Under the pieces are notes generated by a model, which was not told where the DNA came from, ran no database searches, and worked only from the letters and a program-made list of their open reading frames with translations. Source: Phycisphaerales bacterium (GTDB lineage: Bacteria; Planctomycetota; Phycisphaerae; Phycisphaerales; UBA5793). Taken from it: 64,000 nt of DNA. Shown here piece by piece: positions 1 to 64,000 of the stretch (positions are counted from its first letter, which is position 1; every line of letters starts with the position of its first letter). The stretch is from positions 62,001-126,000 of the forward strand of contig JADZAS010000005.1 of assembly GCA_020852515.1 (NCBI GenBank), written 5' to 3'. Made by a program: the position numbers and the translations under genes.

Positions 1-301
1 GTCTTGACGATCCGGCGGCCTCGCCGCTGGCCGCCAGCGCAGGCGCACCGCCGAGAACATCCACCCGGCTGAAGCGGTCGAGGTTGCACACCACGATCTC
101 GCCATCGCGCCGGCGAAGCTCAAGCCGGTCGAGCCACAGCCGGTCGTCCTTGGAGTGGGCAAACCACGAGCCGGTCTTCGCCTGCCGATAGGCCACCACC
201 TCACCCTCGACAGTGGTAGTCCAGGTCGCCTCGCCTTGCGGGATCTGCTGCGTCACCCGCACGTGCTGTCCGACGGTGAAGGGAGGAACGGCTGTAGCCA
301 T
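1..301 (-). CDS. Hypothetical protein, 3' end outside the window
   Basis: The reverse strand is open from an ATG at 301 to the window edge, giving at least 100 residues beginning MATAVPPFTVGQHVRV. The visible part is a hydrophilic, beta-rich domain: a short 'VGQ-VRVTQQ' stretch, a 'VEGEVV' strand, then 'DDRLWLDRLELRRRDGEIV'. It ends in an Ala/Gly-rich segment that continues beyond base 1. There is no signal peptide or membrane helix. It is transcribed away from aroC, with 77 bp between the two starts, so that gap must hold both promoters. I do not recognise the family and assign no function. Confidence 0.7.
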   Translation of the reverse strand, partial: MATAVPPFTVGQHVRVTQQIPQGEATWTTTVEGEVVAYRQAKTGSWFAHSKDDRLWLDRLELRRRDGEIVVCNLDRFSRVDVLGGAPALAASGEAAGSSR

Positions 302-378
302 GGCCCCATCATAACGCCGCCGCGCCCCAGCCGCCATCGGGAAGTCACCCTGCACCCGCCCTCGCCTATGCTCAACCC

Positions 379-1551
379 ATGGCTGACCTTACCTGCCAGA
401 CCGCCGGAGAATCACACGGCCCGGCCCTGACCGCGCTGGTCAATGGCCTGCCCGCCGGCCTGGCCGTGGATGTCGATTTCATCAACGCCGAACTGCATCG
501 GCGCCAGGGCGGCTACGGCCGCGGCGGCCGCCAGCGCATCGAGTCCGACGCCGTCACCATGCTCGCCGGCGTGCGCCGCGGCGTCACCACCGGCGCGCCC
601 GTCGTCATGCAGATTCCCAACCGCGATTCGCGTCTCGATGATAAGACGAAAACCCCCGCCGTGCACCGGCCCAGGCCCGGGCACGCCGACCTGGCGGGCA
701 GCGTCAAGTGGCTCACCACCGACTGCCGCGACACGCTCGAGCGCGCCAGCGCCCGCGAGACGGCTTCGCGCGTCGCCGCCGGCGCTCTGGCGCGCTGCCT
801 GCTCCGCGAGTTCGGCATCGAGACCTTCGGCTTCGTGCGCTCGATTCATGCCATCACCACCGACGCCGCGATCGCTGGCGATCAACTTGACGCGTGGCGG
901 CGGAAGCGGGATGCGAGCGAGGTCTACTGCCCCGATGACGCCGCAAGCCAGGCGATGATCGAAACCATTCACGAAGCGAAGAAGGCAAAGGACACCGTCG
1001 GCGGCGTCGTCGAGGCGCACGTCTTCGGCTGCCCCATCGGCTTGGGCTCGTGCATGAACTGGCACGAGAAGCTCGACTCGCGCCTCGCCGCCGCGGTCAT
1101 GGGCATCCAGGCCTTCAAGGGCGTCGAGATCGGCCTGGGCTTCGAAGCCACGCGCCGCTTCGGCTCGCAGGTGCACGATCCCATCGAGCATGACGCATCT
1201 CGAAAGAGCGAACCGTCGCTCGGCTTCACGCGCCCGACCAACAACGCCGGCGGGCTCGAAGGCGGCATGACCAACGGCATGCCCATCGTCGTCCGCGGGG
1301 CCATGAAGCCCATCAGCACACTCCTGCGCGGCCTTCCCAGCGTCGATCTCAACACCAAGCAGCCTGAAATGAGTCAGTACGAGCGCTCCGACATCTGCGC
1401 CGTGAGCGCCGCCAGCGTCGTGATGGAAAACGTGATCGCATTCGAAGTGGCCCGGGTGCTGCGCGAGAAGTTTGCCGGCGATTCGCTCATCGAGATGCGG
1501 GCCAATTATGACGCCTACCTCGATCACGCGAAACGATTGCCGCTGAAGTGA
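379..1551 (+). CDS. aroC: Chorismate synthase
   Basis: This 390-residue cytoplasmic enzyme converts 5-enolpyruvylshikimate-3-phosphate to chorismate, the last step of the shikimate pathway, using reduced FMN. The family's GESHG motif lies at residues 10-14, followed by LVNGLPAGL. The 'RRQGGYGRGGRQRIESD' region and the 'RPGHAD' motif are both present, as is the C-terminal 'GLPSVDL...ERSDICAV' segment. The length is normal. The ATG at 379 places GESHG at the usual distance from the N-terminus. No other aro gene is adjacent. A long antisense frame lies opposite and is a codon-bias shadow. Confidence 0.96.
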   Translation: MADLTCQTAGESHGPALTALVNGLPAGLAVDVDFINAELHRRQGGYGRGGRQRIESDAVTMLAGVRRGVTTGAPVVMQIPNRDSRLDDKTKTPAVHRPRPGHADLAGSVKWLTTDCRDTLERASARETASRVAAGALARCLLREFGIETFGFVRSIHAITTDAAIAGDQLDAWRRKRDASEVYCPDDAASQAMIETIHEAKKAKDTVGGVVEAHVFGCPIGLGSCMNWHEKLDSRLAAAVMGIQAFKGVEIGLGFEATRRFGSQVHDPIEHDASRKSEPSLGFTRPTNNAGGLEGGMTNGMPIVVRGAMKPISTLLRGLPSVDLNTKQPEMSQYERSDICAVSAASVVMENVIAFEVARVLREKFAGDSLIEMRANYDAYLDHAKRLPLK

Positions 1552-1623
1552 GACGCATGTAGGGTGCGGCGGAGGCTCTGCTAAACGCACCATTCCGCGC
1601 TAATCCCCGTCACGGAGAACCGC

Positions 1624-2139
1624 ATGCACAGCGCTGCCGACACTTCCTGCGCATCGATCGACGTGCGGCCCGCGCGCCCGCAGGACGCCCAGGCCATCGC
1701 GGCGATGGCTCGAGAGCTAGCGACGGCTCATCTTGATTATGACCCAAGCCGCTTCTACCTGCCCAACGACATTGAGTCGGTGTACAGGGACTGGCTCTCC
1801 CGGGTCGATCCCGCCGGCGACCTGCTCGCGCTGGTGGCCATGCAGATGCAGCCCGGCGCCGGGGAGCGTCTCGTCGGCTACACGATCGCCGAGCATTACG
1901 CGGCCGCTCCGCACTTCTGGTCTCCTGCCCACGTCTTTGTGCACGACATCTGCGTCGATCGGGATTTGCGCAACGCGGGCGTCGGCCGGCTGCTCATCGA
2001 TCACGTGGCGCAGTGGGCCCGCTGCCGCGGCGCCGTGCACCTGCGCGGCCTCGTGGCGGCGAGCAATACCCGAGCTCGCGACTTCTTCAAAGGCGTGGCG
2101 TTCCGCGAGGCGGCTGTCGAAGTGACGCGAGACCTTTGA
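1624..2139 (+). CDS. GNAT-family N-acetyltransferase
   Basis: This is a 171-residue acyl-CoA-dependent acetyltransferase of the GNAT fold. The N-terminal beta-alpha unit reads 'IDVRPARPQDAQAIAAMARELA'. The acetyl-CoA-binding motif A is clear as 'VHDICVDRDLRNAGVGRLLIDHVAQWARCRG' (broken by the core RNAGVG), and a C-terminal 'NTRARDFFKGVAFRE' strand-helix closes the domain. A GGAG Shine-Dalgarno sequence lies 6 bases upstream of the ATG. The gene follows aroC by 72 bp. The acceptor substrate (protein N-terminus, small amine or other) cannot be read from the sequence. Confidence 0.85.
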   Translation: MHSAADTSCASIDVRPARPQDAQAIAAMARELATAHLDYDPSRFYLPNDIESVYRDWLSRVDPAGDLLALVAMQMQPGAGERLVGYTIAEHYAAAPHFWSPAHVFVHDICVDRDLRNAGVGRLLIDHVAQWARCRGAVHLRGLVAASNTRARDFFKGVAFREAAVEVTRDL

Positions 2140-2186
2140 GCAGACGGACGGCTCAGGCGCGTGGAGCGCTGGGCCGCGCATCCACG

Positions 2187-4052
2187 CTACTGATCTGAGT
2201 CCTTTTGTGAGCGCCGCCCATCCCAGAGGATCCAGTCGACGTGCATTGGTGGATTCGGCATCCTCCACGAATACCGCGGCACGTTCAGTTGTTGATATTC
2301 CGTCTCGGCCGGCTTGCCACCGTCGTCGATGCGATCAGAACCAATCGAGTAGAGCAGCGGTCCCTCGTCGCTCAAGCGATAGCGCAGCGGCTGACCATCG
2401 AAGCGATCAGCTGGGACCGCGGGGAGCAGTTCTGGCACGAGTTGGTCGAGCGACTGCGGGTAGACCCCATTTCGCCGGCGATAGAGCTCGAGTGCAATCG
2501 CCGTGAGTGTGGCGTCGCGCCGCTGCATGACTATTTCTGCCTGAGTTGCAGCGCGGCCCACCGCCGGCAGAAGCACATACAGCGGTATGTACTTGCGGTA
2601 GTACGCTTCGTCCGCCAGTTGCTGCTCAAAGGCATTGCCGGGAACAGTTTCCCATTGCCACATGGGAATCGCCGCTTCCTGGTTCATCTTTGCCAGCTGC
2701 CGTTCAAACTCCTCCACCACCTCGCGCCGGCTGCCGATGAGCTGTGCCGCCAACGGCGCCTTGAGCAAGTCCAGCGCGCCCTTGCCCTTGCTTCGTTCCA
2801 TCAACGGTACGTCCGGCCCCAGTTGAAGCAGCAGTCTGATACCTGCGTCTGTCAGTCGGCCATCGCCATCGCCGTCATCGGTGTAGAGGCGCTGCATCAT
2901 GTCCTGGAAATACGCGCGGTGCGTTTCAAATCGCAGTCGAATCGGCCCTCCGCCGGAAAACGTCGCGAAACGATGAGCCAACCCGGTCAGTTGCGCTTCG
3001 TCAAACGCGGCGGGCGATTCGATAAGGATTTCATCGATGGCGCGCGAGACGGAGAGAAGCACATCCAGGGCGAAAATCTCCGCGACAAACATCGGCGATT
3101 CGCGAAACTGCGATGCCATGTCCATCAACGCCACAAGATCAGACCGGGCGCGGGAGGCATCACCTTCGGCAACCGCAAGGCGAACATCGGCCAGCAGCAG
3201 GCGCGTCAGCGGCCTCGTTTCGGAGACCCCCATCGGTGAACCCCATCCGAAGATCTGGTCTTCCTGGTCCGCACTGCTCGACTGCCTGCCTGTGAGCATC
3301 GCCAGGTGCGTCCGCAGCCCCGCATCATCAGTGGTCAAGGGAACTCCGAGATGGGGGCGTGCCGCTCCTCGACGCGCCAGTTCGAGCGCATTTTGATGCT
3401 CATTGAGATAGGCGACCATGGCGGGCCAGCCCGCATCCTGCGGCGACACGATCGAGCGGCCATCGGAAGACGTCGGCGGCGGCGCTTCGAGCGAGAGCAG
3501 CGCATCGCGATAATGCGGCCAACCGCACTCACTCTCCGGCAAAGCCAGAATCGACGCATTCGCTTCGGCCGTGAAGTTCCGGCTGATCTCCGGCGCACCG
3601 GCATAATACCGAGCGACCATCGCCATCCAGAGTACGACGACCAGCGCAACGGCAAGCTCAGCAGCTTGCACGGCTCGCCGCCACGCCTGCCAGATCAGCG
3701 GCCTCTGGCGCTTCTTGGCGCGGCGGATGAGTTTCGCGGCGCAGCGCGAGTCGCCGAATTCCCGCACCACTTCATCTGCCGTCGCCGTGCGCTGCAGCGC
3801 ATCGTCGAAGTGCGCGATCAATTCGCGCGCGACATCCGCCTTCTCCTGCCGCCAGAGGCGGGTTCGTTTCACCAGTGTCCTGACGAAATCGCGCAGCGCC
3901 TGCGGCACATCGGAGGCGTCGATGAGCGCACCGGCCGATGGCCGCCGTCTCGGCAATCCCGGCCACCGCCGCCCCACGACCAGCCGCGGCCCCACCGGCG
4001 TGAAGAACACCTTCCACCACAGCGAATCCGTCGAATCCTGCCGCGCGTTCAC
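2187..4052 (-). CDS. PadR-associated membrane protein (HAAS-like N-terminus, pseudopilin-like C-terminus)
   Basis: I place the start at a GTG at 4052 whose bases overlap the padR stop (GTGA), giving 621 residues and translational coupling. Residues about 55-115 form a charged helical segment ('EKADVARELIAHFDDAL...ADEVVREFGD...AAKLIRRAKK') resembling the HAAS domains that accompany PadR regulators. One transmembrane helix follows at about 130-150, then a large extracytoplasmic region. The C-terminus has 'IALELYRRRNGVYPQSLDQLVPELLP' and 'DRFDGQPLRYR', a pattern like pseudopilin GspG C-terminal domains common in planctomycete hypotheticals. By analogy with HAAS proteins it may signal to the PadR product. 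A frame open further upstream overlaps padR and is rejected. Confidence 0.75.
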   Translation of the reverse strand: MNARQDSTDSLWWKVFFTPVGPRLVVGRRWPGLPRRRPSAGALIDASDVPQALRDFVRTLVKRTRLWRQEKADVARELIAHFDDALQRTATADEVVREFGDSRCAAKLIRRAKKRQRPLIWQAWRRAVQAAELAVALVVVLWMAMVARYYAGAPEISRNFTAEANASILALPESECGWPHYRDALLSLEAPPPTSSDGRSIVSPQDAGWPAMVAYLNEHQNALELARRGAARPHLGVPLTTDDAGLRTHLAMLTGRQSSSADQEDQIFGWGSPMGVSETRPLTRLLLADVRLAVAEGDASRARSDLVALMDMASQFRESPMFVAEIFALDVLLSVSRAIDEILIESPAAFDEAQLTGLAHRFATFSGGGPIRLRFETHRAYFQDMMQRLYTDDGDGDGRLTDAGIRLLLQLGPDVPLMERSKGKGALDLLKAPLAAQLIGSRREVVEEFERQLAKMNQEAAIPMWQWETVPGNAFEQQLADEAYYRKYIPLYVLLPAVGRAATQAEIVMQRRDATLTAIALELYRRRNGVYPQSLDQLVPELLPAVPADRFDGQPLRYRLSDEGPLLYSIGSDRIDDGGKPAETEYQQLNVPRYSWRMPNPPMHVDWILWDGRRSQKDSDQ

Positions 4053-4402
4053 AGCACGGCCTCCGCGCGCGGGCTCGGCGCAATCCCCAGCGCCGCCATT
4101 GCGCCGCTCAGCGCCGCCCACTGCTTCGCATCGCGCGCCAGCCGCTTGCGCCCGGCGCCGGTCAAGCGGTAGTACTTGCGCTGACGCCCGGAATCCGCCT
4201 CGCGCCACTCCGCGGCGATCAGCCCCTTGGCCTCGAGGTTGTAAAGCAGCGGATAGAGCGTGGACTGGCCCATGTCGAGCACGCCGTTCGTCTGCCGCGA
4301 GAGGGCTTCGACGAGTTCGTAGCCGTACATCTCGCGCCGCTCGAGGAGTTTGAGCACCGCCAGCGGCCCGGCGCCGCGCATGAGTTCGCTTTCAATCCGC
4401 AT
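4049..4402 (-). CDS. PadR-family transcriptional regulator
   Basis: This 117-residue DNA-binding regulator has the PadR winged helix. It reads 'LAVLKLLERREMYGYELVEAL', the recognition region 'GQSTLYPLLYNLEAKGLI' and the wing 'EADSGRQRKYYRLTGAGRKRL'. The short form lacks the long C-terminal dimerisation helix bundle of PadR subfamily 1. It overlaps the downstream membrane gene by 4 bp and is first in that operon. A perfect 7-5-7 dyad lies 27-45 bp upstream of its ATG, so it probably autoregulates. The inducing signal is unknown. Confidence 0.92.
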   Translation of the reverse strand: MRIESELMRGAGPLAVLKLLERREMYGYELVEALSRQTNGVLDMGQSTLYPLLYNLEAKGLIAAEWREADSGRQRKYYRLTGAGRKRLARDAKQWAALSGAMAALGIAPSPRAEAVL

Positions 4403-4428
4403 CGCCGCTTCTCCTGTTGGACCTCACA

Positions 4429-4447
4429 TACTATGCGTCACATAGTA
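4429..4447. promoter_or_regulatory. Probable PadR operator (TACTATG-N5-CATAGTA)
   Basis: This perfect inverted repeat has 7-bp arms (TACTATG and CATAGTA) and a 5-bp spacer. It sits in the 187-bp gap between divergent padR (start 4402) and the TPR gene (start 4590). It is strikingly AT-rich against the local GC-rich background. Symmetric operators of this general form, with ATGT/ACAT-type half sites, are known for PadR proteins. Binding here is inferred from symmetry and position. Confidence 0.7.
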
Positions 4448-4589
4448 ATTGGTCCAGCGCGCCTGGGGGGGCTTTTCGGACCATTCTCCGACGCGGCTCT
4501 GACGGCTGTTCGGGCTTGCCCGGTGCTTTGACTGCGGCCGGGGGCGGGGTGTGCTCAACAACCGCCGCGGCCCGCTCGATACTGGCCGC

Positions 4590-5177
4590 ATGGGTGGATT
4601 CCGCAAGATCAAGCCGGCTCTGTACCTCGCCATGACCTGCGTCTCGCTCTACGGGGCGGCGCGCCTCGTTGAGCCGCTGCTCGTGCTGCGGGAGAAGGGT
4701 CTGGGACCGCAGGCAGCGCTCGGCCTGCTCACCGGCGCGGCCGGAGCCAAAATGAACTCTGACATCGCCAAACAACTCCCGGCGGGCGCGGGCGATCTCA
4801 ACAGCCTGCTCGCCCGGGCCGGACTCGCATCGTCTGATGGAACCGCGGCTGATGCCGCGCCGGCCGAGCCGCGCGAGATCATCATCCGCGACGTGCGCTT
4901 TGTCGATCAACCGCGCGCCCACCGCGACCTGTTCGCCGCAGCGATCGAGCATCAGAGCAAAGGCCAACTTGAACAGGCCGAGTCGCTCTACCTGCAGATT
5001 CTCGCCGCCGACCCCGATGACACCGGCGTGCACCGCAACCTCGCGGTGCTCTACTGCCAGATGGAGAAGTACGAGCAGTCGTGGCGCCACGTGCACGCAC
5101 TGCGCGACCTCGGGCGGGAGATGCCCGAGGGGTTCATCGACGTGCTCCGCGCCGCGATGGAGGAACCGGGTGCGTGA
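4590..5177 (+). CDS. Membrane-anchored TPR-like protein
   Basis: The 195-residue product begins MGGFRKIKPALYLAMTCVSLYGAARLV, one N-terminal membrane segment or uncleaved signal anchor. An Ala/Gly-rich linker follows. Residues about 110-165 then form a tetratricopeptide-like helical pair ('AAIEHQSKGQLEQAESLYLQILAADPDDTGVHRNLAVLYCQMEKYEQSWRHV', split here for description: core 'GQLEQAESLYLQIL'). TPR units mediate protein-protein contacts. It is divergent from padR across the putative operator, so it may share that control. The stop codon lies inside the first unit of an 8-bp tandem repeat. An upstream ATG at 4551 is possible but gives no better signal. Confidence 0.75.
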   Translation: MGGFRKIKPALYLAMTCVSLYGAARLVEPLLVLREKGLGPQAALGLLTGAAGAKMNSDIAKQLPAGAGDLNSLLARAGLASSDGTAADAAPAEPREIIIRDVRFVDQPRAHRDLFAAAIEHQSKGQLEQAESLYLQILAADPDDTGVHRNLAVLYCQMEKYEQSWRHVHALRDLGREMPEGFIDVLRAAMEEPGA

Positions 5178-5221
5178 GGGAGTGATGGGGTGAACGGGTG
5201 ACGGGATGAGGGGGTGACGGG
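5174..5221. repeat. 8-bp tandem repeat, six units (consensus GTGACGGG)
   Basis: The 48 bases read as six adjoining octamers: GTGAGGGA, GTGATGGG, GTGAACGG, GTGACGGG, ATGAGGGG and GTGACGGG. All match the consensus in at least six positions. The array begins on the stop codon of the TPR gene and lies upstream of the next lipoprotein gene. It is a degenerate minisatellite of unknown role. Confidence 0.85.
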
Positions 5222-5266
5222 GCCTCCTCGATGCCTCGCCGCTTCTCCCCGCATATGCTGTGCCGG

Positions 5267-5938
5267 ATGGACAACCGGCCGCTCAACCTTCTCGCCATCG
5301 CCCTGCTGCTGCTGCTCGCCGCCGGCGCGGCTGGCTGCGCTTCGCGCGGGCCCACCCGCGTCGAAGTCCGCCCCGCCAACTATGACGCCGCATTCGACGC
5401 CACTGTGCAGGCACTGCGCGATGAGCAGTTCCTGCTCGACCGCATCGATCGGCGCCTGGGCGTCATCACCACCCGGCCGCGGTCGGCCAGCAGTTTCCTC
5501 GAACCGTGGAAGGGCGACAACTCAAACGTCGCCCAGGCGGTTGAATCAACACTGCAGTACCAGCGGCGGATCGTGCGCATCGAGTTCGAACCCGTCGGCG
5601 GCGTCGCGGCCGAGACCGGCCCGGATACGCTGCCCCCCTTCGGCCAGGTCAGCCCCGCCGAGCCGTTCTTCATCCCGGCGGAGCATCGCGGCACGCTCGT
5701 TGTCAACGTCCGCTGCTTCGTCGAGCGCTCGCACCGGCCGGGCCTGCAGGTGCCCACGATGGCGGTGCGCAAGAGCAGCGTCACCGTGGACCCGTCGCTG
5801 CGCGAGCGCGGCATGACCGCTCAGTTTTGGGAGCCGATCGCGCGCGATGCCTCGATGGAGTCGCGCCTCAAGCGGCGCATCGCGGATAAGGCCGGCGCCA
5901 CGGTGCAGGTCAGCGAGCCGGCGCCGCCCGCGCCTTGA
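5267..5938 (+). CDS. Predicted lipoprotein of unknown function
   Basis: This 223-residue protein begins MDNRPLNLLAIALLLLLAAGAAGC, a type II signal peptide with the lipobox AAGC, so it should be lipid-anchored. The mature part contains 'VEVRPANYDAAFDATVQALRDEQFLLDRIDRRLGVITTRP', a pattern common in planctomycete lipoproteins in which a paralogue is compared with a reference state, then beta-rich sequence ending in a Pro-rich tail. The ATG at 5267 is preferred over one at 5231 because it gives a compact signal peptide. The 3' end overlaps convergent lipB by 29 bp. Function is unknown. Confidence 0.8.
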   Translation: MDNRPLNLLAIALLLLLAAGAAGCASRGPTRVEVRPANYDAAFDATVQALRDEQFLLDRIDRRLGVITTRPRSASSFLEPWKGDNSNVAQAVESTLQYQRRIVRIEFEPVGGVAAETGPDTLPPFGQVSPAEPFFIPAEHRGTLVVNVRCFVERSHRPGLQVPTMAVRKSSVTVDPSLRERGMTAQFWEPIARDASMESRLKRRIADKAGATVQVSEPAPPAP

Positions 5939-6650
5939 GTGCCGCTCTGAACTCTGCCGCCATGGCGCCCTTCACTTCATCCATCGGCGGTGCCGCAGGG
6001 CCGAGCAGTTGCTGCAGGCTTGTCACCGACCTTCCCATCAGGCCGCAGGGCACGATGGTGCGGAAGTGCTCGAGGTTCGTCGACACGTTGAGCGCCAGGC
6101 CGTGCATGGTGATCCACCGTCCGACACGGATGCCCAGGGCGCAGATTTTCGCCCCGCCGCCGCCCGCCGTGCATAACTCGCCTTCGCCCGCCCCGCCGAC
6201 CCACACGCCCGTCGCGCACGCGTCCCGATGCCCCTGCACGTCAAAATGCGCCAGCGTGGCGATGACGACACCCTCAAGCCAGCGCAGGTACGCCGCCACT
6301 CCCAGCCCGAGCCGCTGCAGATCAAGAATGGGGTAGACGACCAGTTGGCCGGGCCCGTGGTAGGTGATGTCGCCGCCGCGATCGGTTTCGCAGACCTCGA
6401 TGCCCAGCCGGGCCAGTTCGCCCGGCGGCGCGAGCAGGTGACCCCCTGCGCCGGGCCGGCGGCTCACGGTGATGACGGGGTCATGCTCGACGAGCAGCAG
6501 GAACATCGGCGCATCCGCCTGCCCCCGCTGCCGGGCCGCCAGCAGGACATCGCGCCGGCGGAGCTGCTCTTCGTACGCCTGCGCGTAGCGCATCCGCCCG
6601 AGGTCGATGACCTCCAGTTCGGCTCCCGCGCTGCCCGCCTGCACCGGCAC
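5910..6650 (-). CDS. lipB: Octanoyltransferase (lipoyl synthesis)
   Basis: LipB moves octanoyl from acyl carrier protein to lipoyl domains of 2-oxoacid dehydrogenases and the glycine cleavage H protein, the first step of de novo lipoylation. The 246-residue product has the signature RGGDITYHGPGQLV (91-104), the catalytic lysine region 'GGAKICALG' (Lys168) and the thioimidate cysteine in 'IVPCGLMGRSVTSL' (Cys202). An unusual Gly/Glu-rich insertion ('VGGAGEGELCTAGGGG') precedes the lysine. lipA is not adjacent. lipB is divergent from lpxA, with 41 bp between their starts. Confidence 0.95.
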   Translation of the reverse strand: MPVQAGSAGAELEVIDLGRMRYAQAYEEQLRRRDVLLAARQRGQADAPMFLLLVEHDPVITVSRRPGAGGHLLAPPGELARLGIEVCETDRGGDITYHGPGQLVVYPILDLQRLGLGVAAYLRWLEGVVIATLAHFDVQGHRDACATGVWVGGAGEGELCTAGGGGAKICALGIRVGRWITMHGLALNVSTNLEHFRTIVPCGLMGRSVTSLQQLLGPAAPPMDEVKGAMAAEFRAALKARAAPAR

Positions 6651-6691
6651 GGTCGATTGTAGAGCGAACCTGCGCGACTACGATTCAGGCT

Positions 6692-7531
6692 ATGAAACGA
6701 ATCGATCCCAGCGCGGTCATCGGACCTGAGGTGGAACTGGCGGACGACGTCGAAATCGGCGCCGGCTGCCGCCTTGAAGGCCGTATCACCATCGGCCCGG
6801 GCACGAGCCTCATGGGCTACAACTTCCTGCGCGGCCCGCTGTCCATCGGCGCCAACAACCGTTTCTATCCCTTCGCCTGCATCGGCTTTGAGCCGCAGGA
6901 TTACAAGTTCGACCCGTCGCGAGCCGGGGCCGGCACGGTCATCGGCAACGACAATATCCTCCGCGAGCACGTGACGATCCACCGAGCGACTTCCGAGACC
7001 GTCCCCACGCGCATCGGCAACAACAACATGCTGATGGTGGGCTCGCACGCGGGGCATGATGCGTGCGTTGGCAATCGCTGCATCTTCGCCAACAACGCGC
7101 TCGTCGGCGGTCACGCGGTGATCTACGACGGCGTGAATCTCGGGGGCTGCGGGGGCGTCGCCCAGAAAGTAGCCGTCGGGCGATTGGCCTTCGTCTCCGG
7201 CACGGTCGGCATCACGCGAAACGTCCCTCCATTCATGATCTCGCGATCCTTGCGCACCGTCGGCGGGATCAACATCGTCGGCCTGCGCCGCTCGGGCATG
7301 AGTCGCGACGAGATCGATCAGGTCAAGTGGATCTTCCGCACGCTCTTTCTCTCGCGCAACACGCGACCGACCATGGTCGAAACGCTCAGAGAGCGAGCGA
7401 CTGAATCCCCCGTCGTCGCGGAGACGCTGGCGTTTCTGCAGACGCACGCCGGACCGATCGCGGAACTCGAAGCGGGCAAAACCTCGCGCGAAATGACCGA
7501 AGCCGACGGCGTGGCGGCGCTGAGTGATTAA
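6692..7531 (+). CDS. lpxA: Acyl-ACP-UDP-N-acetylglucosamine O-acyltransferase
   Basis: LpxA adds a 3-hydroxyacyl chain to UDP-GlcNAc, the first step of lipid A synthesis in the cytoplasm. The 279 residues contain left-handed beta-helix hexapeptide repeats from the start ('IDPSAVIGPEVELADDVEIGAGC'). They also have 'IGFEPQDYKF' (cf. IGxxPQDLKY), 'HVTIHRAT', the catalytic histidine region 'GSHAGHDACVGN', and the C-terminal helical domain beginning 'GINIVGLRRSGMSRDEI'. Length is slightly above the E. coli enzyme. The presence of lpxA argues for an LPS-bearing outer membrane. lpxB, lpxC and lpxD are not in the window. Confidence 0.93.
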   Translation: MKRIDPSAVIGPEVELADDVEIGAGCRLEGRITIGPGTSLMGYNFLRGPLSIGANNRFYPFACIGFEPQDYKFDPSRAGAGTVIGNDNILREHVTIHRATSETVPTRIGNNNMLMVGSHAGHDACVGNRCIFANNALVGGHAVIYDGVNLGGCGGVAQKVAVGRLAFVSGTVGITRNVPPFMISRSLRTVGGINIVGLRRSGMSRDEIDQVKWIFRTLFLSRNTRPTMVETLRERATESPVVAETLAFLQTHAGPIAELEAGKTSREMTEADGVAALSD

Positions 7532-7615
7532 TGGCCATATCTTCGGACATCGGGGCCGTTTCCGGTTGACACAACCGCCCCGCCGAGTACCCTGCACCCA
7601 CGGAGGACACGCCAC

Positions 7616-8470
7616 ATGACAAGGATGTCTCTGTGCGTCCTCGGCAGCGGGTCCACGGGCAACTGCAGCGTGCTCGTGTGCGAAGACCCCGCCGGGCAGC
7701 GCACCGTCACGCTCATCGATCTCGGCCTGAGCCCGCGCGAAACCGGCCGCCGGCTCGGGCACGTCGGCCTGCGCCTCACCGACGTGCAGGCCGCGCTCAT
7801 CACCCACTTCGACTCAGACCACTTCTACCAGGGCTGGATCAACGCCAGCCGCAAGTACGGCATCACGCTGCGCTTCCACCGGCACCATCGGCCATACGCC
7901 CATCGCGCCGGGGCCACTGTGATGCGCTGCGACTGCTTTCACACCACGTTTGATCTGGCCGAAGGCGTGCGCGTCCGTCCCGTGCACTTCGCCCACGACG
8001 AGCACGGCACGGTCGGCTACCGCTTCGACTCGCAGGCGGGCTCGATCGGCTTCGCCACCGATCTCGGCAAGGTTCCCGACGACCTGTATGACCACTTCAG
8101 CAATCTCGATGTGCTCGCGTTCGAGAGCAACTACTGCCCCGTGATGCAGCGCGAGTCGGACCGGCCGATCTTTCTCAAGCGCCGCATCATGGGCGGCAGC
8201 GGCCACCTCTCCAATGAACAGTCCTTCGAGGCGGTGCAGCGCATTGCCACCACGTCGCGCCTGCAGACGATCTGCCTGCTCCACCTGTCGCGCCAGTGCA
8301 ACGACCCCAAGCGCGTCGAGGAAATCTACGAGGCCGCCCCGCAACTGCGCGACAAACTCGTGATCTCAACGCACGACCGCCCCACTCCCTGGATGCGGCT
8401 GAAAACGACGACCGCCCAGCGACCGGATCGGTGCCTGTTTACGAACGCATCGATCGCCAGCACGAAATGA
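7616..8470 (+). CDS. MBL-fold metallo-hydrolase, WalJ/YycJ-like, with an altered metal motif
   Basis: The 284-residue product has the metallo-beta-lactamase fold: 'LCVLGSGSTGNCSVL' at the N-terminus, then 'ALITHFDSDHF', later 'FATDLGKVP', 'AFESNYCP', 'GHLSNEQS' and 'LLHLSRQCNDP', all typical of the WalJ/YycJ family. The canonical HxHxDH metal motif is here HFDSDH (64-69), so the second histidine is Asp. The GGAGG Shine-Dalgarno at 7602-7606 supports the ATG at 7616. Family members are thought to be nucleases or phosphodiesterases, but activity with this substitution is uncertain. Confidence 0.82.
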   Translation: MTRMSLCVLGSGSTGNCSVLVCEDPAGQRTVTLIDLGLSPRETGRRLGHVGLRLTDVQAALITHFDSDHFYQGWINASRKYGITLRFHRHHRPYAHRAGATVMRCDCFHTTFDLAEGVRVRPVHFAHDEHGTVGYRFDSQAGSIGFATDLGKVPDDLYDHFSNLDVLAFESNYCPVMQRESDRPIFLKRRIMGGSGHLSNEQSFEAVQRIATTSRLQTICLLHLSRQCNDPKRVEEIYEAAPQLRDKLVISTHDRPTPWMRLKTTTAQRPDRCLFTNASIASTK

Positions 8471-8548
8471 TCAACGCGACCAGCCCGACGCGCGAGCGAG
8501 GACGAATGTCGTGCCACAAACTCTGGGGCCGCAGAGGACGTTTCCCGA

Positions 8549-9841
8549 TTAGTCAAGCAGATCGGCGAGTCGCGACTGGAGTCTGATCTCCTCGACAGGA
8601 GTGCCAGAATTCACTGCGATGAGTTCGCGGACGCGCTGCACAATCCTCACATGATCGGGATCATCCGCCCTTGCGGGCCATTCGCACATCGCGAGCCAGA
8701 TCGCCGCGCGCTCGATGGTCTCCCATTCGCGAGGAATGCCGCCGTGGAGTCTCCAGCTCTGACGCCGTCCGGCAACACCGAGAACGATCTCCCAAGCCGA
8801 CACCGCAACAGCGACCACCAACATGAGAAGGAGACCGTCCATTGCCGCCCGCAATAACAAGGGCGCTCCGAGTCGGCGGGCACCAATATTCAACAGTACA
8901 AAGAACCCACATGCGATGACTACTGCGATGGTTGTCATCGCCGCGGCAACGATTCGGCCCCAAGTCGTCGATTCGAGTTCCGGTACAGGCATACCTCCCG
9001 CGCGCAGCTCGCCGAAAGTCGCGAAACGATTGTCGGCGGGGATGATGTCAGCGAGCCGAGTGTCGGGCAGCAGCGTGGATGGTTCAATCTGGACAATGGC
9101 CGCCATTCGCGAACAGAGCGCCTGAGCCGCGAGGCTAACGGCTTCGCTTTGTACTTCTTGATCGTCCACGCCCACTTCACTCAGCCTAGACCGAGATGAT
9201 GACGTAGTAGATCGCGCCGTGTGTTCTATAATGCGCGCCGGCGTCGCGCAATACGCCGGGATCATGCCACACAATCGTGAGAGCATTCCGACTCGCCCCA
9301 TCCAGCGCAGACCAAAGATCACTGTTAGCCAACCAACCAGCAGCATCGGCGAAGCAAGGATGATCACCCACTCGGGCGACATCGCGAACTGCATGGCGAT
9401 CCCGACAGCCAGAACCACAACCGCAAGACATGAAACTGGAAAGAGGAGTCGTCCGAACCAGGACCATCCCAACGGGGGAAGCTCGAAGCCCGCATCTCTC
9501 AAGTCCTGCCAGACGGCTACTCGCTGATCGCTCGGGATTATGCGGCACAATTCCGTATCCGGGCGAATCAATCGCTTCTCGACCAGCACGGAATCGGACA
9601 GGACCTGACGGAGTCGGTAAAACAGCGGCACCTGCTGACGAATGCGGTCGCGACGTCGCTCGCTCGTCAATCCCGTGAACCGCTCCTCGGCGCGTTTCTT
9701 GTTCGATGCATCCGCAGTCTTCGCTTCGATCGCACAAACCATGTCCTCGACCGTTGCGATCAGCGTCCACTCCCGATCTGAGAGGGTGATGCCAAACTCG
9801 CTCTCAACCAGCATGACCAGTTCAACGCCGTCGAGTCCCAT
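8549..9841 (-). CDS. ACP-like multi-module membrane protein
   Basis: The 430-residue product starts MGLDGVELVMLVESEFGITLSDREW, matching helix II onward of an acyl carrier protein, but the position of the phosphopantetheine serine is Gly. Two related modules follow. Residues 72-125 contain 'PDTELCRIIPSDQRVAVWQDLRDAG' and 236-290 'PDTRLADIIPADNRFATFGELRAGG'. Each is followed by a pair of membrane helices (about 128-150 and 157-178; 296-318 and 328-355). A third module start at 397-430 ends at 'RLADLLD'. I prefer the ATG at 9841 because related small ACP-like proteins begin MGLDxVE; an in-frame GTG at 9859 is possible. Function is unknown. Confidence 0.78.
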   Translation of the reverse strand: MGLDGVELVMLVESEFGITLSDREWTLIATVEDMVCAIEAKTADASNKKRAEERFTGLTSERRRDRIRQQVPLFYRLRQVLSDSVLVEKRLIRPDTELCRIIPSDQRVAVWQDLRDAGFELPPLGWSWFGRLLFPVSCLAVVVLAVGIAMQFAMSPEWVIILASPMLLVGWLTVIFGLRWMGRVGMLSRLCGMIPAYCATPARIIEHTARSTTSSSRSRLSEVGVDDQEVQSEAVSLAAQALCSRMAAIVQIEPSTLLPDTRLADIIPADNRFATFGELRAGGMPVPELESTTWGRIVAAAMTTIAVVIACGFFVLLNIGARRLGAPLLLRAAMDGLLLMLVVAVAVSAWEIVLGVAGRRQSWRLHGGIPREWETIERAAIWLAMCEWPARADDPDHVRIVQRVRELIAVNSGTPVEEIRLQSRLADLLD

Positions 9842-9905
9842 GGTGGAGAATCGTACCACGACGCCATCTCAATGCCCGCCGCCCTAGCATCCCCCGACAC
9901 CGATC

Positions 9906-10775
9906 ATGCGCATAATCACCCAACTCCAATCCGACCTCGCCGAAGGTTTCGCCTCATTCCACGGGCAGTTGATGCACCGCACCTGCCCCCTTTGCGGCCA
10001 GGACAACGCCGGCGCCCCCGCCCTGTTCCCATCGCTGCCATGGCACATCCGTCAGTGCGCCGCCTGCTCGATGGTCTACCTCGAAAACGCACCCACGTAC
10101 GAATTGCTCAGCGACGACTCAGCCGCGTGGCAGCGGTCGTGGCGTGAAGAAAAACAAAGGCGGGCGAAGCGCGAACCCGTGCTGACCGCAGCCCGGAAAA
10201 TCACGCACGGCGTGCGCGACGCCATCAAGCCGCGCGACAAGCTCACCGCGCTCGTCAAGCGTTACATCCCGCGCGGCACTGTGCTCGATGTCGGCTGCGG
10301 CGTCGGGCACCGAGCCGAGCGCTTTCCGGCCGCGGTCATTCCGTTCGGCATCGAAATCGAAAAAGCAGCCGCCACGCGAGCCAATGCCCTCTTTGCCGCG
10401 CGCGGCGGCCGCGCGTTCTCCGCGCCCGCTCTCGCCAGCCTCGACGCGTTCCAAGATGTTTCATTCGACGGCATGGTCATGTATGCCTACCTCGAGCACG
10501 AAGTCGAGCCTGCGGCGGTACTCCGCCGAGCGTTTGCCAAGCTTCGTCCCGGCGCGCCGCTCATCATCAAGGCGCCCAACCACGGCTGCGTCAACCGTTC
10601 CGTGCGCGGCCTGCGCTGGTGCGGCTACCGATTGCCCCACCATGTCAACTACTTCACGCCGGCGACGCTCGCGCGCATGCTCCGCGACGCCAAGTTCGAC
10701 ATCCTCCGCTTCAATGCACTCGACCGATTTCCAACCAGTGACAACATGTGGCTCGTGGCCCGGCGGCCGCGCTAG
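9906..10775 (+). CDS. Class I SAM-dependent methyltransferase with N-terminal zinc-binding motif
   Basis: The 289-residue product has a putative zinc knuckle (Cys27, Cys30, Cys51, Cys54: 'CPLC...CAAC'), then a class I methyltransferase domain. SAM motif I is 'GTVLDVGCGVGHRAERF' (about 124-140), and 'MVMYAYLEHEVEPAAVLRRAFAKLRPGAPLIIKAPN' supplies motifs III-IV. 'LPHHVNYFTPATLARMLRDAKFDI' is the hallmark of Methyltransf_11/23-type enzymes often found in glycan or lipid tailoring clusters. The substrate is not indicated. It is divergent from the ACP-like gene, with 64 bp between the starts. Confidence 0.85.
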   Translation: MRIITQLQSDLAEGFASFHGQLMHRTCPLCGQDNAGAPALFPSLPWHIRQCAACSMVYLENAPTYELLSDDSAAWQRSWREEKQRRAKREPVLTAARKITHGVRDAIKPRDKLTALVKRYIPRGTVLDVGCGVGHRAERFPAAVIPFGIEIEKAAATRANALFAARGGRAFSAPALASLDAFQDVSFDGMVMYAYLEHEVEPAAVLRRAFAKLRPGAPLIIKAPNHGCVNRSVRGLRWCGYRLPHHVNYFTPATLARMLRDAKFDILRFNALDRFPTSDNMWLVARRPR

Positions 10776-10882
10776 TCCACCAGCTTCGGTCACGAGCCGT
10801 ATCAATTGCCGATGAACGAGACGACCGATGCAAACCCGCTCCGCGTCCCCGCCTTCTCGCCTGACCCTTCTACAATCCCGCC

Positions 10883-12178
10883 ATGCAAAAGCGTCGTCCA
10901 ACCCGGCTTGTCAGCGTCGGCGATGAGCGCGTCGGCATCGTCCGCATAGGCGGCGGGCTGCCCGATGCCCAGGGCCGCCCCACCGAGCCGGCTCCCGTCT
11001 CCGTCCAGACCATGACCGCCGGCTACACCTACGACATCGACGCCTGCGTCACCGAGATCAACCGCCTCGCCGCGGCCGGGGCCGACATGGTCCGCGTCGC
11101 CGTGCCCGAGCGAGTCGACACGCAGGCCCTGCCTGAGATTCTCAATCAGACGCGCGTGCCCATCGTCGCCGACGTGCACTTCCACTACAAGCGGGCCCTC
11201 GAAGCCATCGAGGCGGGCGTGCACAAGATCCGCCTCAACCCCGGCAACATCTCCGACCGCGACCAGGTCAACGCCGTCATCGACGCCTGCAAGGAGCGCG
11301 GGCTGCCCATCCGCGTGGGCGTCAACGAAGGCTCCATCATCGAGCGCAAGGACAAGCAGAAGCGACTCAAGGAACTCGGCGAGTTCTTTTCCGACCAGAA
11401 GCACGGCCGGCTCATCGCCATCATGATCGCCAAGCTCGAAGAGTACCTCGAGATCTTCGAGTCTCGCGACTTCCACGACGTGGTCATCAGCGCCAAGTCG
11501 ATCGACCCGGCCGTGGTCATTGACGCTTACACCGCTATCAGCGAGCGCTTCGACTACCCGCTGCATCTGGGCGTAACCCACGCCGGCCCGCGCGAGACCG
11601 GGGCCGTGCGCAGCGTAATCGGCATCGGCACGCTATTGGCCAACGGCATCGGCGACACGATCCGCATCAGTTACGCCAACGACTCCGTCTTCGAAGTGCA
11701 GGACGGCCTGGAGATGCTTTACTGCCTCGGCCTGCGCGAGCGCAAGGGCGCTGAACTCATCGCCTGCCCGACGTGCGGCCGCATCCAGGTCGATCTCTAC
11801 AAGCTCGTGCAGGATGTTCGCCGCAAGCTCGCCGAGGAGATCGCGCTGCCCATCAAGATCGCCGTCATGGGCTGCGTGGTCAACGGGCCGGGCGAAGCGG
11901 AAGGCGCGGATGTCGCCATCTTCGCCGGCGACCGGCGCGGCATCATCTACGTGCAGGGTGAGAAGGTCGCCAACATTCCCGAAGAGGAAATCCTCGAGCG
12001 CCTGCTTCACGAGTGCAAGGTCTTCGAGGCGCGCGTCCAGCGCGGCGAAGCGAAACTCGGCGAGAAGGTCGTCGACATCATCCCCCCCGACCCCATCGGC
12101 GAACTCGGCAGCGGCGTGGACATCATCGCCCGCAACCGCACCGGAAGCGGCGTGCAACTGACCGTGGACGGGCAGTAA
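10883..12178 (+). CDS. ispG: 4-hydroxy-3-methylbut-2-enyl-diphosphate synthase
   Basis: IspG (GcpE) reduces 2-C-methyl-D-erythritol 2,4-cyclodiphosphate to HMBPP in the MEP isoprenoid pathway. The 431-residue protein has the TIM-barrel start 'VSVQTMTAGYTYDIDACVTEINRLAAAGADMVRVAVP' (core 'GADMVRVAVP'), 'IVADVHFHYKRALEAIEAG', 'KIRLNPGNI' and 'GVNEGS'. The 4Fe-4S ligands are 'CPTCGR' and 'GCVVNGPGEAEGADV'. It is the short form, without the plant/chlamydial insert. The first 40 residues are slightly extended relative to E. coli. It stands alone, followed by a REP-type repeat. Confidence 0.95.
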   Translation: MQKRRPTRLVSVGDERVGIVRIGGGLPDAQGRPTEPAPVSVQTMTAGYTYDIDACVTEINRLAAAGADMVRVAVPERVDTQALPEILNQTRVPIVADVHFHYKRALEAIEAGVHKIRLNPGNISDRDQVNAVIDACKERGLPIRVGVNEGSIIERKDKQKRLKELGEFFSDQKHGRLIAIMIAKLEEYLEIFESRDFHDVVISAKSIDPAVVIDAYTAISERFDYPLHLGVTHAGPRETGAVRSVIGIGTLLANGIGDTIRISYANDSVFEVQDGLEMLYCLGLRERKGAELIACPTCGRIQVDLYKLVQDVRRKLAEEIALPIKIAVMGCVVNGPGEAEGADVAIFAGDRRGIIYVQGEKVANIPEEEILERLLHECKVFEARVQRGEAKLGEKVVDIIPPDPIGELGSGVDIIARNRTGSGVQLTVDGQ

Positions 12179-12196
12179 AGGGCGCGATTCTCGCTG

Positions 12197-12287
12197 GAAC
12201 GCATCGCACGATTCGCAGAGCCTCATTGTTGGCGTGGTCGCGCCACACGCCCACGATGAGCGAGTCTTCAAGCGAATCGTGGGGTGC
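12197..12287. repeat. REPIN-like inverted pair of REP elements
   Basis: A direct REP copy (12197-12237) is followed after 3 bp by an inverted copy (12241-12287). Each contains a CCCACGAT...ATCGTGGG-type stem. It is perfect in the second copy (12250-12257 with 12276-12283) and degenerate in the first. The two copies also pair with each other into one long hairpin. The same REP occurs beyond the transposase remnant at 12870-12910. The arrangement matches RAYT-associated REPINs. Confidence 0.78.
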
Positions 12288-12340
12288 ATTTCCTGAACTT
12301 CGAAACTTTTCCGCTACAGAATCGGTTTCTACCCTCGCCC

Positions 12341-12871
12341 ATGTCTCCTCCGCTTCACTGGTTTCACGTGGAGTTCAACACTTTCGGCACCTGGCTGCCC
12401 GGCACCCTCGCGGCTTTCGTGATCACGATCATCGCATCCACTCCTCGGGCGACTACCGCAACCCGCCGCCGCCCCACGAACATCAAGCCCTCAACCTCGC
12501 TGTTCAATCCGCGCTTCACAAAGACGCCGTACGTCTGGATCGCTCGCAGCGCGTGACAGCCGGCAAGTGCCTGCGCGATTCGCTGGACGAGCAGGGGCTG
12601 CACGTTCGCGCGATCGCGGTCGTTGCCAATCATGCTCATCTGCTTGTGAGTGCGGCCGTCGACGAAGCCGCACTTCGCAAGGTCGTCGGCAACGCCAAGC
12701 GCAAGTCATCGCACCCGATTGCGAGCCGAGATCCCGGGATCACTCTGGCAGCGCAAGATCGGCGTGGATCCGGTGCGCGATGAGTCGCATCTGTCCAATG
12801 TCGAGCGCTACATCATTGATCATGCCCGGCAGGGCGCATGGGTCTGGCGCGCCGGCGATCCCAGAGACTGA
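12341..12871 (+). pseudogene. REP-associated tyrosine transposase (RAYT) remnant, two frameshifts
   Basis: Three frames join into one IS200/IS605-like Y1 transposase. The N-terminus 'LHWFHVEFNTFGTWLPG' is in one frame. After a one-base loss near 12403/12404, 'PRGFRDHDHRIHSSGDYRNPPPP' continues in a second frame through the HUH motif 'ANHAHLLV'. After a one-base gain near 12726, 'IPGSLWQRKIGVDPVRDESH' and the catalytic-tyrosine segment 'NVERYIIDHARQGAWVW' return to the first frame, ending at TGA 12869-12871. HUH histidines and the tyrosine are preserved, so decay looks recent. REP sequences flank it on both sides. Confidence 0.85.
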
Positions 12872-12910
12872 ACGCATCCCACGATTCGCAGAGCCTCATC
12901 GTGGGCGTGG
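12870..12910 (+). repeat. REP element downstream of the RAYT remnant
   Basis: These 41 bases match 12197-12237 at 38 positions and have the same orientation. They contain a perfect 8-bp stem (CCCACGAT at 12878-12885, ATCGTGGG at 12898-12905) around a 12-base loop. The element begins at the transposase stop codon and abuts the terminator of the next gene. Confidence 0.82.
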
Positions 12911-12949
12911 AAAAACGGAGCCGCCCCGGCGAACTCCCCGGGGCGGCTC
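12911..12949 (-). terminator. Rho-independent terminator of the 12975-13766 gene
   Basis: The reverse strand shows a perfect 12-bp stem (12918-12929 with 12938-12949) with an 8-base loop, followed by CG and five T residues (12911-12915). It lies 26 bp beyond the stop of the secreted-protein gene. Confidence 0.88.
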
Positions 12950-12974
12950 TTGAGGCAAAGATTGCCTTCCGCGG

Positions 12975-13766
12975 TTACGGGATGTTGTCCACGTTGCTGG
13001 TCGAGCATGATGGCACTTCGATCAATTGCAGGTAATGGCCGCACGCGCTGGTGCCTGCATTACCTGAAACGGTGCCGCTGCCGTTGGGACCGGTGCCGAA
13101 CGAGTTCACGAGGCGCACCTGGCCCTGGATGCCGAGCATGGTGCCCTGGCAGGCGCCGTTCGGAACAGTCGTGCTGCCTTCAGACTGCCCGAAGACGAGT
13201 CCCTGCTGGGCCGAAGGAGTCGCGCCGTTCCACTCGACGGTCAGGGTGCCGGGGCACGTGCCGCGAACGGTGAGGCGATAGCCGCCCGCCTCGTGGAACG
13301 TCACATCATCCATCACGTAGAAGCCTGGCGAACCGGTGAGGACGACGGTGTCGCAAACACCGGAGTAACCCGTTGCGAGCCAGGTCGGACCCGAGCCGTC
13401 GCCAAGATCGAGCGTGGCGCTCGTATGCACGAGCACGTTGTTGCTGTACAGCGTGAAGCCGATGGGCCGGAAGCCGCGGTTCGTGCCGTAGCCCGAGAAG
13501 TAGGCGCCTTCGACCACGACGTCGCGGCCGAACTTGAACGTCTGCAGCGAGTAGCTGTAGACCCTGCACGGGGGCGAATTGGGGTTGTAGGGCGGCTGGG
13601 AGGCGTCGTAGTAGGTGAAATCGCCCCAGTCCGCGACGGTGCCGTAACCCGGCGGCACCGGCGCCTGCCCCTGCAGGTCGTCAAAGTTGATCACATCAGC
13701 AGAGGCCGTCAGCGCCCCCCCCAAGGTGCACACCGCCAGCAGCCCCATCAAACGACGCAGTTTCAT
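12975..13766 (-). CDS. Secreted protein with planctomycete-type C-terminal domain
   Basis: The 263-residue product begins MKLRRLMGLLAVCTLGGALTASA, a signal peptide. A strong Shine-Dalgarno (AAGGAGG) ahead of the ATG at 13766 fixes the start; a longer frame upstream is not used. The mature protein opens 'DVINFDDLQGQAPVPPGYG' and has a jelly-roll-like beta-sandwich ('VYSYSLQTFKFGRDVVVEGAYFSGYGTNRG'). Residues about 170-263 form a separate domain ('GTCPGTLTVEWNGATPSAQQG...CQGTMLGIQG...ACGHYLQL...CSTSNV') that recurs in the next gene. It is probably an exported structural or carbohydrate-associated protein. No catalytic motif is visible. Confidence 0.8.
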   Translation of the reverse strand: MKLRRLMGLLAVCTLGGALTASADVINFDDLQGQAPVPPGYGTVADWGDFTYYDASQPPYNPNSPPCRVYSYSLQTFKFGRDVVVEGAYFSGYGTNRGFRPIGFTLYSNNVLVHTSATLDLGDGSGPTWLATGYSGVCDTVVLTGSPGFYVMDDVTFHEAGGYRLTVRGTCPGTLTVEWNGATPSAQQGLVFGQSEGSTTVPNGACQGTMLGIQGQVRLVNSFGTGPNGSGTVSGNAGTSACGHYLQLIEVPSCSTSNVDNIP

Positions 13767-13997
13767 GAGATCCTCCTTCTTGAATCCCGACTCGGCCGAA
13801 GCCACATACGACACGGGCGTACACAGCCCGTCGCGACCGCCAGAAGACACCGCCGACAGGCGCGCGGTTCTCAGGCTGCTTCCCATTGGGTCGGGGTTAG
13901 CCACGTGCCCAAAATGTACACGATTTCGGGGTCGGGACGAGTTAGATTCGGGCAAGAAGTACGAAGATTGTGTGTTTTTACCTCGCGTCAAAGCAAG

Positions 13998-14028
13998 CCG
14001 CCCCGGCAGGCGGTGCCTGCCAGGGCGG
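13998..14028 (-). terminator. Possible terminator of the 14064-16121 gene
   Basis: A 14-bp stem with one mismatch (13998-14011 with 14015-14028) closes a 3-base loop 36 bp past the stop codon on the reverse strand. The following T tract is weak (CTTGCTTTG), so termination efficiency is uncertain. Confidence 0.5.
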
Positions 14029-14063
14029 TGGTGGTTACGTCGCGGAACCGCTTCGGGATCGTT

Positions 14064-16121
14064 TTACAACCCCGCCACGTTGGACGTGGTGCAGGTCTGG
14101 ATGTCCAGCGCCTGCAGGAACACGTTGCCGCAGGCGTTCTGAGGCACGTTGCCGCTGATGCTCGCCTGGCCCTGGTTGTTGGCCGTCGGCGAGGCGACGA
14201 GCACCGCGGTGCGATCCAGACCCAGCGTCGTGCCGGCGCAAGGATTACCCTGCGGGATGCGCTGGCTGCCTGTGCCGGTGGCCCGGATGAACGCGACGCG
14301 CCCGCCGGGCGTGGCGCCGCCAGCCGTCGCCGTCATCATGCCCGGGCACGTGCCGCCGATCGCCAGCGACAGCGGCGGGCTGATCCGGACCAGTTTGCCC
14401 GTCGTGTCGAAGGGCACGCCGGTGTTGTTGGCCAGCGCGTAGATCTCGCCGTTGGCATCCTGGCCCATGCCGAGGATGAAGAAATCCACCTCGCCGCCGC
14501 CCGCGATGCGGAACTCCTGGATGCCGTTGTTCTCATCCAGGTGCAGCAGACGGCCGTCGTTGTTGAACTGCTGGCCGAACTCAGCGAAGATGTACGTTCC
14601 ATTGAGTGCGGGCATGGCGTTGCCTCGGTACACGAAGCCGCCGATGACCGAGATGCCTTCATCGTGATCGTACTGGGCGATCGGGTCGGTGAGTCCCGGG
14701 TCGATCATGCCGTCCGGATCGGCCGCGTATCCCGACCTTGCTCCGTTGCGCACGAAGCGGAACGTGCCCTCGCGCAGGTTCCAGCCGTAGTTGCGGCCGG
14801 ATTCGATGATGTTGACCTCCTCGATGTCGTTCTGACCCACGTCGCCCAGCAGCAGCGCGCCGCTGACTGAATCGAACGAGAAGCGGAAGGGGTTGCGCAG
14901 TCCGTACGCGAAGAGTTCATCAAGACCGTCGGCATTCACGAACGGATTGTCGCCGGGAATGCCGTACTGCCCGTTGGCGGAGTTGTTGCCCTGGGGGTCG
15001 ATGCGCACGACCGAGCCGAGGATGGTGTTCTTGTCCTGCCCGTTGCCCTTGCAGCCGTGGCCCTTGACCATGACGCCGAAAGGATCGATGCCCGTGTCCT
15101 GGTCGTCGGCGTTGCCGCCGTCGCCCAGCGAGATGTAGAGCATGCCGTCAGGACCGAAGTTGACGCAGCCGCCGTTGTGATTGAACTGCGGCTGATCGAT
15201 GCGCATGAGCACCCGGGCGCTGTTCGGATCGACCGTCGCGTTCGGATCGGTCGGGTTGTTCACGCGCCACTCGATGATCACCGTCTGGTGGTTAGGGTCC
15301 GTGCCTTGGGGCATCGTCGAAAAGTCGGCCGGCGGGCCGTTCGGGTCAAACGGCTCGGACGTGTAGGTGTAGAGCAGCCCGTTGCTCGCGTAGCCGGGAT
15401 GGAACGCGACGCCCAGCAGGCCGCGCTCGTCGAACGTGCCCTGGCCGAAGATGCCCAGCGGCACGAGCCGGCTGCTGGCGTCGAGGAAGGTGCTCTTGGC
15501 GCCCGTCGAGAGATCAACGTTCCAGATGATCCCGGTCTGATCGCTGACATACAGGCGCCCCGCGATGCCGGGGGCCGGGGCGGCCCAGTTGGGCGCCGTC
15601 ATGCCATCCGCCACCGTTTCGAGTCGAACGGTATGGCCGCTCAGCGGAATCGGGCCGGGCAGCGGGTCGCTGATCGGCTCAGGCTCCACCTGGCCGCGGA
15701 TCTCGCCGCCAGGGTGATTGCTCGTGTGCACGTTGACGTACCACAGGCCCTGGATGATCTGGTCGCGCTGCTGGCTGGTGACCACCTGCGAACCGACCTT
15801 CGGGCTGCCCAGCGGCAGGGTGATCGAAGGCGGGGCCGTCTGGCAGAGTGCCGCAGGCGCGTGGAAGTGCGCGGCCGTCTCGCCGCTGCTCAGGTTCTCG
15901 TAGGAGAAGTTCCACGAGAAGAGGTTGTTGGACAGATCGAGTGTGGCGGTACCCAGCCCCGTCGCCATCGTGTCCACGGGCGGCACCTCCTGCGAGCCGT
16001 CCAGCGTCAGATTGAAGTTCAGCACCTGCGCGTGCGACCAGGCGCAGGCGCAAAGCACGACCATCGACGTCGCCACGCGGCGCACGATGGTCAGCGGATG
16101 TCGTCGGTTGAGCAGTGTCAT
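14064..16121 (-). CDS. Secreted CHRD plus glucose/sorbosone dehydrogenase-like beta-propeller protein
   Basis: This 685-residue exported protein starts MTLLNRRHPLTIVRRVATSMVVL and has a signal peptide ending near Ala31. Residues about 33-146 form a CHRD domain ('NLTLDGSQEVPPVDT...ATGLGTATLDL...AAHFHAPA...GGEIRGQV'). Residues about 160-590 form a GSDH-type six-bladed propeller ('GLLGVAFHPGYASNGLLYTYTS', 'FNHNGGCVNFGPDGMLYISLGDGG', 'GSVVRIDP', 'AYGLRNPFRFSFD', 'GDVGQNDIEEVN'). A C-terminal domain ('GTCPGMMTATAGGATPGG...CTTSNV') is shared with the 12975-13766 product. It may be a PQQ-dependent sugar oxidase; cofactor use is not proven. Confidence 0.87.
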   Translation of the reverse strand: MTLLNRRHPLTIVRRVATSMVVLCACAWSHAQVLNFNLTLDGSQEVPPVDTMATGLGTATLDLSNNLFSWNFSYENLSSGETAAHFHAPAALCQTAPPSITLPLGSPKVGSQVVTSQQRDQIIQGLWYVNVHTSNHPGGEIRGQVEPEPISDPLPGPIPLSGHTVRLETVADGMTAPNWAAPAPGIAGRLYVSDQTGIIWNVDLSTGAKSTFLDASSRLVPLGIFGQGTFDERGLLGVAFHPGYASNGLLYTYTSEPFDPNGPPADFSTMPQGTDPNHQTVIIEWRVNNPTDPNATVDPNSARVLMRIDQPQFNHNGGCVNFGPDGMLYISLGDGGNADDQDTGIDPFGVMVKGHGCKGNGQDKNTILGSVVRIDPQGNNSANGQYGIPGDNPFVNADGLDELFAYGLRNPFRFSFDSVSGALLLGDVGQNDIEEVNIIESGRNYGWNLREGTFRFVRNGARSGYAADPDGMIDPGLTDPIAQYDHDEGISVIGGFVYRGNAMPALNGTYIFAEFGQQFNNDGRLLHLDENNGIQEFRIAGGGEVDFFILGMGQDANGEIYALANNTGVPFDTTGKLVRISPPLSLAIGGTCPGMMTATAGGATPGGRVAFIRATGTGSQRIPQGNPCAGTTLGLDRTAVLVASPTANNQGQASISGNVPQNACGNVFLQALDIQTCTTSNVAGL

Positions 16122-16386
16122 GTTGGCGTTCCCTTTCTCTCGAAGTTGCAGCAGGCTCACGGATGTGAAACCCCGATCGCGGCAGATGGATCGCGCAGCG
16201 CACCGGTTCGCCCTGCGCGCGTCAGCCGTCTTCACTCAGTTGTGCCCCGGGAATCAATCGGAGGGCGACCCGCCCCCACGAATCAGGGATGATGCGCAGG
16301 CCGCCCGTCCGCACACTTATGTCGGCGGCCGCGCGCCGTCTTGCAGCATTGCCGGCAGAATGCCAGCCGTTGCGCCGCGTCGAGCC

Positions 16387-17655
16387 TTACCGCCCGCCGC
16401 CCTGCATCATCTCCAGCATCTTGCGTGTGCGCTCCAGATCGGCGCGACCCATGCCCGCCTCGGCCAGATCGGCCGTGATCGCCGGCAGCCAGAAACCGCC
16501 CACGTGCCGGTAGCCGCACTCAGCCACCAGCCGCTTTTCCATGTCGCCCATGTGCCCGGCGCCGTAGACGATGCCGATCGACTGCGGCACATCCTCGGCG
16601 GCCAGCACGCCCTTGAGATCTTCGATCACGACTTTGTTGCGATCAACCACGATGACGCGCATCATCTCGGCCATGCCCGGCGGGAGTCCCTTGCCGTCGG
16701 CGAGATTCTCGATGTCGGTCGCCCGCATCGTCTCGACGAGCATGACCTTCATCATGGCCTTCATGGTCGGAACCTTTTCGATGATGCCCACGACGACGCG
16801 CGCCGCCATTCCGGCAAATGACGATCCATCGAGAATCTTGAAGAGAAACGACGCATCCCCACCCGCCGCCGCCACGCGCTCCTGCACCTGATCGATGGTG
16901 AGATCGCTGTTGCGATACGTCGGCCCGTCGTGATGGAGCGCATCGAGCTGGAACGCCAGCCCCAGCGCCTGCGCCATGCGCGATTGCAGACCGGGGTCGT
17001 CGCCCGTCTCCGCGGCCGTCAGCGGCGTCTGGTCGCTCAGCGCCAGGTCCGCGTCAAAGCCCGTACCGCCCTCGCGCCCATCGGCGCCGAGGCTGCGCAA
17101 TTCGATCGCATCATCCCCTGCCGAGTAGAGCAGCGGCCGGCCCCATGCGTCGTTCATCGACGAGCGCACCCACGTCGCCTGCTCGCCGCCTTCGGCCTCG
17201 AGCGCCTTGACCAGATCGTCGATGCTCGCCGGGTACGCTCCCGCCGCCTTGTGCTGGCGCGCGGCCATGATAGCGATGAAGCGGATCGCCGACTCCGTGC
17301 GCCGCACGCGCGTCGGGTCGTCAGCGGCCTCCATCCCACCCGTGCCGCGCGGCTTGACGCCTTCAAAGAGCACGAGATCCTGGGCATCGAGAAACTGCTG
17401 GAGCAGCGCATAGAACGTCGGCTCGGCGATGTGCATGGCGCCCGCCAGCGCGACCGTCGGACCCTCGCCCTGCGCCGGCGCGAACAGCCGCACGGCGATG
17501 TCAAGACGCATGTGCGTGTCGTCGACATCCACGACGCGCAGGTATGGTCCTGAGCCGCTCCACGCGGCATCCTGCGCCGCTGCCGGCGCCGCGAGACAGG
17601 CAAACCAACCCAGCGCGCCGATACAGGTGGCGGCCACACGATTTCGAAGGGTCAT
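16387..17655 (-). CDS. Secreted TraB/Tiki-like protein with a GspG pseudopilin-like insert
   Basis: The 422-residue product has a signal peptide (MTLRNRVAATCIGALGWFAC, cleavage near AAAQ). Residues 66-101 ('VALAGAMHIAEPTFYALLQ...DLVLFEGVKP') and 358-390 ('SIGIVYGAGHMGDMEKRLV...W') match the two halves of the TraB/PrgY/Tiki superfamily, with GxxH motifs at 72-75 and 365-368 and an acidic Glu98. Between them, residues about 122-210 resemble a GspG C-terminal domain ('AYPASIDDLVKAL', 'DAWGRPLLYS', 'LRSLGADGREGGTG'). It is 13 bp downstream of the ExbB/TolQ-type gene, so co-transcribed. Metalloprotease activity is possible but unproven. Confidence 0.75.
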   Translation of the reverse strand: MTLRNRVAATCIGALGWFACLAAPAAAQDAAWSGSGPYLRVVDVDDTHMRLDIAVRLFAPAQGEGPTVALAGAMHIAEPTFYALLQQFLDAQDLVLFEGVKPRGTGGMEAADDPTRVRRTESAIRFIAIMAARQHKAAGAYPASIDDLVKALEAEGGEQATWVRSSMNDAWGRPLLYSAGDDAIELRSLGADGREGGTGFDADLALSDQTPLTAAETGDDPGLQSRMAQALGLAFQLDALHHDGPTYRNSDLTIDQVQERVAAAGGDASFLFKILDGSSFAGMAARVVVGIIEKVPTMKAMMKVMLVETMRATDIENLADGKGLPPGMAEMMRVIVVDRNKVVIEDLKGVLAAEDVPQSIGIVYGAGHMGDMEKRLVAECGYRHVGGFWLPAITADLAEAGMGRADLERTRKMLEMMQGGGR

Positions 17656-17668
17656 TTTTCTGCTCCCG

Positions 17669-18304
17669 TCACTTGGTCGCGCCGCCCGCGCCGGTCAGGC
17701 CGTGCTGGGCCGCGGCGATGATGGATTCCATCCGACGATACGCCCGCTCCACCTGTCCCTTGAAAATCATGTACGGAAACAGCGTGACCAGCGCGACGAT
17801 CAATCCCGCCGCCGTAGAGATCAGCGCCTCGGCGATGCCGCCGGAGATCTCGCGCGGGTCGGTGATCATCTGCGAAGTGCCGAGCAGTTCAAAGCTGCTG
17901 ATCAGCCCCGTCACCGTGCCGAGAATCCCCAGAAGAGGCGCCGCGGTGATGATCGTTGAGAGCGTGGGCATGAACCGCTCGACCGCGGGACGCAGTTCCT
18001 CGATGCACTCGATCGCCACCGCGTCGCTGGCGCTCTCGCCCAGCAGCCGCGACGCGAGCATGGCGTAGACGCTGCGCCCAGCCCGCTGCGCCAGTCGCTC
18101 GGCCTCGGCTCGGTTGCCCGTGCGCAGGGCGGTATTGAGGCGATTGAGCCGCTGCCGCCGGCCGGGGCTGTGCAAGGTGACCCAGAACCAGCCGCGCTCG
18201 ATGCACAACGTGACGGAAACGACGCTGAGCAGCAGCAGCGGCCACATGACCCAGCCGCCCCGCACCATGACCGACGAAAGTGATTCGAGCGTGCCACTGG
18301 GCAT
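17669..18304 (-). CDS. MotA/TolQ/ExbB-type proton channel protein
   Basis: The 211-residue integral membrane protein has three predicted helices: 'WVMWPLLLLSVVSVTLCIERGWF' near the N-terminus, then 'STIITAAPLLGILGTVTGLISSFELL', and 'SGGIAEALISTAAGLIVALVTLFPYMIF'. These are the TolQ/ExbB signature. Such proteins form the stator with ExbD/TolR and use the proton motive force. No exbD or tonB is adjacent; the downstream partner in the operon is the TraB-like secreted protein. Start choice is tentative: the ATG at 18304 or an ATG at 18268. Confidence 0.9.
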   Translation of the reverse strand: MPSGTLESLSSVMVRGGWVMWPLLLLSVVSVTLCIERGWFWVTLHSPGRRQRLNRLNTALRTGNRAEAERLAQRAGRSVYAMLASRLLGESASDAVAIECIEELRPAVERFMPTLSTIITAAPLLGILGTVTGLISSFELLGTSQMITDPREISGGIAEALISTAAGLIVALVTLFPYMIFKGQVERAYRRMESIIAAAQHGLTGAGGATK

Positions 18305-18378
18305 CCGCGGATGATACGACGCGTCCGGCGGGCAAGTCGGCAAAGCAGCCGCATGGAAAGCGTCGATACAATCCGGCC

Positions 18379-19035
18379 ATGCCCGATCCGCCAGCCACCC
18401 TCACTGCGAACCCGGGGGATTCCGCCGCCGCCGCCGCAGTCGTCCACGTGCCGCGCTGGGCTCTGCACCGGCGCCTCTACGACTGGGTCCTGTCGTTCGC
18501 GCACCACCGGCACTCGACACTGGCGCTGTTCATCCTGAGTTTTACCGAATCGAGCTTCTTCCCTATTCCGCCCGACGTGCTCCTCGGGCCACTGTGCCTG
18601 GGCAACCGCAGGAAGTCGATGTGGTTCGCGACGGTCACGACGGTGGCCAGCGTGCTGGGGGCGTTTCTCGGTTACGTCATCGGCTACGCGCTGATCGATC
18701 TGGCGCTGCATATTCCGGGGATCACGCAGGAGCGCATCGATTGGCTCGCGGGCGAATTCGACGCGCGCGGCGAGATCTGGGTGTTCGTCGCCGCGCTCAC
18801 GCCGATCCCCTTCAAACTGCTCACCATCACCGCCGGCTTTGCGAAGATGAACCTGCTCGTGTTCACCATCGCCTGCATCGTCGGGCGCAGCCTGCGCTTC
18901 TTCGCCGTGGCCGGCGTGTTCTGGGCGATCGGCCCGCGGGCCCTGCCCTTCATCGACCGGTATTTCAACCTCCTGTGCATTGTCTTCACCGCCCTGCTGG
19001 TCGGCGGTTTCCTCGTCATCAAGTTGCTAAACTGA
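18379..19035 (+). CDS. YqaA/DedA-family (VTT-domain) membrane protein
   Basis: The 218-residue protein has an N-terminal cytoplasmic part followed by the VTT core. 'ALFILSFTESSFFPIPPDVLLGPLCLG' carries the conserved E...PIP motif. 'SVLGAFLGYVIGYALIDLAL', 'VAALTPIPFKLLTITAGFAKMNLLVF' and 'GRSLRFFAVAGVFWAIG' are the remaining helices and the conserved F-x-P-x-P-(Y/F)-K loop. DedA-family proteins are linked to lipid carrier recycling (undecaprenyl or phospholipid flipping) and membrane homeostasis. It is divergent from the ExbB gene with a 74-bp shared promoter region, and 86 bp upstream of galE. Confidence 0.88.
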   Translation: MPDPPATLTANPGDSAAAAAVVHVPRWALHRRLYDWVLSFAHHRHSTLALFILSFTESSFFPIPPDVLLGPLCLGNRRKSMWFATVTTVASVLGAFLGYVIGYALIDLALHIPGITQERIDWLAGEFDARGEIWVFVAALTPIPFKLLTITAGFAKMNLLVFTIACIVGRSLRFFAVAGVFWAIGPRALPFIDRYFNLLCIVFTALLVGGFLVIKLLN

Positions 19036-19121
19036 GGCCGGCGCCGGCCGGGCTCGCGCACACGAGGGACTACCGGTGCGGCGGGTTGGATGGACCTTCG
19101 GCATCGGGTGCGGAGGAACTC

Positions 19122-20126
19122 ATGAACGTACTGGTGACCGGCGGGGCTGGTTACATCGGCTCGCACGCCGTCAAGTTCTTGCGCCGGGCGGGGCACGAAG
19201 TCGTGGTCGTGGACAACCTCAGCCGCGGCTTCCGCGCCGCGGTCACCGGCGAAACGCCCCTGGTCGTCCACGAACTGTGCGACTGGCGGCACATGGCCCG
19301 CATCCTGCGCGGCAACGCCATCGACTGCGTCATGCACTTTGCCGCGCTCGCATACGTCGGCGAGTCGGTCGATGATCCCCTGCGCTACTACCGCAACAAT
19401 GCCGCGCACGCCATCGAACTCCTCCACGCCATGCGCATCGTCGGCGTGCAGAAGTTCGTCTTCTCGAGCACCTGCGCGACCTACGGCGAGCCGCGGCCCG
19501 AACACATCCCCATCAGCGAAGACTGCCCGCAGCAGCCCATCAATCCCTACGGCTGGTCGAAGTACTTCGTCGAGCGCGTGCTCGCCGACTACAGCCGCGC
19601 CAATCCCGACTTCTCCTGCGCCGTGCTGCGCTACTTCAACGTCGCCGGCTCCGATCGCGAGCACGAGATCGGCGAGGCGCACGACCCGGAAACGCATCTC
19701 ATTCCCATCATCCTCCAGGCGGCGCTCGGTCTGCGGCCGCATGTCGAGATCTTCGGCACCGACTACCCCACGCCCGACGGCACGTGCATCCGCGATTACA
19801 TCCACGTCGAAGACCTCATCGACGCGCACATCCTCTGCATGGATCGGCTCCAGCCGGGCAAGCGATTCGTCTTCAACCTGGGAATCGGCAAGGGCTACTC
19901 CGTGCGCGACATCATCAACGCAACGCAGCGCGTCACGGGAAAGAAGATCAAGGTGATCGAGGGTCCCCGGCGCCCCGGCGATCCGCCGCGGCTGTTCGCC
20001 GATCCGAGCCGCATCCGGCGAGAACTCGGATGGTCGGCCAAGATCACCGAAATCGATGACATCATCGCCTCTGCATGGGGCTGGTACTCGCGCCATCCCA
20101 ACGGCTACGCCGGGCGTCTGGACTGA
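19122..20126 (+). CDS. galE: UDP-glucose 4-epimerase
   Basis: This is a 334-residue short-chain dehydrogenase/reductase that interconverts UDP-glucose and UDP-galactose using bound NAD. The Rossmann motif GGAGYIG is at 7-13, 'FAALAYVGESVDDPLRYY' at 73-90, the catalytic 'SSTCATYG' segment at 115-122 and the YxxxK pair Tyr143/Lys147. The C-terminal 'GTDYPTPDGTCIRDYIHVEDL' is the substrate-binding signature of GalE. A GGAGG Shine-Dalgarno (19112-19116) fixes the ATG at 19122. It supplies galactosyl donors for glycans; no other sugar genes are nearby. Confidence 0.95.
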   Translation: MNVLVTGGAGYIGSHAVKFLRRAGHEVVVVDNLSRGFRAAVTGETPLVVHELCDWRHMARILRGNAIDCVMHFAALAYVGESVDDPLRYYRNNAAHAIELLHAMRIVGVQKFVFSSTCATYGEPRPEHIPISEDCPQQPINPYGWSKYFVERVLADYSRANPDFSCAVLRYFNVAGSDREHEIGEAHDPETHLIPIILQAALGLRPHVEIFGTDYPTPDGTCIRDYIHVEDLIDAHILCMDRLQPGKRFVFNLGIGKGYSVRDIINATQRVTGKKIKVIEGPRRPGDPPRLFADPSRIRRELGWSAKITEIDDIIASAWGWYSRHPNGYAGRLD

Positions 20127-20169
20127 TCGTCCGACTTTCACTGACACGCGCCCCTGTTGCGCCATCGCC

Positions 20170-21210
20170 ATGCACGAGCCTGTGAAACATATCGAGTGGG
20201 TCGGAAGCGCCACTACTGGCCACCTCCGCCTGCTCGACCAGACCCAACTGCCGGCGAGCACCGAGTGGCTCGACTGCCGCGATGTGCAGAGCGTCTGGCA
20301 GGCGATCCGGCGCCTGAGCGTGCGCGGCGCGCCGGCGATTGGCATCGCCGCGGCGTACGGCTGCGTGATCGGCGCGCAGCAGCGCGAAGCCCGCGCGGGC
20401 TTCCTTGCCGCCGCCGCGCATCTCGCCACCAGCCGCCCCACTGCGGTCAATCTCTTCTGGGCCATCGAGCGCCTCAAGGCATCCGCCGCCAGTGTCGCCG
20501 ACGCAAACCTGCGCACGCATCTGCATACCGAAGCGGTGGCGATACACGAAGAAGACCGCGCCGCCTGCCGCGCCATCGGCGAGCACGGCCTGAACCTGCT
20601 GCGGGAACTCACGGGCGACCGCCTCCACCTGCTCACCCACTGCAACGCGGGCGCGCTGGCCACGGGCGGCATCGGCACGGCCACCGCGCCGATGTACCGC
20701 GCTGCCGAACTCGGCCTGCCCATTACGGTGCTCGCCGACGAGACGCGGCCGCTGTTGCAGGGCTCGCGACTCACGGCATGGGAACTCGGCCAGGCCGGGA
20801 TCGACGTTTCGATCATCACCGACTCAACCGCCGCCACGGCCATGGCCCAGAAGCGCATCACCGCTGTCATTACCGGCGCCGATCGCATCGCCGCCAACGG
20901 AGACGCCGCCAACAAGATCGGCACCTACGGCGTGGCCGTGCTCGCGCGGCACCACGGCATCCCGTTCGTCGTCGCCGCGCCCACCAGCACGATCGATCTC
21001 AATTGCCCCAGCGGCGCCGACATCCCTATCGAACATCGCGCCGCCGACGAGGTCACCGAAGGCTTCGGCCGCCGCACGGCGCCGCATGAGGCCCGCGTCT
21101 TCAGCCCCGCGTTCGATGTCACGCCGGCCGAACTCATCACCGCGATTGTGACCGAGCGCGGCGTGATCCGGCCGGTCGACCGAACGGGTATCGCCGCACA
21201 GTTCGGCTAA
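20170..21210 (+). CDS. mtnA: S-methyl-5-thioribose-1-phosphate isomerase
   Basis: MtnA converts methylthioribose-1-phosphate to methylthioribulose-1-phosphate in methionine salvage. The 346 residues contain 'VRGAPAIGIAAAYG' (52-64), the catalytic cysteine segment 'THCNAGALAT' (Cys158) and the catalytic aspartate segment 'TGADRIAANGDAANKIGTY' (Asp238), which separate it from the related eIF2B and ribose-1,5-bisphosphate isomerases. It lies 43 bp after galE on the same strand. Other salvage genes (mtnB, mtnC, mtnD, mtnK) are not in the window. Confidence 0.95.
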   Translation: MHEPVKHIEWVGSATTGHLRLLDQTQLPASTEWLDCRDVQSVWQAIRRLSVRGAPAIGIAAAYGCVIGAQQREARAGFLAAAAHLATSRPTAVNLFWAIERLKASAASVADANLRTHLHTEAVAIHEEDRAACRAIGEHGLNLLRELTGDRLHLLTHCNAGALATGGIGTATAPMYRAAELGLPITVLADETRPLLQGSRLTAWELGQAGIDVSIITDSTAATAMAQKRITAVITGADRIAANGDAANKIGTYGVAVLARHHGIPFVVAAPTSTIDLNCPSGADIPIEHRAADEVTEGFGRRTAPHEARVFSPAFDVTPAELITAIVTERGVIRPVDRTGIAAQFG

Positions 21211-21243
21211 CACCAGTTCAGCAGCCGGCCGCCGCTGCGCCAG

Positions 21244-22410
21244 TCAGTGATGCGGCTCCTCCGGCGCGGGTGACTCATCCTTCGCCGCAGCCGTCACGAG
21301 CAGCGTCCGGCCGTCGGCGGTAACCTGCATCGTCGCCCCGCGACTCACGCGCAGGGCCTGCTGCTGCTCGCGCTGCGCCGGATCGGCCACGATGAGGCCG
21401 CCGCCCGACTCCCAGTTGATGCGCAAAGCCCCGCCGCGCGCGGCGCCGTTGTGCATCCTGCCAGCGCCGAGGTCGAAGACCTGCCCGAACTGCCGCCCGC
21501 CGTCGCTACTGGTGGCGCCGCGGATCAGCGCCTCGCGCGTCCACGTGACGCTCACCTTGCCGCCGTCGCCGCTCACTGCCAATTCAGGCCCGTTCATCGG
21601 GCAGCCCTTGAGATGCCACTCGTCGCGACTCACGATGACGCCGGTGACGGCCCCGTCCAGGCCCACGCGCGCCACACAGATTTCTTTGATGTTCTCGCTG
21701 CTCGTGCGGTACGCCACCCAGAGATTGCCCGAGTCGTCAAACGCCACATCAGGCGTACAGCACACGCACGCACCGGGCAGATCGGTGTTGATCGCCGTCG
21801 GCGCGGCGTACGTCGCGCCGCTGTTGGTGGAGATCGCCACGTGCAGTGGCGCGGCCAGTTCATCGCCGCCGCGACCCATCACCGCCGTGTCCGTCCAGGC
21901 AAACGCGACACGGCCGCCGGGGCTCGCGCCCATGGTCATCGTGTCGGCGTGGCCGGGCGCGTTGGCATCGCGCGGTGAGACTGCGACCCACGATCCGCCG
22001 TTATCCGCGCTTCGCGCAGCGCCGATCATTCCGCCGCTGGGCCACGCGACGAGCACGACATCGTGCGGCATCACGGCAATCAGCGGCTGGCGCTCGCCCC
22101 CCACCGTGGCGGGAAGCTCCCCGGTTGGAACCGGTCTCGGATCGAGCCAGTGCTCGCCGCTCGCATCTCTCGTGGCCACGTAGAAGAGACTCGACGCCCC
22201 GCGCCGCCCCTGGCCCACCGCCTTGACGGAGTAGACGACGTGCAGCCGCCCGTCGGGAGAGAGCGCTGCATCCCACAGGTCCGCCTGGTGCGGGAAGGTC
22301 ACGATCTGTACCTGATCGCTCCCTGGCGCAATCGGCTCGTGAGACTGCGCCAGCGCCGGTTGCCAGGCCGATGCGGCTACGGCGAGGCCGAACACAATTC
22401 TTCGGATCAT
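21244..22410 (-). CDS. Secreted BNR/sialidase-like beta-propeller protein with a CxCC motif
   Basis: The 388-residue product has a signal peptide (MIRRIVFGLAVAASAWQPALAQ). The body has repeated Asp-box/BNR-like strands ('AARSADNGGSWVAVSP', 'AISTNSGATYAAPTAI', 'GATSSDGGRQFGQVFDL') of a six-bladed sialidase-fold propeller. A conspicuous 'GACVCCTPDVAFDDSGNLWVAYR' segment contributes three close cysteines near residue 160. The catalytic Arg triad/Tyr-Glu of true sialidases cannot be identified, so I do not call an enzymatic role. It is divergent from typA, with 153 bp between the starts. Confidence 0.75.
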   Translation of the reverse strand: MIRRIVFGLAVAASAWQPALAQSHEPIAPGSDQVQIVTFPHQADLWDAALSPDGRLHVVYSVKAVGQGRRGASSLFYVATRDASGEHWLDPRPVPTGELPATVGGERQPLIAVMPHDVVLVAWPSGGMIGAARSADNGGSWVAVSPRDANAPGHADTMTMGASPGGRVAFAWTDTAVMGRGGDELAAPLHVAISTNSGATYAAPTAINTDLPGACVCCTPDVAFDDSGNLWVAYRTSSENIKEICVARVGLDGAVTGVIVSRDEWHLKGCPMNGPELAVSGDGGKVSVTWTREALIRGATSSDGGRQFGQVFDLGAGRMHNGAARGGALRINWESGGGLIVADPAQREQQQALRVSRGATMQVTADGRTLLVTAAAKDESPAPEEPHH

Positions 22411-22563
22411 CGTGGGTGCTCCGGACATGGCCAGGGGTGACATTTCCAACAACTGCAAGGGCATGATCATATCGCCGCCCGGTTGATTCGGTTATCCACC
22501 TCCCCCGCGCGCGGGCCCGTGCATCCTACAATCACCGTTCACACGCACCCCGGAACGCCAGCC

Positions 22564-24396
22564 GTGCCCGCCGACACCGTCACCATCCGCAATCTCGCCA
22601 TCATCGCCCACGTCGATCACGGCAAGACCACCCTCGTCGACCAGATGCTCCGCCAGTGCGGCCAGTTCCGCGACTCGCAGTTGCGCGGCGAGCGCATCCT
22701 CGACAGCAACGACCTCGAGCGCGAGCGCGGCATCACCATCCTCGCCAAGAACATCGCCATCAACTACAAGGACACGAAGATCAATCTGATCGACACGCCC
22801 GGCCACGCCGACTTCGGCGCCGAGGTCGAGCGCGTGCTCATGATGGCCGACGGCTGCCTGCTGCTCGTGGACGCCTTCGAGGGCCCGATGCCGCAGACGA
22901 CCTTCGTGCTGCGCAAGGCTCTCGAGTACAAGCTCCGGCCGATCGTGGTGATCAACAAGATGGACCGCGCCGAGGCCCGGCCGGCCGAAGTCGTCGATGA
23001 AGTGCTCGATCTGTTCATCGAACTCGGCGCTGATGATGAGACGCTCGACTTTCCCATCATCTACGCCTCGGCCGTCAACGGCTGGGCGTCGCGCGACCCG
23101 GACAAGCGGCCGGAGAACATTTTCGAACTCTTCGACGCGATCCACGACCACGTCCCGCCGCCGCAGGTCGATGTCAACGCGCCGGTGCAGATGCTCGTCA
23201 CTACGCTCGATTACAGCGATTACGTCGGGCGCATCGGCATCGGCCGCATCTTCGCCGGTCGGCTCAAATCCGGCCAGGCCGTGACCGTCATCCATCGCGA
23301 CGGCCGCCGAACAAACGAACGCATCGGCGAACTCTTCGTCTTCGACGGCCTGGGCCGCACCAAGGTGGATGAAGCGCTCGCTGGCGACATCGCCGCCGTG
23401 GTAGGCATCGAAGACGTTGACATCGGCAACACCATCGCCGATCCCGAGAATCCCAAACCGCTGCCGATGATCCGCGTCGATGAGCCGATGCTGCACATGA
23501 CCTTCCGCGTGAACGACTCGCCGTTCATGGGTCGCAGCGGCAAGTACGTCACGAGCCGGCACCTGCGCGACCGCCTTGAAAAGGAGCTGCAGCGCAACGT
23601 GGCCCTGCGCGTCGAGAGCGGCGCGGGCGGCGACGAGTTTCACGTCTCGGGCCGAGGCATCCTGCACCTGAGCGTGCTCATCGAGAACATGCGCCGCGAG
23701 GGTTACGAACTGGCCGTCGGCAAGCCCAAGGTCATCTACCGCGAGATCAACGGCAAGAAGGCCGAGCCGATCGAACTGTGCGTCGTGGACGTGCCCAACG
23801 AACACGTCGGTCCGGTGATGGAACTGCTCGGCGGCCGGCGCGGCCTGTGCATCAAGATGGACGCCGGCGTGCAGCGCACCTATCTCGAATTCACCGTGCC
23901 CACGCGCGGCCTCATCGGCGTGCGCTCGCGCATCCTCACCGCCACCAACGGCACCGCCATCATCCATCACAACTTCTACGAGTACGAAAACCTGCGCGGC
24001 AGCGTGCCCGGCCGCAGCAGCGGCGTGCTCGTCTCGGCCGACACCGGCGCCGTCACCGCCTACGCGATCGAAAACCTCGCCGACCGCGGCATGTTCTTCG
24101 TCAAACCCGGCGACCACGTCTACGCCGGGCAGGTCGTCGGCGAGCACAACCGCGAGAACGACATCGAGGTCAACGTCTGCCGCCTTAAGAAGCTGACCAA
24201 CGTCCGCGCCGTCTCCGCCGAAAAACTCATCGTTCTCAAGCCGCCGCGCGAGATGACCCTCGAAATGGCCCTCGAGTACATCGAGGATGATGAACTCGTC
24301 GAGATCACGCCCGACGAGGTCCGCATGCGCAAGCGCCTGCTCAGCGAAGCCGAGCGCCGCCGCGTGAATCGCAACGCCAGGGCCGTCGCGACGTGA
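22564..24396 (+). CDS. typA: Ribosome-associated GTPase TypA/BipA
   Basis: TypA is a translational GTPase of the EF-G/LepA group that assists 50S assembly, often needed in cold or stress. The product of the GTG start at 22564 is 610 residues, the normal size. G1 is '[11 protein letters not shown]' (12-22), with 'RERGITI' in switch [10 protein letters not shown] as G3 and NKMD as G4. Domain '[19 protein letters not shown]' (EF-G V-like) and the BipA-specific C-terminus '[38 protein letters not shown]' (core '[14 protein letters not shown]') are present. An upstream ATG at 22483 adds 27 unrelated residues and is less likely. Confidence 0.95.
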
Positions 24397-24403
24397 TGTT
24401 CGC

Positions 24404-25879
24404 CTAACGCTCCGGCGCCAGGGCCGGCTGCTGCTGCGTGATGGTGTCGGGCATGGGCAGCGGCGGCAGATTCTGCTGGGCTCGGATCATGTTCTGGGAT
24501 TGCAGTTGCGCGGGAAAGTCCGCCACGGCATAAGTGCGTGTCTCGCCGTCGGCCCGGCCGACGACAATCTCGTACGTTGGATCGAGCGCCGCCGCGCCCG
24601 TGCGATCGGGCCAGGCGATGACGATCCACAACCGATCGGACTGCGGCCCGCGGTCCACGCCGTGGTAGGTGAAGACCATGTCGCCCACGCGGTGCGCGAT
24701 CGTCGCAGGGGAAAGCGCTGCGCCCGCCGCGTCGATGGACTGCTGCTGTGCCGGCGAGAGCGCGCCGGCGGAGAAGTCGGCCAGCGTGTGCGAGCCGATG
24801 GGCACATCCGCCGGCGACAGCGTTGAGTCGGCGGTCAGATAGGCGCTGGGCGTGACGAACCCGCCGGTCATGAAGGCGCTGCCGTGCGCCGTCACGGGAC
24901 CGCCCTGCATAGCCGCCTGCGAGCGCCACGCCATGCCCAGCATCGTCACGGAAAAGTCCGTGCCCATACCGGAACCAGCCGGCGGCATCGCCGCGCTGAA
25001 AGCGCCGATCGACGAGAAAACCGAAATGAACACCGACGCGATCGGAATGCCCGGCAGAACCACGCCCGGCACGGCCATCGCTACGAAACACTTCCAGGTC
25101 CGGGCTTTCTGCGCTTCGGCCAGCGCCAGGGCGCTGCTGACCATCCACCAGATCCACCCGAGAGGCAGAATGTAGATGCCCATGCACGGGACGGCGCCGG
25201 TCAGCATCGGCCCGGTCGTGTAGGCGATCGCCTCCGTGCTGCGGCCCATGCCGCGCGTGCCTTCGCCCATCATGCGCAGCACGCCGTGCGCCATGGCAAT
25301 CACGATGCCCAGCAGCGCCGCGGCGACCGCCAGCGACCCGAGAAGCGACACGCCGGCGCCGACCACGAGTTGCAGCGCGAATCCGCCCGATGTGCTGCTG
25401 GCAAACATAATCGCTGCAAACCACCCCGCAAAGAGCAGCACCATGATGAAGAGCACACTCGAGCCGAACGAAAATGCCGCACCGGCGCCCGCCTGTGTTC
25501 CCAGCGACCGCCCGACCTGCGGCGCCATGCCGAATCCCCAGCCCACGGTGCGCAACCACGTGCTCAGGCGCCCCTTGTCGAGCCGCACCAGCCACGGCAC
25601 CTGGTACGGCGCCGTGTCCGCCTCGCGCAGGCCCTGCGCCGGCAGCACCACCATCTCATCCATGGTGATGGGTTTCGTGCACGTCACGCACTCAAACTCG
25701 CGCGGCACGAGGTGGCCTTGCGCATCGGTGCCGTAATACTCCTGATTGCAGTGCGGGCAGCAGAACTTTACGCTCGTGGGCGCGAACTCGAAATCCGCCG
25801 GGCTGAAGCCTTGGCCGCACTCCGGGCACACCCGGGCGCGGAGGTTCCAGAGCGCATAGCCGCAGGTCTTGCAGTTCAT
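24404..25879 (-). CDS. Zinc-ribbon membrane protein of unknown function
   Basis: The 491-residue product begins with a cytoplasmic zinc-ribbon array: 'CKTCG', 'CPECG', 'CPHCN' and 'CVTC' pairs in the first 70 residues. About five hydrophobic segments follow ('SSVLFIMVLLFAGWFAAIMF', 'LQLVVGAGVSLLGSLAVAAALLGIVIAMAHG', 'GPMLTGAVPCMGIYILPLGWIWWMV', 'CFVAMAVPGVVLPGIPIASVFISVFSSIG'), giving a YIP1-like membrane region. A large Met/Ala/Pro-rich soluble C-terminus follows. It is first-to-last in a three-gene reverse-strand group with the next two genes. No enzymatic motif is seen. Confidence 0.75.
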   Translation of the reverse strand: MNCKTCGYALWNLRARVCPECGQGFSPADFEFAPTSVKFCCPHCNQEYYGTDAQGHLVPREFECVTCTKPITMDEMVVLPAQGLREADTAPYQVPWLVRLDKGRLSTWLRTVGWGFGMAPQVGRSLGTQAGAGAAFSFGSSVLFIMVLLFAGWFAAIMFASSTSGGFALQLVVGAGVSLLGSLAVAAALLGIVIAMAHGVLRMMGEGTRGMGRSTEAIAYTTGPMLTGAVPCMGIYILPLGWIWWMVSSALALAEAQKARTWKCFVAMAVPGVVLPGIPIASVFISVFSSIGAFSAAMPPAGSGMGTDFSVTMLGMAWRSQAAMQGGPVTAHGSAFMTGGFVTPSAYLTADSTLSPADVPIGSHTLADFSAGALSPAQQQSIDAAGAALSPATIAHRVGDMVFTYHGVDRGPQSDRLWIVIAWPDRTGAAALDPTYEIVVGRADGETRTYAVADFPAQLQSQNMIRAQQNLPPLPMPDTITQQQPALAPER

Positions 25880-25901
25880 CGCGCTGCTCCGCGGGCTGCG
25901 A

Positions 25902-26585
25902 TCAACTCCATTGGCTCACCTCGTGCCGAATCGGCCGCCGGTTGAACCAGACGAGCGTAAAGACCGGCAGCGCCCAATACCAAGTGATCTGCAAGACCAG
26001 CCCCACGCCACCGAAAGTGCGCATGATGGATCCGAACATAGCCGGCATCTGCCCGGAGATACCCGGATCGTTCTGCATCGCCTCAAACTGCGCCTGCTGC
26101 ACAAGGTATCCCAGCACCCCGCCAACGACGGCCACCAGCATCTTCATCCACGACCAGTGCAGCAGCGCCATGCGCGACCAGCGCCGGCGCTTGACCAGGC
26201 CGATTCCACCCACGAGCAGCACGACCGCCACGCCGAGCGTGAGTATGTTGGCCACGACGAGATACGGCGTGTAGCGCGCCGCCGCGTCCGCCATCGCCTG
26301 GGGCTGACCGGCTTGCGTCGCCCAACTTGAGAACACCCCCTGCAGCAGGCTCGCCAGCGCACCGCAGAAGCCGCCGAGTGAACCCAGCGAGCCGAAGACG
26401 ATGCAGATGATGCCGATGACGCGCGGCCAGGCCGACTCCTGCAGCCGCTCGTAATGCGGCCGATACGTCGGCGGGGCCGTGCCCACCGGCGGCACGCGCA
26501 CGACGTCTCCTGCGCGCGGCCCATCCTCGCCGGGCCCGGGCGGCGGAGTCATCGGCTTGAAATCCGGAATGTCCGAGTCGGTCAT
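25902..26585 (-). CDS. Four-helix membrane protein, hypothetical
   Basis: The 227-residue product has a Pro-rich cytoplasmic N-terminus (first 50 residues). Four predicted helices follow: 'IGIICIVFGSLGSLGGFCGALAS', 'YLVVANILTLGVAVVLLVGGIGLV', 'MLVAVVGGVLGYLV' and 'GGVGLVLQITWYWALPVFTLVWF'. A GGAG Shine-Dalgarno precedes the ATG at 26585. It lies 22 bp upstream of the zinc-ribbon protein and 19 bp downstream of the PQQ-like protein, so the three are probably one transcript. Its family is not recognised. Confidence 0.7.
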   Translation of the reverse strand: MTDSDIPDFKPMTPPPGPGEDGPRAGDVVRVPPVGTAPPTYRPHYERLQESAWPRVIGIICIVFGSLGSLGGFCGALASLLQGVFSSWATQAGQPQAMADAAARYTPYLVVANILTLGVAVVLLVGGIGLVKRRRWSRMALLHWSWMKMLVAVVGGVLGYLVQQAQFEAMQNDPGISGQMPAMFGSIMRTFGGVGLVLQITWYWALPVFTLVWFNRRPIRHEVSQWS

Positions 26586-26604
26586 GTATCGCTCTCCTGA
26601 TGCA

Positions 26605-26976
26605 TCAGCCCGCTGCGGCCGCTGCGGCGGCGCGCTGCTGCTGGGCCGCGCGGGCGCCCATGCCGCTGGCGCCCGTCATGCCGCGCACGCTTGCCAGCGA
26701 GGGCACGCCGAGCCCAAAGCCGCGCAGCGGATTGACCCAGACCTGCTGGCCGAAGAGCGGCTCGAGGCAGTACGTGTAGCCGTTCACTGATGCAATCAAT
26801 CGGTCGCCATCGAGCAGCAGCGACACAAACCCGGTGCCCTTGGGGCTTTTCCACTGCCAGACGAGTTCGCCGCTGTAGCGATCGAGGGCCGCCACGCGCG
26901 AGTTGAAGCCGACGAAGATGAGATCTTCGACTCGACGCTCCGCCGTTCCGGACGATTGAGCCATTTCCGAAGCCAT
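26605..26976 (-). CDS. Short PQQ-like beta-propeller repeat protein
   Basis: The 123-residue product has two propeller-strand units: 'EDLIFVGFNSRVAALDRYSGELVWQWKSPKG' (core 'VAALDRYSGELVWQWK') and 'LLDGDRLIASVNGYTYCLEPLFGQQVWVNPL'. These match WD/PQQ repeat strands of dehydrogenase-like propellers. It has no signal peptide and ends in a Gln/Ala-rich tail. It is far shorter than a full propeller, so it may assemble with partners or be a two-blade fragment. The ATG at 26976 is preferred over a longer frame whose upstream part reads as intergenic sequence. Confidence 0.68.
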   Translation of the reverse strand: MASEMAQSSGTAERRVEDLIFVGFNSRVAALDRYSGELVWQWKSPKGTGFVSLLLDGDRLIASVNGYTYCLEPLFGQQVWVNPLRGFGLGVPSLASVRGMTGASGMGARAAQQQRAAAAAAAG

Positions 26977-27315
26977 TGCTGGCCCCCCAAAGCACAAGAC
27001 TTGCTGCCTTATCGGAGCAATCCTATCCGTAGCAGACTCTTCGCACGTCCGCTGGAGACGACCTGTCCGAAAACACGGCTCTTGAGACGCGCTGTGGACG
27101 TCGTGAGCCCCGCCGACAATCGCTCCGACCCGGAGACTCGATGCACCGCGGGAGGATGCGTTCGGAGAGGCCGTGTTGCTGATTTCACACTCCACAGATT
27201 CGGGGGGAGATTCCCCGTAGCCGCGCGTGGTAAGTCGGGTGACACTCAGGTAGTGCCAGCGTACACACCACAAGCGGCCAGGCGCCGCCAGCGATCACTC
27301 GACGGGAAGTGAACC
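26977..27315. other. 339-bp divergent intergenic region
   Basis: This gap separates the reverse-strand PQQ-like gene from the forward ferritin-like gene, so it should carry both promoters. I see no tRNA, strong hairpin, repeat or conserved small open frame with a ribosome-binding site. Confidence 0.6.
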
Positions 27316-27849
27316 ATGAAAGCGACTTCAATGAGATCCCGCCACGCTGTAATGCTGACCTTGGCAACCGGCGTCAGCATGTCGTGCAGCAGCCAGAACG
27401 CAAGCTCCACGGCACTGAGCGAATCTGCCGACGCGCAACGCGTGGCGATGCTCGACGAACCCACGCAACGGGCACTGCTCGCCGCTCTGGACGACGAACG
27501 CCGCGCCGAGGCGTTGTATGCAGAGATCATCTCCTCGATGGGTGAGATCAGACCGTTCGTCAACATTGTCCAGGCCGAGCGCCGTCATCAGATGTTGCTG
27601 ACTCCGCTGCTGGAAAAGTATGGCGTGCAGGCGCCGGCCAACCCGTATGGTTCATTCGAATTCGAAGTGCCGGCCACGCGCTCGGAAGCGTGCGTGCTGG
27701 CCGCCAGGTCAGAGCGAGAGAACATCGCCCTCTACGACCGGCTGCTGCCGACCATTGAGCAACAGGACGTTCGAGACGCGTTTGAACGGTTGCGCTGGGC
27801 GTCCGCGGAACATCATCTTCCGGCGTTCGAACGGTGCGCGGGCAGTTGA
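27316..27849 (+). CDS. DUF2202 ferritin-like lipoprotein
   Basis: The 177-residue protein has an N-terminal signal sequence with a plausible lipobox ('GVSMSC'), so it is probably lipid-anchored. The body is a ferritin-like four-helix bundle of the DUF2202 type. Candidate di-iron ligands are in 'LLAALDDERRAEALYAEII', 'NIVQAERRHQMLLTPLL', 'ARSERENIALYDRLLP' and 'ASAEHHLPAFERC'. Family members may bind iron or quench oxidants; this is inference. It converges with the next gene with only 8 bp between them. Confidence 0.83.
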   Translation: MKATSMRSRHAVMLTLATGVSMSCSSQNASSTALSESADAQRVAMLDEPTQRALLAALDDERRAEALYAEIISSMGEIRPFVNIVQAERRHQMLLTPLLEKYGVQAPANPYGSFEFEVPATRSEACVLAARSERENIALYDRLLPTIEQQDVRDAFERLRWASAEHHLPAFERCAGS

Positions 27850-27857
27850 TTCAAGAC

Positions 27858-28289
27858 TCAGGCCACCAGTCGCTCATCGTCATCCGCGACTTCGGCCGAG
27901 CGCGGAAACGCCAGCGGGCGCGGGGCCGGGTCGCGCAGGCGGTCGGCCGCCTCGCGCACGAGCTCGACGATCGCTTCGAGTTCGCGATCGAGCATCGGCC
28001 GGCTCGAGCGAGGCTTGACGAACAGCCGGCTCACCCAGCAGCCAAAGCCGTTGCGCTCCACGCCGCTGGCCGCGAAGTCCGCGACCCACTCGCGATCGTC
28101 GACGACGTACTGGAACGAATGATCGCCCGGCTCGATCTCGATTTCCGCGGTCCACCACCCGTCGCCGCGCCGCTGCATGAGGTGGCGCTGAGGCGACCAC
28201 TCGCAGAACGTGCCGGCCACGGCCACTGATCGCGCCTCGGGAAGATAGATCTCGAAGCGGTGCGTGCCTTGCGGCTGAGGCGTGACCAT
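27858..28289 (-). CDS. Stand-alone glycogen-binding-domain (CBM48/AMPK-beta-like) protein
   Basis: The 143-residue cytoplasmic protein starts with an AMPK-beta-type carbohydrate-binding module (residues about 7-80): 'RFEIYLPEARSVAVAGTFCEWSP', a 'GWWTAEIEIEPGDHSFQYVVDDREW' second half, and both key tryptophans (in FCEWSP and in REW). The position of the sugar-contacting lysine is Gln. The C-terminal half is helical ('LDRELEAIVELVREAADRLRDP'). It is one of two proteins with this module in the window; the other is the ParA fusion at 40590-41957. It is divergent from the 28360 lipoprotein gene. Confidence 0.85.
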   Translation of the reverse strand: MVTPQPQGTHRFEIYLPEARSVAVAGTFCEWSPQRHLMQRRGDGWWTAEIEIEPGDHSFQYVVDDREWVADFAASGVERNGFGCWVSRLFVKPRSSRPMLDRELEAIVELVREAADRLRDPAPRPLAFPRSAEVADDDERLVA

Positions 28290-28359
28290 GATCGACTCGT
28301 CCCTTCCTTCGACTGCCCGCGCTAAAGTGACGGCAAGCCACGAGGGCCAGCCGCCACCC

Positions 28360-30198
28360 ATGCCCCGACGATCCTCCAGACCGTCGCCTTCTCCACGTCC
28401 GCCCCGCAAGCCTCGCGCTGCGCGGAGGCCACAGCGATTATCGGTTGCGCTGGCGTGCGTCTTTGTCTGCGTTGGCCTGAGCGCGTGCAAAACGGGAAAA
28501 TCATCCGGCACAGAGCGCCCCGGCGAAGCGCGAACCCAGGCCGCCGGCCGCTACGCGCTGCTCGAGACTTCCATCGCGACGCTGCCCGACCGGCCGCTGC
28601 TCATCCCCCTGCGCTGGACCGGCGAATCTGCCGCCGCCCCGGCGAGCGTGCAGGCCCGGACCGACGCCGGCAGCAGCGTCACGCTGCCGGTGCGCCGCCT
28701 GGGCGCCCGGCCGCCCCAACCCCGGCTCGATTCAGTGCTGCGCTACCCGCACTGGCCGTGGGCGGCGCCGCCCGCGGAGGTTTACGAGATGGGGCCGGGC
28801 CAGAACGGTGCGCCGGTTGCGACATACGTCATTATGCTCGATGATCCGCAGGCTTGGCCGGGCGCGGGAATCAACATCGGCGCCGATCGCGCCGTGCTTG
28901 TGCCCGTCACGCCGGACCCCGATGAGCCGTCGAGCGCGCCATTTGCGGGCGACAGCGAACTCGCCGAGCCCGACGCGACGTCGCCGCTCGACGCAGTCCG
29001 CCGCGCGCTGTGGCGGCGGCACGTCAATCCCGACGCAGCGGCGGGCGAGGCCGACGAGACTTCCCTCGAGCGCGTCCTCGGCCGGCAGACCAGCGGGCGC
29101 TGGATGGCGGCGCTGCGCGACCTGACCGTCATTGACGAATCACTCTCGCGGCAACTGCAAACCATGCTCATTCGCACGGCGTGGGACGGGCCGGCCCGCT
29201 TCGCCGCCTGGCCGGCGTGGGACGCCAATCTCAGCCGCCTCGAAGCGATCCTGCTGGCGCGCCTCACCGAAGCGCCGCGCGATGAGGAGTGGCGTCTGCG
29301 CCTCAGGTCCTGGTTGTCGAGCCAGCCCGACGCAGCGCCGTGGATCGAATCCGACGCCGGACTTGAAGTCAGACTGGCCTGTGCCAATCTCTCGGCCGCA
29401 GCGCAGAGCGCCTCGATGTCGTTCGCCAATCCGCCCAGGCAGCTCGCCGACCTGAGCCTCGCGCCCGCCAGCGTCGGGCGCGCGCGCCTCGGGCGCGACA
29501 CGGCCCCGCCTTCGGAGCGCCTGATCGTGCGCGTGCTCGACACGAATCGCACGCTTGCGCTGCTCGCGCCGTCGGCCCTGGTGCTGCCGCCCGGCTACGG
29601 CATCGAGGTACGCTGGCGCAGCTGGACGCTGGCAACGTGGCTCGCCGGCCAGCCCGAGCCGTCCGACCCCGCGCGCCCCACGGCGCTGCTCGTGCGCCGC
29701 CATCCCGAAACCGACGAGTGGCAACTGACGATTTCCTGCACTCTCGCGCAGCCGCTGCCGCCGCCGCAGGGCGATGCGCCGCAGTCACCGCCGCCGACCG
29801 ACGCCGTCGCGCACTGGAGCGAACTCGTCGGCTACGAATCGCTCACCATCCTGCTCGGCCCGTTCGATGAGCCTGTCATCGCGCTGACCGTCCTGCCCGA
29901 CGGCTCGGTGCGCGACTGGCAGAGATCGGCGCTGCTCGACGCCCGCGACGTTACGACCGCTCTCGAACCAGCTCGCTGGACGGTGACGCTCTCGCTGCCG
30001 CGCGCGGTGACCGAGGGCTTGGCGCTCGATCTGGGCCTGGTGCGGATGCACGAAGGCAGCGATGCGATCGACTGCTTCCCGCGCCCCGGACTGCCCTGGC
30101 GCGCTGATCCGGGCCGGTGGCGCTTCGATCTGAGCCGCTGGGACCCGTTTCCGACTGCCTTGCCGCGATCGGCCGCGCCAAACGGAAGTGGCGAATAA
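28360..30198 (+). CDS. Large lipoprotein of unknown function
   Basis: The 612-residue product begins with an Arg/Pro-rich n-region, then a hydrophobic stretch and lipobox 'VCVGLSAC' around residue 42. The mature part is Pro/Arg/Leu-rich and mostly beta, with motifs such as 'LLIPLRWTGESA', 'YHWPWAAPP', 'GVEVRWRSWTLATW' and 'SLTILLGPFDEPVIALTVLPDGSVRDW'. I see no known catalytic signature. The ATG at 28360 is chosen because the frame upstream overlaps the start of the divergent gene. It probably sits in the outer or inner membrane facing the periplasm. Confidence 0.72.
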   Translation: MPRRSSRPSPSPRPPRKPRAARRPQRLSVALACVFVCVGLSACKTGKSSGTERPGEARTQAAGRYALLETSIATLPDRPLLIPLRWTGESAAAPASVQARTDAGSSVTLPVRRLGARPPQPRLDSVLRYPHWPWAAPPAEVYEMGPGQNGAPVATYVIMLDDPQAWPGAGINIGADRAVLVPVTPDPDEPSSAPFAGDSELAEPDATSPLDAVRRALWRRHVNPDAAAGEADETSLERVLGRQTSGRWMAALRDLTVIDESLSRQLQTMLIRTAWDGPARFAAWPAWDANLSRLEAILLARLTEAPRDEEWRLRLRSWLSSQPDAAPWIESDAGLEVRLACANLSAAAQSASMSFANPPRQLADLSLAPASVGRARLGRDTAPPSERLIVRVLDTNRTLALLAPSALVLPPGYGIEVRWRSWTLATWLAGQPEPSDPARPTALLVRRHPETDEWQLTISCTLAQPLPPPQGDAPQSPPPTDAVAHWSELVGYESLTILLGPFDEPVIALTVLPDGSVRDWQRSALLDARDVTTALEPARWTVTLSLPRAVTEGLALDLGLVRMHEGSDAIDCFPRPGLPWRADPGRWRFDLSRWDPFPTALPRSAAPNGSGE

Positions 30199-30304
30199 CC
30201 TCGCGGCAGCGCCGTCCTATGATGCGATGCAGGTGGTGTTGCCGCATTGCCGATGATCGCTGAAAGCCTCTACCGCTGCGCCCCGCAGCGCCAGGAGATG
30301 GACC

Positions 30305-30697
30305 ATGCCCACTCTGACTCGCGCCCGTCAGTTCACCCTCGCCACGACTCTGCTCGCCGCCGTCGCACTGAGCGGCTGCAACATCGTCAGCGGCAACAAG
30401 ACCGTCAGCGTGCAGGGCCGGCGCATCACCAGCGCCAGCCTCGCGCAGGTGCAGCCGAATCAAACCAGCGCCGACTGGCTCGACGCCGCGTTCGGCGCGC
30501 CGACTTCTCGCAAGACCTTCGAGCGCGACGGGGTGAAAGGCGAGATCTGGCGCTACGAGTACCGCCGCAGCGAAAGCAGCAGCGGCGAGTTCCTCTTCCT
30601 CTACGACGGCTGGAACCACAAGGAAGAAACCACCACCACCTGCTTCGAACTCATCGACGGCAAGGTGAGGCGCTACTGGACCGAGAAGAGTCCGTAA
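30305..30697 (+). CDS. BamE/SmpA-like lipoprotein
   Basis: The 130-residue protein has a type II signal peptide (MPTLTRARQFTLATTLLAAVALSGC) with lipobox LSGC. The mature domain has 'SLAQVQPNQTSADWLDAAFGAPTSRKTFERDG' (core 'WLDAAFGAPTS') and 'EIWRYEY', a two-helix/three-strand pattern like SmpA/OmlA (BamE) proteins, which stabilise the outer-membrane barrel assembly machine or bind envelope ligands. Assignment to the Bam complex is not possible from sequence alone. It follows the large lipoprotein gene by 106 bp. Confidence 0.75.
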   Translation: MPTLTRARQFTLATTLLAAVALSGCNIVSGNKTVSVQGRRITSASLAQVQPNQTSADWLDAAFGAPTSRKTFERDGVKGEIWRYEYRRSESSSGEFLFLYDGWNHKEETTTTCFELIDGKVRRYWTEKSP

Positions 30698-30765
30698 GCG
30701 CGGACTCAACTGCCCACGTCCCAGCATGATCCCTCGCGCCACAGCCGGCGGCGGAAGCCGACGGT

Positions 30766-33402
30766 CTACTGCACTACGGTCCTCACCACGTTGCTCGTCC
30801 GGCCTTGCTGCGCCGCCTGGAACCACACCGTTACGTTGTGCACGTCGGGAATCGGGAGCGTCCAGCGCGCTGCGCCCTGGCCGTCGGTGCGTTTCGCCGT
30901 GCCGGCCTGAACGGGCTGAGCGAGATCAAGCGTGACGCCCAGCGGCGGCACGTTGGTCGTGCCGTAGCCGCGCAGGCTGTAAATCAGGTAGGCCAGTTGA
31001 TTCGGCGTGGCGCTCGTGACGTCGAACTGGCCGGACTGGCCGCCGACGAGACTGCCCACCACGAGGATCGGGAACGGATCGCAGCGCGACGTCGTGATGG
31101 ACACGCCATCGATGCCTGCTTCAACAATGGACTGCGCTCCGGCGTCGTTGGCGGTGAAGCGCAGGGCCATGCTGGCCGTCATGGTGATGCTGGCTGCGTC
31201 GAGGTCGGCCTGTGAGATGGTGTGCTGCCGCCACGCGAGACCGCCGTTGGTGGTGTGCGCGATCACGGGCGTCCACGGCCCGCCGGTTCCATTGCTGGAA
31301 AGTTCAACGAGCAGACGGTCGCTGCCGTCTTCGTTCGTGAGATTGAGGTAGTAGAAGTAACCGATGCTCGCACCGCCGGCGGAGAGATCGAACACGGGCG
31401 AGGTGAGCAGCACCGCGCCGTTGTCCACGTCGGTGTTGCCGAGTTCGTTCTGCGTGAGAAACGCCGAGCCGCTGCCGTCGCCATCCGTCTCGGGGTCGTA
31501 GGCCCAGTTGGGATCGTTGACGGGTACGCCGCGCTGCCATTGGCCCGCGGTGGCGCCGTTGACGGCGGTCGTCCAGCCGAGGCTGGTTTCGAAGTTGTCT
31601 TCAAACACGGTCTGAACGCCGGTCGACGAGAGCGCGAGGTACGTTTCATTCGGCGCGGCGGCGGGGCTCACCACCAGCACGCCGTTCACATCCTCCGCGC
31701 TGAGCCAGTAGGCGACTGGCTCGCCGCAGGGCGTGAGCGGGAACACCGCCAGCCACGCGCCGCCGCCCATCGAAACGAGCGGGTTGCTCTCGTAGGGCCC
31801 GCCCGGCGGTCCGTAATGGAGCATCGCGGTGCCCGGCTCGAGCGAACCCGGCTCGGATTCATCGATGCGCAGAGAAAATCGATCGAAGCGCGGATGAATG
31901 GTGGATGGCACGCCGCTGGGCAAGTCGAACGAAATGAGCGTGCGGTTGAGGGCGACATCGATCACGCTCGGCGACCCGGGCTGCACATCAACGTGCACGA
32001 CCTGCGTCTGGTAGCCCGGCGCTTCAAAAGCCACGTCGTACGCGCCGGCGGGATACGCGGCGTAGAAGCGGCCGGTCAGGGGGCTGGACGAATTGCCCTC
32101 TCCCAGCACGTAATTCACCCCCACCGGCGTGACGGTCGCCTCCAGGGGATCGCCGCTGCCGGCTTCCGTGACGCGGCCCGTCACTGGCAGGTGATGCTCG
32201 AGCATCCACACGATGCCGGGCCAGACGCGGTTGGCCTCGTCGAGCGCGCTCTGATACGACGGCTGAAACTCTGTGTGCGTCTCGATGAGAAACGCCTGCG
32301 TGCCGAAATGGCCCGCCTGCCACTGGAAGTGCTCGCCTTCGGCGCTGGGCAGGCGCGCATCGACGTAGCCCGACGCGAGCGTCAGGCCCGATGCTTCCTC
32401 CTCAAGGTACGACTCGAATGGGTGGCTCGTGCAGTTGTAGGCGTAGAGCGTCTCGCGTCCCGAAGAGTGGTAGTCGATCACTTTGGCGAAGCGCACGTCG
32501 CGGGACCAGGTCATGAGCGTCTGCGTCTCGGCTTCGGAGCCGGCGCTGGGTCCCTTGTAGGTCTCGCTGCCGGGGTTGGTCGTGCCCGAGCACGGCCGCT
32601 CCCAGCCCAGCGGGTAATTGCGATTCTGATCGACGCCGACTCCCTGGGCAAAGACGCGGCGGTTCTTGCGCCACATGTTGTTGACGGTGAAGACGTGGTT
32701 GTAGCCGTCGGGGTTCCACACCGGCGCGATCCAGATTTCGTGGCTGTCCACCAGGTCGCGGATGGCTGGGTCGCCCGCATAGCCGCTGAGCAGGTTGTCC
32801 ATCGCCAGCAGCGAGATGACCGGCGTGACGATCTCCCTCGCGTGGTGCGCGCCGACGATGAGCATCGGCGGCTCGTCTTCATCGATCGCCACGTTGTCCG
32901 AGATTTTCACCGCGTAGAGGTGGCGGCCTTCGAAGGTCGGCGGCGCGTTGTAGCGAGCGGTGAGATCGACCAGTTCGCAGATCGACGGGTACTGGGTCGC
33001 GGCGTCCTGCATCTGTGCCAGCACCTCGGCGAGGTCCGGGTAATCGGGGCCGTCGCGGAGCGCCTGGCGCCGAGCGATGATGTCCGCCAGAGGTCGGCCG
33101 CGCTCGATGAGTTGCACGTCGCAGCCGAGTTGCTCGAGCGCCCGCCACTGTTGATCGGTCACGATCAACTCCGCCCAGCGGCCCGACCACTTCGCTTCGC
33201 CCTCATCAAAGCCCATCTGGCGCACGATCGACCGGAGCAGATCGGCACTCGACGCCGAGACCTGCACGCGGCTCAGGTCATCACCGGCTGCGGAATCGAC
33301 CGGCGGCGCCGCAAGGGCCGCTGCTGGTGCGACCACCGCCAGCGACACCACCAAACCCCCCAGGCACGCACCAACGACTCGGCCCAATCGCATCCCCGCC
33401 AC
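30766..33402 (-). CDS. Secreted M14-family zinc carboxypeptidase, multidomain
   Basis: The 878-residue protein has a signal peptide (residues about 1-32). An N-terminal propeptide-like part precedes the M14 domain (about 117-400). Zinc ligands are His187 and Glu190 in 'GAHHARE' and His312 in 'DYHSSGRE'. Substrate-binding Arg261 is in 'NRNYP', and the candidate catalytic Glu374 is in 'LIETHTE'. After it come a carboxypeptidase regulatory-like fold ('VTGRVTEAGSGDPLEATVTPVG'), a beta-sandwich region with 'FEDNFETSLGWTT' (MAM/P-domain-like), and a C-terminal 'QGRTSNVVRTVVQ' domain. It should act outside the cell on peptides. Confidence 0.9.
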   Translation of the reverse strand: MAGMRLGRVVGACLGGLVVSLAVVAPAAALAAPPVDSAAGDDLSRVQVSASSADLLRSIVRQMGFDEGEAKWSGRWAELIVTDQQWRALEQLGCDVQLIERGRPLADIIARRQALRDGPDYPDLAEVLAQMQDAATQYPSICELVDLTARYNAPPTFEGRHLYAVKISDNVAIDEDEPPMLIVGAHHAREIVTPVISLLAMDNLLSGYAGDPAIRDLVDSHEIWIAPVWNPDGYNHVFTVNNMWRKNRRVFAQGVGVDQNRNYPLGWERPCSGTTNPGSETYKGPSAGSEAETQTLMTWSRDVRFAKVIDYHSSGRETLYAYNCTSHPFESYLEEEASGLTLASGYVDARLPSAEGEHFQWQAGHFGTQAFLIETHTEFQPSYQSALDEANRVWPGIVWMLEHHLPVTGRVTEAGSGDPLEATVTPVGVNYVLGEGNSSSPLTGRFYAAYPAGAYDVAFEAPGYQTQVVHVDVQPGSPSVIDVALNRTLISFDLPSGVPSTIHPRFDRFSLRIDESEPGSLEPGTAMLHYGPPGGPYESNPLVSMGGGAWLAVFPLTPCGEPVAYWLSAEDVNGVLVVSPAAAPNETYLALSSTGVQTVFEDNFETSLGWTTAVNGATAGQWQRGVPVNDPNWAYDPETDGDGSGSAFLTQNELGNTDVDNGAVLLTSPVFDLSAGGASIGYFYYLNLTNEDGSDRLLVELSSNGTGGPWTPVIAHTTNGGLAWRQHTISQADLDAASITMTASMALRFTANDAGAQSIVEAGIDGVSITTSRCDPFPILVVGSLVGGQSGQFDVTSATPNQLAYLIYSLRGYGTTNVPPLGVTLDLAQPVQAGTAKRTDGQGAARWTLPIPDVHNVTVWFQAAQQGRTSNVVRTVVQ

Positions 33403-33536
33403 ATGGTCCTCGCTTTCACACGCGCCGCCTCCCGCGGAGTGCAGGTGGTCGGCGCCCTAACCATAACCCGCGAAGATCGTTCAGGATTCCCAAGGAACAG
33501 TGCCGGCGGCGATCGCCCCCACTGCCCTCGGACCTC

Positions 33537-33576
33537 AAAAACGAAGGGCGCCCGAAGTCTTTCGACTCCGGGCGCC
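33537..33576 (-). terminator. Rho-independent terminator of the DUF11 lipoprotein gene
   Basis: On the reverse strand, a 13-bp stem with one mismatch (33547-33559 with 33564-33576) and a TTTC-type loop is followed by CTTCG and five T residues (33537-33541). It lies 38 bp past the stop of the 33615-35246 gene. Confidence 0.85.
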
Positions 33577-33614
33577 GCACTGGCGTGGTGCTTTGAGCCA
33601 CCGACAGCGGCGAA

Positions 33615-35246
33615 TCACCGCCACACGTTCGTGGCTTCCGTCTCCTCGACATCGCGAGTGATGTTGTCGCTCCGCATGGCGACCGTGAAACGGACGTCAC
33701 CGGTCGTGACGTTCTTGACGGTGACGTTCCAGACGGCCTCGGCCTTGGGCGCGAGTTGCGCCAGCGGCGCAAGCGTGATGACATTGCCCGCGACTCTTCC
33801 GCTCGTCGCCCCGCTCACGGAGACGAATTGCTGGTTCTCCTCGAGCGTGCACACGAGAGTGATGTTGTGGTCCATCGCGGATCCCTGATTGGTGACGGTG
33901 ATCTGGTACGTCACGTTGTCACCGACGCGGATGGGGTCAGACAAGTCCACGACCTCGAGCAGAATCGCCGGGATGCCGCGCACCACGGTATCCGCAGTCG
34001 CGGTCACGGCCGAGGCGCAGTAGGCCTTGGCGGTGACAAGATTGCGGAGCGAGACGGGCTGATCCCCTCGCAGAGTCATGGAGACCTTCCTGGAGGCGCC
34101 CACGGCGATCGTGCCGAGTTTCCAAAGGACTTTGCCGCCGACTGCGGTCGCTCCATCAGAAGCAGCGACGAGCGCCGCGCCGGAGGGCGTGGCGCTTTCG
34201 AGCACCGTGTCCGTCGCCGCCGTGTCGCCCTTATTGGTCACGGTGATCTCGAAAGTCACCGGCACGGCGAGGAAGATCTCCTTGGGCCCGGACATGGTGA
34301 TCTCCAGGGCCGGTTCGCGCGCCGTGACGGACACAAGAGCCGACTCGGCCGTCAGATCGCCATCGCCCGTCGCGACAGCGCGGTTTTCAAACTTGCCTTT
34401 TGACCCCACCTCGGCGCGGAAGGAGTAGCGCTTCATCTGCCCCGCCTCGAGCGTGCCCACGGCCGCTTCGAAGACGTTGCGACCTTCGACGGTGGTCATT
34501 CCCTTGGGCAGCGTGTCGATCACTCTCACGTTGTTGATGGCGCCGGTTCCGACGTTCGACACCTCGATGTTGTAGACGATCTCGTCGCACCGCACGACTT
34601 CAGCCGGACCGGTCTTGACGATCTTGAGCTTGGGCGACACGACGGGCACATTGGCGCAGAACGACGTGGCGTAGGTCACGCTCGCGCAGGCGCCGACCGT
34701 TCCCTCGGCTGCGGGTTTCGCGGTGACGACGATGTTCCTCGTTTCGCGCGGCGCCATGGTGCCGAGCACCCAGGAGATGCGCCCGCCGCCGGTCGAAGCG
34801 GACGGCGTCGATGCGTAGTACTCAAGGTTTTGGCCGAAATCTTCGTACAGAACGACGCTCTCGAGCGTGTTGGCCGTCAGATTGGTGACGAGGATCCTGT
34901 AGTTGAAGTTCTGGTTGAGCCTGGTCTCGTTGGGCATGCCCTTCTCGATGCCGAGCACGCTGGTGAGCGGATCGCCGGTTGGGAAGCACATGGCCGTCCA
35001 GCGCATCGTTCGGTCGTTTTTCATCGTCGGCCACCATTGCGGCGCCGCGCGCGCGGCGACCGGAGGCGCCTCTGGCGCCGCGGGCGGTGGAGTCGGTTCA
35101 GCCCGCGCGACCTGCTGCTCACGCACCACAGGTTCGGCGGGCTCCTGGCGCGTTTGCGAATCGTCGGTCGTCTCACACGCCGTCGCGAGTACGAGCGTCA
35201 GCGCGCCTGCGGCGCCTGCCGCCAACTTCCAGATACTGCTTCTCAT
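33615..35246 (-). CDS. DUF11-repeat lipoprotein
   Basis: The 543-residue product begins MRSSIWKLAAGAAGALTLVLATAC with lipobox ATAC. A Pro/Ala-rich linker follows, then four or more DUF11/immunoglobulin-like beta repeats ('NETRLNQNFNYRILVTNLTANTLE', 'CDEIVYNIEVSNVGTGAINNVRVIDTLPKGM', 'PVTFEITVTNKGDTAATDTVLES', 'GDNVTYQITVTNQGSAMDHNITL'). Each contains the typical 'I/V-T-N-x-G' signature. Proteins of this kind (for example chlamydial OmcB) form envelope or surface structures. An AGAAGG sequence 10 bases ahead supports the ATG at 35246 over one at 35255. Confidence 0.85.
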   Translation of the reverse strand: MRSSIWKLAAGAAGALTLVLATACETTDDSQTRQEPAEPVVREQQVARAEPTPPPAAPEAPPVAARAAPQWWPTMKNDRTMRWTAMCFPTGDPLTSVLGIEKGMPNETRLNQNFNYRILVTNLTANTLESVVLYEDFGQNLEYYASTPSASTGGGRISWVLGTMAPRETRNIVVTAKPAAEGTVGACASVTYATSFCANVPVVSPKLKIVKTGPAEVVRCDEIVYNIEVSNVGTGAINNVRVIDTLPKGMTTVEGRNVFEAAVGTLEAGQMKRYSFRAEVGSKGKFENRAVATGDGDLTAESALVSVTAREPALEITMSGPKEIFLAVPVTFEITVTNKGDTAATDTVLESATPSGAALVAASDGATAVGGKVLWKLGTIAVGASRKVSMTLRGDQPVSLRNLVTAKAYCASAVTATADTVVRGIPAILLEVVDLSDPIRVGDNVTYQITVTNQGSAMDHNITLVCTLEENQQFVSVSGATSGRVAGNVITLAPLAQLAPKAEAVWNVTVKNVTTGDVRFTVAMRSDNITRDVEETEATNVWR

Positions 35247-35766
35247 GTCGCACATCCCTTCTTGCGTTTCCCGCGCCCGTTCGGGGCCATGGCCACCCCG
35301 CGGGCGGTGTACTGCGCTCACTCGTCCGACGCGACGCGCGCTAGGGGTGAGCGTCCGAACTGGCTGATGAGTCATCGTGCAGTCGATGTCTCGACGAGGC
35401 CGATTGCGCCGCCTCGCTAGAGGCAATCATGCTTCAGTCAAGTCATCGTGCCATTGGTGCAGTTTGCCTGATTCGGTCTGCGCGGGGCGCGGCGGATCGC
35501 AGCGCGCAGCAAGCGCCTGACGCTGCAGGACTTGCCCGCGCGCTCATCCTGTGCCGCGCTGAAGAAGGTGCGGCGCAACCACTTCATAACGAGCATCTCA
35601 CCCCGAGGCTTCAGGGTCGAACTCGGGCTCGCTCTCGCTGGACGCACTGCAAACAGCGCAGCCGATCGTCTCACCGCCGCTCGTACTGCGACGCGTCGAG
35701 TACGTTCGGCCCAGGCGCTCCATGAGGCGTGTTCGAATCAGCAGACGCATGCTTCGCCGCGCCGGC
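35247..35766. other. 520-bp region without a confident gene
   Basis: It lies upstream of the DUF11 lipoprotein gene and downstream of the STAS gene, both on the reverse strand. Short open frames occur on both strands, but none has a ribosome-binding site, domain or composition suggestive of a gene. No tRNA, repeat or strong terminator is seen; the DUF11 promoter presumably lies here. Confidence 0.6.
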
Positions 35767-36156
35767 TCATGCCGCGCTCGCGTGCTCAACGGCGGTGAGC
35801 GCCGTCATCACGTCTCGGCAGATCGGGAACACGCGATCGAGCCGCGTGATGCGGAAGAGGTACGCCACGTTGCCGTCGGCGTTCACGAGAGCAATCCGAC
35901 CGCCGCCGCGCGTCTGCTGCATCTGCGTGAGCATCTCCACCAGCACGCCGACACAGACCGAGTCCATCGAGGAGACGTTCTGCAGGTCGAGGATGAAGTG
36001 CTTGTTGCCCTGCTGGTAGACGCTCGTGAGCAGTTCGCGGAGCATCAAGGCCGTCTCGTCGCCCGAGAGGACCTCGATCGTCAGCGTGACGACGGCCGTT
36101 TCGCCCAGCCGGTCGAGCACCGCGAGATTCGGGTTGATGATATTGGGACCTGACAT
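35767..36156 (-). CDS. STAS-domain anti-sigma-factor antagonist
   Basis: The 129-residue cytoplasmic protein is a single STAS domain: 'ETAVVTLTIEVLSGDETALMLRELL' as the first strand-helix, then 'KHFILDLQNVSSMDSVCVGVLVEMLTQM' with the conserved phosphorylatable serine in 'SSMDSVCVG', and 'GGRIALVNADGNVAYLFRITRL'. SpoIIAA/RsbV-type proteins switch partner sigma-factor regulators by phosphorylation of that serine. No HPK/PP2C partner is adjacent. The ATG at 36156 is used because the upstream frame has no signal. Confidence 0.9.
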   Translation of the reverse strand: MSGPNIINPNLAVLDRLGETAVVTLTIEVLSGDETALMLRELLTSVYQQGNKHFILDLQNVSSMDSVCVGVLVEMLTQMQQTRGGGRIALVNADGNVAYLFRITRLDRVFPICRDVMTALTAVEHASAA

Positions 36157-36384
36157 GACCACATCCTTCACTTCCCCACCACCCGATTCGGACCCTACCC
36201 GCAAGCCGATGGCGCCATCAGCCCGGGGCGCTGCACTGCAGATCCAATTCGACCAGCGGCCGAAGAGGCATAAGCCATTGAAGCCATTGACGATGTGAAC
36301 AGGGGCTGACCTGAGAGCGTGGGAAAGCCCTGCGGCGCATGACGCGCCGTTTGCGGACCATTGAACTTCGCTTCAGTCCCCCGA

Positions 36385-36699
36385 TCAGGAGCCGGTCGGG
36401 CGAAAGCCCGTCGGGTGCAGCGACTGCTTGGGCTTGATGGGAGTGGCGCGCAGCGGTCGGTCCGCTTCGGGCGCGGCCGCAGGCGGTGCTGCGTGGTTGG
36501 CCGGCATCGGAATCGGGTTCCCCGGGCCTGGCTGCGCGGCGCTTGCCGGCGCTGGGGCGGCGCGGCCCGCGACACCCGGCGACGGCGGGAGCGAATCGTG
36601 CCCCAGGCGGCGCTTGCGGGCGTCGTCGATCGATCCTTCGAGCATGCGAAGGAAAGGCTTGATCTGATCAAAGTTCTTCGACGGCTTGCTCTGTGGCAT
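36385..36699 (-). CDS. Small hypothetical protein, Pro/Ala-rich
   Basis: The 104-residue product begins MPQSKPSKNFDQIKPFLRMLEGSIDDARKRRLG, a charged helical head I associate with a conserved planctomycete hypothetical. The rest is a Pro/Ala-rich, low-complexity tail ending 'PIKPKQSLHPTGFRPTGS'. No signal peptide, membrane helix or catalytic motif is visible. The ATG at 36699 is chosen because the preceding sequence has no similarity to the head. It is divergent from the ABC ATPase gene (191 bp between the starts). Confidence 0.65.
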   Translation of the reverse strand: MPQSKPSKNFDQIKPFLRMLEGSIDDARKRRLGHDSLPPSPGVAGRAAPAPASAAQPGPGNPIPMPANHAAPPAAAPEADRPLRATPIKPKQSLHPTGFRPTGS

Positions 36700-36890
36700 G
36701 GCATCCACCCCCTGCTGCCAGTGATGTCGGCCCACCGAGGGCTCAACTCTCGGACTCGATGGCCCGCACGCGGCAATCCGTGCCGGTTGCGCCGGTTGGG
36801 CAAGTCCGCTCCGCATCGTCCCGCCGCGTCTACTATGCTCGCAGCCGACGCATCACGGCGCGCGGCCGCTGCACGAGGAGAAACCGCGCG

Positions 36891-38009
<1,119 letters not shown>

Positions 38010-38248
38010 CGTATATGATCTGGTAAGGCGCGGCAGGATCTGCCGAAAACGCAGGGAAAAGCGCGTGATCCGCCGCAAATCTGCCGCTGCGGCTTGCATT
38101 TCCGCGGCGGCGGGGTCTACTGAAGGGCCGGTCCATCGCCCGATGCGCCATCCGCATGGGTTCAGGTAACGCGCCGCCGGCGTGTTCAATCGGGGGTTGC
38201 AGCGCGTCGAGAGGGGCGCGCCAAAGTCACAGAAGTGGAGAACGCAAG

Positions 38249-38962
38249 ATGATCAGGTATTCGCACATCACCGCTGTCGTCGCCGCCCTCGTGGCGCTCG
38301 TGGCCTCTACGGCCAACGCAGCGCTCGTGATCTACTACGAGGAGCCGTTCAGCGTACATCCGAACGCAGTACGCCAATTCGAGGCCGGTGAGCTGAATGG
38401 ACAGCATGGCTGGCAATCCATTCCCGGCTTCGCCACCGTGATGCGCTGGGGTCAGACGGATCGGCGGACAGGCGTTGGTGTCGTTTCGCGTGGCGCGGCG
38501 TTCGGTTTTGAAACGCTTGTCACCAGTCCGACGTTCGCGAGCATTCCTCAGCCGACCGGGGATGACTATGTGATGACCATGCAATTCGCCTTCGACAGAA
38601 CGGATGTCAGCTGGTACGTCACGCCCAAGAACCTGTCAAACAACCGCGTCGTCACGCGCGTCAAGTTCGCGGCAGGCGGCGGCATCTTCGTGCTCGTCCC
38701 GGACGGCCAGGGCGGCGGCGCGTATGAGCCCGTGCCCAACTTGACTTGGGAAGCACACCACAACTACACGCTCGTTCTGGCTGCTCGGGCGGACGGCCGA
38801 CTTCAGATCTCGCTCGATCAGCGTTCCGTTGCAGAATTCAACGGCGCCTCCTTCATCCAGGGCATCGAGGCGATCTCGATTGAGACGAGCAACGAGCGTG
38901 CCGGCCGCGGAATGCTTTTCGGAATGATCAAAGTCCGCGACGGCCGCATCAATCGGCAATAA
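38249..38962 (+). CDS. Secreted beta-sandwich protein, LamG/concanavalin-like
   Basis: The 237-residue product has a signal peptide (MIRYSHITAVVAALVALVASTANA). The mature protein has 'YYEEPFSVHPNAVRQFEAGELNGQHGWQS' and strands such as 'YVMTMQFAFDRTDVSWYV', 'NYTLVLAARADGRLQISLDQRSVAEFNG', ending with 'GRGMLFGMIKVRDGRI'. This resembles planctomycete LamG/concanavalin-like exported proteins without a catalytic site. It is followed by a strong Rho-independent terminator. Confidence 0.78.
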   Translation: MIRYSHITAVVAALVALVASTANAALVIYYEEPFSVHPNAVRQFEAGELNGQHGWQSIPGFATVMRWGQTDRRTGVGVVSRGAAFGFETLVTSPTFASIPQPTGDDYVMTMQFAFDRTDVSWYVTPKNLSNNRVVTRVKFAAGGGIFVLVPDGQGGGAYEPVPNLTWEAHHNYTLVLAARADGRLQISLDQRSVAEFNGASFIQGIEAISIETSNERAGRGMLFGMIKVRDGRINRQ

Positions 38963-38987
38963 TTGAACTCAACATCCACCTGCGCGG

Positions 38988-39019
38988 GCCGCTCTCGACG
39001 GAGCGGCTCGCTTGTTTTT
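38988..39019 (+). terminator. Rho-independent terminator of the 38249-38962 gene
   Basis: The stem GCCGCTC/GAGCGGC (38988-38994 and 39001-39007) with a 6-base loop is followed by a T-rich tract (39012-39019). It is 26 bp past the stop codon. Confidence 0.88.
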
Positions 39020-39100
39020 CTCATGTCCCGATCTGGCCTTTGCGGAAGCGTCCTTCCCTTGACGCGGGCGCGCTTTGACGCTCAGGTGTCTTGGACCGTA

Positions 39101-40561
39101 TCAGTTCAAATCGAGATGCGCCACGACGCAACCGCTCTCGTCGCGCACCAGGATGTGCACCCGCAGCGAGCCTTCGGCCAGCACCCGCCGCTGCCGCGGC
39201 TGGGCCGTGAACAGGTGCAGCACCGGCTCGGCGCACGCGTCGCCGCCCGCCGCCGCCAGCCACGGGTCCAACTTCACCAGCAGGCAGCCGTGCGCTTTCA
39301 CCCAGTCGCCCGCCGCGATCAGATGGTGCAGCGAAACGTCCCCGTCATCCTCGACCAGCGCGTGCAGACGCCCCAGCCGGTTGAATGCGAGTTCGACTTC
39401 CGGCGCCCGCGGGCACCTCGCGTCCAGCGGCCGCAGGTCGGGGAGCAGGGACACCAGCGTTGCGGCGGGCGCTGTGCTCGGCTCGTGCGGCTGAGACGGC
39501 GCGCCAGCCCTCTCGGTGGCGCCATCACTTCGATTCCGCTCGCGTGCGGACGCAACGGCACGTTCGTTCGGGTATGGAACCTCAACTACAGGCAGTTCAG
39601 CCGACCGCCCGGAGCGCGGTTCGACCGCTCCGGTTCTCAGCGCCGCCGGCCGCAGCGCGATGCGCGGCGGCGCGTCCCGGACGACTTCCGGCGGCACGCT
39701 TGCCGCCACCGGTGCCGGAGTCGGCGCCGCGACTGACGCCGCCCGCGGCGCCGCGCCGGCCTCGGCCAGCACCCGCGCGATGACCGCAGCGCTACCTTGG
39801 AGGCGATCGAACCGCCCGAGATGGCGCATCGGCACGGGCTGCATGCGACGCACCACCGCCCGCAGTTCGACATCGCAGCCGAGCGACTCTTCGCACGCCC
39901 GCGCGATGCGGCCGCCCGCTCGCCGTGCTGCATCATCCTCGCTGCCAACCACAATAAGGCACAGACGAGGCATGACCTCGACCACGGCCTGCAGCGACTT
40001 GACCTGCGCAAAGGCGGCGACGGTTGCCGCTTCGTCCGCCCCGGTGAGGAGCACAATCTCGTCGAACTGCGACCAGTCGACCTCGCCGGATGCCGATGGC
40101 GTCGGCGCCTCGATGGCCCAGCACGCCATCACGTCGCGCAGTTGCCTCACTGCCGACTCCAGCGTTGTCGCCGGGTGCGAGTCCGATCGCAGCGCCGCGA
40201 CGGCCTGCTGACCCGCCCGACCGGCGATGAGATCGAGCATCACGTGCGAGCCTCGCTCGCGCAGCAGCGCCACCGGGCCGAGTTCGCTCGCGAGGACGGA
40301 GGCAGCCTGTTCCAGCCACGGCCCCGCGATCACCGGCAGGTTGACGCGCATCATGGCGAGCAGCCGCCCGCGCGATCGCGGCTTGCCCACCGGCCGGCCG
40401 GGCTCATTTGGTGCTCCCGCCGGCGCGGGAAAACGCAACGGCTCGACCGCACTCCGGTCAGACACTTCGGCATGAGGCGGCGCCACCTCTGGATCAGTCA
40501 AAAACAGATCAGCCAGGTCGTCGTAGGCGTCGCGTGAGTATGGCAGGTTCGAGTTCGTCAT
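39101..40561 (-). CDS. Partner of the ParA/glycogen-binding fusion; P-loop-less ParA-like fold
   Basis: The 486-residue cytoplasmic protein starts 28 bp after the ParA stop and is co-transcribed with it. Its middle region (about 60-260) resembles a MinD/ParA fold without a Walker A lysine loop: 'GRLLAMMRVNLPVIAGPWLEQAASVLASEL' (core 'LPVIAGPWLEQAASVL'), 'WSQFDEIVLLTGADEAATVAAFAQVKSL' and 'RLCLIVVGSEDDAARRAGGRIARACEESLGCDVEL'. A Pro/Ala-rich linker and a C-terminal domain ('LGRLHALVEDDGDVSLHHLIAAGDWV', 'RVHILVRDESGCVVAHLDL') follow. Its start is MTNSNLPYS; a longer upstream frame overlaps the ParA gene and is rejected. Function is unknown. Confidence 0.72.
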   Translation of the reverse strand: MTNSNLPYSRDAYDDLADLFLTDPEVAPPHAEVSDRSAVEPLRFPAPAGAPNEPGRPVGKPRSRGRLLAMMRVNLPVIAGPWLEQAASVLASELGPVALLRERGSHVMLDLIAGRAGQQAVAALRSDSHPATTLESAVRQLRDVMACWAIEAPTPSASGEVDWSQFDEIVLLTGADEAATVAAFAQVKSLQAVVEVMPRLCLIVVGSEDDAARRAGGRIARACEESLGCDVELRAVVRRMQPVPMRHLGRFDRLQGSAAVIARVLAEAGAAPRAASVAAPTPAPVAASVPPEVVRDAPPRIALRPAALRTGAVEPRSGRSAELPVVEVPYPNERAVASARERNRSDGATERAGAPSQPHEPSTAPAATLVSLLPDLRPLDARCPRAPEVELAFNRLGRLHALVEDDGDVSLHHLIAAGDWVKAHGCLLVKLDPWLAAAGGDACAEPVLHLFTAQPRQRRVLAEGSLRVHILVRDESGCVVAHLDLN

Positions 40562-40589
40562 GATCGTCCGGCCCGTCGTCGTCTCCCGC

Positions 40590-41957
40590 TCATCCCGCCG
40601 GGTCTCTCGCCGGCGCGGCAGAATCCTCCGCCACGGTAAGCAGGCTGTGCAACTGGCCCGCGGCGCTCGGTTCGGTGCGCGGATTATCCGGGTCGATGAT
40701 CCAGTGCCCATCCACGACGAAGCGGTAGCGGTAACGCCCCGGCGGCAGCGTGAGCCAAGCCTCAAACTCCCCTTGCGACTCGTTGAATCGCATCGGCGTT
40801 TCCTGCGGCGTCCACTGATTGAAGTCACCCGCGATGAAAACGCGCTCGGCACTGTGCGCGGCGCGGTACACCATCCTGATGCGGCACCCGGTTGCCGCCG
40901 GCCGACGCTCCAACTCCACCGCGGCGGGAGTCGGCGCCGCTGCGGATGCGGGCCTGATGGACGCCGGCCGCATCTCGGCCTCGGCAAGACTCGTCGCCTC
41001 GCTCGCCTGCGTCTCGAAGCGCCGCTGCAGCAGGTAGCGGGCCCGCTGCGCCAATTCCGCGGCGCGGTTGCCGCCTTCGGCGCTCGGCCGCGGCCACGTG
41101 GGTCCGACGCACGTCTCCACCGCCGGAGCTGAAACATCAGCGGCCGCATGAACCGGAATCCCGTCAAACTCCGCGCGTCGCGGCGGGCGGTACGCCTCCA
41201 CCCACTGCGCCAGCGCTTCGTAATCCTGCCGGCCCGTGGACTCGGGCGCGTATTCGAAGATCGGCTGACCGAAACTCGCCGCCTCGCGCAGCGAAGCGCA
41301 GAAGCGAATCGTGATCGGCGCCACGCTCTGGCCATAGCGCCGCCGGAGTTCTTCGAGAATCTCGCGCGACAGACGGACGCCCTCATCGAACATTGTCGGC
41401 AGCAGCACCACCGAGAGCGACCGCCCGATGCGCCGCGCCACCGTGTCGATGGTGCGAACCTGGTTTTCCGCCCCCTGCAGAGCAAAGTAACTTGTCTCGA
41501 CAGGCACGATGATCTCGCTGCTGGCCCGCAGCGCATTGAACGTCAGCAGGCCGATGTGCGGCGGGCAATCAAGCACGCACAGGTCATATCGCGGCGCGAC
41601 CCAGCGGAGCAGTTGCTCCAGGCGCCGGTCCCGGTCAGGCAGCCGCGACAGCCCGCCGCTCACCGCCTCGAGAGCCGCAAGCCGCACCGAGCTGGGAATG
41701 AGATCAAGATTGTCCCCCGCCTGCCACGTCAGGTCGGTGGCGTCGAAGGAGCGATTGAGATCGGCCATCAGCGCATCGCCGATCTGCTTCTCGATCGACG
41801 TCGCCGGCACCGACAGCCCCAGCGCGCAGTGCCCCTGCGGGTCCAGGTCGATCAGCAGCACTCGCTTGCCCCGGCGCGCTGCGGCGGCGCTGAGGTTGAT
41901 CGCGGTGGTCGTCTTGCCGCAGCCGCCCTTTTGATTGATGATCGCGATGGTTCGCAC
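40590..41957 (-). CDS. ParA-family ATPase fused to a glycogen-binding (CBM48/AMPK-beta-like) domain
   Basis: The 455-residue protein opens with a deviant Walker A 'KGGCGKTT' (10-17), switch I 'LLIDLDPQGHCALGL' and Walker B 'CVLDCPPHIGLLTFNAL', the ParA/Soj/McdA signature of a nucleoid- or surface-binding ATPase. After about residue 260 an Ala/Pro/Arg linker leads to a C-terminal AMPK-beta-type module (about 358-443): 'VFIAGDFNQWTPQE', 'FEAWLTLPPGRYRYRFVVDGHW'. Both sugar-contacting tryptophans are kept and the AMPK lysine is Arg. It is first of two reverse-strand genes. ParA ATPases position plasmids, chromosomes, carboxysomes and granules, so cargo here may be glycogen. That cargo is inference. 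Confidence 0.87.
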   Translation of the reverse strand: MRTIAIINQKGGCGKTTTAINLSAAAARRGKRVLLIDLDPQGHCALGLSVPATSIEKQIGDALMADLNRSFDATDLTWQAGDNLDLIPSSVRLAALEAVSGGLSRLPDRDRRLEQLLRWVAPRYDLCVLDCPPHIGLLTFNALRASSEIIVPVETSYFALQGAENQVRTIDTVARRIGRSLSVVLLPTMFDEGVRLSREILEELRRRYGQSVAPITIRFCASLREAASFGQPIFEYAPESTGRQDYEALAQWVEAYRPPRRAEFDGIPVHAAADVSAPAVETCVGPTWPRPSAEGGNRAAELAQRARYLLQRRFETQASEATSLAEAEMRPASIRPASAAAPTPAAVELERRPAATGCRIRMVYRAAHSAERVFIAGDFNQWTPQETPMRFNESQGEFEAWLTLPPGRYRYRFVVDGHWIIDPDNPRTEPSAAGQLHSLLTVAEDSAAPARDPAG

Positions 41958-42065
41958 GCGCAGCCCCTTGAGCCCCAGACGTCGATCACGACCATGATGA
42001 CCGATGTCGGACTTATCGGAGGTTCACCGCCTCGGGCATGAAATCCTCAAGTTCGTCTCGCGGCG

Positions 42066-43685
42066 CTATGGCTCGCTGCCCGGCTGGCGGCTCACGTGGT
42101 AGAGGCGCATCTCCAGCGCCGCCGCCTCGCTCCCTCTGGCCGGCGTCGAACTCGCCCGCAGGTCGAGCGACCAGCCGTGCAGCCGGGCCTGCTCGAGCAC
42201 TTCGCCCAGACCGCGATCGGTCACGATCAGCCAGACCATCTCCCTGCCTTCAACCGCCTCGGCCAGTTCGGCCGGCGAGGCGAGCACCGGCTGCGAGCGG
42301 TGCAGCATCACCTGCAGCGGCGCCACGCCCGTGCGATAGAACTCGAGCGGAAGCGGCTGGGCTTCGATCTCCGGCCGAACCTCGCGGGCAAACTCCCAGA
42401 GTGATTCCGACAGTGGATGTCTCACTGCATACGCGTTGAGGCGCTCGTGCACGATGAGCGCTGCCGTGGTGAGCGCCGCGGTGGCGAGGATGAGCGCCGG
42501 CTGCCGGGCGGCGAGTCTCCAGCCCAGATGCGCCAGGCACCACGCCGTCACCAGCGACGCCGAGACATACGCCGAAGCGATGTAATCGGCCCGCTTGCCC
42601 GCAGAGAGTGTGAACGCCAGCACGACGAGCACCGTGTAAATCACGCCGCTGCGCATCCATTGGCGCGCCGGATCCACCGCCGTGCCCTCGGCCCGAATCG
42701 TTCCGCGGCCGCGCCGCAGGTCGATGAGCGCGCCAAAGAAAAAGACCGACCACGGCAGGAATCGCGTCACGAAGTAGAGCGGCATGTTCAGCGCCGTTCG
42801 CAGCAGATCCCATGGCCCATGCTTCACGCCCTCATCGCCCGTGCCCATCGCGCGATCGACGAACTCCTCGCGAATGAGCGTGTTGTAGAGGTGATCGGGA
42901 TTGACCCACCACACGAGCCCCAGCCAGGCCACGGTAACGCCCAGCACGAGCGGCAGGCCCCAGTGCGCGCCGCACTGCCGCAGCGCCCAGCCCGCTCGCC
43001 GCAGCCGCGCCGCCGGGCCGCTGCCTGGCTCGGCTGTAAAGCAGCCCAGCGCCACGATGAACAGCGGAATGAGCAGGGCCGGCGGGCCTTTGGTCAGCAC
43101 CGCCAGCGCGCACGCGATCCAGACCACCGCCCGCCACCGGTTGCGCTTCGCAGCGCCCGCCGCGCCGCTGAGCACCACCGTCGCGCCGATCCAGCCCAGC
43201 ACGAGCCAGAGCGACAGCAGCGTGTCCGGCCGCACGAGCACGCTGAGTTTGAACCACGCGTAGTTCGACGCGAGGATCATCGCGGCGAGCGGCCCGGTCA
43301 GGCCTTTCGGATCGATGTGCTCGCCGAGCTTCCACAACAACGCGCACACCACCACGTACGCCAGCAGACTGGGCAGATGGTGCGGCCACTCCCATCGGCC
43401 CTGTGTGAGTTGCACCGCCGGCGTCGCGAGCCAGTTGTACAGCGGCGGCTTCGTCGCCGGGTACGCGCCCTGCTGCATCGGCAGCACCCACCGCCGCCAG
43501 TCGCCCGCGTGCAGGGCGAGATCAGTCGTATAAGCGCTGGTCTTTTCCTGCGTCTGGTCGTGCAGGTCGCTCGGTCCGGTCAGCCTCGCCGCGGGGACCA
43601 GCGCGCAGATCAAGACAGCCGCGATTGCAAACCAGCGGCTCCATCCACGTCTGACTGGCTTTTCGCGGTCCACGATGAAATTCAT
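42066..43685 (-). CDS. Membrane glycosyltransferase of the GT39/ArnT type
   Basis: The 539-residue integral membrane protein has 'SAYTTDLALHAGDWRRWVLPMQQGAYPATKPPLYNWLATPAVQ' (core 'KPPLYNWLATPAVQ', the PMT/ArnT first loop with an acidic site), then about ten hydrophobic helices ('LLAYVVVCALLWKLGEHI', 'LAALTKGPPALLIPLFIVAL', 'LPLVLGVTVAWLGLVWWV', 'SGVIYTVLVVLAFTLSAGKRADYI'). It moves a sugar from a polyprenyl-phosphate donor to a lipid or protein at the periplasmic face. Acceptor and donor are not deducible. A second ATG, at 43748, is less likely. Confidence 0.87.
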   Translation of the reverse strand: MNFIVDREKPVRRGWSRWFAIAAVLICALVPAARLTGPSDLHDQTQEKTSAYTTDLALHAGDWRRWVLPMQQGAYPATKPPLYNWLATPAVQLTQGRWEWPHHLPSLLAYVVVCALLWKLGEHIDPKGLTGPLAAMILASNYAWFKLSVLVRPDTLLSLWLVLGWIGATVVLSGAAGAAKRNRWRAVVWIACALAVLTKGPPALLIPLFIVALGCFTAEPGSGPAARLRRAGWALRQCGAHWGLPLVLGVTVAWLGLVWWVNPDHLYNTLIREEFVDRAMGTGDEGVKHGPWDLLRTALNMPLYFVTRFLPWSVFFFGALIDLRRGRGTIRAEGTAVDPARQWMRSGVIYTVLVVLAFTLSAGKRADYIASAYVSASLVTAWCLAHLGWRLAARQPALILATAALTTAALIVHERLNAYAVRHPLSESLWEFAREVRPEIEAQPLPLEFYRTGVAPLQVMLHRSQPVLASPAELAEAVEGREMVWLIVTDRGLGEVLEQARLHGWSLDLRASSTPARGSEAAALEMRLYHVSRQPGSEP

Positions 43686-44155
43686 CTCACTGGCATGAAA
43701 CGCAGCATAGCCGGGGAAGGTCGTTCCGGGTTTCCGCCCGGCGCCCATTATCGGCAGTGCGGTTTCGAAAGCACCTTAAGCGACGCCCCGATCGCGCCGA
43801 ATTGAATTGGGCAACATGTATCTCTCTCCCACCCAACCCGTTGCGCGAATGTCCGGCCTGGCGACCGGCCCCGCGCCCGAATTCTCCGGCTGCCTCCACG
43901 ACGCGGTCAGAACGGGATTCGGAGGCCACGGCGGCGATGACTTCCAGCCCGGACCCGAACCGATCGACCTCTTCCCCGCGTGGCTCGCGGGAGGAATCGT
44001 CGTCGGCCTGAGCTGCGTCTTCTGGATCGGGCTGCTGACCATCGTCGGCTGGATCGTCTGATCCATCGCGCCGCCATCGCCCGGCTCATCGCACATCCCG
44101 TATCATGAACACGGCCCGGTTTCCGCCGCGCCTCGATTCATCTACGGAGAGCGCC
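43686..44155. other. 470-bp divergent region holding a possible small membrane gene
   Basis: It lies between the reverse-strand GT39-type gene and the forward iron-type binding lipoprotein. The one open frame of interest (43816-44061) is listed separately. Otherwise no repeat, hairpin or tRNA is visible. Confidence 0.55.
43816..44061 (+). CDS. Small membrane protein, hypothetical
   Basis: The 81-residue product from the ATG at 43816 has a hydrophilic Gly/Pro-rich N-terminus and a single C-terminal helix ('FPAWLAGGIVVGLSCVFWIGLLTIVGWIV'). The helix is at the extreme end, giving a tail-anchored topology. An in-frame TTG lies at 43807. A ribosome-binding site is weak. It sits between divergent genes and may be real, but could also be chance in this GC-rich context. 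Confidence 0.45.
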   Translation: MYLSPTQPVARMSGLATGPAPEFSGCLHDAVRTGFGGHGGDDFQPGPEPIDLFPAWLAGGIVVGLSCVFWIGLLTIVGWIV

Positions 44156-45220
44156 GTGACCCTGCTTCAAACGAGAATGGCGGCGAACATGCTTCGCGCG
44201 GCGCTGCTCATCGGGATGTGCGGCGCGGCGATCACGTCGTGCACGCAGCCGCCTTCGCGGCGCACCGTGGTGGTGTACACGAGCGCCGACCAGGAGTACG
44301 CGGAGGTCATTTTCGCCGCGTTCCAGAAAAAGCATCCCGAGGTCCTCGTGCTGCCGCGCTACGACTCCGAGGCCACCAAGACCACCGGCCTCGTCGAGCG
44401 CCTCCGCGCCGAGCGCGACAACCCGCAGGCCGATGTGTTCTGGTCGAGCGAGGTGTTCCTGACGCAGAAGCTCGCCGACGAGGGGCTGCTCCAGGCGTGG
44501 GAGAGCGATGCCACGCGCGACTGGCCGGCGATCTTCCGCGATCCACAGGGGCGCTGGTACGGCCTGGCCGCCCGCGCGCGCGTCGTCGCCTACGACCCGG
44601 AGCGCGTCAAAGACCCGCCGCGCTACTGGCGCGACTTGGCCGACCCGCGCTTCAAAGGCCGCGTGGTCATGGCCGATCCGAACTACGGTACGACGCGCGG
44701 CCACGTCGCTGCGTGGTTCGTGCTCTGGGGCACGGACAAGGCCACCGAGTTCCTCGAAGCCCTCAAGGCCAACGACATCCGCATCGTCAGCGGCAATTCG
44801 CAGGCCGCCCGCGAAGTCGCGCAGGGCCTGGCCGATCTCGCCCTGACGGATACCGATGACGTCTGGGCCCTGCAGCGCAACAGCCATCGGATCTCGCTCG
44901 TGTATCCGCGCCACGGCGACCGGCTCGGGCACGGCACGCTTTTCATCCCCAACACCGTCAGCCTCGTGGCCGGCCGGCCCGACAACCCCGATGCGCAACT
45001 CTTCGCCGAGTACCTGCTCAGCAGCGAATGCCAGAAGCTGCTCAACGAGAGCGACTCGCACAACATCCCGATCCTGCCGCGCGAGCAGTTGGATGAGTTC
45101 CCGACGGATGCGCGTTACGTCGTGCCCGACCCGCTGATGGTGAACCCGGCCGACGCCGCCGCCGTGATGGACGCGGCCATGCAGGCCGTGGACGCCATCC
45201 TGCTGAGTCGCGACCGCTGA
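44156..45220 (+). CDS. Iron-type ABC transporter substrate-binding lipoprotein
   Basis: From a GTG with GGAG Shine-Dalgarno (44146-44149) the product is 354 residues, with a lipobox 'AITSC'. The mature protein is an FbpA/AfuA-like periplasmic binding protein: 'RTVVVYTSADQEYAEVIFAAFQKKHPEV' (core 'VVYTSADQEYAEVI'), 'ERLRAERDNPQADVFWSSEVF', 'DPRFKGRVVMADPNYGTTRGHVAAW', and 'LGHGTLFIPNTVSLVAGRPDNPDAQLF'. Such proteins deliver ferric iron or other small ligands to an inner-membrane permease. No permease is adjacent. The upstream ATG at 44105 is possible. Confidence 0.85.
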   Translation: MTLLQTRMAANMLRAALLIGMCGAAITSCTQPPSRRTVVVYTSADQEYAEVIFAAFQKKHPEVLVLPRYDSEATKTTGLVERLRAERDNPQADVFWSSEVFLTQKLADEGLLQAWESDATRDWPAIFRDPQGRWYGLAARARVVAYDPERVKDPPRYWRDLADPRFKGRVVMADPNYGTTRGHVAAWFVLWGTDKATEFLEALKANDIRIVSGNSQAAREVAQGLADLALTDTDDVWALQRNSHRISLVYPRHGDRLGHGTLFIPNTVSLVAGRPDNPDAQLFAEYLLSSECQKLLNESDSHNIPILPREQLDEFPTDARYVVPDPLMVNPADAAAVMDAAMQAVDAILLSRDR

Positions 45221-45270
45221 CACCCGTGCATCCTGTGGAGATGCCCGTCGTCGGCCCGTACCGTTGCCGC

Positions 45271-46803
45271 ATGCCTCTGGTGCTCTACAACACGCTGACC
45301 CGCTCGGAGCAGGCCTTCGCACCGGCTCATCCGCCGCGCGTCACGTTCTACTCCTGCGGGCCCACCGTCTACGACTTCGCCCACATCGGCAACTTCCGCT
45401 CCTTCCTCGCCGCGGATGTCCTGCGCCGCTACCTCGAGTTCAGCGGCTACCAGGTCCGCCAGGTCATGAACATGACCGACGTGGGGCACATGGTCGATGA
45501 CGAGGCGGCCGACGGCGGCGGGCCGGACAAACTCGAGATCGCCCGCCAGCGCCTGCTCGAATCGAAGAAGGCGGGCAAGCTCCCACCGGGCGTGAGTCTC
45601 GATCCCGACGACCCGTACGCGATCGGCTCGTTCTACGCCGAAGCGTTCCTGGCTGACGCGCGCGTGCTGGGTCTCAAGGTCGCCAGCGAGGTACTTGACG
45701 ATCCGAGCATCATGCCGCGCCCCACGCAGTATGTGCCGCAGATGATCGCCCTGACGCAGAAGCTCATCGACACCGGGCACGCCTACGTGGCCAGCGACGG
45801 CGTGGTCTACTTCGACGTGCAGTCGTTCCCGCAGTACGGCCAACTGTCGGGCAACACCCTCGAACAACTGCGCAGCGGCGCCGGCGGGCGCGTCGATGAA
45901 GCGAACCAGGCCGTGAAGAAGCACCCGGCCGACTTCATGCTCTGGAAGCCCGATCCGACGCACCTCATGCGCTGGCCCAGTCCGTGGGGCGAGGGCTATC
46001 CCGGCTGGCATCTCGAATGCTCGGCCATGGCGCTGGACCTGCTGGCCCGCGGCGGCGAGGCGACCATCGACCTGCACAGCGGCGGCGAGGACAACATCTT
46101 CCCCCACCACGAATGCGAGATCGCCCAGAGCCGCGGCGCCACCGGCGCTGATCACTTCGCCCGCCACTGGTTCCACCCGCGCCATCTCTTCGTCGAAGGA
46201 CAGAAGATGAGTAAGAGCAAGGGCACGTTCTTCACCGTGCGCGACCTGCTCGCGCGCGGCTACGGGCCCGCCGCCATCCGGCTCGAACTCATCAAGACCC
46301 ATTACCGCTCCAACGCCAACTTCACCTTCCAGGGGCTCAAGGACACCCAGCGCATGACCCAGCGCTGGCGTGCCTTCGTCGAGCGCGGCGAGTCGAGCGG
46401 CTCGGACCGCCCGGCCGACGAGGCGGTGCTGCGCGAGTTCAGCGAGGCGATGGACAGCGATCTCAACATCGCCGGGGCTTTGGGCGCGATAAACAAGTGG
46501 ATCAGCCAGACGCCAGAGCCGTCGCGCGCCGATGCGGCGATGATGCGCCGCCTCGACAACGTGCTGGGCGTGCTCGAACTGCCCGAGCAGGCCGACGCGG
46601 CACTGCTCGATCGCCTCGGCATCGCGCCGACGGGCGAGAGCATCGACGCAGCGCAGGTCGAGCGCCTGATTGCCGAGCGCAACGCCGCCCGGGCCGGTCG
46701 CGACTTCAAGCGGGCCGACGCGATCCGCGATGAACTGGCGTCGATGGGTATCGAGATCAAGGATGGCCCGCAGGGCACGATCTGGACCCAGCGGCCGCGC
46801 TGA
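45271..46803 (+). CDS. cysS: Cysteinyl-tRNA synthetase
   Basis: The 510-residue class I synthetase charges tRNA-Cys. It has Cys29 in 'FYSCGPTVYDFAHIGNFRS', the HIGH-type motif 'HIGN' (38-41), 'GWHLECSAM' and 'FPHHECEIAQ' (zinc ligands), and 'GQKMSKSKG' (KMSKS). The C-terminal anticodon-binding part is 'AERNAARAGRDFKRADAIRDELASMGIEIKDG'. An insertion after residue 85 ('ADGGGPDKLEIARQRLLESKKAGKLPPG') is longer than in E. coli. ATG 45271 is preferred; an ATG at 45241 adds ten residues of no similarity. Confidence 0.96.
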   Translation: MPLVLYNTLTRSEQAFAPAHPPRVTFYSCGPTVYDFAHIGNFRSFLAADVLRRYLEFSGYQVRQVMNMTDVGHMVDDEAADGGGPDKLEIARQRLLESKKAGKLPPGVSLDPDDPYAIGSFYAEAFLADARVLGLKVASEVLDDPSIMPRPTQYVPQMIALTQKLIDTGHAYVASDGVVYFDVQSFPQYGQLSGNTLEQLRSGAGGRVDEANQAVKKHPADFMLWKPDPTHLMRWPSPWGEGYPGWHLECSAMALDLLARGGEATIDLHSGGEDNIFPHHECEIAQSRGATGADHFARHWFHPRHLFVEGQKMSKSKGTFFTVRDLLARGYGPAAIRLELIKTHYRSNANFTFQGLKDTQRMTQRWRAFVERGESSGSDRPADEAVLREFSEAMDSDLNIAGALGAINKWISQTPEPSRADAAMMRRLDNVLGVLELPEQADAALLDRLGIAPTGESIDAAQVERLIAERNAARAGRDFKRADAIRDELASMGIEIKDGPQGTIWTQRPR

Positions 46804-46836
46804 GCCGAACGCACACCTCAGATTCGAGGCGATGAA

Positions 46837-47682
46837 ATGACACTGAACCTGCTGCTGAAAACGAAACTTGTTTCACGGGCCGCGCTCGCGTGCGCGATGA
46901 TGGCCCTGATCGCCGCCGCACCGGGCTGCAAGAACAACCAGAAGAAGCCGCCCAAGGAAGCTCCGGAGGGAGAAGAGGCGGCGCCGGCCGAGCCCAAGCC
47001 CAGCGTCCTGCTGCCCGACCCGCGCAACACCGTGCCCGCCAGCGGCGAGATTCAGCACGTCGCGCTCATCTACAGCGTCTCCGGCCGGCGCATGCTCGGC
47101 CACTTCGTGCGCTACGACAACCCCGGCAGCGCGCCCATACTGCTGCTGCTCGATGAGCACGTGGATGCCTGGCTCCAGCAGCGCGCTGAGGCGTATGCGC
47201 GGCTGGGCTACAACGTGCTCTGCCCCGATCTCTCCGAACTCGCGGGCGAGACGTTCGATCAGCCCGTGCTCGACAACGTCACCGCAGCCATCGCCGAAGC
47301 CGAACGCCAACTCGGCCGCACTCCCGTGGGTCGCTATGCCGCGATCGGCTGGGGCAAGGGCGGCGGACACGCGCTCACGCTGGCCCGCTACATGGACCTC
47401 GAAGCGCTGGTCATCTGCTACGGCCCGCTCATCACCACGCCCGAAGCGCTGCAGAAGGTCCGTGAGCCGATCCTGGGGATCTTCGGCCGCCTCGACACCG
47501 AGGTGCCGCCCGAGCGGGTCGAAGAATTCCGCGGCATTCTGCAGCGCATGGGCGGCCGCTTCGAAGGCAACGTCTGGAGCGATGAGGGCCACAACTTCAT
47601 GCGCGCCCCCAACGACCCGACCAACGCCCGCGAGGCGGACGTCGAGATCATCAGCTGGTTGGATACCTACTTCGTGCCCTGA
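46837..47682 (+). CDS. Dienelactone-hydrolase-like lipoprotein lacking the nucleophile
   Basis: The 281-residue product has a lipobox 'APGC' (Cys31) and a charged Lys/Pro linker. The body is an alpha/beta-hydrolase of the DLH group: 'SAPILLLLDEHVDAWLQQ', the elbow 'AIGWGKGGGHAL', acid 'GRLDTEVPPERVEEF' (Asp220) and histidine 'SDEGHNFMRAP' (His252). The canonical nucleophile at GxCxGG is Gly173 here. The enzyme is therefore either inactive or uses another residue. It lies 33 bp after cysS on the same strand. Confidence 0.8.
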   Translation: MTLNLLLKTKLVSRAALACAMMALIAAAPGCKNNQKKPPKEAPEGEEAAPAEPKPSVLLPDPRNTVPASGEIQHVALIYSVSGRRMLGHFVRYDNPGSAPILLLLDEHVDAWLQQRAEAYARLGYNVLCPDLSELAGETFDQPVLDNVTAAIAEAERQLGRTPVGRYAAIGWGKGGGHALTLARYMDLEALVICYGPLITTPEALQKVREPILGIFGRLDTEVPPERVEEFRGILQRMGGRFEGNVWSDEGHNFMRAPNDPTNAREADVEIISWLDTYFVP

Positions 47683-47718
47683 GCGGCCTGCGCTCGTGCG
47701 CGGCCCCGCGCCGCGGCG

Positions 47719-48570
47719 CTATTTCTCCGCGATGAGGTACGACACCCATCCCGCACACACTTCCCCCTTGGTGCTCGGGCGGAAGATGCCGTTGCCTTCG
47801 CCGTCTTCATCGCTGCCTTCCCAGTAGACGGTGCTGCGGGCAAAGCCGGCCTCCGCCAGGAGTTCTCGGATCTCGGCGATCGACCACAGTCTCCAGTCGT
47901 AACTGAACGCCTTGTTCAGTTTCGTGCCGTCGGGAAAGCGGAAGTGGATGTGGCAGAGCGTCTCGCTGGTGATGGGGTTGAAGTGCGCCTGGTCCCAGAC
48001 GTAGGTGAAGCCGGCGCACTTGCGCGGCTCCTCCATGACGTCCTGCGCTTCGTAGCCGCCGTAGCAGTCGAGGTAGAACAGTCCGTCGTCCTTGAGCCCG
48101 CGCCGAGCGGCCCTGAAGTAATCCAGCAGCATCGCGCGCGATTTGAAGATGAAGTAGCTGAAGTTGAACGCGGCGATCACATCCGCCGGCCTGGCCCGCA
48201 CCTTCATGACGTCGTCGCAGATGAGTTCAACGCGCGTGCGCTCCTCGTCGCTGAGCCAGGAGAGGTTGTTGGCGATGGCCCATTGCAGCGTCGGGCGGTC
48301 GAGATCGACGCCGATGGACTGGTTGGTGCGCCGCCCGCGAACCCAGGTGCAGGCCATGAACGCCGTGCCGCAGAAATCTTCGCGCAGCACGGAGGGCAAT
48401 CTGCCGCGCCACTTGCGGAAGGTGCGATCGATGAACTCGATCTCCGCTTCGGGGTTCTGCACAGCGCGCTCATAGAGATGGTGCTTGTCGGCGGTGGCGG
48501 CGGTGTAGGTGGCCCGCCGGCGCGACGGGGCTGAGCCGCGCTTCTTCGTTTTCGCTGCTGTTTTGGGCAT
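47719..48570 (-). CDS. SAM-dependent methyltransferase
   Basis: The 283-residue product begins MPKTAAKTKKRGSAPSRRRATY, a basic leader. It continues with a Rossmann-like class I domain: 'VLREDFCGTAFMACTWVRGRR', 'SIGVDLDRPTLQWAIANN', 'VELICDDVMKV', 'DVIAAFNFSYFIFKSRAMLLDYFRAARRGLKDDGLFYLDCYGG'. Then come 'FTYVWDQAHFNPITSETLCHIHFRFPDG' and 'IAEIRELLAEAGFARSTVYWEG'. This resembles small-molecule or lipid methyltransferases. The ATG at 48570 is preferred; the frame upstream lacks similarity. It is convergent with the DLH-like gene. Confidence 0.85.
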   Translation of the reverse strand: MPKTAAKTKKRGSAPSRRRATYTAATADKHHLYERAVQNPEAEIEFIDRTFRKWRGRLPSVLREDFCGTAFMACTWVRGRRTNQSIGVDLDRPTLQWAIANNLSWLSDEERTRVELICDDVMKVRARPADVIAAFNFSYFIFKSRAMLLDYFRAARRGLKDDGLFYLDCYGGYEAQDVMEEPRKCAGFTYVWDQAHFNPITSETLCHIHFRFPDGTKLNKAFSYDWRLWSIAEIRELLAEAGFARSTVYWEGSDEDGEGNGIFRPSTKGEVCAGWVSYLIAEK

Positions 48571-48699
48571 GGGCCGACAGTGTAGCCGCGAAACCGCCTC
48601 GCAACCGCGCGGCCGCGCCGGGTCGTGAAGCGATTCGGCCTCGTCGAATGGCGAAGCGCAGCGCCTGCTACGAGCCCTGAGTGCAGCCGCGAGCAAACG

Positions 48700-50298
48700 C
48701 TACGGCTTCGGTTCGGCCAACCAGATGCGCCGCAGCACCGGGCCCAGCGCATCATCCTCCTGCCGGGCCGCGAGGTCCGTCAGGCCCTTCTCGATCAGCT
48801 CGGGCCGATCGGTCAGGTGGCCCACGTACGCGAGCAGCAGGCCGGACTCGATCGCCGCGCCCGGCCGGGCGATCATCTGCTCCAACTCCGCCGCGATCGC
48901 ATCCAGGCGCTCGGGCGGGGGCAGCAGGTTGCTCTCATAGCGCGAGTTGATCAGTTCCGGGTGCGCCTCGAAGAGCCGGCGCAAACCCAGCGCCGCCGAG
49001 CGGTACTTGCCCGAGCCGAGTTGCGCATGCGCGCGGCCCGCCAGGGCCAGCGGATGCTGCGGCGTGTAGTACAGCGCAATGTCGAACCAACTCTCGGCGT
49101 CGAAGAAGCGGCCTTCGCTCAGCGCCGTCTCCCCCAACCGCACGCGCTCAGCGAACTGGCTCGTGTTATCGCCCGCGAGCGTCTTGATCGGCGGCAGCGG
49201 CTGGGTCAATTGATTCAGCCGCGTCTCATCGAGCGATTCGAGCGGGCTTGCCGGCGGCTGGATTGGCGCCTCGACGCCGCCTGGAGCGCTGATGCCCAAC
49301 ACATCGCGCGAGAAGTCGCGCATGCCCGAGATGTTCTCGGCGCTGTAAGCCTGTCCCGGCTCGGGGAGTTGCCCGCGCGGCGCGGTGAGGCGCGCGACGT
49401 AGTCAGCGTACGCATCCTGCCCGGCCAGGAGCGGCTCGGCGGCGCTGGGCGAGGCGGCGGACTGGGCGGCGATGCGGTTCGTCCAGCCCTCGGCAAAAGC
49501 TACGCCGTCGAACGTGCGGTCGATGCCGCGGGCCAGAGCATTGTGCGTCACGCCCGGAGTGGTGGCCGTGCGTTCATTGTCAGGCGCCGGCCACGGCGTC
49601 GAAGGCCGCAGCGCCCCGCTGGCCGACGCGGCAAGCAGCGACGTGCGATTGAGCAGCGGATCGACGGAATTGATCGCCGCGAGCGTCAGCGGGCTGAGTT
49701 GGCGCTCCACCGCCGAACCGGTCGTCGCGTCGAGCGATTCGGTCGCGGCGCTGCGGTTCGGGCGGAACTGCTGCACCGAAGCGCTCGCTTCAAAATCAGG
49801 CAGCCCCGTGCCGTAGCGGGCCCGCGCGATCTGCTGCAGGCTCGCGCCGCTCATCGGCGTGAGCACCGTCGCCCCGGCCGCATACGGTGAGTCGCCGCGC
49901 TGCCTGAGATCAGGAATCTGGTACGAGCCGAGCATGCCCGGCTGGTGAGGCGCGCCGCGCCGCGGCGCAATGTTTGAATAGAACGAATCGCGTTCGAAGT
50001 CGTAGAGACGCCCCCCGGCGGTGCTCCCGCGAAACGCGAACGGGCTCGTGTAGCCCACGTCGCCGCGGAAACTTTTGCCCCCAGGGGCCGTGCCCGTCAC
50101 GATCGCCTCGTTGATGCGATTGAGCAGGAAGCCCTGCTTGGGCTGGTTGTAGCGGCCGCGCGTGCTCAGATTGGCGTCCAGCGCGCGGCCGTCGCCAAGT
50201 GCATTCTGTGCAGCAGCGATCGGCGCCAGGCACAGCATGGCGCCCGCCGCGGCTGCGCTGAGCATCCGTTGCAACGTTCGGGTCATTTCGACTGGCAT
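48700..50298 (-). CDS. Secreted TPR-containing hypothetical protein
   Basis: The 532-residue product has a signal peptide (MPVEMTRTLQRMLSAAAAGAMLCLAPIAAA). The mature start 'QNALGDGRALDANLSTRGRYNQ' is a segment I associate with planctomycete exported hypotheticals. A long low-complexity part follows, then C-terminal TPR-like helices ('RVRLGETALSEGRFFDAESWFDIALYYTPQHPLALAGRAHAQLGSGKYRSAALGLRRLF'; core 'GRFFDAESWFDIALYY'). A GGAGG Shine-Dalgarno fixes the ATG at 50298. It follows the sigma/anti-sigma pair on the same strand after 148 bp. Confidence 0.75.
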   Translation of the reverse strand: MPVEMTRTLQRMLSAAAAGAMLCLAPIAAAQNALGDGRALDANLSTRGRYNQPKQGFLLNRINEAIVTGTAPGGKSFRGDVGYTSPFAFRGSTAGGRLYDFERDSFYSNIAPRRGAPHQPGMLGSYQIPDLRQRGDSPYAAGATVLTPMSGASLQQIARARYGTGLPDFEASASVQQFRPNRSAATESLDATTGSAVERQLSPLTLAAINSVDPLLNRTSLLAASASGALRPSTPWPAPDNERTATTPGVTHNALARGIDRTFDGVAFAEGWTNRIAAQSAASPSAAEPLLAGQDAYADYVARLTAPRGQLPEPGQAYSAENISGMRDFSRDVLGISAPGGVEAPIQPPASPLESLDETRLNQLTQPLPPIKTLAGDNTSQFAERVRLGETALSEGRFFDAESWFDIALYYTPQHPLALAGRAHAQLGSGKYRSAALGLRRLFEAHPELINSRYESNLLPPPERLDAIAAELEQMIARPGAAIESGLLLAYVGHLTDRPELIEKGLTDLAARQEDDALGPVLRRIWLAEPKP

Positions 50299-50446
50299 GC
50301 TTCACCTCCGCTGCCAGGGCAGAGACTGGCGTGATCGCTTGCGTCAATCAATGATAGCGCCGCGCCGGCGCACCGGGCCTCGGCGGCGACCAGAGCGCAG
50401 CGAGAGCATCGCGGCGCCGGCCCGGTTCATCGGGAGAAATGGCTAC

Positions 50447-51352
50447 TCAGTGAATCTCTTCGGCGGGCACGTCGGGCATGCCGATGGCCACAGCCATCTG
50501 GCGCGCCTTATCGAGCGACGCGGGCACGAGACGATAAACAAAATCGCCGACGCGCCAGGCGTAGTACGCGCCCCGCGCATCGCGCGCCGCCTCGCGATTG
50601 GTCGGCGTCACGAGGTACGCACGGCCCTCGACGATCGCGGCTGAATGGGTGAGATCGGAGGGCATGGAGTGCTCGATCCACACGCTCAGCGTGCTCGGCC
50701 CGTTCGTGTATCGCAGGTGCACGGAATCGACCGTGCCACTGCCCACGCTGCAGTTGCCCGCCTCGGCGAACTCGAATCCGAAAGCGGTCAGGTCCGGCAG
50801 CGTGACGTTCCACTGCAGTTCATCGGCGAAATACTGCTGCAGTTGCTCGCGGCCGTGCAGCGTGAACTTCTGCCGGGCGTAGGTGGCGTCGCTCTCGCAG
50901 CGGCGATGTTCGTCAATGGGGAAGCCCAGCGACCCGTCGTCGGTGCTGATGTCGATCTGCGGCGCGCGGAACCAGTCGAACCAGTCCGCCCGCCCGCTCA
51001 GGCCGATGACCACCGCCGCTCCGACGAGCAGCACGAAGCCCGCCGCCAGCCCCGAAGGGGCCAACAGCCGCCGCGGCGCCCCCCGACGCATCCCAGGCGC
51101 CGCTGCCGCCGTGCCCGCCAATCGAAGGGCCGGCTGCGCCACCTGCGCCTGAACCGCGGCGCGCACATCCTGCGGCGCCGAGACATCGCCCATCACGCGC
51201 CCGACAGCGCCGCGCAGGCGCCGCTCAAACGCGATGAACTCCTGGTCCTGTGGGCGCGCTGCAAGATGCGATTCGAGCGCCTGAACTTCCTCGGAAGTCA
51301 GTTCGTCGTCAGCGGCCCGGCGGAGGAGGTTGGTCGTCTCGGAGAGGTTCAT
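50447..51352 (-). CDS. Probable membrane anti-sigma factor
   Basis: The 301-residue protein has an N-terminal cytoplasmic helical head ('MNLSETTNLLRRAADDELTSEEVQALESHLAARP', core 'LTSEEVQALESHL'), typical of anti-sigma domains, though the zinc-binding HxxxCxxC is not visible. A single helix follows near residues 100-120 ('SGLAAGFVLLVGAAVVIGLSG'). A C-terminal periplasmic domain then contains 'RCESDATYARQKF' and 'WIEHSMPSDLTHSAAIVEGRAYLVTP'. It is 76 bp downstream of the ECF sigma gene, the standard order for sigma/anti-sigma operons. Confidence 0.82.
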   Translation of the reverse strand: MNLSETTNLLRRAADDELTSEEVQALESHLAARPQDQEFIAFERRLRGAVGRVMGDVSAPQDVRAAVQAQVAQPALRLAGTAAAAPGMRRGAPRRLLAPSGLAAGFVLLVGAAVVIGLSGRADWFDWFRAPQIDISTDDGSLGFPIDEHRRCESDATYARQKFTLHGREQLQQYFADELQWNVTLPDLTAFGFEFAEAGNCSVGSGTVDSVHLRYTNGPSTLSVWIEHSMPSDLTHSAAIVEGRAYLVTPTNREAARDARGAYYAWRVGDFVYRLVPASLDKARQMAVAIGMPDVPAEEIH

Positions 51353-51428
51353 GGGGACACCTGTCAGCGTGAGGTCTGGTGCATTAGCCCGGCTCTCTGC
51401 CGGATGTTCGCCTCACGCGGTGCTGGCA

Positions 51429-52061
51429 TTACTGGGCTTCGGCCCCGTCATCTTCTACGCGAATGCCAACTTCGGCTGCCAGCGGACCGAGTTGCTGGAC
51501 CAGTGCGGCACGAGCCCGGAACAGACGGCTCATCACGGTGCCGATTGGAACATCCACGATTAACGCGATCTCCCTGTACTTCATTCCCTCGACCCCCCAC
51601 AATAGGAGAACTTCCCGGTACTCCGGGTTAAGGGAATTGATGGCCGATTTGAGGCGGTCATCCACGTGTTCCCAGTCCATCGAGGCCAGATCCCAGGCCG
51701 GCTTCGACTCGTCCGGACCCGGGCTGGCGCTGGCGTGCTGGTGGATATTCTCGGACGCCGCCGGCCCCCGCTGCTCCCTAACCACCCGGCTGTAAAACAC
51801 GTTACGGAGAATTTTGAACAGCCACGGCCGGATGCCCCCGCCCTTGGGCTCGAAACGCTCCGACGCCCGCAGAGCCTTGAGAAAAGTTTCCTGAACCAGG
51901 TCGGCAGCGTCCTCCGGCCGCCGGGAAAGCTGCATCGCCATGCGATAGACCGCATCGAGATGTTCCAGCGCCTGCGCTTCGAATTCGCGCCGATCCAATC
52001 GCTCTGCCCTTTCGTCAGCCCCGTGCGCGGCGACCGCCCGCGCACCCCGGTCCGATGACAT
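51429..52061 (-). CDS. ECF-family RNA polymerase sigma factor
   Basis: The 210-residue protein has region 2 'EFEAQALEHLDAVYRMAMQLSRRPEDAADLVQETFLKALRA' (core 'DAADLVQETFLKAL') and region 4 'SLNPEYREVLLLWGVEGMKYREIALIVDVPIGTVMSRLFRARAALVQQL' (core 'YREVLLLWGVEGMKYREI'), with a helix-turn-helix in IALIVDVPIGTVMSR. It directs transcription of its own operon and of envelope genes, with the next gene as likely regulator. Divergent from metG, with a short gap. Target promoters cannot be told from sequence alone. Confidence 0.93.
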   Translation of the reverse strand: MSSDRGARAVAAHGADERAERLDRREFEAQALEHLDAVYRMAMQLSRRPEDAADLVQETFLKALRASERFEPKGGGIRPWLFKILRNVFYSRVVREQRGPAASENIHQHASASPGPDESKPAWDLASMDWEHVDDRLKSAINSLNPEYREVLLLWGVEGMKYREIALIVDVPIGTVMSRLFRARAALVQQLGPLAAEVGIRVEDDGAEAQ

Positions 52062-52102
52062 CCTATCGCTACAATGGCCCTCACTCGCCCCACGGAACGA
52101 TC

Positions 52103-53692
<1,590 letters not shown>

Positions 53693-53705
53693 CGGGGGTT
53701 CACCG

Positions 53706-54047
53706 ATGCCCAAGCCGAGGTTCGGCAGTAAGTCGCTTCTGATGATGACTGCCGCCCACGTTGGCATGCAGACGGTGTCCACGGTGTTCCTGGCCTTTGC
53801 CATCCTGTTGTTGAATTGGCGGGAGAATCCAATGCGCGGCATGTGGGCGCTGTCCCTGCTGCCTTGCGCCGCGTACCCAGTGTGTTTCATCGGGTATTTC
53901 GCGATGTATTGCTTCTTTTACGAGTGGTGGAGCACCCCGCGTTGGCGATCGCTCGACTGGTGGCTGGCGGCGATTGGGTGTGTCGAGGTACTGGTCGGGA
54001 TCTGGCTCTGCGTGCGATACCAGCTCGCAGCCTGGGCCAGCGTGTAG
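53706..54047 (+). CDS. Small three-helix membrane protein, hypothetical
   Basis: The 113-residue product has three predicted helices ('LLMMTAAHVGMQTVSTVFLAFAILLL', 'WALSLLPCAAYPVCFIGYFAMYCFFY', 'WWLAAIGCVEVLVGIWLCV'). It starts 13 bp after metG with a GGGGG-type ribosome site. It has no motif or recognised family. It may be translationally linked with metG. Confidence 0.65.
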   Translation: MPKPRFGSKSLLMMTAAHVGMQTVSTVFLAFAILLLNWRENPMRGMWALSLLPCAAYPVCFIGYFAMYCFFYEWWSTPRWRSLDWWLAAIGCVEVLVGIWLCVRYQLAAWASV

Positions 54048-54119
54048 TCGACGCGCCATGGCACCACTGGGTTGAACTCCCGTGCTTTGTGCCCGCAGGC
54101 TGGCTGATATGATCCGGCC

Positions 54120-55778
54120 ATGAAGATCGGCCTGGCGCAGATCAACCCGACCGTCGGCGACATCGAGGGCAATGCGCGGCTCATCACCGCCGCCATCGAC
54201 TCCGCCCGCCGCGCCGGCGCCGAGATCGTCGCCGTGCCCGAACTGGCCATCCTCGGCTATCCGCCCAAGGACCTGCTGCTCAAGCGCGGCCTGGTCGCCC
54301 GATGCGAACAAGCCGTGCGCGACATCGCCGCCGACTGCACCGACATCGCCGCCATCATCGGCTCGCCGCGGTCTCATACGAGCCCGACGGGCCGGGGCCT
54401 GCACAACAGCGCTGCGCTGTGTCGCAGCGGGCGCATCGAACTCTGGTACGACAAGCGACTGCTGCCGACCTACGACGTCTTCGACGAGTCGCGCTACTTC
54501 GACCCCGGCCGGCAGGCGGGCGTGTTCGAGCATCGCGGCCGGCTCATCGGCCTGGCCGTGTGCGAGGATTTCTGGAACGACGAAACCATCTTCCAGCGCC
54601 GCCTCTACGCCGAGGACACCGTCTCCGACCTGCTGGGCTGCGGCGTCGAACTGGTCATCAACATCTCGGCTTCGCCGTTCGTCGTCGGCAAGCCCGAGTT
54701 TCGCAGGCAACTCTTCGGCCGCATCGCCTCGCGCCTCCACGGCCCGGTCGCGCTGGTGAACCAGGTGGGCGGCAACGACGATCTCGTCTTTGACGGCTAC
54801 TCGATGGTGCTCGGTTCCGACGGCGGACTCATCGCCGCCGCGCGCGGCTTTGCCGAAGATCTGCTGCTCGTCGATCTCCCCACCGATCAGCGCCGCGATT
54901 TTGAGTCCGACGACCTCGCCGACCTCTTTGATGCGCTCGTGCTGGGCGTGCGCGACTACATGCGCAAGTGCGGCTTTGCCGGCAGCATCGTGGCGCTCAG
55001 CGGCGGGATCGATTCGGCCATCGTGGCGGCCATCGCGCGCGCGGCGCTCGGCCCCGACGCCGTGCGCGGCGTGGGCATGCCCAGCCGATTCTCCTCGCCT
55101 GGGTCGATCGACGATGCACGCGACCTGGCGGATCGCCTGGGCATCCGCTTTGACCTGCTGCCCATCGAGCCGGTTCACGAGTCGATGCTGCAACTCGTCA
55201 AGCCCCTCTTTGACGAAACCGGCCAGCCGCCCGGCGTCGCCGAGGAAAACATCCAGGCCCGCATCCGCGGCAACGTCGTCATGAGTTTGTCCAACAAGAC
55301 CGGCGCCCTGCTGCTCACCACCGGCAACAAGAGCGAACTGGCGGTGGGCTACTGCACGCTCTATGGCGACATGGCCGGCGGCCTGGCCGTCATCTCCGAT
55401 GTGCCGAAGACCACCGTCTACAAACTCGCGCGGTGGATGAACGAACATCCGCAGCGCTGCGGCCTCACGGAGCCGCCCATCCCCGAGAGCACCATCACCA
55501 AGGCGCCCAGCGCCGAACTGCGTCCCGACCAGACCGACCAGGACACGCTGCCGCCATACGACGTTCTCGACGAGATCATCCTGCGCTACGTCGAGCGCTG
55601 CGATGATGTCGACCGGATCATCGAAGAGACGAAGATCGATGCCGATCTCGTTCGAAACGTCTGCCGCATGATCGATCGCAACGAATACAAGCGGCGGCAG
55701 ATGCCGGTGGGATTGAAAGTGACCGGGCGCGCATTCGGCAGTGGTTGGCGCATGCCGATCGCGGCGCGCGGCGTATGA
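54120..55778 (+). CDS. nadE: Glutamine-dependent NAD+ synthetase
   Basis: The 552-residue enzyme makes NAD+ from deamido-NAD, ATP and glutamine. The N-terminal nitrilase-type amidase has the Glu-Lys-Cys triad (Glu41 in 'VPELAILGYPPKDLL', Lys112 in 'WYDKRLLP', Cys148 in 'LAVCEDFW'). The C-terminal synthetase has the PP-loop 'LSGGIDSA' (293-300), 'MPSRFSSPGSIDDA', 'GNKSELAVGYCTLYGDM' and 'KAPSAELRPDQTDQD'. Its end overlaps the next gene by 4 bp (ATGA). Confidence 0.97.
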   Translation: MKIGLAQINPTVGDIEGNARLITAAIDSARRAGAEIVAVPELAILGYPPKDLLLKRGLVARCEQAVRDIAADCTDIAAIIGSPRSHTSPTGRGLHNSAALCRSGRIELWYDKRLLPTYDVFDESRYFDPGRQAGVFEHRGRLIGLAVCEDFWNDETIFQRRLYAEDTVSDLLGCGVELVINISASPFVVGKPEFRRQLFGRIASRLHGPVALVNQVGGNDDLVFDGYSMVLGSDGGLIAAARGFAEDLLLVDLPTDQRRDFESDDLADLFDALVLGVRDYMRKCGFAGSIVALSGGIDSAIVAAIARAALGPDAVRGVGMPSRFSSPGSIDDARDLADRLGIRFDLLPIEPVHESMLQLVKPLFDETGQPPGVAEENIQARIRGNVVMSLSNKTGALLLTTGNKSELAVGYCTLYGDMAGGLAVISDVPKTTVYKLARWMNEHPQRCGLTEPPIPESTITKAPSAELRPDQTDQDTLPPYDVLDEIILRYVERCDDVDRIIEETKIDADLVRNVCRMIDRNEYKRRQMPVGLKVTGRAFGSGWRMPIAARGV

Positions 55779-56299
55779 CTCGAACAGCCGGAGTTGCCAT
55801 GCCCAGCCCAGGAATCATCTCTGCAAGTCTGACTCTGCTCGCGTGCCTCGCCGCAGGATGCCACCGCTCGGCCATCCGCGAGATCGAGCCTCACCCCTGG
55901 CTCGTGGAGTTGGATTGGCTTTGCGGCGACTGGACAACGCATGCACGGCCCGACGGCTCTCGCACGGAAGAGCACTGGATGCCGCCCTCGAGATGGCACA
56001 TCTTCGGCATCGGTCGAACGCTTCAGGACGGCAAAGAGGTCTTCGTCGAGTACCTGCGCATCAGCGCTGAAGGGTCGCAGGTGATCTACTACGCCGCACC
56101 GGGCGGCCGCCTGCCCGCCACGCCGTTCCGCGCCATCGAGCGCGGCCCGACGCGCGCGGTGTTCGAGAATCTCGAACACGACTATCCGCAGCGGATCATC
56201 TATGAACTTCAGCCCAGCGGGGACATCAGGGCTCGCATCGAAGGAGTCGTGGACGGGCAGCAGAAGAGCTCGGACTGGTATCTCAGCCCGGCGCACTGA
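55775..56299 (+). CDS. DUF6265-family lipoprotein
   Basis: Starting at the ATG of the ATGA overlap with nadE, the product is 174 residues; an ATG at 55799 with a GGAG is an alternative. It has a signal peptide with lipobox 'LAAGC' and the DUF6265 pattern: 'WLCGDWTTHARPDGSRTEEHWMPPSRWHIFGIGRTLQDG' (core 'EEHWMPPSRWHIFGIGRT'), 'YYAAPGGRLPATPFRAI' and 'VFENLEHDYPQRIIYEL'. Role is unknown. Overlap makes it coupled to nadE. Confidence 0.82.
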   Translation: MTRTAGVAMPSPGIISASLTLLACLAAGCHRSAIREIEPHPWLVELDWLCGDWTTHARPDGSRTEEHWMPPSRWHIFGIGRTLQDGKEVFVEYLRISAEGSQVIYYAAPGGRLPATPFRAIERGPTRAVFENLEHDYPQRIIYELQPSGDIRARIEGVVDGQQKSSDWYLSPAH

Positions 56300-56482
56300 C
56301 GGTTCAGGCCGGGCGTCGTGGTCCGGAGGTCGGCTCCCTGGCCTGAGTCTGATCGAAGGCTGCAACCGGCGGGCCACGCCGAAGCGCGATGCGGGCCCGG
56401 AACTCATCTGTCCGTCGCTTACGCGCTCGCGTGGCCTGCGCTCCCAGAGCCTCGCTTGACCCCGGCACCCGCGCCTCGGCAC

Positions 56483-57106
56483 TCATCTACTTGGCACGAA
56501 TCCTTCGCCGATGATGTACATCTCGGTGGACTCATTGCGCGAGGCCTTGGGCTTGAAGCCCTTGACCTTGTCGAAGCGCGCTTTGCACTCGTCCAGAAGC
56601 GCCGGGTACTCCGCGCCCTCGAACACCTTCACGACAAACGACCCGCCCGAGCGAAGCACGTCGGCCGCCAGCTCCAGCGCCCGCCGGGCCAGATGGATCG
56701 ACTGGTAGTGATCGCTGTGGTGGTGTCCGGTCGTGGAGGCCATCATGTCGGACATGACGAGATCGAAGTGCCGCTGGTTCGTCAGATTGAGGATCTCCGC
56801 CGCCGTGATCTTGAACACGTCGCCCTCGCGCGTCACCAGCGCTTCATCGCAGAACTTGAGCGGCCGGCGGACGGGTTTGAGATCGAATCCCAGCACGAGG
56901 CCCCCCTTGGCCGCCGGGCCGATGTGCTGGCACGCCACCTGCAGCCACGCCCCGGGCGCGCAGCCGAGGTCGAGCACGTACTCGCCGGGCTTGATGAGCC
57001 GTTTTTTTTCGAGGATTTCCTTGAGTTTGAACGCCGAGCGCGCGACGTAGCCCAGGCGTTTGGCTTCCCGAAAGTAGTGATCCTGCACTTCGCGCGTTGC
57101 CGCCAT
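56483..57106 (-). CDS. rlmE: 23S rRNA 2'-O-methyltransferase RlmE (FtsJ/RrmJ)
   Basis: The 207-residue protein methylates U2552 of 23S rRNA (E. coli numbering) in late 50S assembly. It has the K-D-K-E tetrad: Lys27 in 'ARSAFKLKEI', Asp120 in 'VMSDMMAS', Lys160 in 'FVVKVFEG' and Glu192 in 'SRNESTEMY'. SAM motif I is 'VLDLGCAPGAWLQVA'. The ATG at 57106 gives the standard length; an upstream frame is out of family. It is divergent from the 57250 hydrolase gene with 143 bp between. Confidence 0.95.
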   Translation of the reverse strand: MAATREVQDHYFREAKRLGYVARSAFKLKEILEKKRLIKPGEYVLDLGCAPGAWLQVACQHIGPAAKGGLVLGFDLKPVRRPLKFCDEALVTREGDVFKITAAEILNLTNQRHFDLVMSDMMASTTGHHHSDHYQSIHLARRALELAADVLRSGGSFVVKVFEGAEYPALLDECKARFDKVKGFKPKASRNESTEMYIIGEGFVPSR

Positions 57107-57249
57107 GGCCAAGTGTAGCCGCAGGCGGCGCCGGCCTGACGTGTCCGAAGCGCTCACCCTCCGGGACGCGTCGCATCGCCGGCCGACCGGTACCATGAAG
57201 CATCACCGCTGCGCCGCAACGGCGCCGCCGCTCTTCCAGGAGACAGCAC

Positions 57250-58728
57250 ATGACCCGCCGCGTCATCTCCCACCTGCTCGCACTGACGCTTGTCCTTGTT
57301 CTCGCCCCGCTGTCCCGGGCCGCGCTCGCGCCCGACGAGCACTGGAAGGGCGAGATCACGCTGCCCGGCGGTGTGCAACTCGCCCTTATCGTGCACTTCC
57401 ACCCCAGCGCCGACCAGCCCGGGCAGTGGACCGCCACCCTCGATATCCCCCAGCAGGGACTCAAGGATGCGCCGATGGCGGATGTCACCTACACCGACAC
57501 CGAGCTGGCGTTCACGCTCAAGATGGCCGGCGCTGTCTTCACCGCCAAAATCGACGAGACCGGCCAGAGCGCCGAAGGTCAACTCGCGCAGCACGGCATG
57601 ACCTTTCCCATGCACCTGCAGCGCCAGAGCGCTGAAGAGATCGCCCGGCAACTCGAGGCGGAAAAGCCCAACCGGCCGCAGACGCCGCAGCCGCCCTTCC
57701 CCTACGAAGTGCGCGAGGTCACCTATCGCAACCAGGTCGACGACATCACCATCGCCGGCACGCTCACCATCCCCGACGGCGAAGGTCCGTTCCCGGCGGT
57801 GGTCATGATCACCGGCTCGGGGCCGCAGGATCGCGATGAATCGCTCAAGCAGCACCAGCCGTTCTGGATCATCGCCGATTATCTCTCGCGACACGGCATC
57901 GCGGTGCTGCGCAGCGACGATCGCGGCGTGGGCGGCACGAGCGGCTCAGTCTCTGACTCCACCAGCGAAGGCTTCGCGCGCGATGCGCTCGCCGGCGTTG
58001 CATACCTCAAGACCGTCGATCGCATCAATCACGAGCACATCGGCGTGATGGGCCACAGCGAGGGCGGCATCGTCGGCCCCCTCGCCGCTTCGCAGTCCGA
58101 CGACGTCGCGTTCGTCGTCACGCTCGCGGGAACCGGCCTGCCCGGCAGCGACATCCTCCGCCTCCAGACGCGGCTGATCGCGGCGGCCAGCGGCATGTTG
58201 ACGGATAAACAACTCGATGAGATGGAAGAGACCCAGAAGGAGGCGCTCGCCTGCATCATGAGCGACGCTCCCAGACAGGAGAAAATCGACATGGTCGTCG
58301 CGCTGATGCGAGAGCAGGGCATGGCGGCGGACGACGCCACGCTCAACGCGCTCGCCGAGCAGCAACTCGCGCAGATGAATTCGGCGTGGTTCAAGTTCTT
58401 CTATACCTACGACCCGCGACCGGCATTGCGCAAGGTTACTTGCCCGGTGCTCGCGATCAACGGCTCGCTCGATCTCCAGGTGCCGCCGAAGGAAAATCTC
58501 GAAGAGATCCGCAAAGCCCTCACTGAAGCGGGCAACAAGGACTTCACCATCAAAGAACTCGAAGGACTCAACCACCTCTTCCAGCACGCCACCACCGGCT
58601 CGCCCGACGAGTACGGCAAGATCGAGGAGACCTTCGCGCCCGAAGCGCTCGAACTGATCGCCAACTGGATCAACACCCGCTTCGGCGGAACGCCCGATGC
58701 CGGGGCCGCGCCGGCGACGATTCAGTGA
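57250..58728 (+). CDS. Secreted alpha/beta-hydrolase (S9/dienelactone-like)
   Basis: The 492-residue product has a signal peptide (MTRRVISHLLALTLVLVLAPLSRAALA). Residues about 28-150 are a beta-rich domain often found before such hydrolases. The hydrolase domain (about 155-480) has 'PFPAVVMITGSGPQDRDES', 'GIAVLRSDDRGVGGTSGS', the nucleophile elbow 'GVMGHSEGGIVGP' and the acid and histidine in 'AINGSLDLQVPPKENL' and 'LEGLNHLFQHA'. It is likely an exported ester or peptide hydrolase; substrate is not known. Confidence 0.9.
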   Translation: MTRRVISHLLALTLVLVLAPLSRAALAPDEHWKGEITLPGGVQLALIVHFHPSADQPGQWTATLDIPQQGLKDAPMADVTYTDTELAFTLKMAGAVFTAKIDETGQSAEGQLAQHGMTFPMHLQRQSAEEIARQLEAEKPNRPQTPQPPFPYEVREVTYRNQVDDITIAGTLTIPDGEGPFPAVVMITGSGPQDRDESLKQHQPFWIIADYLSRHGIAVLRSDDRGVGGTSGSVSDSTSEGFARDALAGVAYLKTVDRINHEHIGVMGHSEGGIVGPLAASQSDDVAFVVTLAGTGLPGSDILRLQTRLIAAASGMLTDKQLDEMEETQKEALACIMSDAPRQEKIDMVVALMREQGMAADDATLNALAEQQLAQMNSAWFKFFYTYDPRPALRKVTCPVLAINGSLDLQVPPKENLEEIRKALTEAGNKDFTIKELEGLNHLFQHATTGSPDEYGKIEETFAPEALELIANWINTRFGGTPDAGAAPATIQ

Positions 58729-58773
58729 AATCTCGCTTGCAGGGGACTGTTTCGTCGCGACCGATGTTGCGAC

Positions 58774-59808
58774 TCAATAGACCGAATCCGGGAAGTAGTA
58801 GCCCTTGGCGTTCTCCGGCGTAATGAGTTCGACGTCGATCATCAGGTGGCGCGGCATGAACTGGCTCACCGCCTCGCGGTGGCCGTCGCGCAGGTTCGAC
58901 ACGGCCATGTGAATGCCGGTGGCGATCATCGACGGCGGGTAGGTGATGTCGGCCGGGAACATGGCGTTCCCGTCCATGACCATCTTGACGACTTCCTTCA
59001 TTCCGGCGCCGCCGAGCATCCACATTTCCTTCTCGCGGCCGGCTTCGCGGATCGCCTTGTAGGCGCCCATGGCGATGTCGTCGTCCTGAGCCCAAACGGC
59101 GTCGATCTGCTTGTGCTTGACGAGGAACGTCTGCATCACTTCGAGACCCTTCTGCCGGTTCCACATCGCCGGCTGCTGGCCGAGGATCTCGATGTCGGGA
59201 TACTGCTTGAAAACTTCCAGCGCTGCATTCACGCGGTCGCTGTTGACGGTGCAGGGGATGCCTTCGAGGATGACGATCCTGCCCTTGCCGCCGAGGCGAT
59301 CGACCATGTACTGCGCGCTCTTGCGGCCAAAGGCCTTGTTGTCGCCTTCGAGGAAGAGATCGGCGACCGGCTCGAGGAAGCCGCGATCGACGTTGACGAT
59401 GTAGATGCCCCGCTCATGGGCCCGCTTGGCGATGGGCGTGATGGGCGCGCTCTCGGTGGCGAGCACGACGAGGCCGTCGATGCCCTTGACCATCATGTTC
59501 TCGATGTCGCTGATCTGCTTCTGGGGCGTGGTCGCGGTGGCGAGGGTGAAATCGACCTCGGGGTAGAGTTCCTGGGCCTTCTTGGCCCACCACACGACCC
59601 CGGCCGTCCAGCCGTGGTCCGCGGCGGGGATGGAGATGCCGATGCGGAGTTTCGCAGAGCTGGGCTGCTCGATGGTGTTTTCTGGAGCGGAGGAACTCGG
59701 CGAGAGTGCCGTGGGATTCTCAGCGGCTCGCCATGCGGGCAGCGCGACGGCGGCGAGCGCGAAAGCGGCGATAGAGAGCGACAGATGACGGAACGTGATG
59801 CCGGACAT
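58774..59808 (-). CDS. Ribose-type sugar ABC transporter substrate-binding protein
   Basis: The 344-residue protein has a signal sequence and a periplasmic binding protein type I (Peripla_BP_4) fold: 'KLRIGISIPAADHGWTAGVVWWAKKAQELYPEVDF' (core 'DHGWTAGVVWWAKKA'), 'IENMMVKGIDGLVVLATESAPITPIAKRAHERGIYIVNVDRGF', 'GGKGRIVILEGIPCTVNSDRVN' and 'DAVWAQDDDIAMGAYKAIREAGR'. A GGAGGAG Shine-Dalgarno precedes the ATG at 59808. No permease or ATPase is adjacent, so it is an orphan within the window. Confidence 0.9.
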   Translation of the reverse strand: MSGITFRHLSLSIAAFALAAVALPAWRAAENPTALSPSSSAPENTIEQPSSAKLRIGISIPAADHGWTAGVVWWAKKAQELYPEVDFTLATATTPQKQISDIENMMVKGIDGLVVLATESAPITPIAKRAHERGIYIVNVDRGFLEPVADLFLEGDNKAFGRKSAQYMVDRLGGKGRIVILEGIPCTVNSDRVNAALEVFKQYPDIEILGQQPAMWNRQKGLEVMQTFLVKHKQIDAVWAQDDDIAMGAYKAIREAGREKEMWMLGGAGMKEVVKMVMDGNAMFPADITYPPSMIATGIHMAVSNLRDGHREAVSQFMPRHLMIDVELITPENAKGYYFPDSVY

Positions 59809-60311
59809 GGGTACTCCTCCAGTTGGTGAGGGGAGTATATCGGCTCCGAGTATCGGGGAGGCCCGATCCTGGCGCACGAAACAGACCCGCAGCGCTCGGC
59901 TGCGGGCCTGTCGAGGCAAAGGGGGGGACTCTCGCCTCTGAATCCGAAAGCGTTCGTATCGACTTCGACGGCGCCATGCCGGGCCGGCCACACGTGCTCA
60001 AGCCGGCATCGCTCTCAACGCCAGATGGAGTATGGTTGAGAAGTCCACATACCACTCGTGCGCCACGAGTTTCCGGTCGGGACTCGCGTGCAGTGCAAAA
60101 CAACGGTCCGCGTCGAGTACCCGGCCGGAGGCGCCACTTACCCGATTCAGCGCAGAAAGGGACCCGAGTCCGCAGTCCTTTTGCAGAGTTTCTTACGAAG
60201 TCATACCCGGTTGTGCCTATTTGATGCACTCGGCATCTGGCTGGACGGTCGGTATAGTTGTCGTCGATAGAGAGACATGACAGGGCGGCGCCCCTGTGCG
60301 GAGGAGCCGAG
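59809..60311. other. 503-bp divergent intergenic region with a hairpin
   Basis: It separates the reverse-strand binding-protein gene from the forward ECF sigma gene. A stem with one mismatch (59881-59893 with 59899-59911) lies about 73 bp upstream of the binding-protein ATG. A TATACT hexamer on the reverse strand (59839 to 59834) could be a -10 box of that gene. I find no tRNA or open frame of merit. Confidence 0.5.
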
Positions 60312-60836
60312 ATGAACCTCAATCGTTCATCCACCTCGGGAGTCGACACCCTTTGGGAGACCGTCTGCGAGGATGTGCGACTGCTCGCCGAAGCGCTGAT
60401 GCGCCGCGAGCGGCCCGGCCACACCCTCCAGGCCACCGCCCTGATGAACGAGGCCTACCTTCGGATCACGCGGCGATCCGATGTGCACCAGGTCTCCCGC
60501 ATCGAGTTCCTCCAGATCGCCGCGCAGGCCATGCGGCGGGTGCTGGTCGATCACGCACGCCTCAAACTGGCGGATAAGCGCGGCGGCAAACTGCGGAAGA
60601 TCACACTCGATTCCGCTGTTCACTTCGGACAACCCGATCTCGACCTGGCAGACCTTGACGAAGCCATGGACCGTCTGGCCGAGCTCAGCACCCGCCAGGC
60701 GAAGGTCGTCGAGATGCGGTTCTTTGGTGGCCTGACGATGGCTGAAGTGGCGCAAGCGCTGGGGGTCTCGAAGCGCACGGTTGAAAGCGACTGGGCGTTT
60801 GCGCGAGCGTGGCTCCGCCAGGAGCTCAAGAGGTAG
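60312..60836 (+). CDS. ECF-type RNA polymerase sigma factor, kinase-linked
   Basis: The 174-residue protein has the ECF pattern found beside planctomycete and acidobacterial kinases: 'LLAEALMRRERPGHTLQATALMNEAYLRI' in region 2 and 'DEAMDRLAELSTRQAKVVEMRFFGGLTMAEVAQALGVSKRTVESDWAFARAWLRQEL' (core 'VVEMRFFGGLTMAEV') in region 4. A GAGGAG Shine-Dalgarno supports the ATG at 60312. It is directly followed by the Ser/Thr kinase gene (15 bp gap), and the kinase may control it by phosphorylation. Confidence 0.92.
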   Translation: MNLNRSSTSGVDTLWETVCEDVRLLAEALMRRERPGHTLQATALMNEAYLRITRRSDVHQVSRIEFLQIAAQAMRRVLVDHARLKLADKRGGKLRKITLDSAVHFGQPDLDLADLDEAMDRLAELSTRQAKVVEMRFFGGLTMAEVAQALGVSKRTVESDWAFARAWLRQELKR

Positions 60837-60851
60837 AAGCAGGATGCTGGA

Positions 60852-63071
60852 ATGGTGGAGGGGCACGCCGTGACTCCGGAGCGCCATCAGCGTATGCGCG
60901 AACTCTTTGAGGTGGCGATCGACCTCGAGGACGAGGACTGCCGTCAGTTTCTGGCCAATGCCTGCAAGGGGGACGACGAACTGTGCCGCGAGGTGCAACT
61001 GCTGCTGAGCAGCCATCGGCGTCCCGGTGAATTCCTGGATACTCCCGCAGTCATTCTCGCCGACCCGGGCGACTTCGATACGGCCCAGCCGGAACTGACG
61101 GGAACTCGCATCGGCCGATATCAGCTGCTGAGCATCATCGCGCGAGGCGGGATGGGCATCGTCTACGAGGCGGTGCAGGATCAACCCCGGCGGATCGTGG
61201 CGATCAAGGTCATGCGGCAGGGGCTGGGCTCGCAATCCGCGCTGCGGCGCTTCCAGGACGAAGCGCAGATTCTCGCGAGGCTGCGGCACCCGAACATCGC
61301 TCAGATCTTCGAAGCCGGAACTCACAATGACGTCTCGGTGCGCAGTGGCGGTGAGCCGATTCCATACTTTGCTCTGGAGTACATACCCGGCGCGCGATCG
61401 ATTACCGACCATGCGAGCGCGCGTGGGCTTTCGATACGCGATCGCCTGGCGCTCTTGGTCAAGGTCTGTGACGCCGTGCATCACGGGCACCAGAAGGGCA
61501 TCATCCACCGCGACATCAAGCCAGCGAACATCCTGGTCGATTCCGATGGCGAGCCAAAGGTGATCGACTTCGGAGTGGCGCGCGTGACGGAATCGGATGT
61601 CGCCGTCACGTCCCGGCAGACGCAGATGGGTCAGATCCTCGGCACGGTGCAGTACATGAGCCCCGAGCAGTGCGAGAGCGATCCGCACGACATCGACAGC
61701 CGAAGCGACGTCTACTCGCTGGGCATCCTCGCCTATGAACTGCTCAGCGGACAGGTCGCCTACGACACGAGCAGTTCGAGCCTTCTGCAGGCGGCGAGGA
61801 TGATCCAGGGGACGGCGCCCAAGCCCCTGTCCATGATCGACCGGCGCTTGCGCGGCGACATCGAGACCATCGTCGCCAAGGCGATGGAGAAGGATCGCGA
61901 GCGGCGCTACCAGTCAGCCGAGGCGCTTAAGAAAGACATCGATCGATACCTGAACGGCGAGCCGATCGAGGCGAGGCGGCGATCGGCGTGGGTCGGGGCG
62001 ACGCGCTGGATGGGGAAGCACCCGATCTTCACCTCGGCGATGGGCGCGACGCTGGTGGCGGTGATCATCCTGTCTACCGCGATCCTGGCTGTGTATTACG
62101 GCGTTCGGCGACCGAGCCATTATGAGTACTCAGCCAATCACAACACCGCCTGGCTCAAGAGCGGCCTGGGGGCGCAGCTGGAAACGCTCGGAGGGGCTGA
62201 AGAGCCTCCGGACTGCGTGAAAGCGATGATCGTGCCCCGGCCGAGTCGCTTCGGGGGCGGGCGCGTTACGCTGTACTGCGTCAAGTCGGGTCAGCATTCG
62301 ACGGGGCAGCAACTGTGGGTGTGCGATCCGGACGATCTCGACACGCCGGTCTGGTCGACCGGGAATGACCCGCTTCGAACGCGACCCGCCATTCGGGTCA
62401 AAGAGATGGCCGAGTCGAGCGATCAGGGTTACCTCACCTACGACTTTGCTGTCGCCGATGTGTTCCCGGAGGTGCCCGGGAACGAGATCATCGTGGTCCA
62501 TGAGCAGGTGTCCGACTCTCCCAATGCCATTCGCGTGTATGACTTTGGGGGAAACGTGCTCTTTGAAGCGTGGCACTTCGGGCACCTGGCGCAGGTCCGG
62601 TGGTGGGCACGGGAAGGGCTCCTGATCGCAGCCGGTGATCGGCACGGCATTCCCGACATTCTGCGAAACGGTTTCGGGTATCCGCCGCCGTGGCCGAAGG
62701 TCGTCATGGCGCTGCGGCCCCGCCTCGGTGGGCGTTTTGGCTGGGCCAACGAACGCGACTGGCCCGACGACTGGCGCACGGATCCGAACATCACGGAGAC
62801 GCTCGTGTGGTACAAGGTGCTCATGCCGGAGGAATGGTGGCAGGAGTTCAACTCTCCCATGGTCGACATACCGTCGGGCGCCGGCACGGGCGGCCCCTGC
62901 GTGGTGATCCACTTTGATGCATCGAAGCAAGTCGGCATGTCGTTGCAGGTGAATGCGACGGGCGATCGGATCGTCCTTCAATCCAATGATGAATTTCGCA
63001 AGTTGAGATCAGCATTCCCCGAGGAGTCGCCCACGCTTGTGGAGTGGCCTCCGAAGAAGGATGACCGGTAG
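60852..63071 (+). CDS. Membrane Ser/Thr protein kinase with large extracytoplasmic domain
   Basis: The 739-residue protein has an N-terminal helical domain (1-80), a kinase domain (about 88-370) with 'IARGGMGIVYEA' (glycine loop), Lys119 in 'VAIKVM', 'HRDIKPANI' (219-227) and 'DFGVARV' (239-245), and one membrane helix (about 393-416). The C-terminal 320 residues are outside and have beta-rich, Trp/Pro-rich sequence ('VTLYCVKSGQHSTGQQLWVCDPDDL', 'VPGNEIIVVHEQVSDSPNAIRVYDFGGNVLFEAW', core 'AIRVYDFGGNVLFEAW') like a propeller sensor. All catalytic residues are kept. It is coupled with the upstream ECF sigma gene. Confidence 0.93.
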   Translation: MVEGHAVTPERHQRMRELFEVAIDLEDEDCRQFLANACKGDDELCREVQLLLSSHRRPGEFLDTPAVILADPGDFDTAQPELTGTRIGRYQLLSIIARGGMGIVYEAVQDQPRRIVAIKVMRQGLGSQSALRRFQDEAQILARLRHPNIAQIFEAGTHNDVSVRSGGEPIPYFALEYIPGARSITDHASARGLSIRDRLALLVKVCDAVHHGHQKGIIHRDIKPANILVDSDGEPKVIDFGVARVTESDVAVTSRQTQMGQILGTVQYMSPEQCESDPHDIDSRSDVYSLGILAYELLSGQVAYDTSSSSLLQAARMIQGTAPKPLSMIDRRLRGDIETIVAKAMEKDRERRYQSAEALKKDIDRYLNGEPIEARRRSAWVGATRWMGKHPIFTSAMGATLVAVIILSTAILAVYYGVRRPSHYEYSANHNTAWLKSGLGAQLETLGGAEEPPDCVKAMIVPRPSRFGGGRVTLYCVKSGQHSTGQQLWVCDPDDLDTPVWSTGNDPLRTRPAIRVKEMAESSDQGYLTYDFAVADVFPEVPGNEIIVVHEQVSDSPNAIRVYDFGGNVLFEAWHFGHLAQVRWWAREGLLIAAGDRHGIPDILRNGFGYPPPWPKVVMALRPRLGGRFGWANERDWPDDWRTDPNITETLVWYKVLMPEEWWQEFNSPMVDIPSGAGTGGPCVVIHFDASKQVGMSLQVNATGDRIVLQSNDEFRKLRSAFPEESPTLVEWPPKKDDR

Positions 63072-63137
63072 ATTCACGCCGGGAGGCATCCAGCGCCTCT
63101 GGTGGATCGGCGTGGCGCCCGTGGCGCACCGTGAGCG

Positions 63138-64000
63138 TCACTCGGCTCGCAGGAGGCCGACCTGGCCGCGCAGCCACTCGGAAAAGCCGTCTGCCCGGGT
63201 CCGGGTGGTGAATCGTGCCGCCAATTCATCCCGACTGCCGGCGCCATCCGCTGATGCGACTGTCAGGTGCGCGGCGAAGTAACGCTGCGTCGACTCACCC
63301 GAGGCTGAGAGTTCGCCGCGCACTCTTACCGCCCTCACGTGATCCAGCGGCAGGTCGAGGCGGTGGGACCGGTCGCCAACTGGCGGCAGGCTAAGCGTTC
63401 GATGGCGTCGATTGATGATGAGATCGGCCTCGCCGCGCGAGAGTGCGAATGCCTGCCATGCGAATGCGGCTGCGCCCGCAACGGGCGCGACGATCCACAC
63501 GCCGTAGACAAATTCGAATGACGGAGCCATGTGCAGCGCGAAGCCGGCGATGAAGACGCTGACAAAGGGAACACCAATCACGCCGCCGGCGAAGGCGACG
63601 ATCGGAAGCAGGCGCGGCAGGCGAGCGCGGATCTCGTCACGCCGTTCGATGATCTTCACGCCTCCCGCCGGCGGATCGGTGATGAATACGCGCAGCCAGT
63701 AACAGAAAAGTCCCCACGCGCCGGCAATGAGCAGGTTCGGAACGGTCATGAACAGCATCAGGAAGGCGTCGCTTGAGTCGAGTTCCGTGCTCAGCACCGC
63801 GTCGTCGGGTTGGTTGGGGTTGTAGTGGACGATCACTTCGCTTCCGGGCGAATACCGGGCCACGATCTCTTCGGCATATGAGGGATCGGAGAGGCCGAGG
63901 TTGCCGTGTCGCCACGCACTGCTCTCGAAATTCTTGCCGTCGATCTCGTAGGCGAACGTAATCTCCGGGCGGTGCGAGTTTCCGCCCTCGGAGTCGGCAG
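63138..64000 (-). CDS. DUF3592-domain membrane protein, 5' part outside the window
   Basis: The reverse frame is open from 64000 to the stop at 63138, at least 287 residues, so its start lies beyond the right edge. Visible are a DUF3592-like part ('FAYEIDGKNFESSAW', 'EEIVARYSPGSEVIVHYNPNQPDDAVL') and then two or three membrane helices ('FLMLFMTVPNLLIAGAWGLFCYWL', 'LLPIVAFAGGVIGVPFVSVFIAGFAL', 'VYGVWIVAPVAGAAAFAWQAFAL'). A cytoplasmic tail follows. Role is unknown. Confidence 0.82.
   Translation of the reverse strand, partial: ADSEGGNSHRPEITFAYEIDGKNFESSAWRHGNLGLSDPSYAEEIVARYSPGSEVIVHYNPNQPDDAVLSTELDSSDAFLMLFMTVPNLLIAGAWGLFCYWLRVFITDPPAGGVKIIERRDEIRARLPRLLPIVAFAGGVIGVPFVSVFIAGFALHMAPSFEFVYGVWIVAPVAGAAAFAWQAFALSRGEADLIINRRHRTLSLPPVGDRSHRLDLPLDHVRAVRVRGELSASGESTQRYFAAHLTVASADGAGSRDELAARFTTRTRADGFSEWLRGQVGLLRAE

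Follow-up and report, generated by a model that had tools for sequence, protein, structure and literature searches.

The gene and its reading frame

The window, meaning the whole stretch of 64,000 nucleotides analysed here, carries on its minus strand a gene for a protein of 430 amino acids. LipB-, LpxA- and metallo-hydrolase-like genes flank it on one side, and a methyltransferase gene and an IspG-like gene on the other. The features assigned at this locus are as follows.

8549..9841, minus strand: whole gene, 430 amino acids plus stop (from reading of the open frame and purifying selection against the relative L041)
9710..9841, minus strand: first part of domain A, matched to acyl carrier protein (ACP) helices II-IV (residues 1-44), with Gly2 at the position of the phosphopantetheine serine (from PF00550 and NCBIfam matches, the family-profile alignment and model helices 3-16, 22-27 and 31-42)
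9203..9646, minus strand: probable domain B, at about residues 66-213, whose ACP-like fold keeps the usual order of helices and takes up a membrane hairpin between helix II and the last helices (from VIA-align and Foldseek)
9290..9460, minus strand: predicted membrane hairpin 1, model helices 128-153 and 159-184 (from hydropathy and the AlphaFold model)
8666..9157, minus strand: probable domain C, at about residues 229-392, a second copy of domain B that has diverged from it (from the B-unit profile and Smith-Waterman alignment)
8768..8965, minus strand: predicted membrane hairpin 2, model helices 293-324 and 328-358 (from hydropathy and the AlphaFold model)
8552..8659, minus strand: second part of domain A, matched to ACP helix I and its loop (residues 395-430), the last residue being the Asp that precedes the serine in ACPs (from joining tests, the family-profile alignment and model helix 395-412)
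5910..6650, minus strand, and 6692..7531, plus strand: LipB-like and LpxA-like genes, which accompany the gene here and also in its two nearest named relatives, L041 and L042

The gene starts with ATG at position 9841 and stops at 8549-8551. An alternative GTG start at 9859 is in frame with this ATG, and a stop codon closes the frame upstream. The original prediction had treated the gene as a real open frame, and this view holds: the 430 codons contain no internal stop, no sign of a frameshift was seen, and comparison with the closest relative, L041 (about 50% identical), gave dN 0.43 and dS 1.41. In the C-terminal helix the same pair gave dN 0.27 and dS 2.19, the latter being rough over 38 codons. 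The ratio dN/dS for helix I is about 0.12 between these two genes, and its median is 0.093 over the 56 usable of 66 pairs among 12 members of the Flavobacteriales type. The gene is thus under purifying selection, which by rough estimates is strongest on the displaced helix I described below. A normal ACP gene that had been frameshifted or split was considered and rejected. Past the stop codon, ACP helix II was found in none of the three frames, and 78 of 80 loci end in a like manner.

A circularly permuted ACP domain

Residues 1-40 had earlier been read as an ACP from helix II onward, and profile searches agree with this. PF00550 matches residues 3-35 of the protein as encoded, entering at profile position 32, with a score of 13.9 bits that lies under its cut-off of 20.8. 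NCBIfam ACP models match residues 3-42, likewise below their own cut-offs (best E 6.1e-9). The N terminus begins with Gly where ACPs have the attachment Ser. The C terminus of the protein, VRELIAVNSGTPVEEIRLQSRLADLLD, corresponds to ACP helix I and loop I and ends at the Asp before the attachment Ser. This segment had been taken for the start of a third internal module truncated by the end of the chain, a reading that has to be given up, as it is helix I of the N-terminal half. The upstream stop does close the frame, as had been pointed out in the original prediction, but it does not mean that helix I was lost: the helix is displaced to the C terminus. The N- and C-terminal pieces would therefore form one circularly permuted ACP domain. 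A paralogue encoded in the same genome (L002, a frame of 236 amino acids) starts with MGLDSVELVMEVEDEF and has ESHLVNDLGMD at its C terminus.

Joining the two ends in ACP order was shown to restore the ACP signal. When the C-terminal tail of the window protein was joined to its N-terminal head, the PF00550 score rose to 23.9 bits, above the cut-off, and internal modules of the protein used as control tails gave 13.3 and 16.5 bits. The paralogue with joined ends scored 48 bits. The test was then repeated with a profile built from 22 ordinary ACPs found in the phylum of the window, taken to be Planctomycetota. It covered 76 proteins of the family, of which one is the window protein and 75 come from the 80 loci kept from a scan described below. 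Median scores were 31.1 bits for native proteins, 62.9 for joined ends, 33.1 for the unpermuted order, 35.2 for shuffled tails and 34.6 for internal pieces. The joined form scored higher than the native one, and higher than the best of 20 shuffled tails, in all 76 members; against the best of 20 internal tails it scored higher in each of the 74 compared. The ACP profile was matched from end to end by 75 of the 76 joined proteins vs none of the native ones. For the window protein alone the margin is modest (30.4 bits joined vs 26.4 for the best shuffled tail).

Profile alignment located the point at which the fold is cut. A family profile of 67 sequences matched the solved ACP 2ehs_A (E 5.8e-25) in two swapped stretches, profile 197-228 aligning with ACP residues 3-34 and profile 3-43 with residues 36-76. 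The sole ACP residue skipped between them is 35, which we take to be the phosphopantetheine Ser; it comes after ...EDLGAD and before LD. Among the best 60 of 132 matches of this profile, all are named as ACPs or mitochondrial ACP subunits, and 59 were aligned as two such stretches. Against Pfam at E 0.1, the only models to match more than five of 67 members are two ACP models. Measured against PF00550 membership, the window protein shows common descent with ACPs helix by helix, and it departs in native score, in the serine and in helix order.

The smallest members of the family allow the permuted domain to be seen by itself. The AlphaFold model of L120, a bare protein of 81 residues from Dawidia soli, has a mean pLDDT of 84.4 and a pTM of 0.68, with helices at 5-16, 22-27, 31-41 and 46-61 that correspond to the order II, III, IV, I. 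A Foldseek search with this model placed integration host factor, rather than an ACP, in its two top rows, and none of its rows reached E 0.001. Many of the ACP rows that follow align over about 32-40 residues with an rmsd of 0.5-1.8 and 37-53% identity, and partial alignments of this kind are as much of a permutant as an aligner bound to sequence order can detect. Full-length rows examined with VIA-align had Z of at most 5.9 at 1-15% identity; being sequential, these alignments were not counted as evidence. Integration host factor, 1ryk and 2go7 were rejected as true relatives of the L120 fold and taken as chance bundles. From the profile alignments, the joining test and the L120 model, the helix order in the family is II-III-IV ... 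I, not the I-II-III-IV of ACPs. Domain A is almost certainly an ACP that has been circularly permuted at the phosphopantetheine site.

Loss of the serine and retention of acidic helix II

The original prediction noted Gly at the modified serine position and proposed that homologues be checked, and they bear the observation out. The position is Gly in all 76 members counted, the window included, most of which were recovered with a pattern that contains MGLD. Five of the 80 loci (L052, L084, L096, L097 and L118) were excluded from these counts and from the joining test, because of the deviant starts, frame or tail described below. As one scan pattern includes MGLD, the MG start is partly a selection effect. 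A further 17 proteins were recovered without that pattern (8 + 6 + 3), 5 of which recur in identical form among the later scan loci. MG is the start in 15 of these 17 but not in L122 and L123. The Ser is also absent by reading from the members with different starts (L052, L122 and L123). A DNA pattern for M-S-L-D-x-V-E-L-V matched none of 392 genomes of the window's phylum; the pattern for M-G-L-D-x-V-E-L-V matched six, including the window's own, and its reversed control gave zero matches.

The acidic residues of helix II have been retained. D4 and E13 are present in 76 of 76 members and E7 in 74 of 76; these correspond to D38, E47 and E41 of E. coli ACP, positions read by ACP partners. Because the Ser is gone while these positions are kept, the window protein is very likely not phosphopantetheinylated. 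The host genome also encodes a normal DSL ACP (50.7 bits to PF00550), flanked by ketoacyl-synthase and short-chain reductase genes, and another protein is therefore available for fatty acid synthesis.

The middle domains and their membrane hairpins

The internal duplication that had been claimed for the middle of the protein was confirmed by self-comparison. A module profile built from 40 relatives scored 43.7 bits at residues 73-125 and 17.5 bits at 250-294 of the window protein, with a maximum of 5.1 among 2000 shuffled proteins. Smith-Waterman alignment of one module against the other gave 81 vs a maximum of 48 over 500 shuffles. The same test was weaker in relatives: 58 vs a maximum of 51 in L041, 44 vs 54 in L010, and not significant in L042.

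Each module had also been described as followed by paired membrane helices. Hydropathy places four hydrophobic helices at 132-150, 159-177, 297-315 and 338-356, and the AlphaFold model of the protein (mean pLDDT 84.4, pTM 0.57) has the corresponding helices at 128-153, 159-184, 293-324 and 328-358. The pairs are thus supported, but the fold evidence suggests that they lie inside ACP-like domains rather than after them. The first nine rows of a Foldseek search with this model were carrier proteins, the best at E 0.74 with probability 0.99 and none at E 0.001. VIA-align superposed model residues 68..213 on the whole ACP 2qnw, skipping the membrane hairpin, with 78 of 80 residues aligned, an rmsd of 2.1 and a Z of 10.2; this tool re-examines Foldseek's own list, and a Z of about 10 is under its caution level of 13 for helical bundles. 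Of the 165 rows with Z of at least 2, the best 50 were, judged by title, either carrier proteins or small chains from complexes of such proteins. The sequence comparison of domain B with ACPs does not show this relation: the match was very weak, with an hhalign probability of 1.3%, collinear over 69 columns, from a narrow set of 17 members against 22 similar ACPs. Judging from the models, B and C are probably further serine-less ACP-like domains in normal helix order, each with an inserted two-helix hairpin. The chain order of the window protein would then be A(II-IV), B with its hairpin, C with its hairpin, A(I).

With four membrane helices, both chain ends would lie on one side of the membrane, presumably the cytoplasm, and the halves of A can close. 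This argument is limited to proteins of the window type because helix counts in the family are not always even: crude hydropathy counts over 80 proteins gave no helix in 27, one in 10, two in 27, three in 13, four in two and five in one. In 69 of 74 long members, the linker before domain B has a strongly conserved Cys that belongs to a C-x-[STA] motif with FYxLR after it. The window protein, L041 and L042 lack this Cys motif.

Spread and variation of the family

One scan of species genomes recovered 102 relatives, and 80 loci, spread over many phyla, were retained. Record titles among the relatives name Planctomycetota, Bacteroidota, proteobacteria, Verrucomicrobia, Acidobacteria, Melainabacteria, Armatimonadetes, Riflebacteria and others. 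The spread is patchy, as the module profile was found in three of 148 genomes of the window's phylum, the window's own included. At the match, 76 of the 80 loci start with MGLD and one with MGFD, two have MG just ahead of the match (L096 and L097, in which the match starts two residues past MG), and one, L052, starts otherwise. The helix-I tail, which was not part of the scan patterns, is the chain end in 78 of the 80. L118 (6001-6834) lacks this tail and continues into unrelated sequence; L084 (6001-6688) has a broken reading frame, and the tail is found in its next frame.

The middle of the protein varies greatly in size. Bare permuted ACPs have 81-87 amino acids (L120, L110), members of 177-199 amino acids have no predicted membrane helices, most of those with about 218-251 have a hydrophobic hairpin region, and the longest, of the window type, have 416-430. 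L120 shares 46-58% identity, counted over common columns, with five Bacteroidota members that have a middle domain, which suggests that a protein may gain or lose this domain and still keep the permuted one. In another locus (L009:1501-1860; G054 C1:4050577, 120 amino acids from its ATG) a permuted ACP has a zinc-ribbon-like CxxC...CxxC linker in place of the middle domain.

Two loci hold two family genes in tandem (L052:6001-7542 and L070:6001-7440). In L052 the second gene begins with an ATG four codons past the first stop, which brings its helices II-IV close behind helix I of the gene before it. The first gene of this pair has a different start and, by reading, Ala at the Ser position. Three relatives are plasmid-borne (L121, L122 and L123, from records of Persicobacter, Fibrella and Sphingobium). 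L121 is cut short at only 82 residues, and L122 and L123 have diverged ends, with different starts and no terminal DLGxD. The record of L041 (WYBR01000112.1) is titled Vicinamibacteraceae, and its protein is identical to that of a genome of the window's genus (G003); the record may be misnamed. None of five members given to the PADLOC anti-phage defence models matched at E <= 1.

Gene neighbourhood

LipB-, LpxA-, metallo-hydrolase- and IspG-like genes were found near the gene in both L041 and L042, and in none of the 78 other loci at E 1e-10. The methyltransferase gene is near the gene in L041 and not in L042. Clustering of open reading frames around the 80 loci, 54 of which have at least 3 kb on both sides, gave no family-wide neighbour: apart from the gene itself, no cluster occurs in more than eight loci. 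The longest member of the eight-locus cluster is without a Pfam match. LipB and LpxA use acyl-ACP. Their proximity is weak support for the ACP mimic proposed below, because conserved gene order within the genus explains it.

Possible functions

Since the Ser has been lost and the acidic positions of helix II have been kept, the likely role of the protein is that of an ACP mimic. The overall explanation favoured here, to which we give an even chance, is a membrane-anchored and non-acylated mimic of ACP. The hairpins of domains B and C would anchor the protein in the membrane, with the chain ends meeting on the presumed cytoplasmic side. Domain A would show the ACP recognition surface and never carry a chain. 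More tentatively, and at somewhat less than even odds, the mimic may serve in docking or regulation of ACP-binding enzymes, in that it could hold, space or restrain ACP-using enzymes at the inner membrane. The docking scaffold without acylation that the original prediction suggested is still the best guess at its function.

Other explanations give the chain ends, the charges or the linker a larger part. Helix I of one chain might complete helices II-IV of the next, producing dimers or head-to-tail chains in the membrane. This is rather unlikely, even though most members have termini that are almost exactly conserved, the halves of the window protein are about 350 residues and several membrane helices apart, and tandem genes occur in L052 and L070. 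The bare members of 81-87 amino acids have short linkers, L120 is modelled as a single domain (pTM 0.68), and ends on one side of the membrane permit closure inside one chain. About as doubtful is a sensor or decoy for acyl-ACP, in which an acidic domain A binds a basic domain B in cis until a true acyl-ACP or an ACP-binding enzyme displaces A. The idea draws on median net charges of -6 for A (II-IV) and -3 for its helix I part (n=76) vs +5.5 for the B unit (n=74), but in the window protein B is only +1 and C is -4, and no partner is known. Less probable still is that the chain ends are themselves the working part, as a clasp that opens and closes within or between molecules or as a site of N-terminal chemistry. 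Once Met is removed, Gly2 would have its amino group at the place of the phosphopantetheine, beside the C-terminal carboxylate, and across phyla most members preserve the two ends almost residue for residue.

That the protein is a working carrier loaded elsewhere, at a Ser in position 5 or at the linker Cys, is improbable. Position 5 is Ser in 28 of 76 members and the C-x-[STA] motif is found in 69 of 74 long ones, but the former is otherwise Gly, Thr, Ala or others (Gly in the window protein), and the latter is missing from the window protein, L041 and L042. The low ACP score of the window protein and its modest gain on joining would fit a degenerate remnant, in which two leftovers of ACP genes flank a membrane protein and have no function as a domain. 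Such a remnant is highly improbable, as both halves recur across phyla and are under purifying selection, with helix I the most strongly selected.

The natural permutant, if confirmed, would mean that the ACP surface is used without the carrier arm, and the family would provide a natural tool for separating docking from carrying. It would also give a name to a widespread family hidden as 'hypothetical protein' (in one annotated case) or as weak ACP hits. If the reading that centres on the chain ends were true, it would be a new use of the ACP fold.

Comparison with known systems

ACP is among the best-studied small folds, and the family described here appears to be a natural permutant of it whose break falls precisely at the prosthetic-group site and which has been kept in many bacterial phyla. 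Among titles and abstract openings of the open-licence literature, no description of a natural circularly permuted ACP was found; as far as these searches show, such a permutation is undescribed. The family resembles ACP (PF00550, TIGR00517; 2ehs, E. coli AcpP) in the sequences of helices II-IV and I, in the acidic helix II and in the modelled fold of domain B. It differs in its permuted helices, in Gly for the phosphopantetheine Ser, and in its extra domains and membrane hairpins. Polyketide synthases (Pks13) offer a parallel for an ACP-like domain without a working attachment site, in ACP domains that lack the serine or do not function. Those polyketide synthase domains have the normal helix order and lie inside large enzymes. 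The complexes MmpL5-AcpM and EmbC-AcpM, which are among the VIA-align rows for the window model, are similar in placing an ACP fold beside a membrane protein. In these complexes, however, a separate ACP chain binds, whereas the ACP-like domains of the window protein are built into the membrane protein itself.

Follow-up and report, generated by a model that had tools for sequence, protein, structure and literature searches.

Two adjacent genes in the window (the whole stretch of 64,000 nucleotides analyzed here) encode a ParA-family ATPase with a C-terminal AMPK-beta-type CBM48 module and a partner protein with an FlhG/FleN-like fold that lacks the P-loop. In our view, the pair is most likely a spatial system of the ParA type, with an ATPase able to bind alpha-glucan. 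This reading is favored by the ParA motifs and Soj fold of the ATPase, the tryptophans of the CBM, the adjacency of the partner, an operon shared across phyla, and the ParB-like N termini of some partners. It is favored as well by the position of the fusion ParAs outside the canonical Soj group, by the match of the partner family to FleN, and by a GH57 gene adjoining the system in two Omnitrophota. The features of the pair are listed here by their positions in the window.

40590 to 41957, minus strand: gene 1, a ParA-CBM48 fusion of 455 amino acids with a GTG start (Pfam AAA_31 and AMPK1_CBM; orthologues in an estimated ~190 of 201 genomes of the order)
41193 to 41957, minus strand: Soj-like ParA ATPase domain, residues 1 to 255 (Foldseek match to T. 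thermophilus Soj)
41910 to 41930, minus strand: deviant Walker A motif KGGCGKT, residues 10 to 16 (invariant in alignments A2 and A3)
40977 to 41066, minus strand: linker helix with the RAAELA(R) motif, residues 298 to 327 (AF2 helix and the sequences of relatives)
40623 to 40859, minus strand: AMPK-beta-type CBM48, residues 367 to 445 (AMPK1_CBM profile and alignment to 2f15)
40562 to 40589, no strand: gap of 28 bp between the co-oriented genes 1 and 2 (gene coordinates)
39101 to 40561, minus strand: gene 2, the partner, 486 amino acids (orthologues in 161 of 201 genomes; adjacent in 37 of 39 loci)
40499 to 40531, minus strand: N-terminal helix motif DDLADLFL, residues 11 to 21, a putative ParA-contact peptide (alignment A1, AF2, and the cross-phylum motif)
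39764 to 40372, minus strand: FlhG/FleN-like domain without a P-loop, residues 64 to 266 (profile and AF2 fold comparison)
40313 to 40345, minus strand: segment VNLPVIAGPWL, residues 73 to 83, at the position of the FlhG Walker A loop (consensus GHLPVxAxxW)
39104 to 39457, minus strand: C-terminal domain, residues 369 to 486 (AF2 pLDDT mostly >88; hhalign to A5)

The fusion ATPase and its adjacent partner

The ATPase domain of gene 1 matched Pfam AAA_31 (E = 1.5e-45), and its best structures by Foldseek were those of Soj from T. thermophilus (E = 1e-22 to 1e-24, at 38% identity). Gene 1 combines the deviant Walker A pattern KGGxGKT with the Soj fold, both marks of the ParA/Soj family, and the Walker A cysteine C13 was retained in at least 90% of alignment A2. 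At the other end of the protein, the AMPK1_CBM profile matched residues 367 to 445 (E = 4.1e-16; 59.4 bits against a curated cutoff of 26.8). A phmmer comparison with the solved CBM of AMPK beta-2 (2f15; E = 2.6e-12) aligned both sugar-stacking tryptophans, W382 with the first (W100 of AMPK beta) and W419 with the second (W133); the AMPK lysine between the two is an arginine in the window module. These matches bear out an earlier note on this DNA, which had described a ParA-family ATPase fused to an AMPK-beta/CBM48 module that keeps both tryptophans. The RAAELA(R) linker motif was retained in most Phycisphaerales, including several ParAs that have no CBM. Upstream of the ParA gene lies a PMT-like glycosyltransferase gene (42066 to 43748, minus strand), which holds the same position in several relatives; in most f2/f3 genomes, aroB stands there instead.

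Gene 2 gave zero matches to Pfam and NCBIfam families. A profile of 34 partner sequences detected FlhG/FleN (E = 0.005), and FlhG and FleN were the best structural matches of the first domain (residues 62 to 264 in the structure list; Z of 11.9 to 9.7). The top comparison superimposed the AF2 model of residues 64 to 245 on FlhG 4rz3 (Z of 11.9; 161 residues; 4.0 Å). AF2 predicted two confident domains (residues 64 to 266 and 369 to 486) separated by a disordered linker, together with a lower-confidence helix at residues 11 to 21 (mean pLDDT about 68). The Walker A pattern was absent from 34 of 34 planctomycete partners, in which the family consensus at that site reads GHLPVxAxxW, and from 18 of 18 related proteins from other phyla, mostly Myxococcota. 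With gene 2 starting at 40561 and predicted to adopt an FlhG-like fold, the prior description of a gene 28 bp downstream encoding a MinD/ParA-like core without Walker A was correct. ParB CTPase and HTH domains were not matched by Pfam or NCBIfam in the window partner or its relatives. Upstream, the partner frame runs without a stop across much of the ParA gene, producing a mechanical open reading frame of 811 amino acids (39101 to 41536, minus strand); this frame is a high-GC artifact and masked the partner in automatic ORF selection.

The window ParA was matched in 197 of the 201 genomes of the order at an E value of 1e-30. The figure of ~190 orthologue carriers is an estimate from E values, and about a dozen weaker matches may be other ParAs. 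With a single-sequence query, the partner was found in 161 of the 201 genomes (E ≤ 0.001). Of 40 loci of up to 20 kb, 39 could be evaluated, and in 37 of these the partner was the gene directly next to ParA; in the two exceptions, both from genus g38, it lay ~9 kb away on the opposite strand. Spacing between the two genes in relatives ranged from overlap to 381 bp, with 28 bp typical. In the ParA tree, the named genomes that fall in the same region as this order belong to Phycisphaerales. Further families of the class also carry the fusion: f7, whose loci have an adjacent partner, and f9, which groups with named Sedimentisphaerales. At the loci of the f9/Sedimentisphaerales type (L125 to L128 and L269 to L272), the ParA-CBM fusion was kept and no adjacent partner was recognizable. 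Across 294 genomes of the phylum, zero matches at an E value of 1e-80 fell outside the class. Fusion and neighbor are thus present in related genomes, as the earlier note had required of a real system, and since the fusion point is kept in relatives, a frameshift or assembly artifact at that point was ruled out. To the further question of the note, whether the partner always lies next to the fusion, the answer was yes for nearly all evaluable loci of the order and no for g38; in the Sedimentisphaerales no adjacent partner was recognizable.

Operons in other phyla and the partner N terminus

When named genomes were scanned, Omnitrophota, Myxococcota, Rokubacteria, and Gammaproteobacteria all yielded ParA-CBM fusions, as did a MAG (L142) assigned to Planctomycetota without a class; among Myxococcota, the ParA was present in 20 of 113 sampled genomes. 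A tree of 110 ParA domains placed 22 CBM-less Soj-type rows from many phyla in one group (support 100/98) that included no fusions. The CBM-less ParAs of Phycisphaerales, whose loci keep the partner gene, nested inside the fusions, indicating that the CBM was lost repeatedly.

Outside Planctomycetota, we found a new operon consisting of MerR, ParA with or without the CBM, an FlhG-like protein, and a third protein. Myxococcota and Gammaproteobacteria carry genes for MerR, ParA-CBM, a P-loop-less FlhG-like protein, and a third protein of ~200 residues, in that order. In Nitrospirota (L140, 5415 to 8410; L143, 5465 to 8388), MerR is followed by a ParA without CBM, an FlhG-like protein bearing an FLS motif, and the third protein. 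A conserved gene of the ATP-cone/P-loop kinase-like type and, downstream, an ECF-sigma-like gene border the Myxococcota operon (L257 to L291). Gene 2 of the other phyla matched FleN/FlhG (E = 6e-16) and was itself matched by the planctomycete partner profile (E = 4e-9). The C-terminal domain of the partner aligned to the third protein (A5) by hhalign in a colinear but weak fashion (E = 4e-4; probability 35%), and in L129 the gene 2 and gene 3 profiles both matched within one protein. Because the window partner aligns to both proteins and L129 matches both profiles, the window partner appears to be genes 2 and 3 of the other-phylum operon joined, with its residues 369 to 486 the likely equivalent of the third protein.

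Variants of this arrangement were also observed. Gene 2 of L146 retains a P-loop-like GKGVRGKT, which fits descent of the partner from an active ATPase, and in Rokubacteria L138 the N-terminal motif is joined straight to the third domain. When its profile was compared with solved structures, the third protein gave a chance-level match to HdeA alone; from its sequence pattern, we suspect a degenerate PD-(D/E)XK fold. PADLOC defense models returned nothing convincing: one third protein had a weak match (E = 0.004), and the window partner had none, which by itself does not speak against a role in defense. In Omnitrophota L148 and L153 (and in part L141 and L149), a small protein with an apparent transmembrane stretch precedes ParA-CBM. 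Its N-terminal segment resembles those described below and reads EIYEHLANIYLD in L148 and L153. A GH57-type gene lies before the small membrane protein in L148 and L153 (Pfam was run on L148 only); in L148, the three genes occupy 3689 to 7107.

Partners of the ParA-type ATPase family commonly have N-terminal contact peptides (PMC10241942), and in Myxococcus xanthus the ParB peptide fits a pocket at the edge of the ParA dimer and triggers ATP hydrolysis (PMC12462528). The N termini of the partners studied here share the approximate pattern L-x-x-(V/I/L)-(A/S)-x-x-(F/Y)-L-(S/T). In L138, L146, L140, and L129, LGRGL-like residues, as in ParB, stand directly before the FLS motif; an LG[RK]GL-type pattern occurs in 25 of 31 canonical ParBs of these loci. 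We scored N termini for ParB likeness with a matrix from 24 ParB N termini of the same loci, using 414 other genes as background. The four partners ranked in the top 0.7 to 1.9% of that background, and the score was not significant for the window protein or for the Myxococcota and Gammaproteobacteria partners. By similarity, we infer a likeness between the N-terminal helix of the partner and the ParA-activating ParB peptide in four lineages.

The CBM48 module and glycogen genes

Among 94 non-identical modules, the first tryptophan (W382) was retained in all 94 and the second (W419) in 89, being lost in 5; the position of AMPK K126 was R in 89 of 94. Judging from its sequence, we lean toward the CBM of gene 1 being able to bind alpha-glucan. 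The module is accessory to the core ParA-partner machine, since the Nitrospirota operon does without it and it has been dropped repeatedly in Phycisphaerales that kept the partner. We considered and rejected the idea that CBM-less genomes carry the module as a gene of its own, as the two apparent cases (G168 and G185) resemble contig breaks; no other CBM genes were seen close to ParA in these genomes. Genome G606 holds two ParA-CBM paralogues (L260 and L261), one in the operon and the other apart, with its second tryptophan gone.

The window also encodes a stand-alone AMPK1_CBM/CBM48 protein (27858 to 28289, minus strand; E = 3.7e-8) with AGTFCEW and DDREW motifs. The earlier note had taken this protein as a hint of wider glucan-related regulation; the protein is real, and no tie to the pair, ~12 kb away, was seen. 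A further stand-alone CBM, in a 148-amino-acid frame at G000:C3:47149-47382, likewise had no visible tie to the ParA pair. Other genes of the window encode a protein with a CHRD domain followed by a glucose/sorbosone dehydrogenase domain (14064 to 16235, minus strand), a protein with four DUF11 repeats (33615 to 35426, minus strand), and a 739-amino-acid protein with a protein-kinase domain (60852 to 63071, plus strand).

Presence of the CBM did not significantly track glycogen genes. Across 51 Phycisphaerales genomes, GT5 was found in 12 of 18 CBM-less versus 26 of 33 CBM-bearing genomes (Fisher P = 0.50), GT35 in 10 of 18 versus 23 of 33 (P = 0.37), and GlgB in 13 of 18 versus 16 of 33 (P = 0.14), comparisons limited by the draft state of the genomes and their relatedness and by the existence of other synthases (GT4, GlgE route). 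The window's own genome encodes GT5-like and GT35-like proteins and gave no GlgB match by TIGR01515, and alpha-glucan enzymes of some kind occurred in most Phycisphaerales tested. A glycogen-cluster context in Phycisphaerales was rejected: no glycogen operon was found at the loci examined, and the neighbors are mostly housekeeping genes. GT5 synthase had no match in 17 of the 20 sampled Myxococcota with ParA, of which G604 and G605 also lacked GT35 and GlgB, and was present in 4 of 4 Omnitrophota genomes. Among the lineages, only the Omnitrophota, with their adjoining GH57 gene, point to alpha-glucan. The suggestion that the pair anchors or segregates glycogen was thus not upheld, given the loss of the CBM where the partner is kept, the three nonsignificant comparisons, and the Myxococcota that lack GT5. 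Glycogen granules are an unlikely cargo.

Candidate mechanism and competing explanations

In the proposed mechanism, ATP-bound ParA-CBM dimers would bind DNA nonspecifically, by analogy with Soj. The N-terminal helix of the partner would dock on the ParA dimer in the manner of the ParB peptide, stimulating ATP hydrolysis and release, and the P-loop-less FlhG-like domain, with no cycling of its own, would act as a scaffold or pseudo-subunit contacting ParA. The CBM, where present, would bind an alpha-glucan or maltodextrin chain, such that ParA could tether or sense the glucan or a glucan-bound enzyme. Regulation of the ParA ATPase by the partner is probable, and we give about even chances to the pair being a self-contained ParA-type spatial-organization system. 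The fuller proposal is more tentative and rather doubtful as a whole: an undescribed ParA class, spread across phyla, in which cargo binding falls to the CBM48 on the ATPase itself. That module would set glucan, or an enzyme bound to glucan, in place along the nucleoid, and the activator would be the FlhG-like protein that lacks the P-loop and bears a ParB-like N-terminal peptide. Several observations count against the spatial-system reading, namely, the nonsignificant ParB-like motif in the window protein, Myxococcota, and Gammaproteobacteria; the lack of a recognizable adjacent partner in Sedimentisphaerales and the distant one in g38; neighbors that indicate no cargo; and a CBM unlinked to glycogen genes.

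A narrow form of this explanation, in which the CBM tethers glycogen granules or alpha-glucan particles to nucleoid-bound ParA for positioning and segregation and the partner brings about release, seems improbable. The intact stacking tryptophans, the alpha-glucan enzymes in most Phycisphaerales tested, and the GH57 and GT5 genes of Omnitrophota agree with it; the lack of association between the CBM and GT5, GT35, or GlgB within the order, the Myxococcota without GT5 (G604 and G605 also without GT35 and GlgB), and the absence of a glycogen operon at the examined Phycisphaerales loci do not. We give similarly low weight to a nutrient-sensing regulator, in which a glucan or oligosaccharide on the CBM controls the ATPase. 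Together with its FleN/FlhG-like partner, the ATPase would then act on a transcription factor, MerR in the lineages that have it (compare FleN-FleQ and the CBM in AMPK). MerR lies upstream in Myxococcota, Gammaproteobacteria, and Nitrospirota, the partner fold is nearest to the antiactivators FleN/FlhG, and an ECF-sigma-like gene lies downstream in Myxococcota; however, no MerR was noticed beside the pair in Phycisphaerales or Omnitrophota, and the partner has no P-loop like that of FleN.

The CBM might instead have moved past sugar binding to become a protein-protein interaction module within a ParA system. Its conservation where no glycogen genes were found, the arginine at the K126 position, and the tolerated loss of the module are compatible with this idea, which we nevertheless judge unlikely, as the near-invariant aromatic pair serves mainly sugar and a surface used only to bind proteins should have drifted. 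Least probable is a BcsQ-like assembly factor for surface polysaccharide, with ParA and partner recruiting a glycan synthase to the pole or membrane. Gene 1 does match Pfam CBP_BcsQ (E = 2.8e-14), and its immediate upstream neighbor, in the window as in some relatives, is the PMT-type glycosyltransferase-like gene. Yet the TIGR03371 equivalog score was 94.2 against a cutoff of 157.85, the nearest structures are Soj rather than BcsQ, and with aroB upstream in most f2/f3 genomes, no synthase is conserved.

The ParA-type spatial system that we favor resembles several known systems in part. It shares with ParABS (Soj/Spo0J) a Soj-like ATPase and, in some partners, the ParB-like N-terminal LGRGL peptide, but it has a CBM48 on the ATPase and no recognized ParB CTPase/HTH in the partner, and most genomes also hold another ParA. 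Like McdA/McdB, which positions carboxysomes, it comprises two adjacent genes for a ParA-type ATPase and a partner with an N-terminal contact region; here, however, the partner is a folded pseudo-FlhG, the possible cargo-binding domain is on the ATPase, and no carboxysome genes were noticed nearby. Compared with FlhG/FleN of the MinD family, whose core fold and sequence kinship it shows, the partner has lost the Walker A loop, is joined to a third domain, and has no visible flagellar context. BcsQ(-BcsR) is also a ParA-like ATPase tied to glucans, but no bcs genes were seen here and gene 1 falls under the BcsQ cutoff. The module has the W100 and W133 equivalents of the AMPK beta CBM and CBM48 proteins, and it sits on a ParA rather than on a kinase subunit or GH13 enzyme. 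Storage-granule placement, the analogy drawn by the earlier note, is what it would share with PHB and polyphosphate granule positioning; PhaM, PhaF, and AlgP are DNA-binding granule proteins and not ParA systems (PMC13052382).

A 2025 review of organelle positioning covers carboxysomes, magnetosomes, and PHB and polyphosphate granules, and glycogen is absent from it (PMC13052382). In agreement with the earlier note, which knew of no such module, we found no description of one in the literature searched for ParA combined with CBM48, AMPK, or glycogen positioning, and the gene set is apparently undescribed so far. Storage-glucan placement in bacteria is hardly known, and here a compact gene set, present in nearly a whole order and several phyla, brings together a positioning-type ATPase, a glucan-binding fold, and a P-loop-less FlhG relative. 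Because some lineages have the CBM and others lack it, natural controls are at hand. Whatever its cargo, the set represents an unrecognized branch of ParA with its own type of partner.
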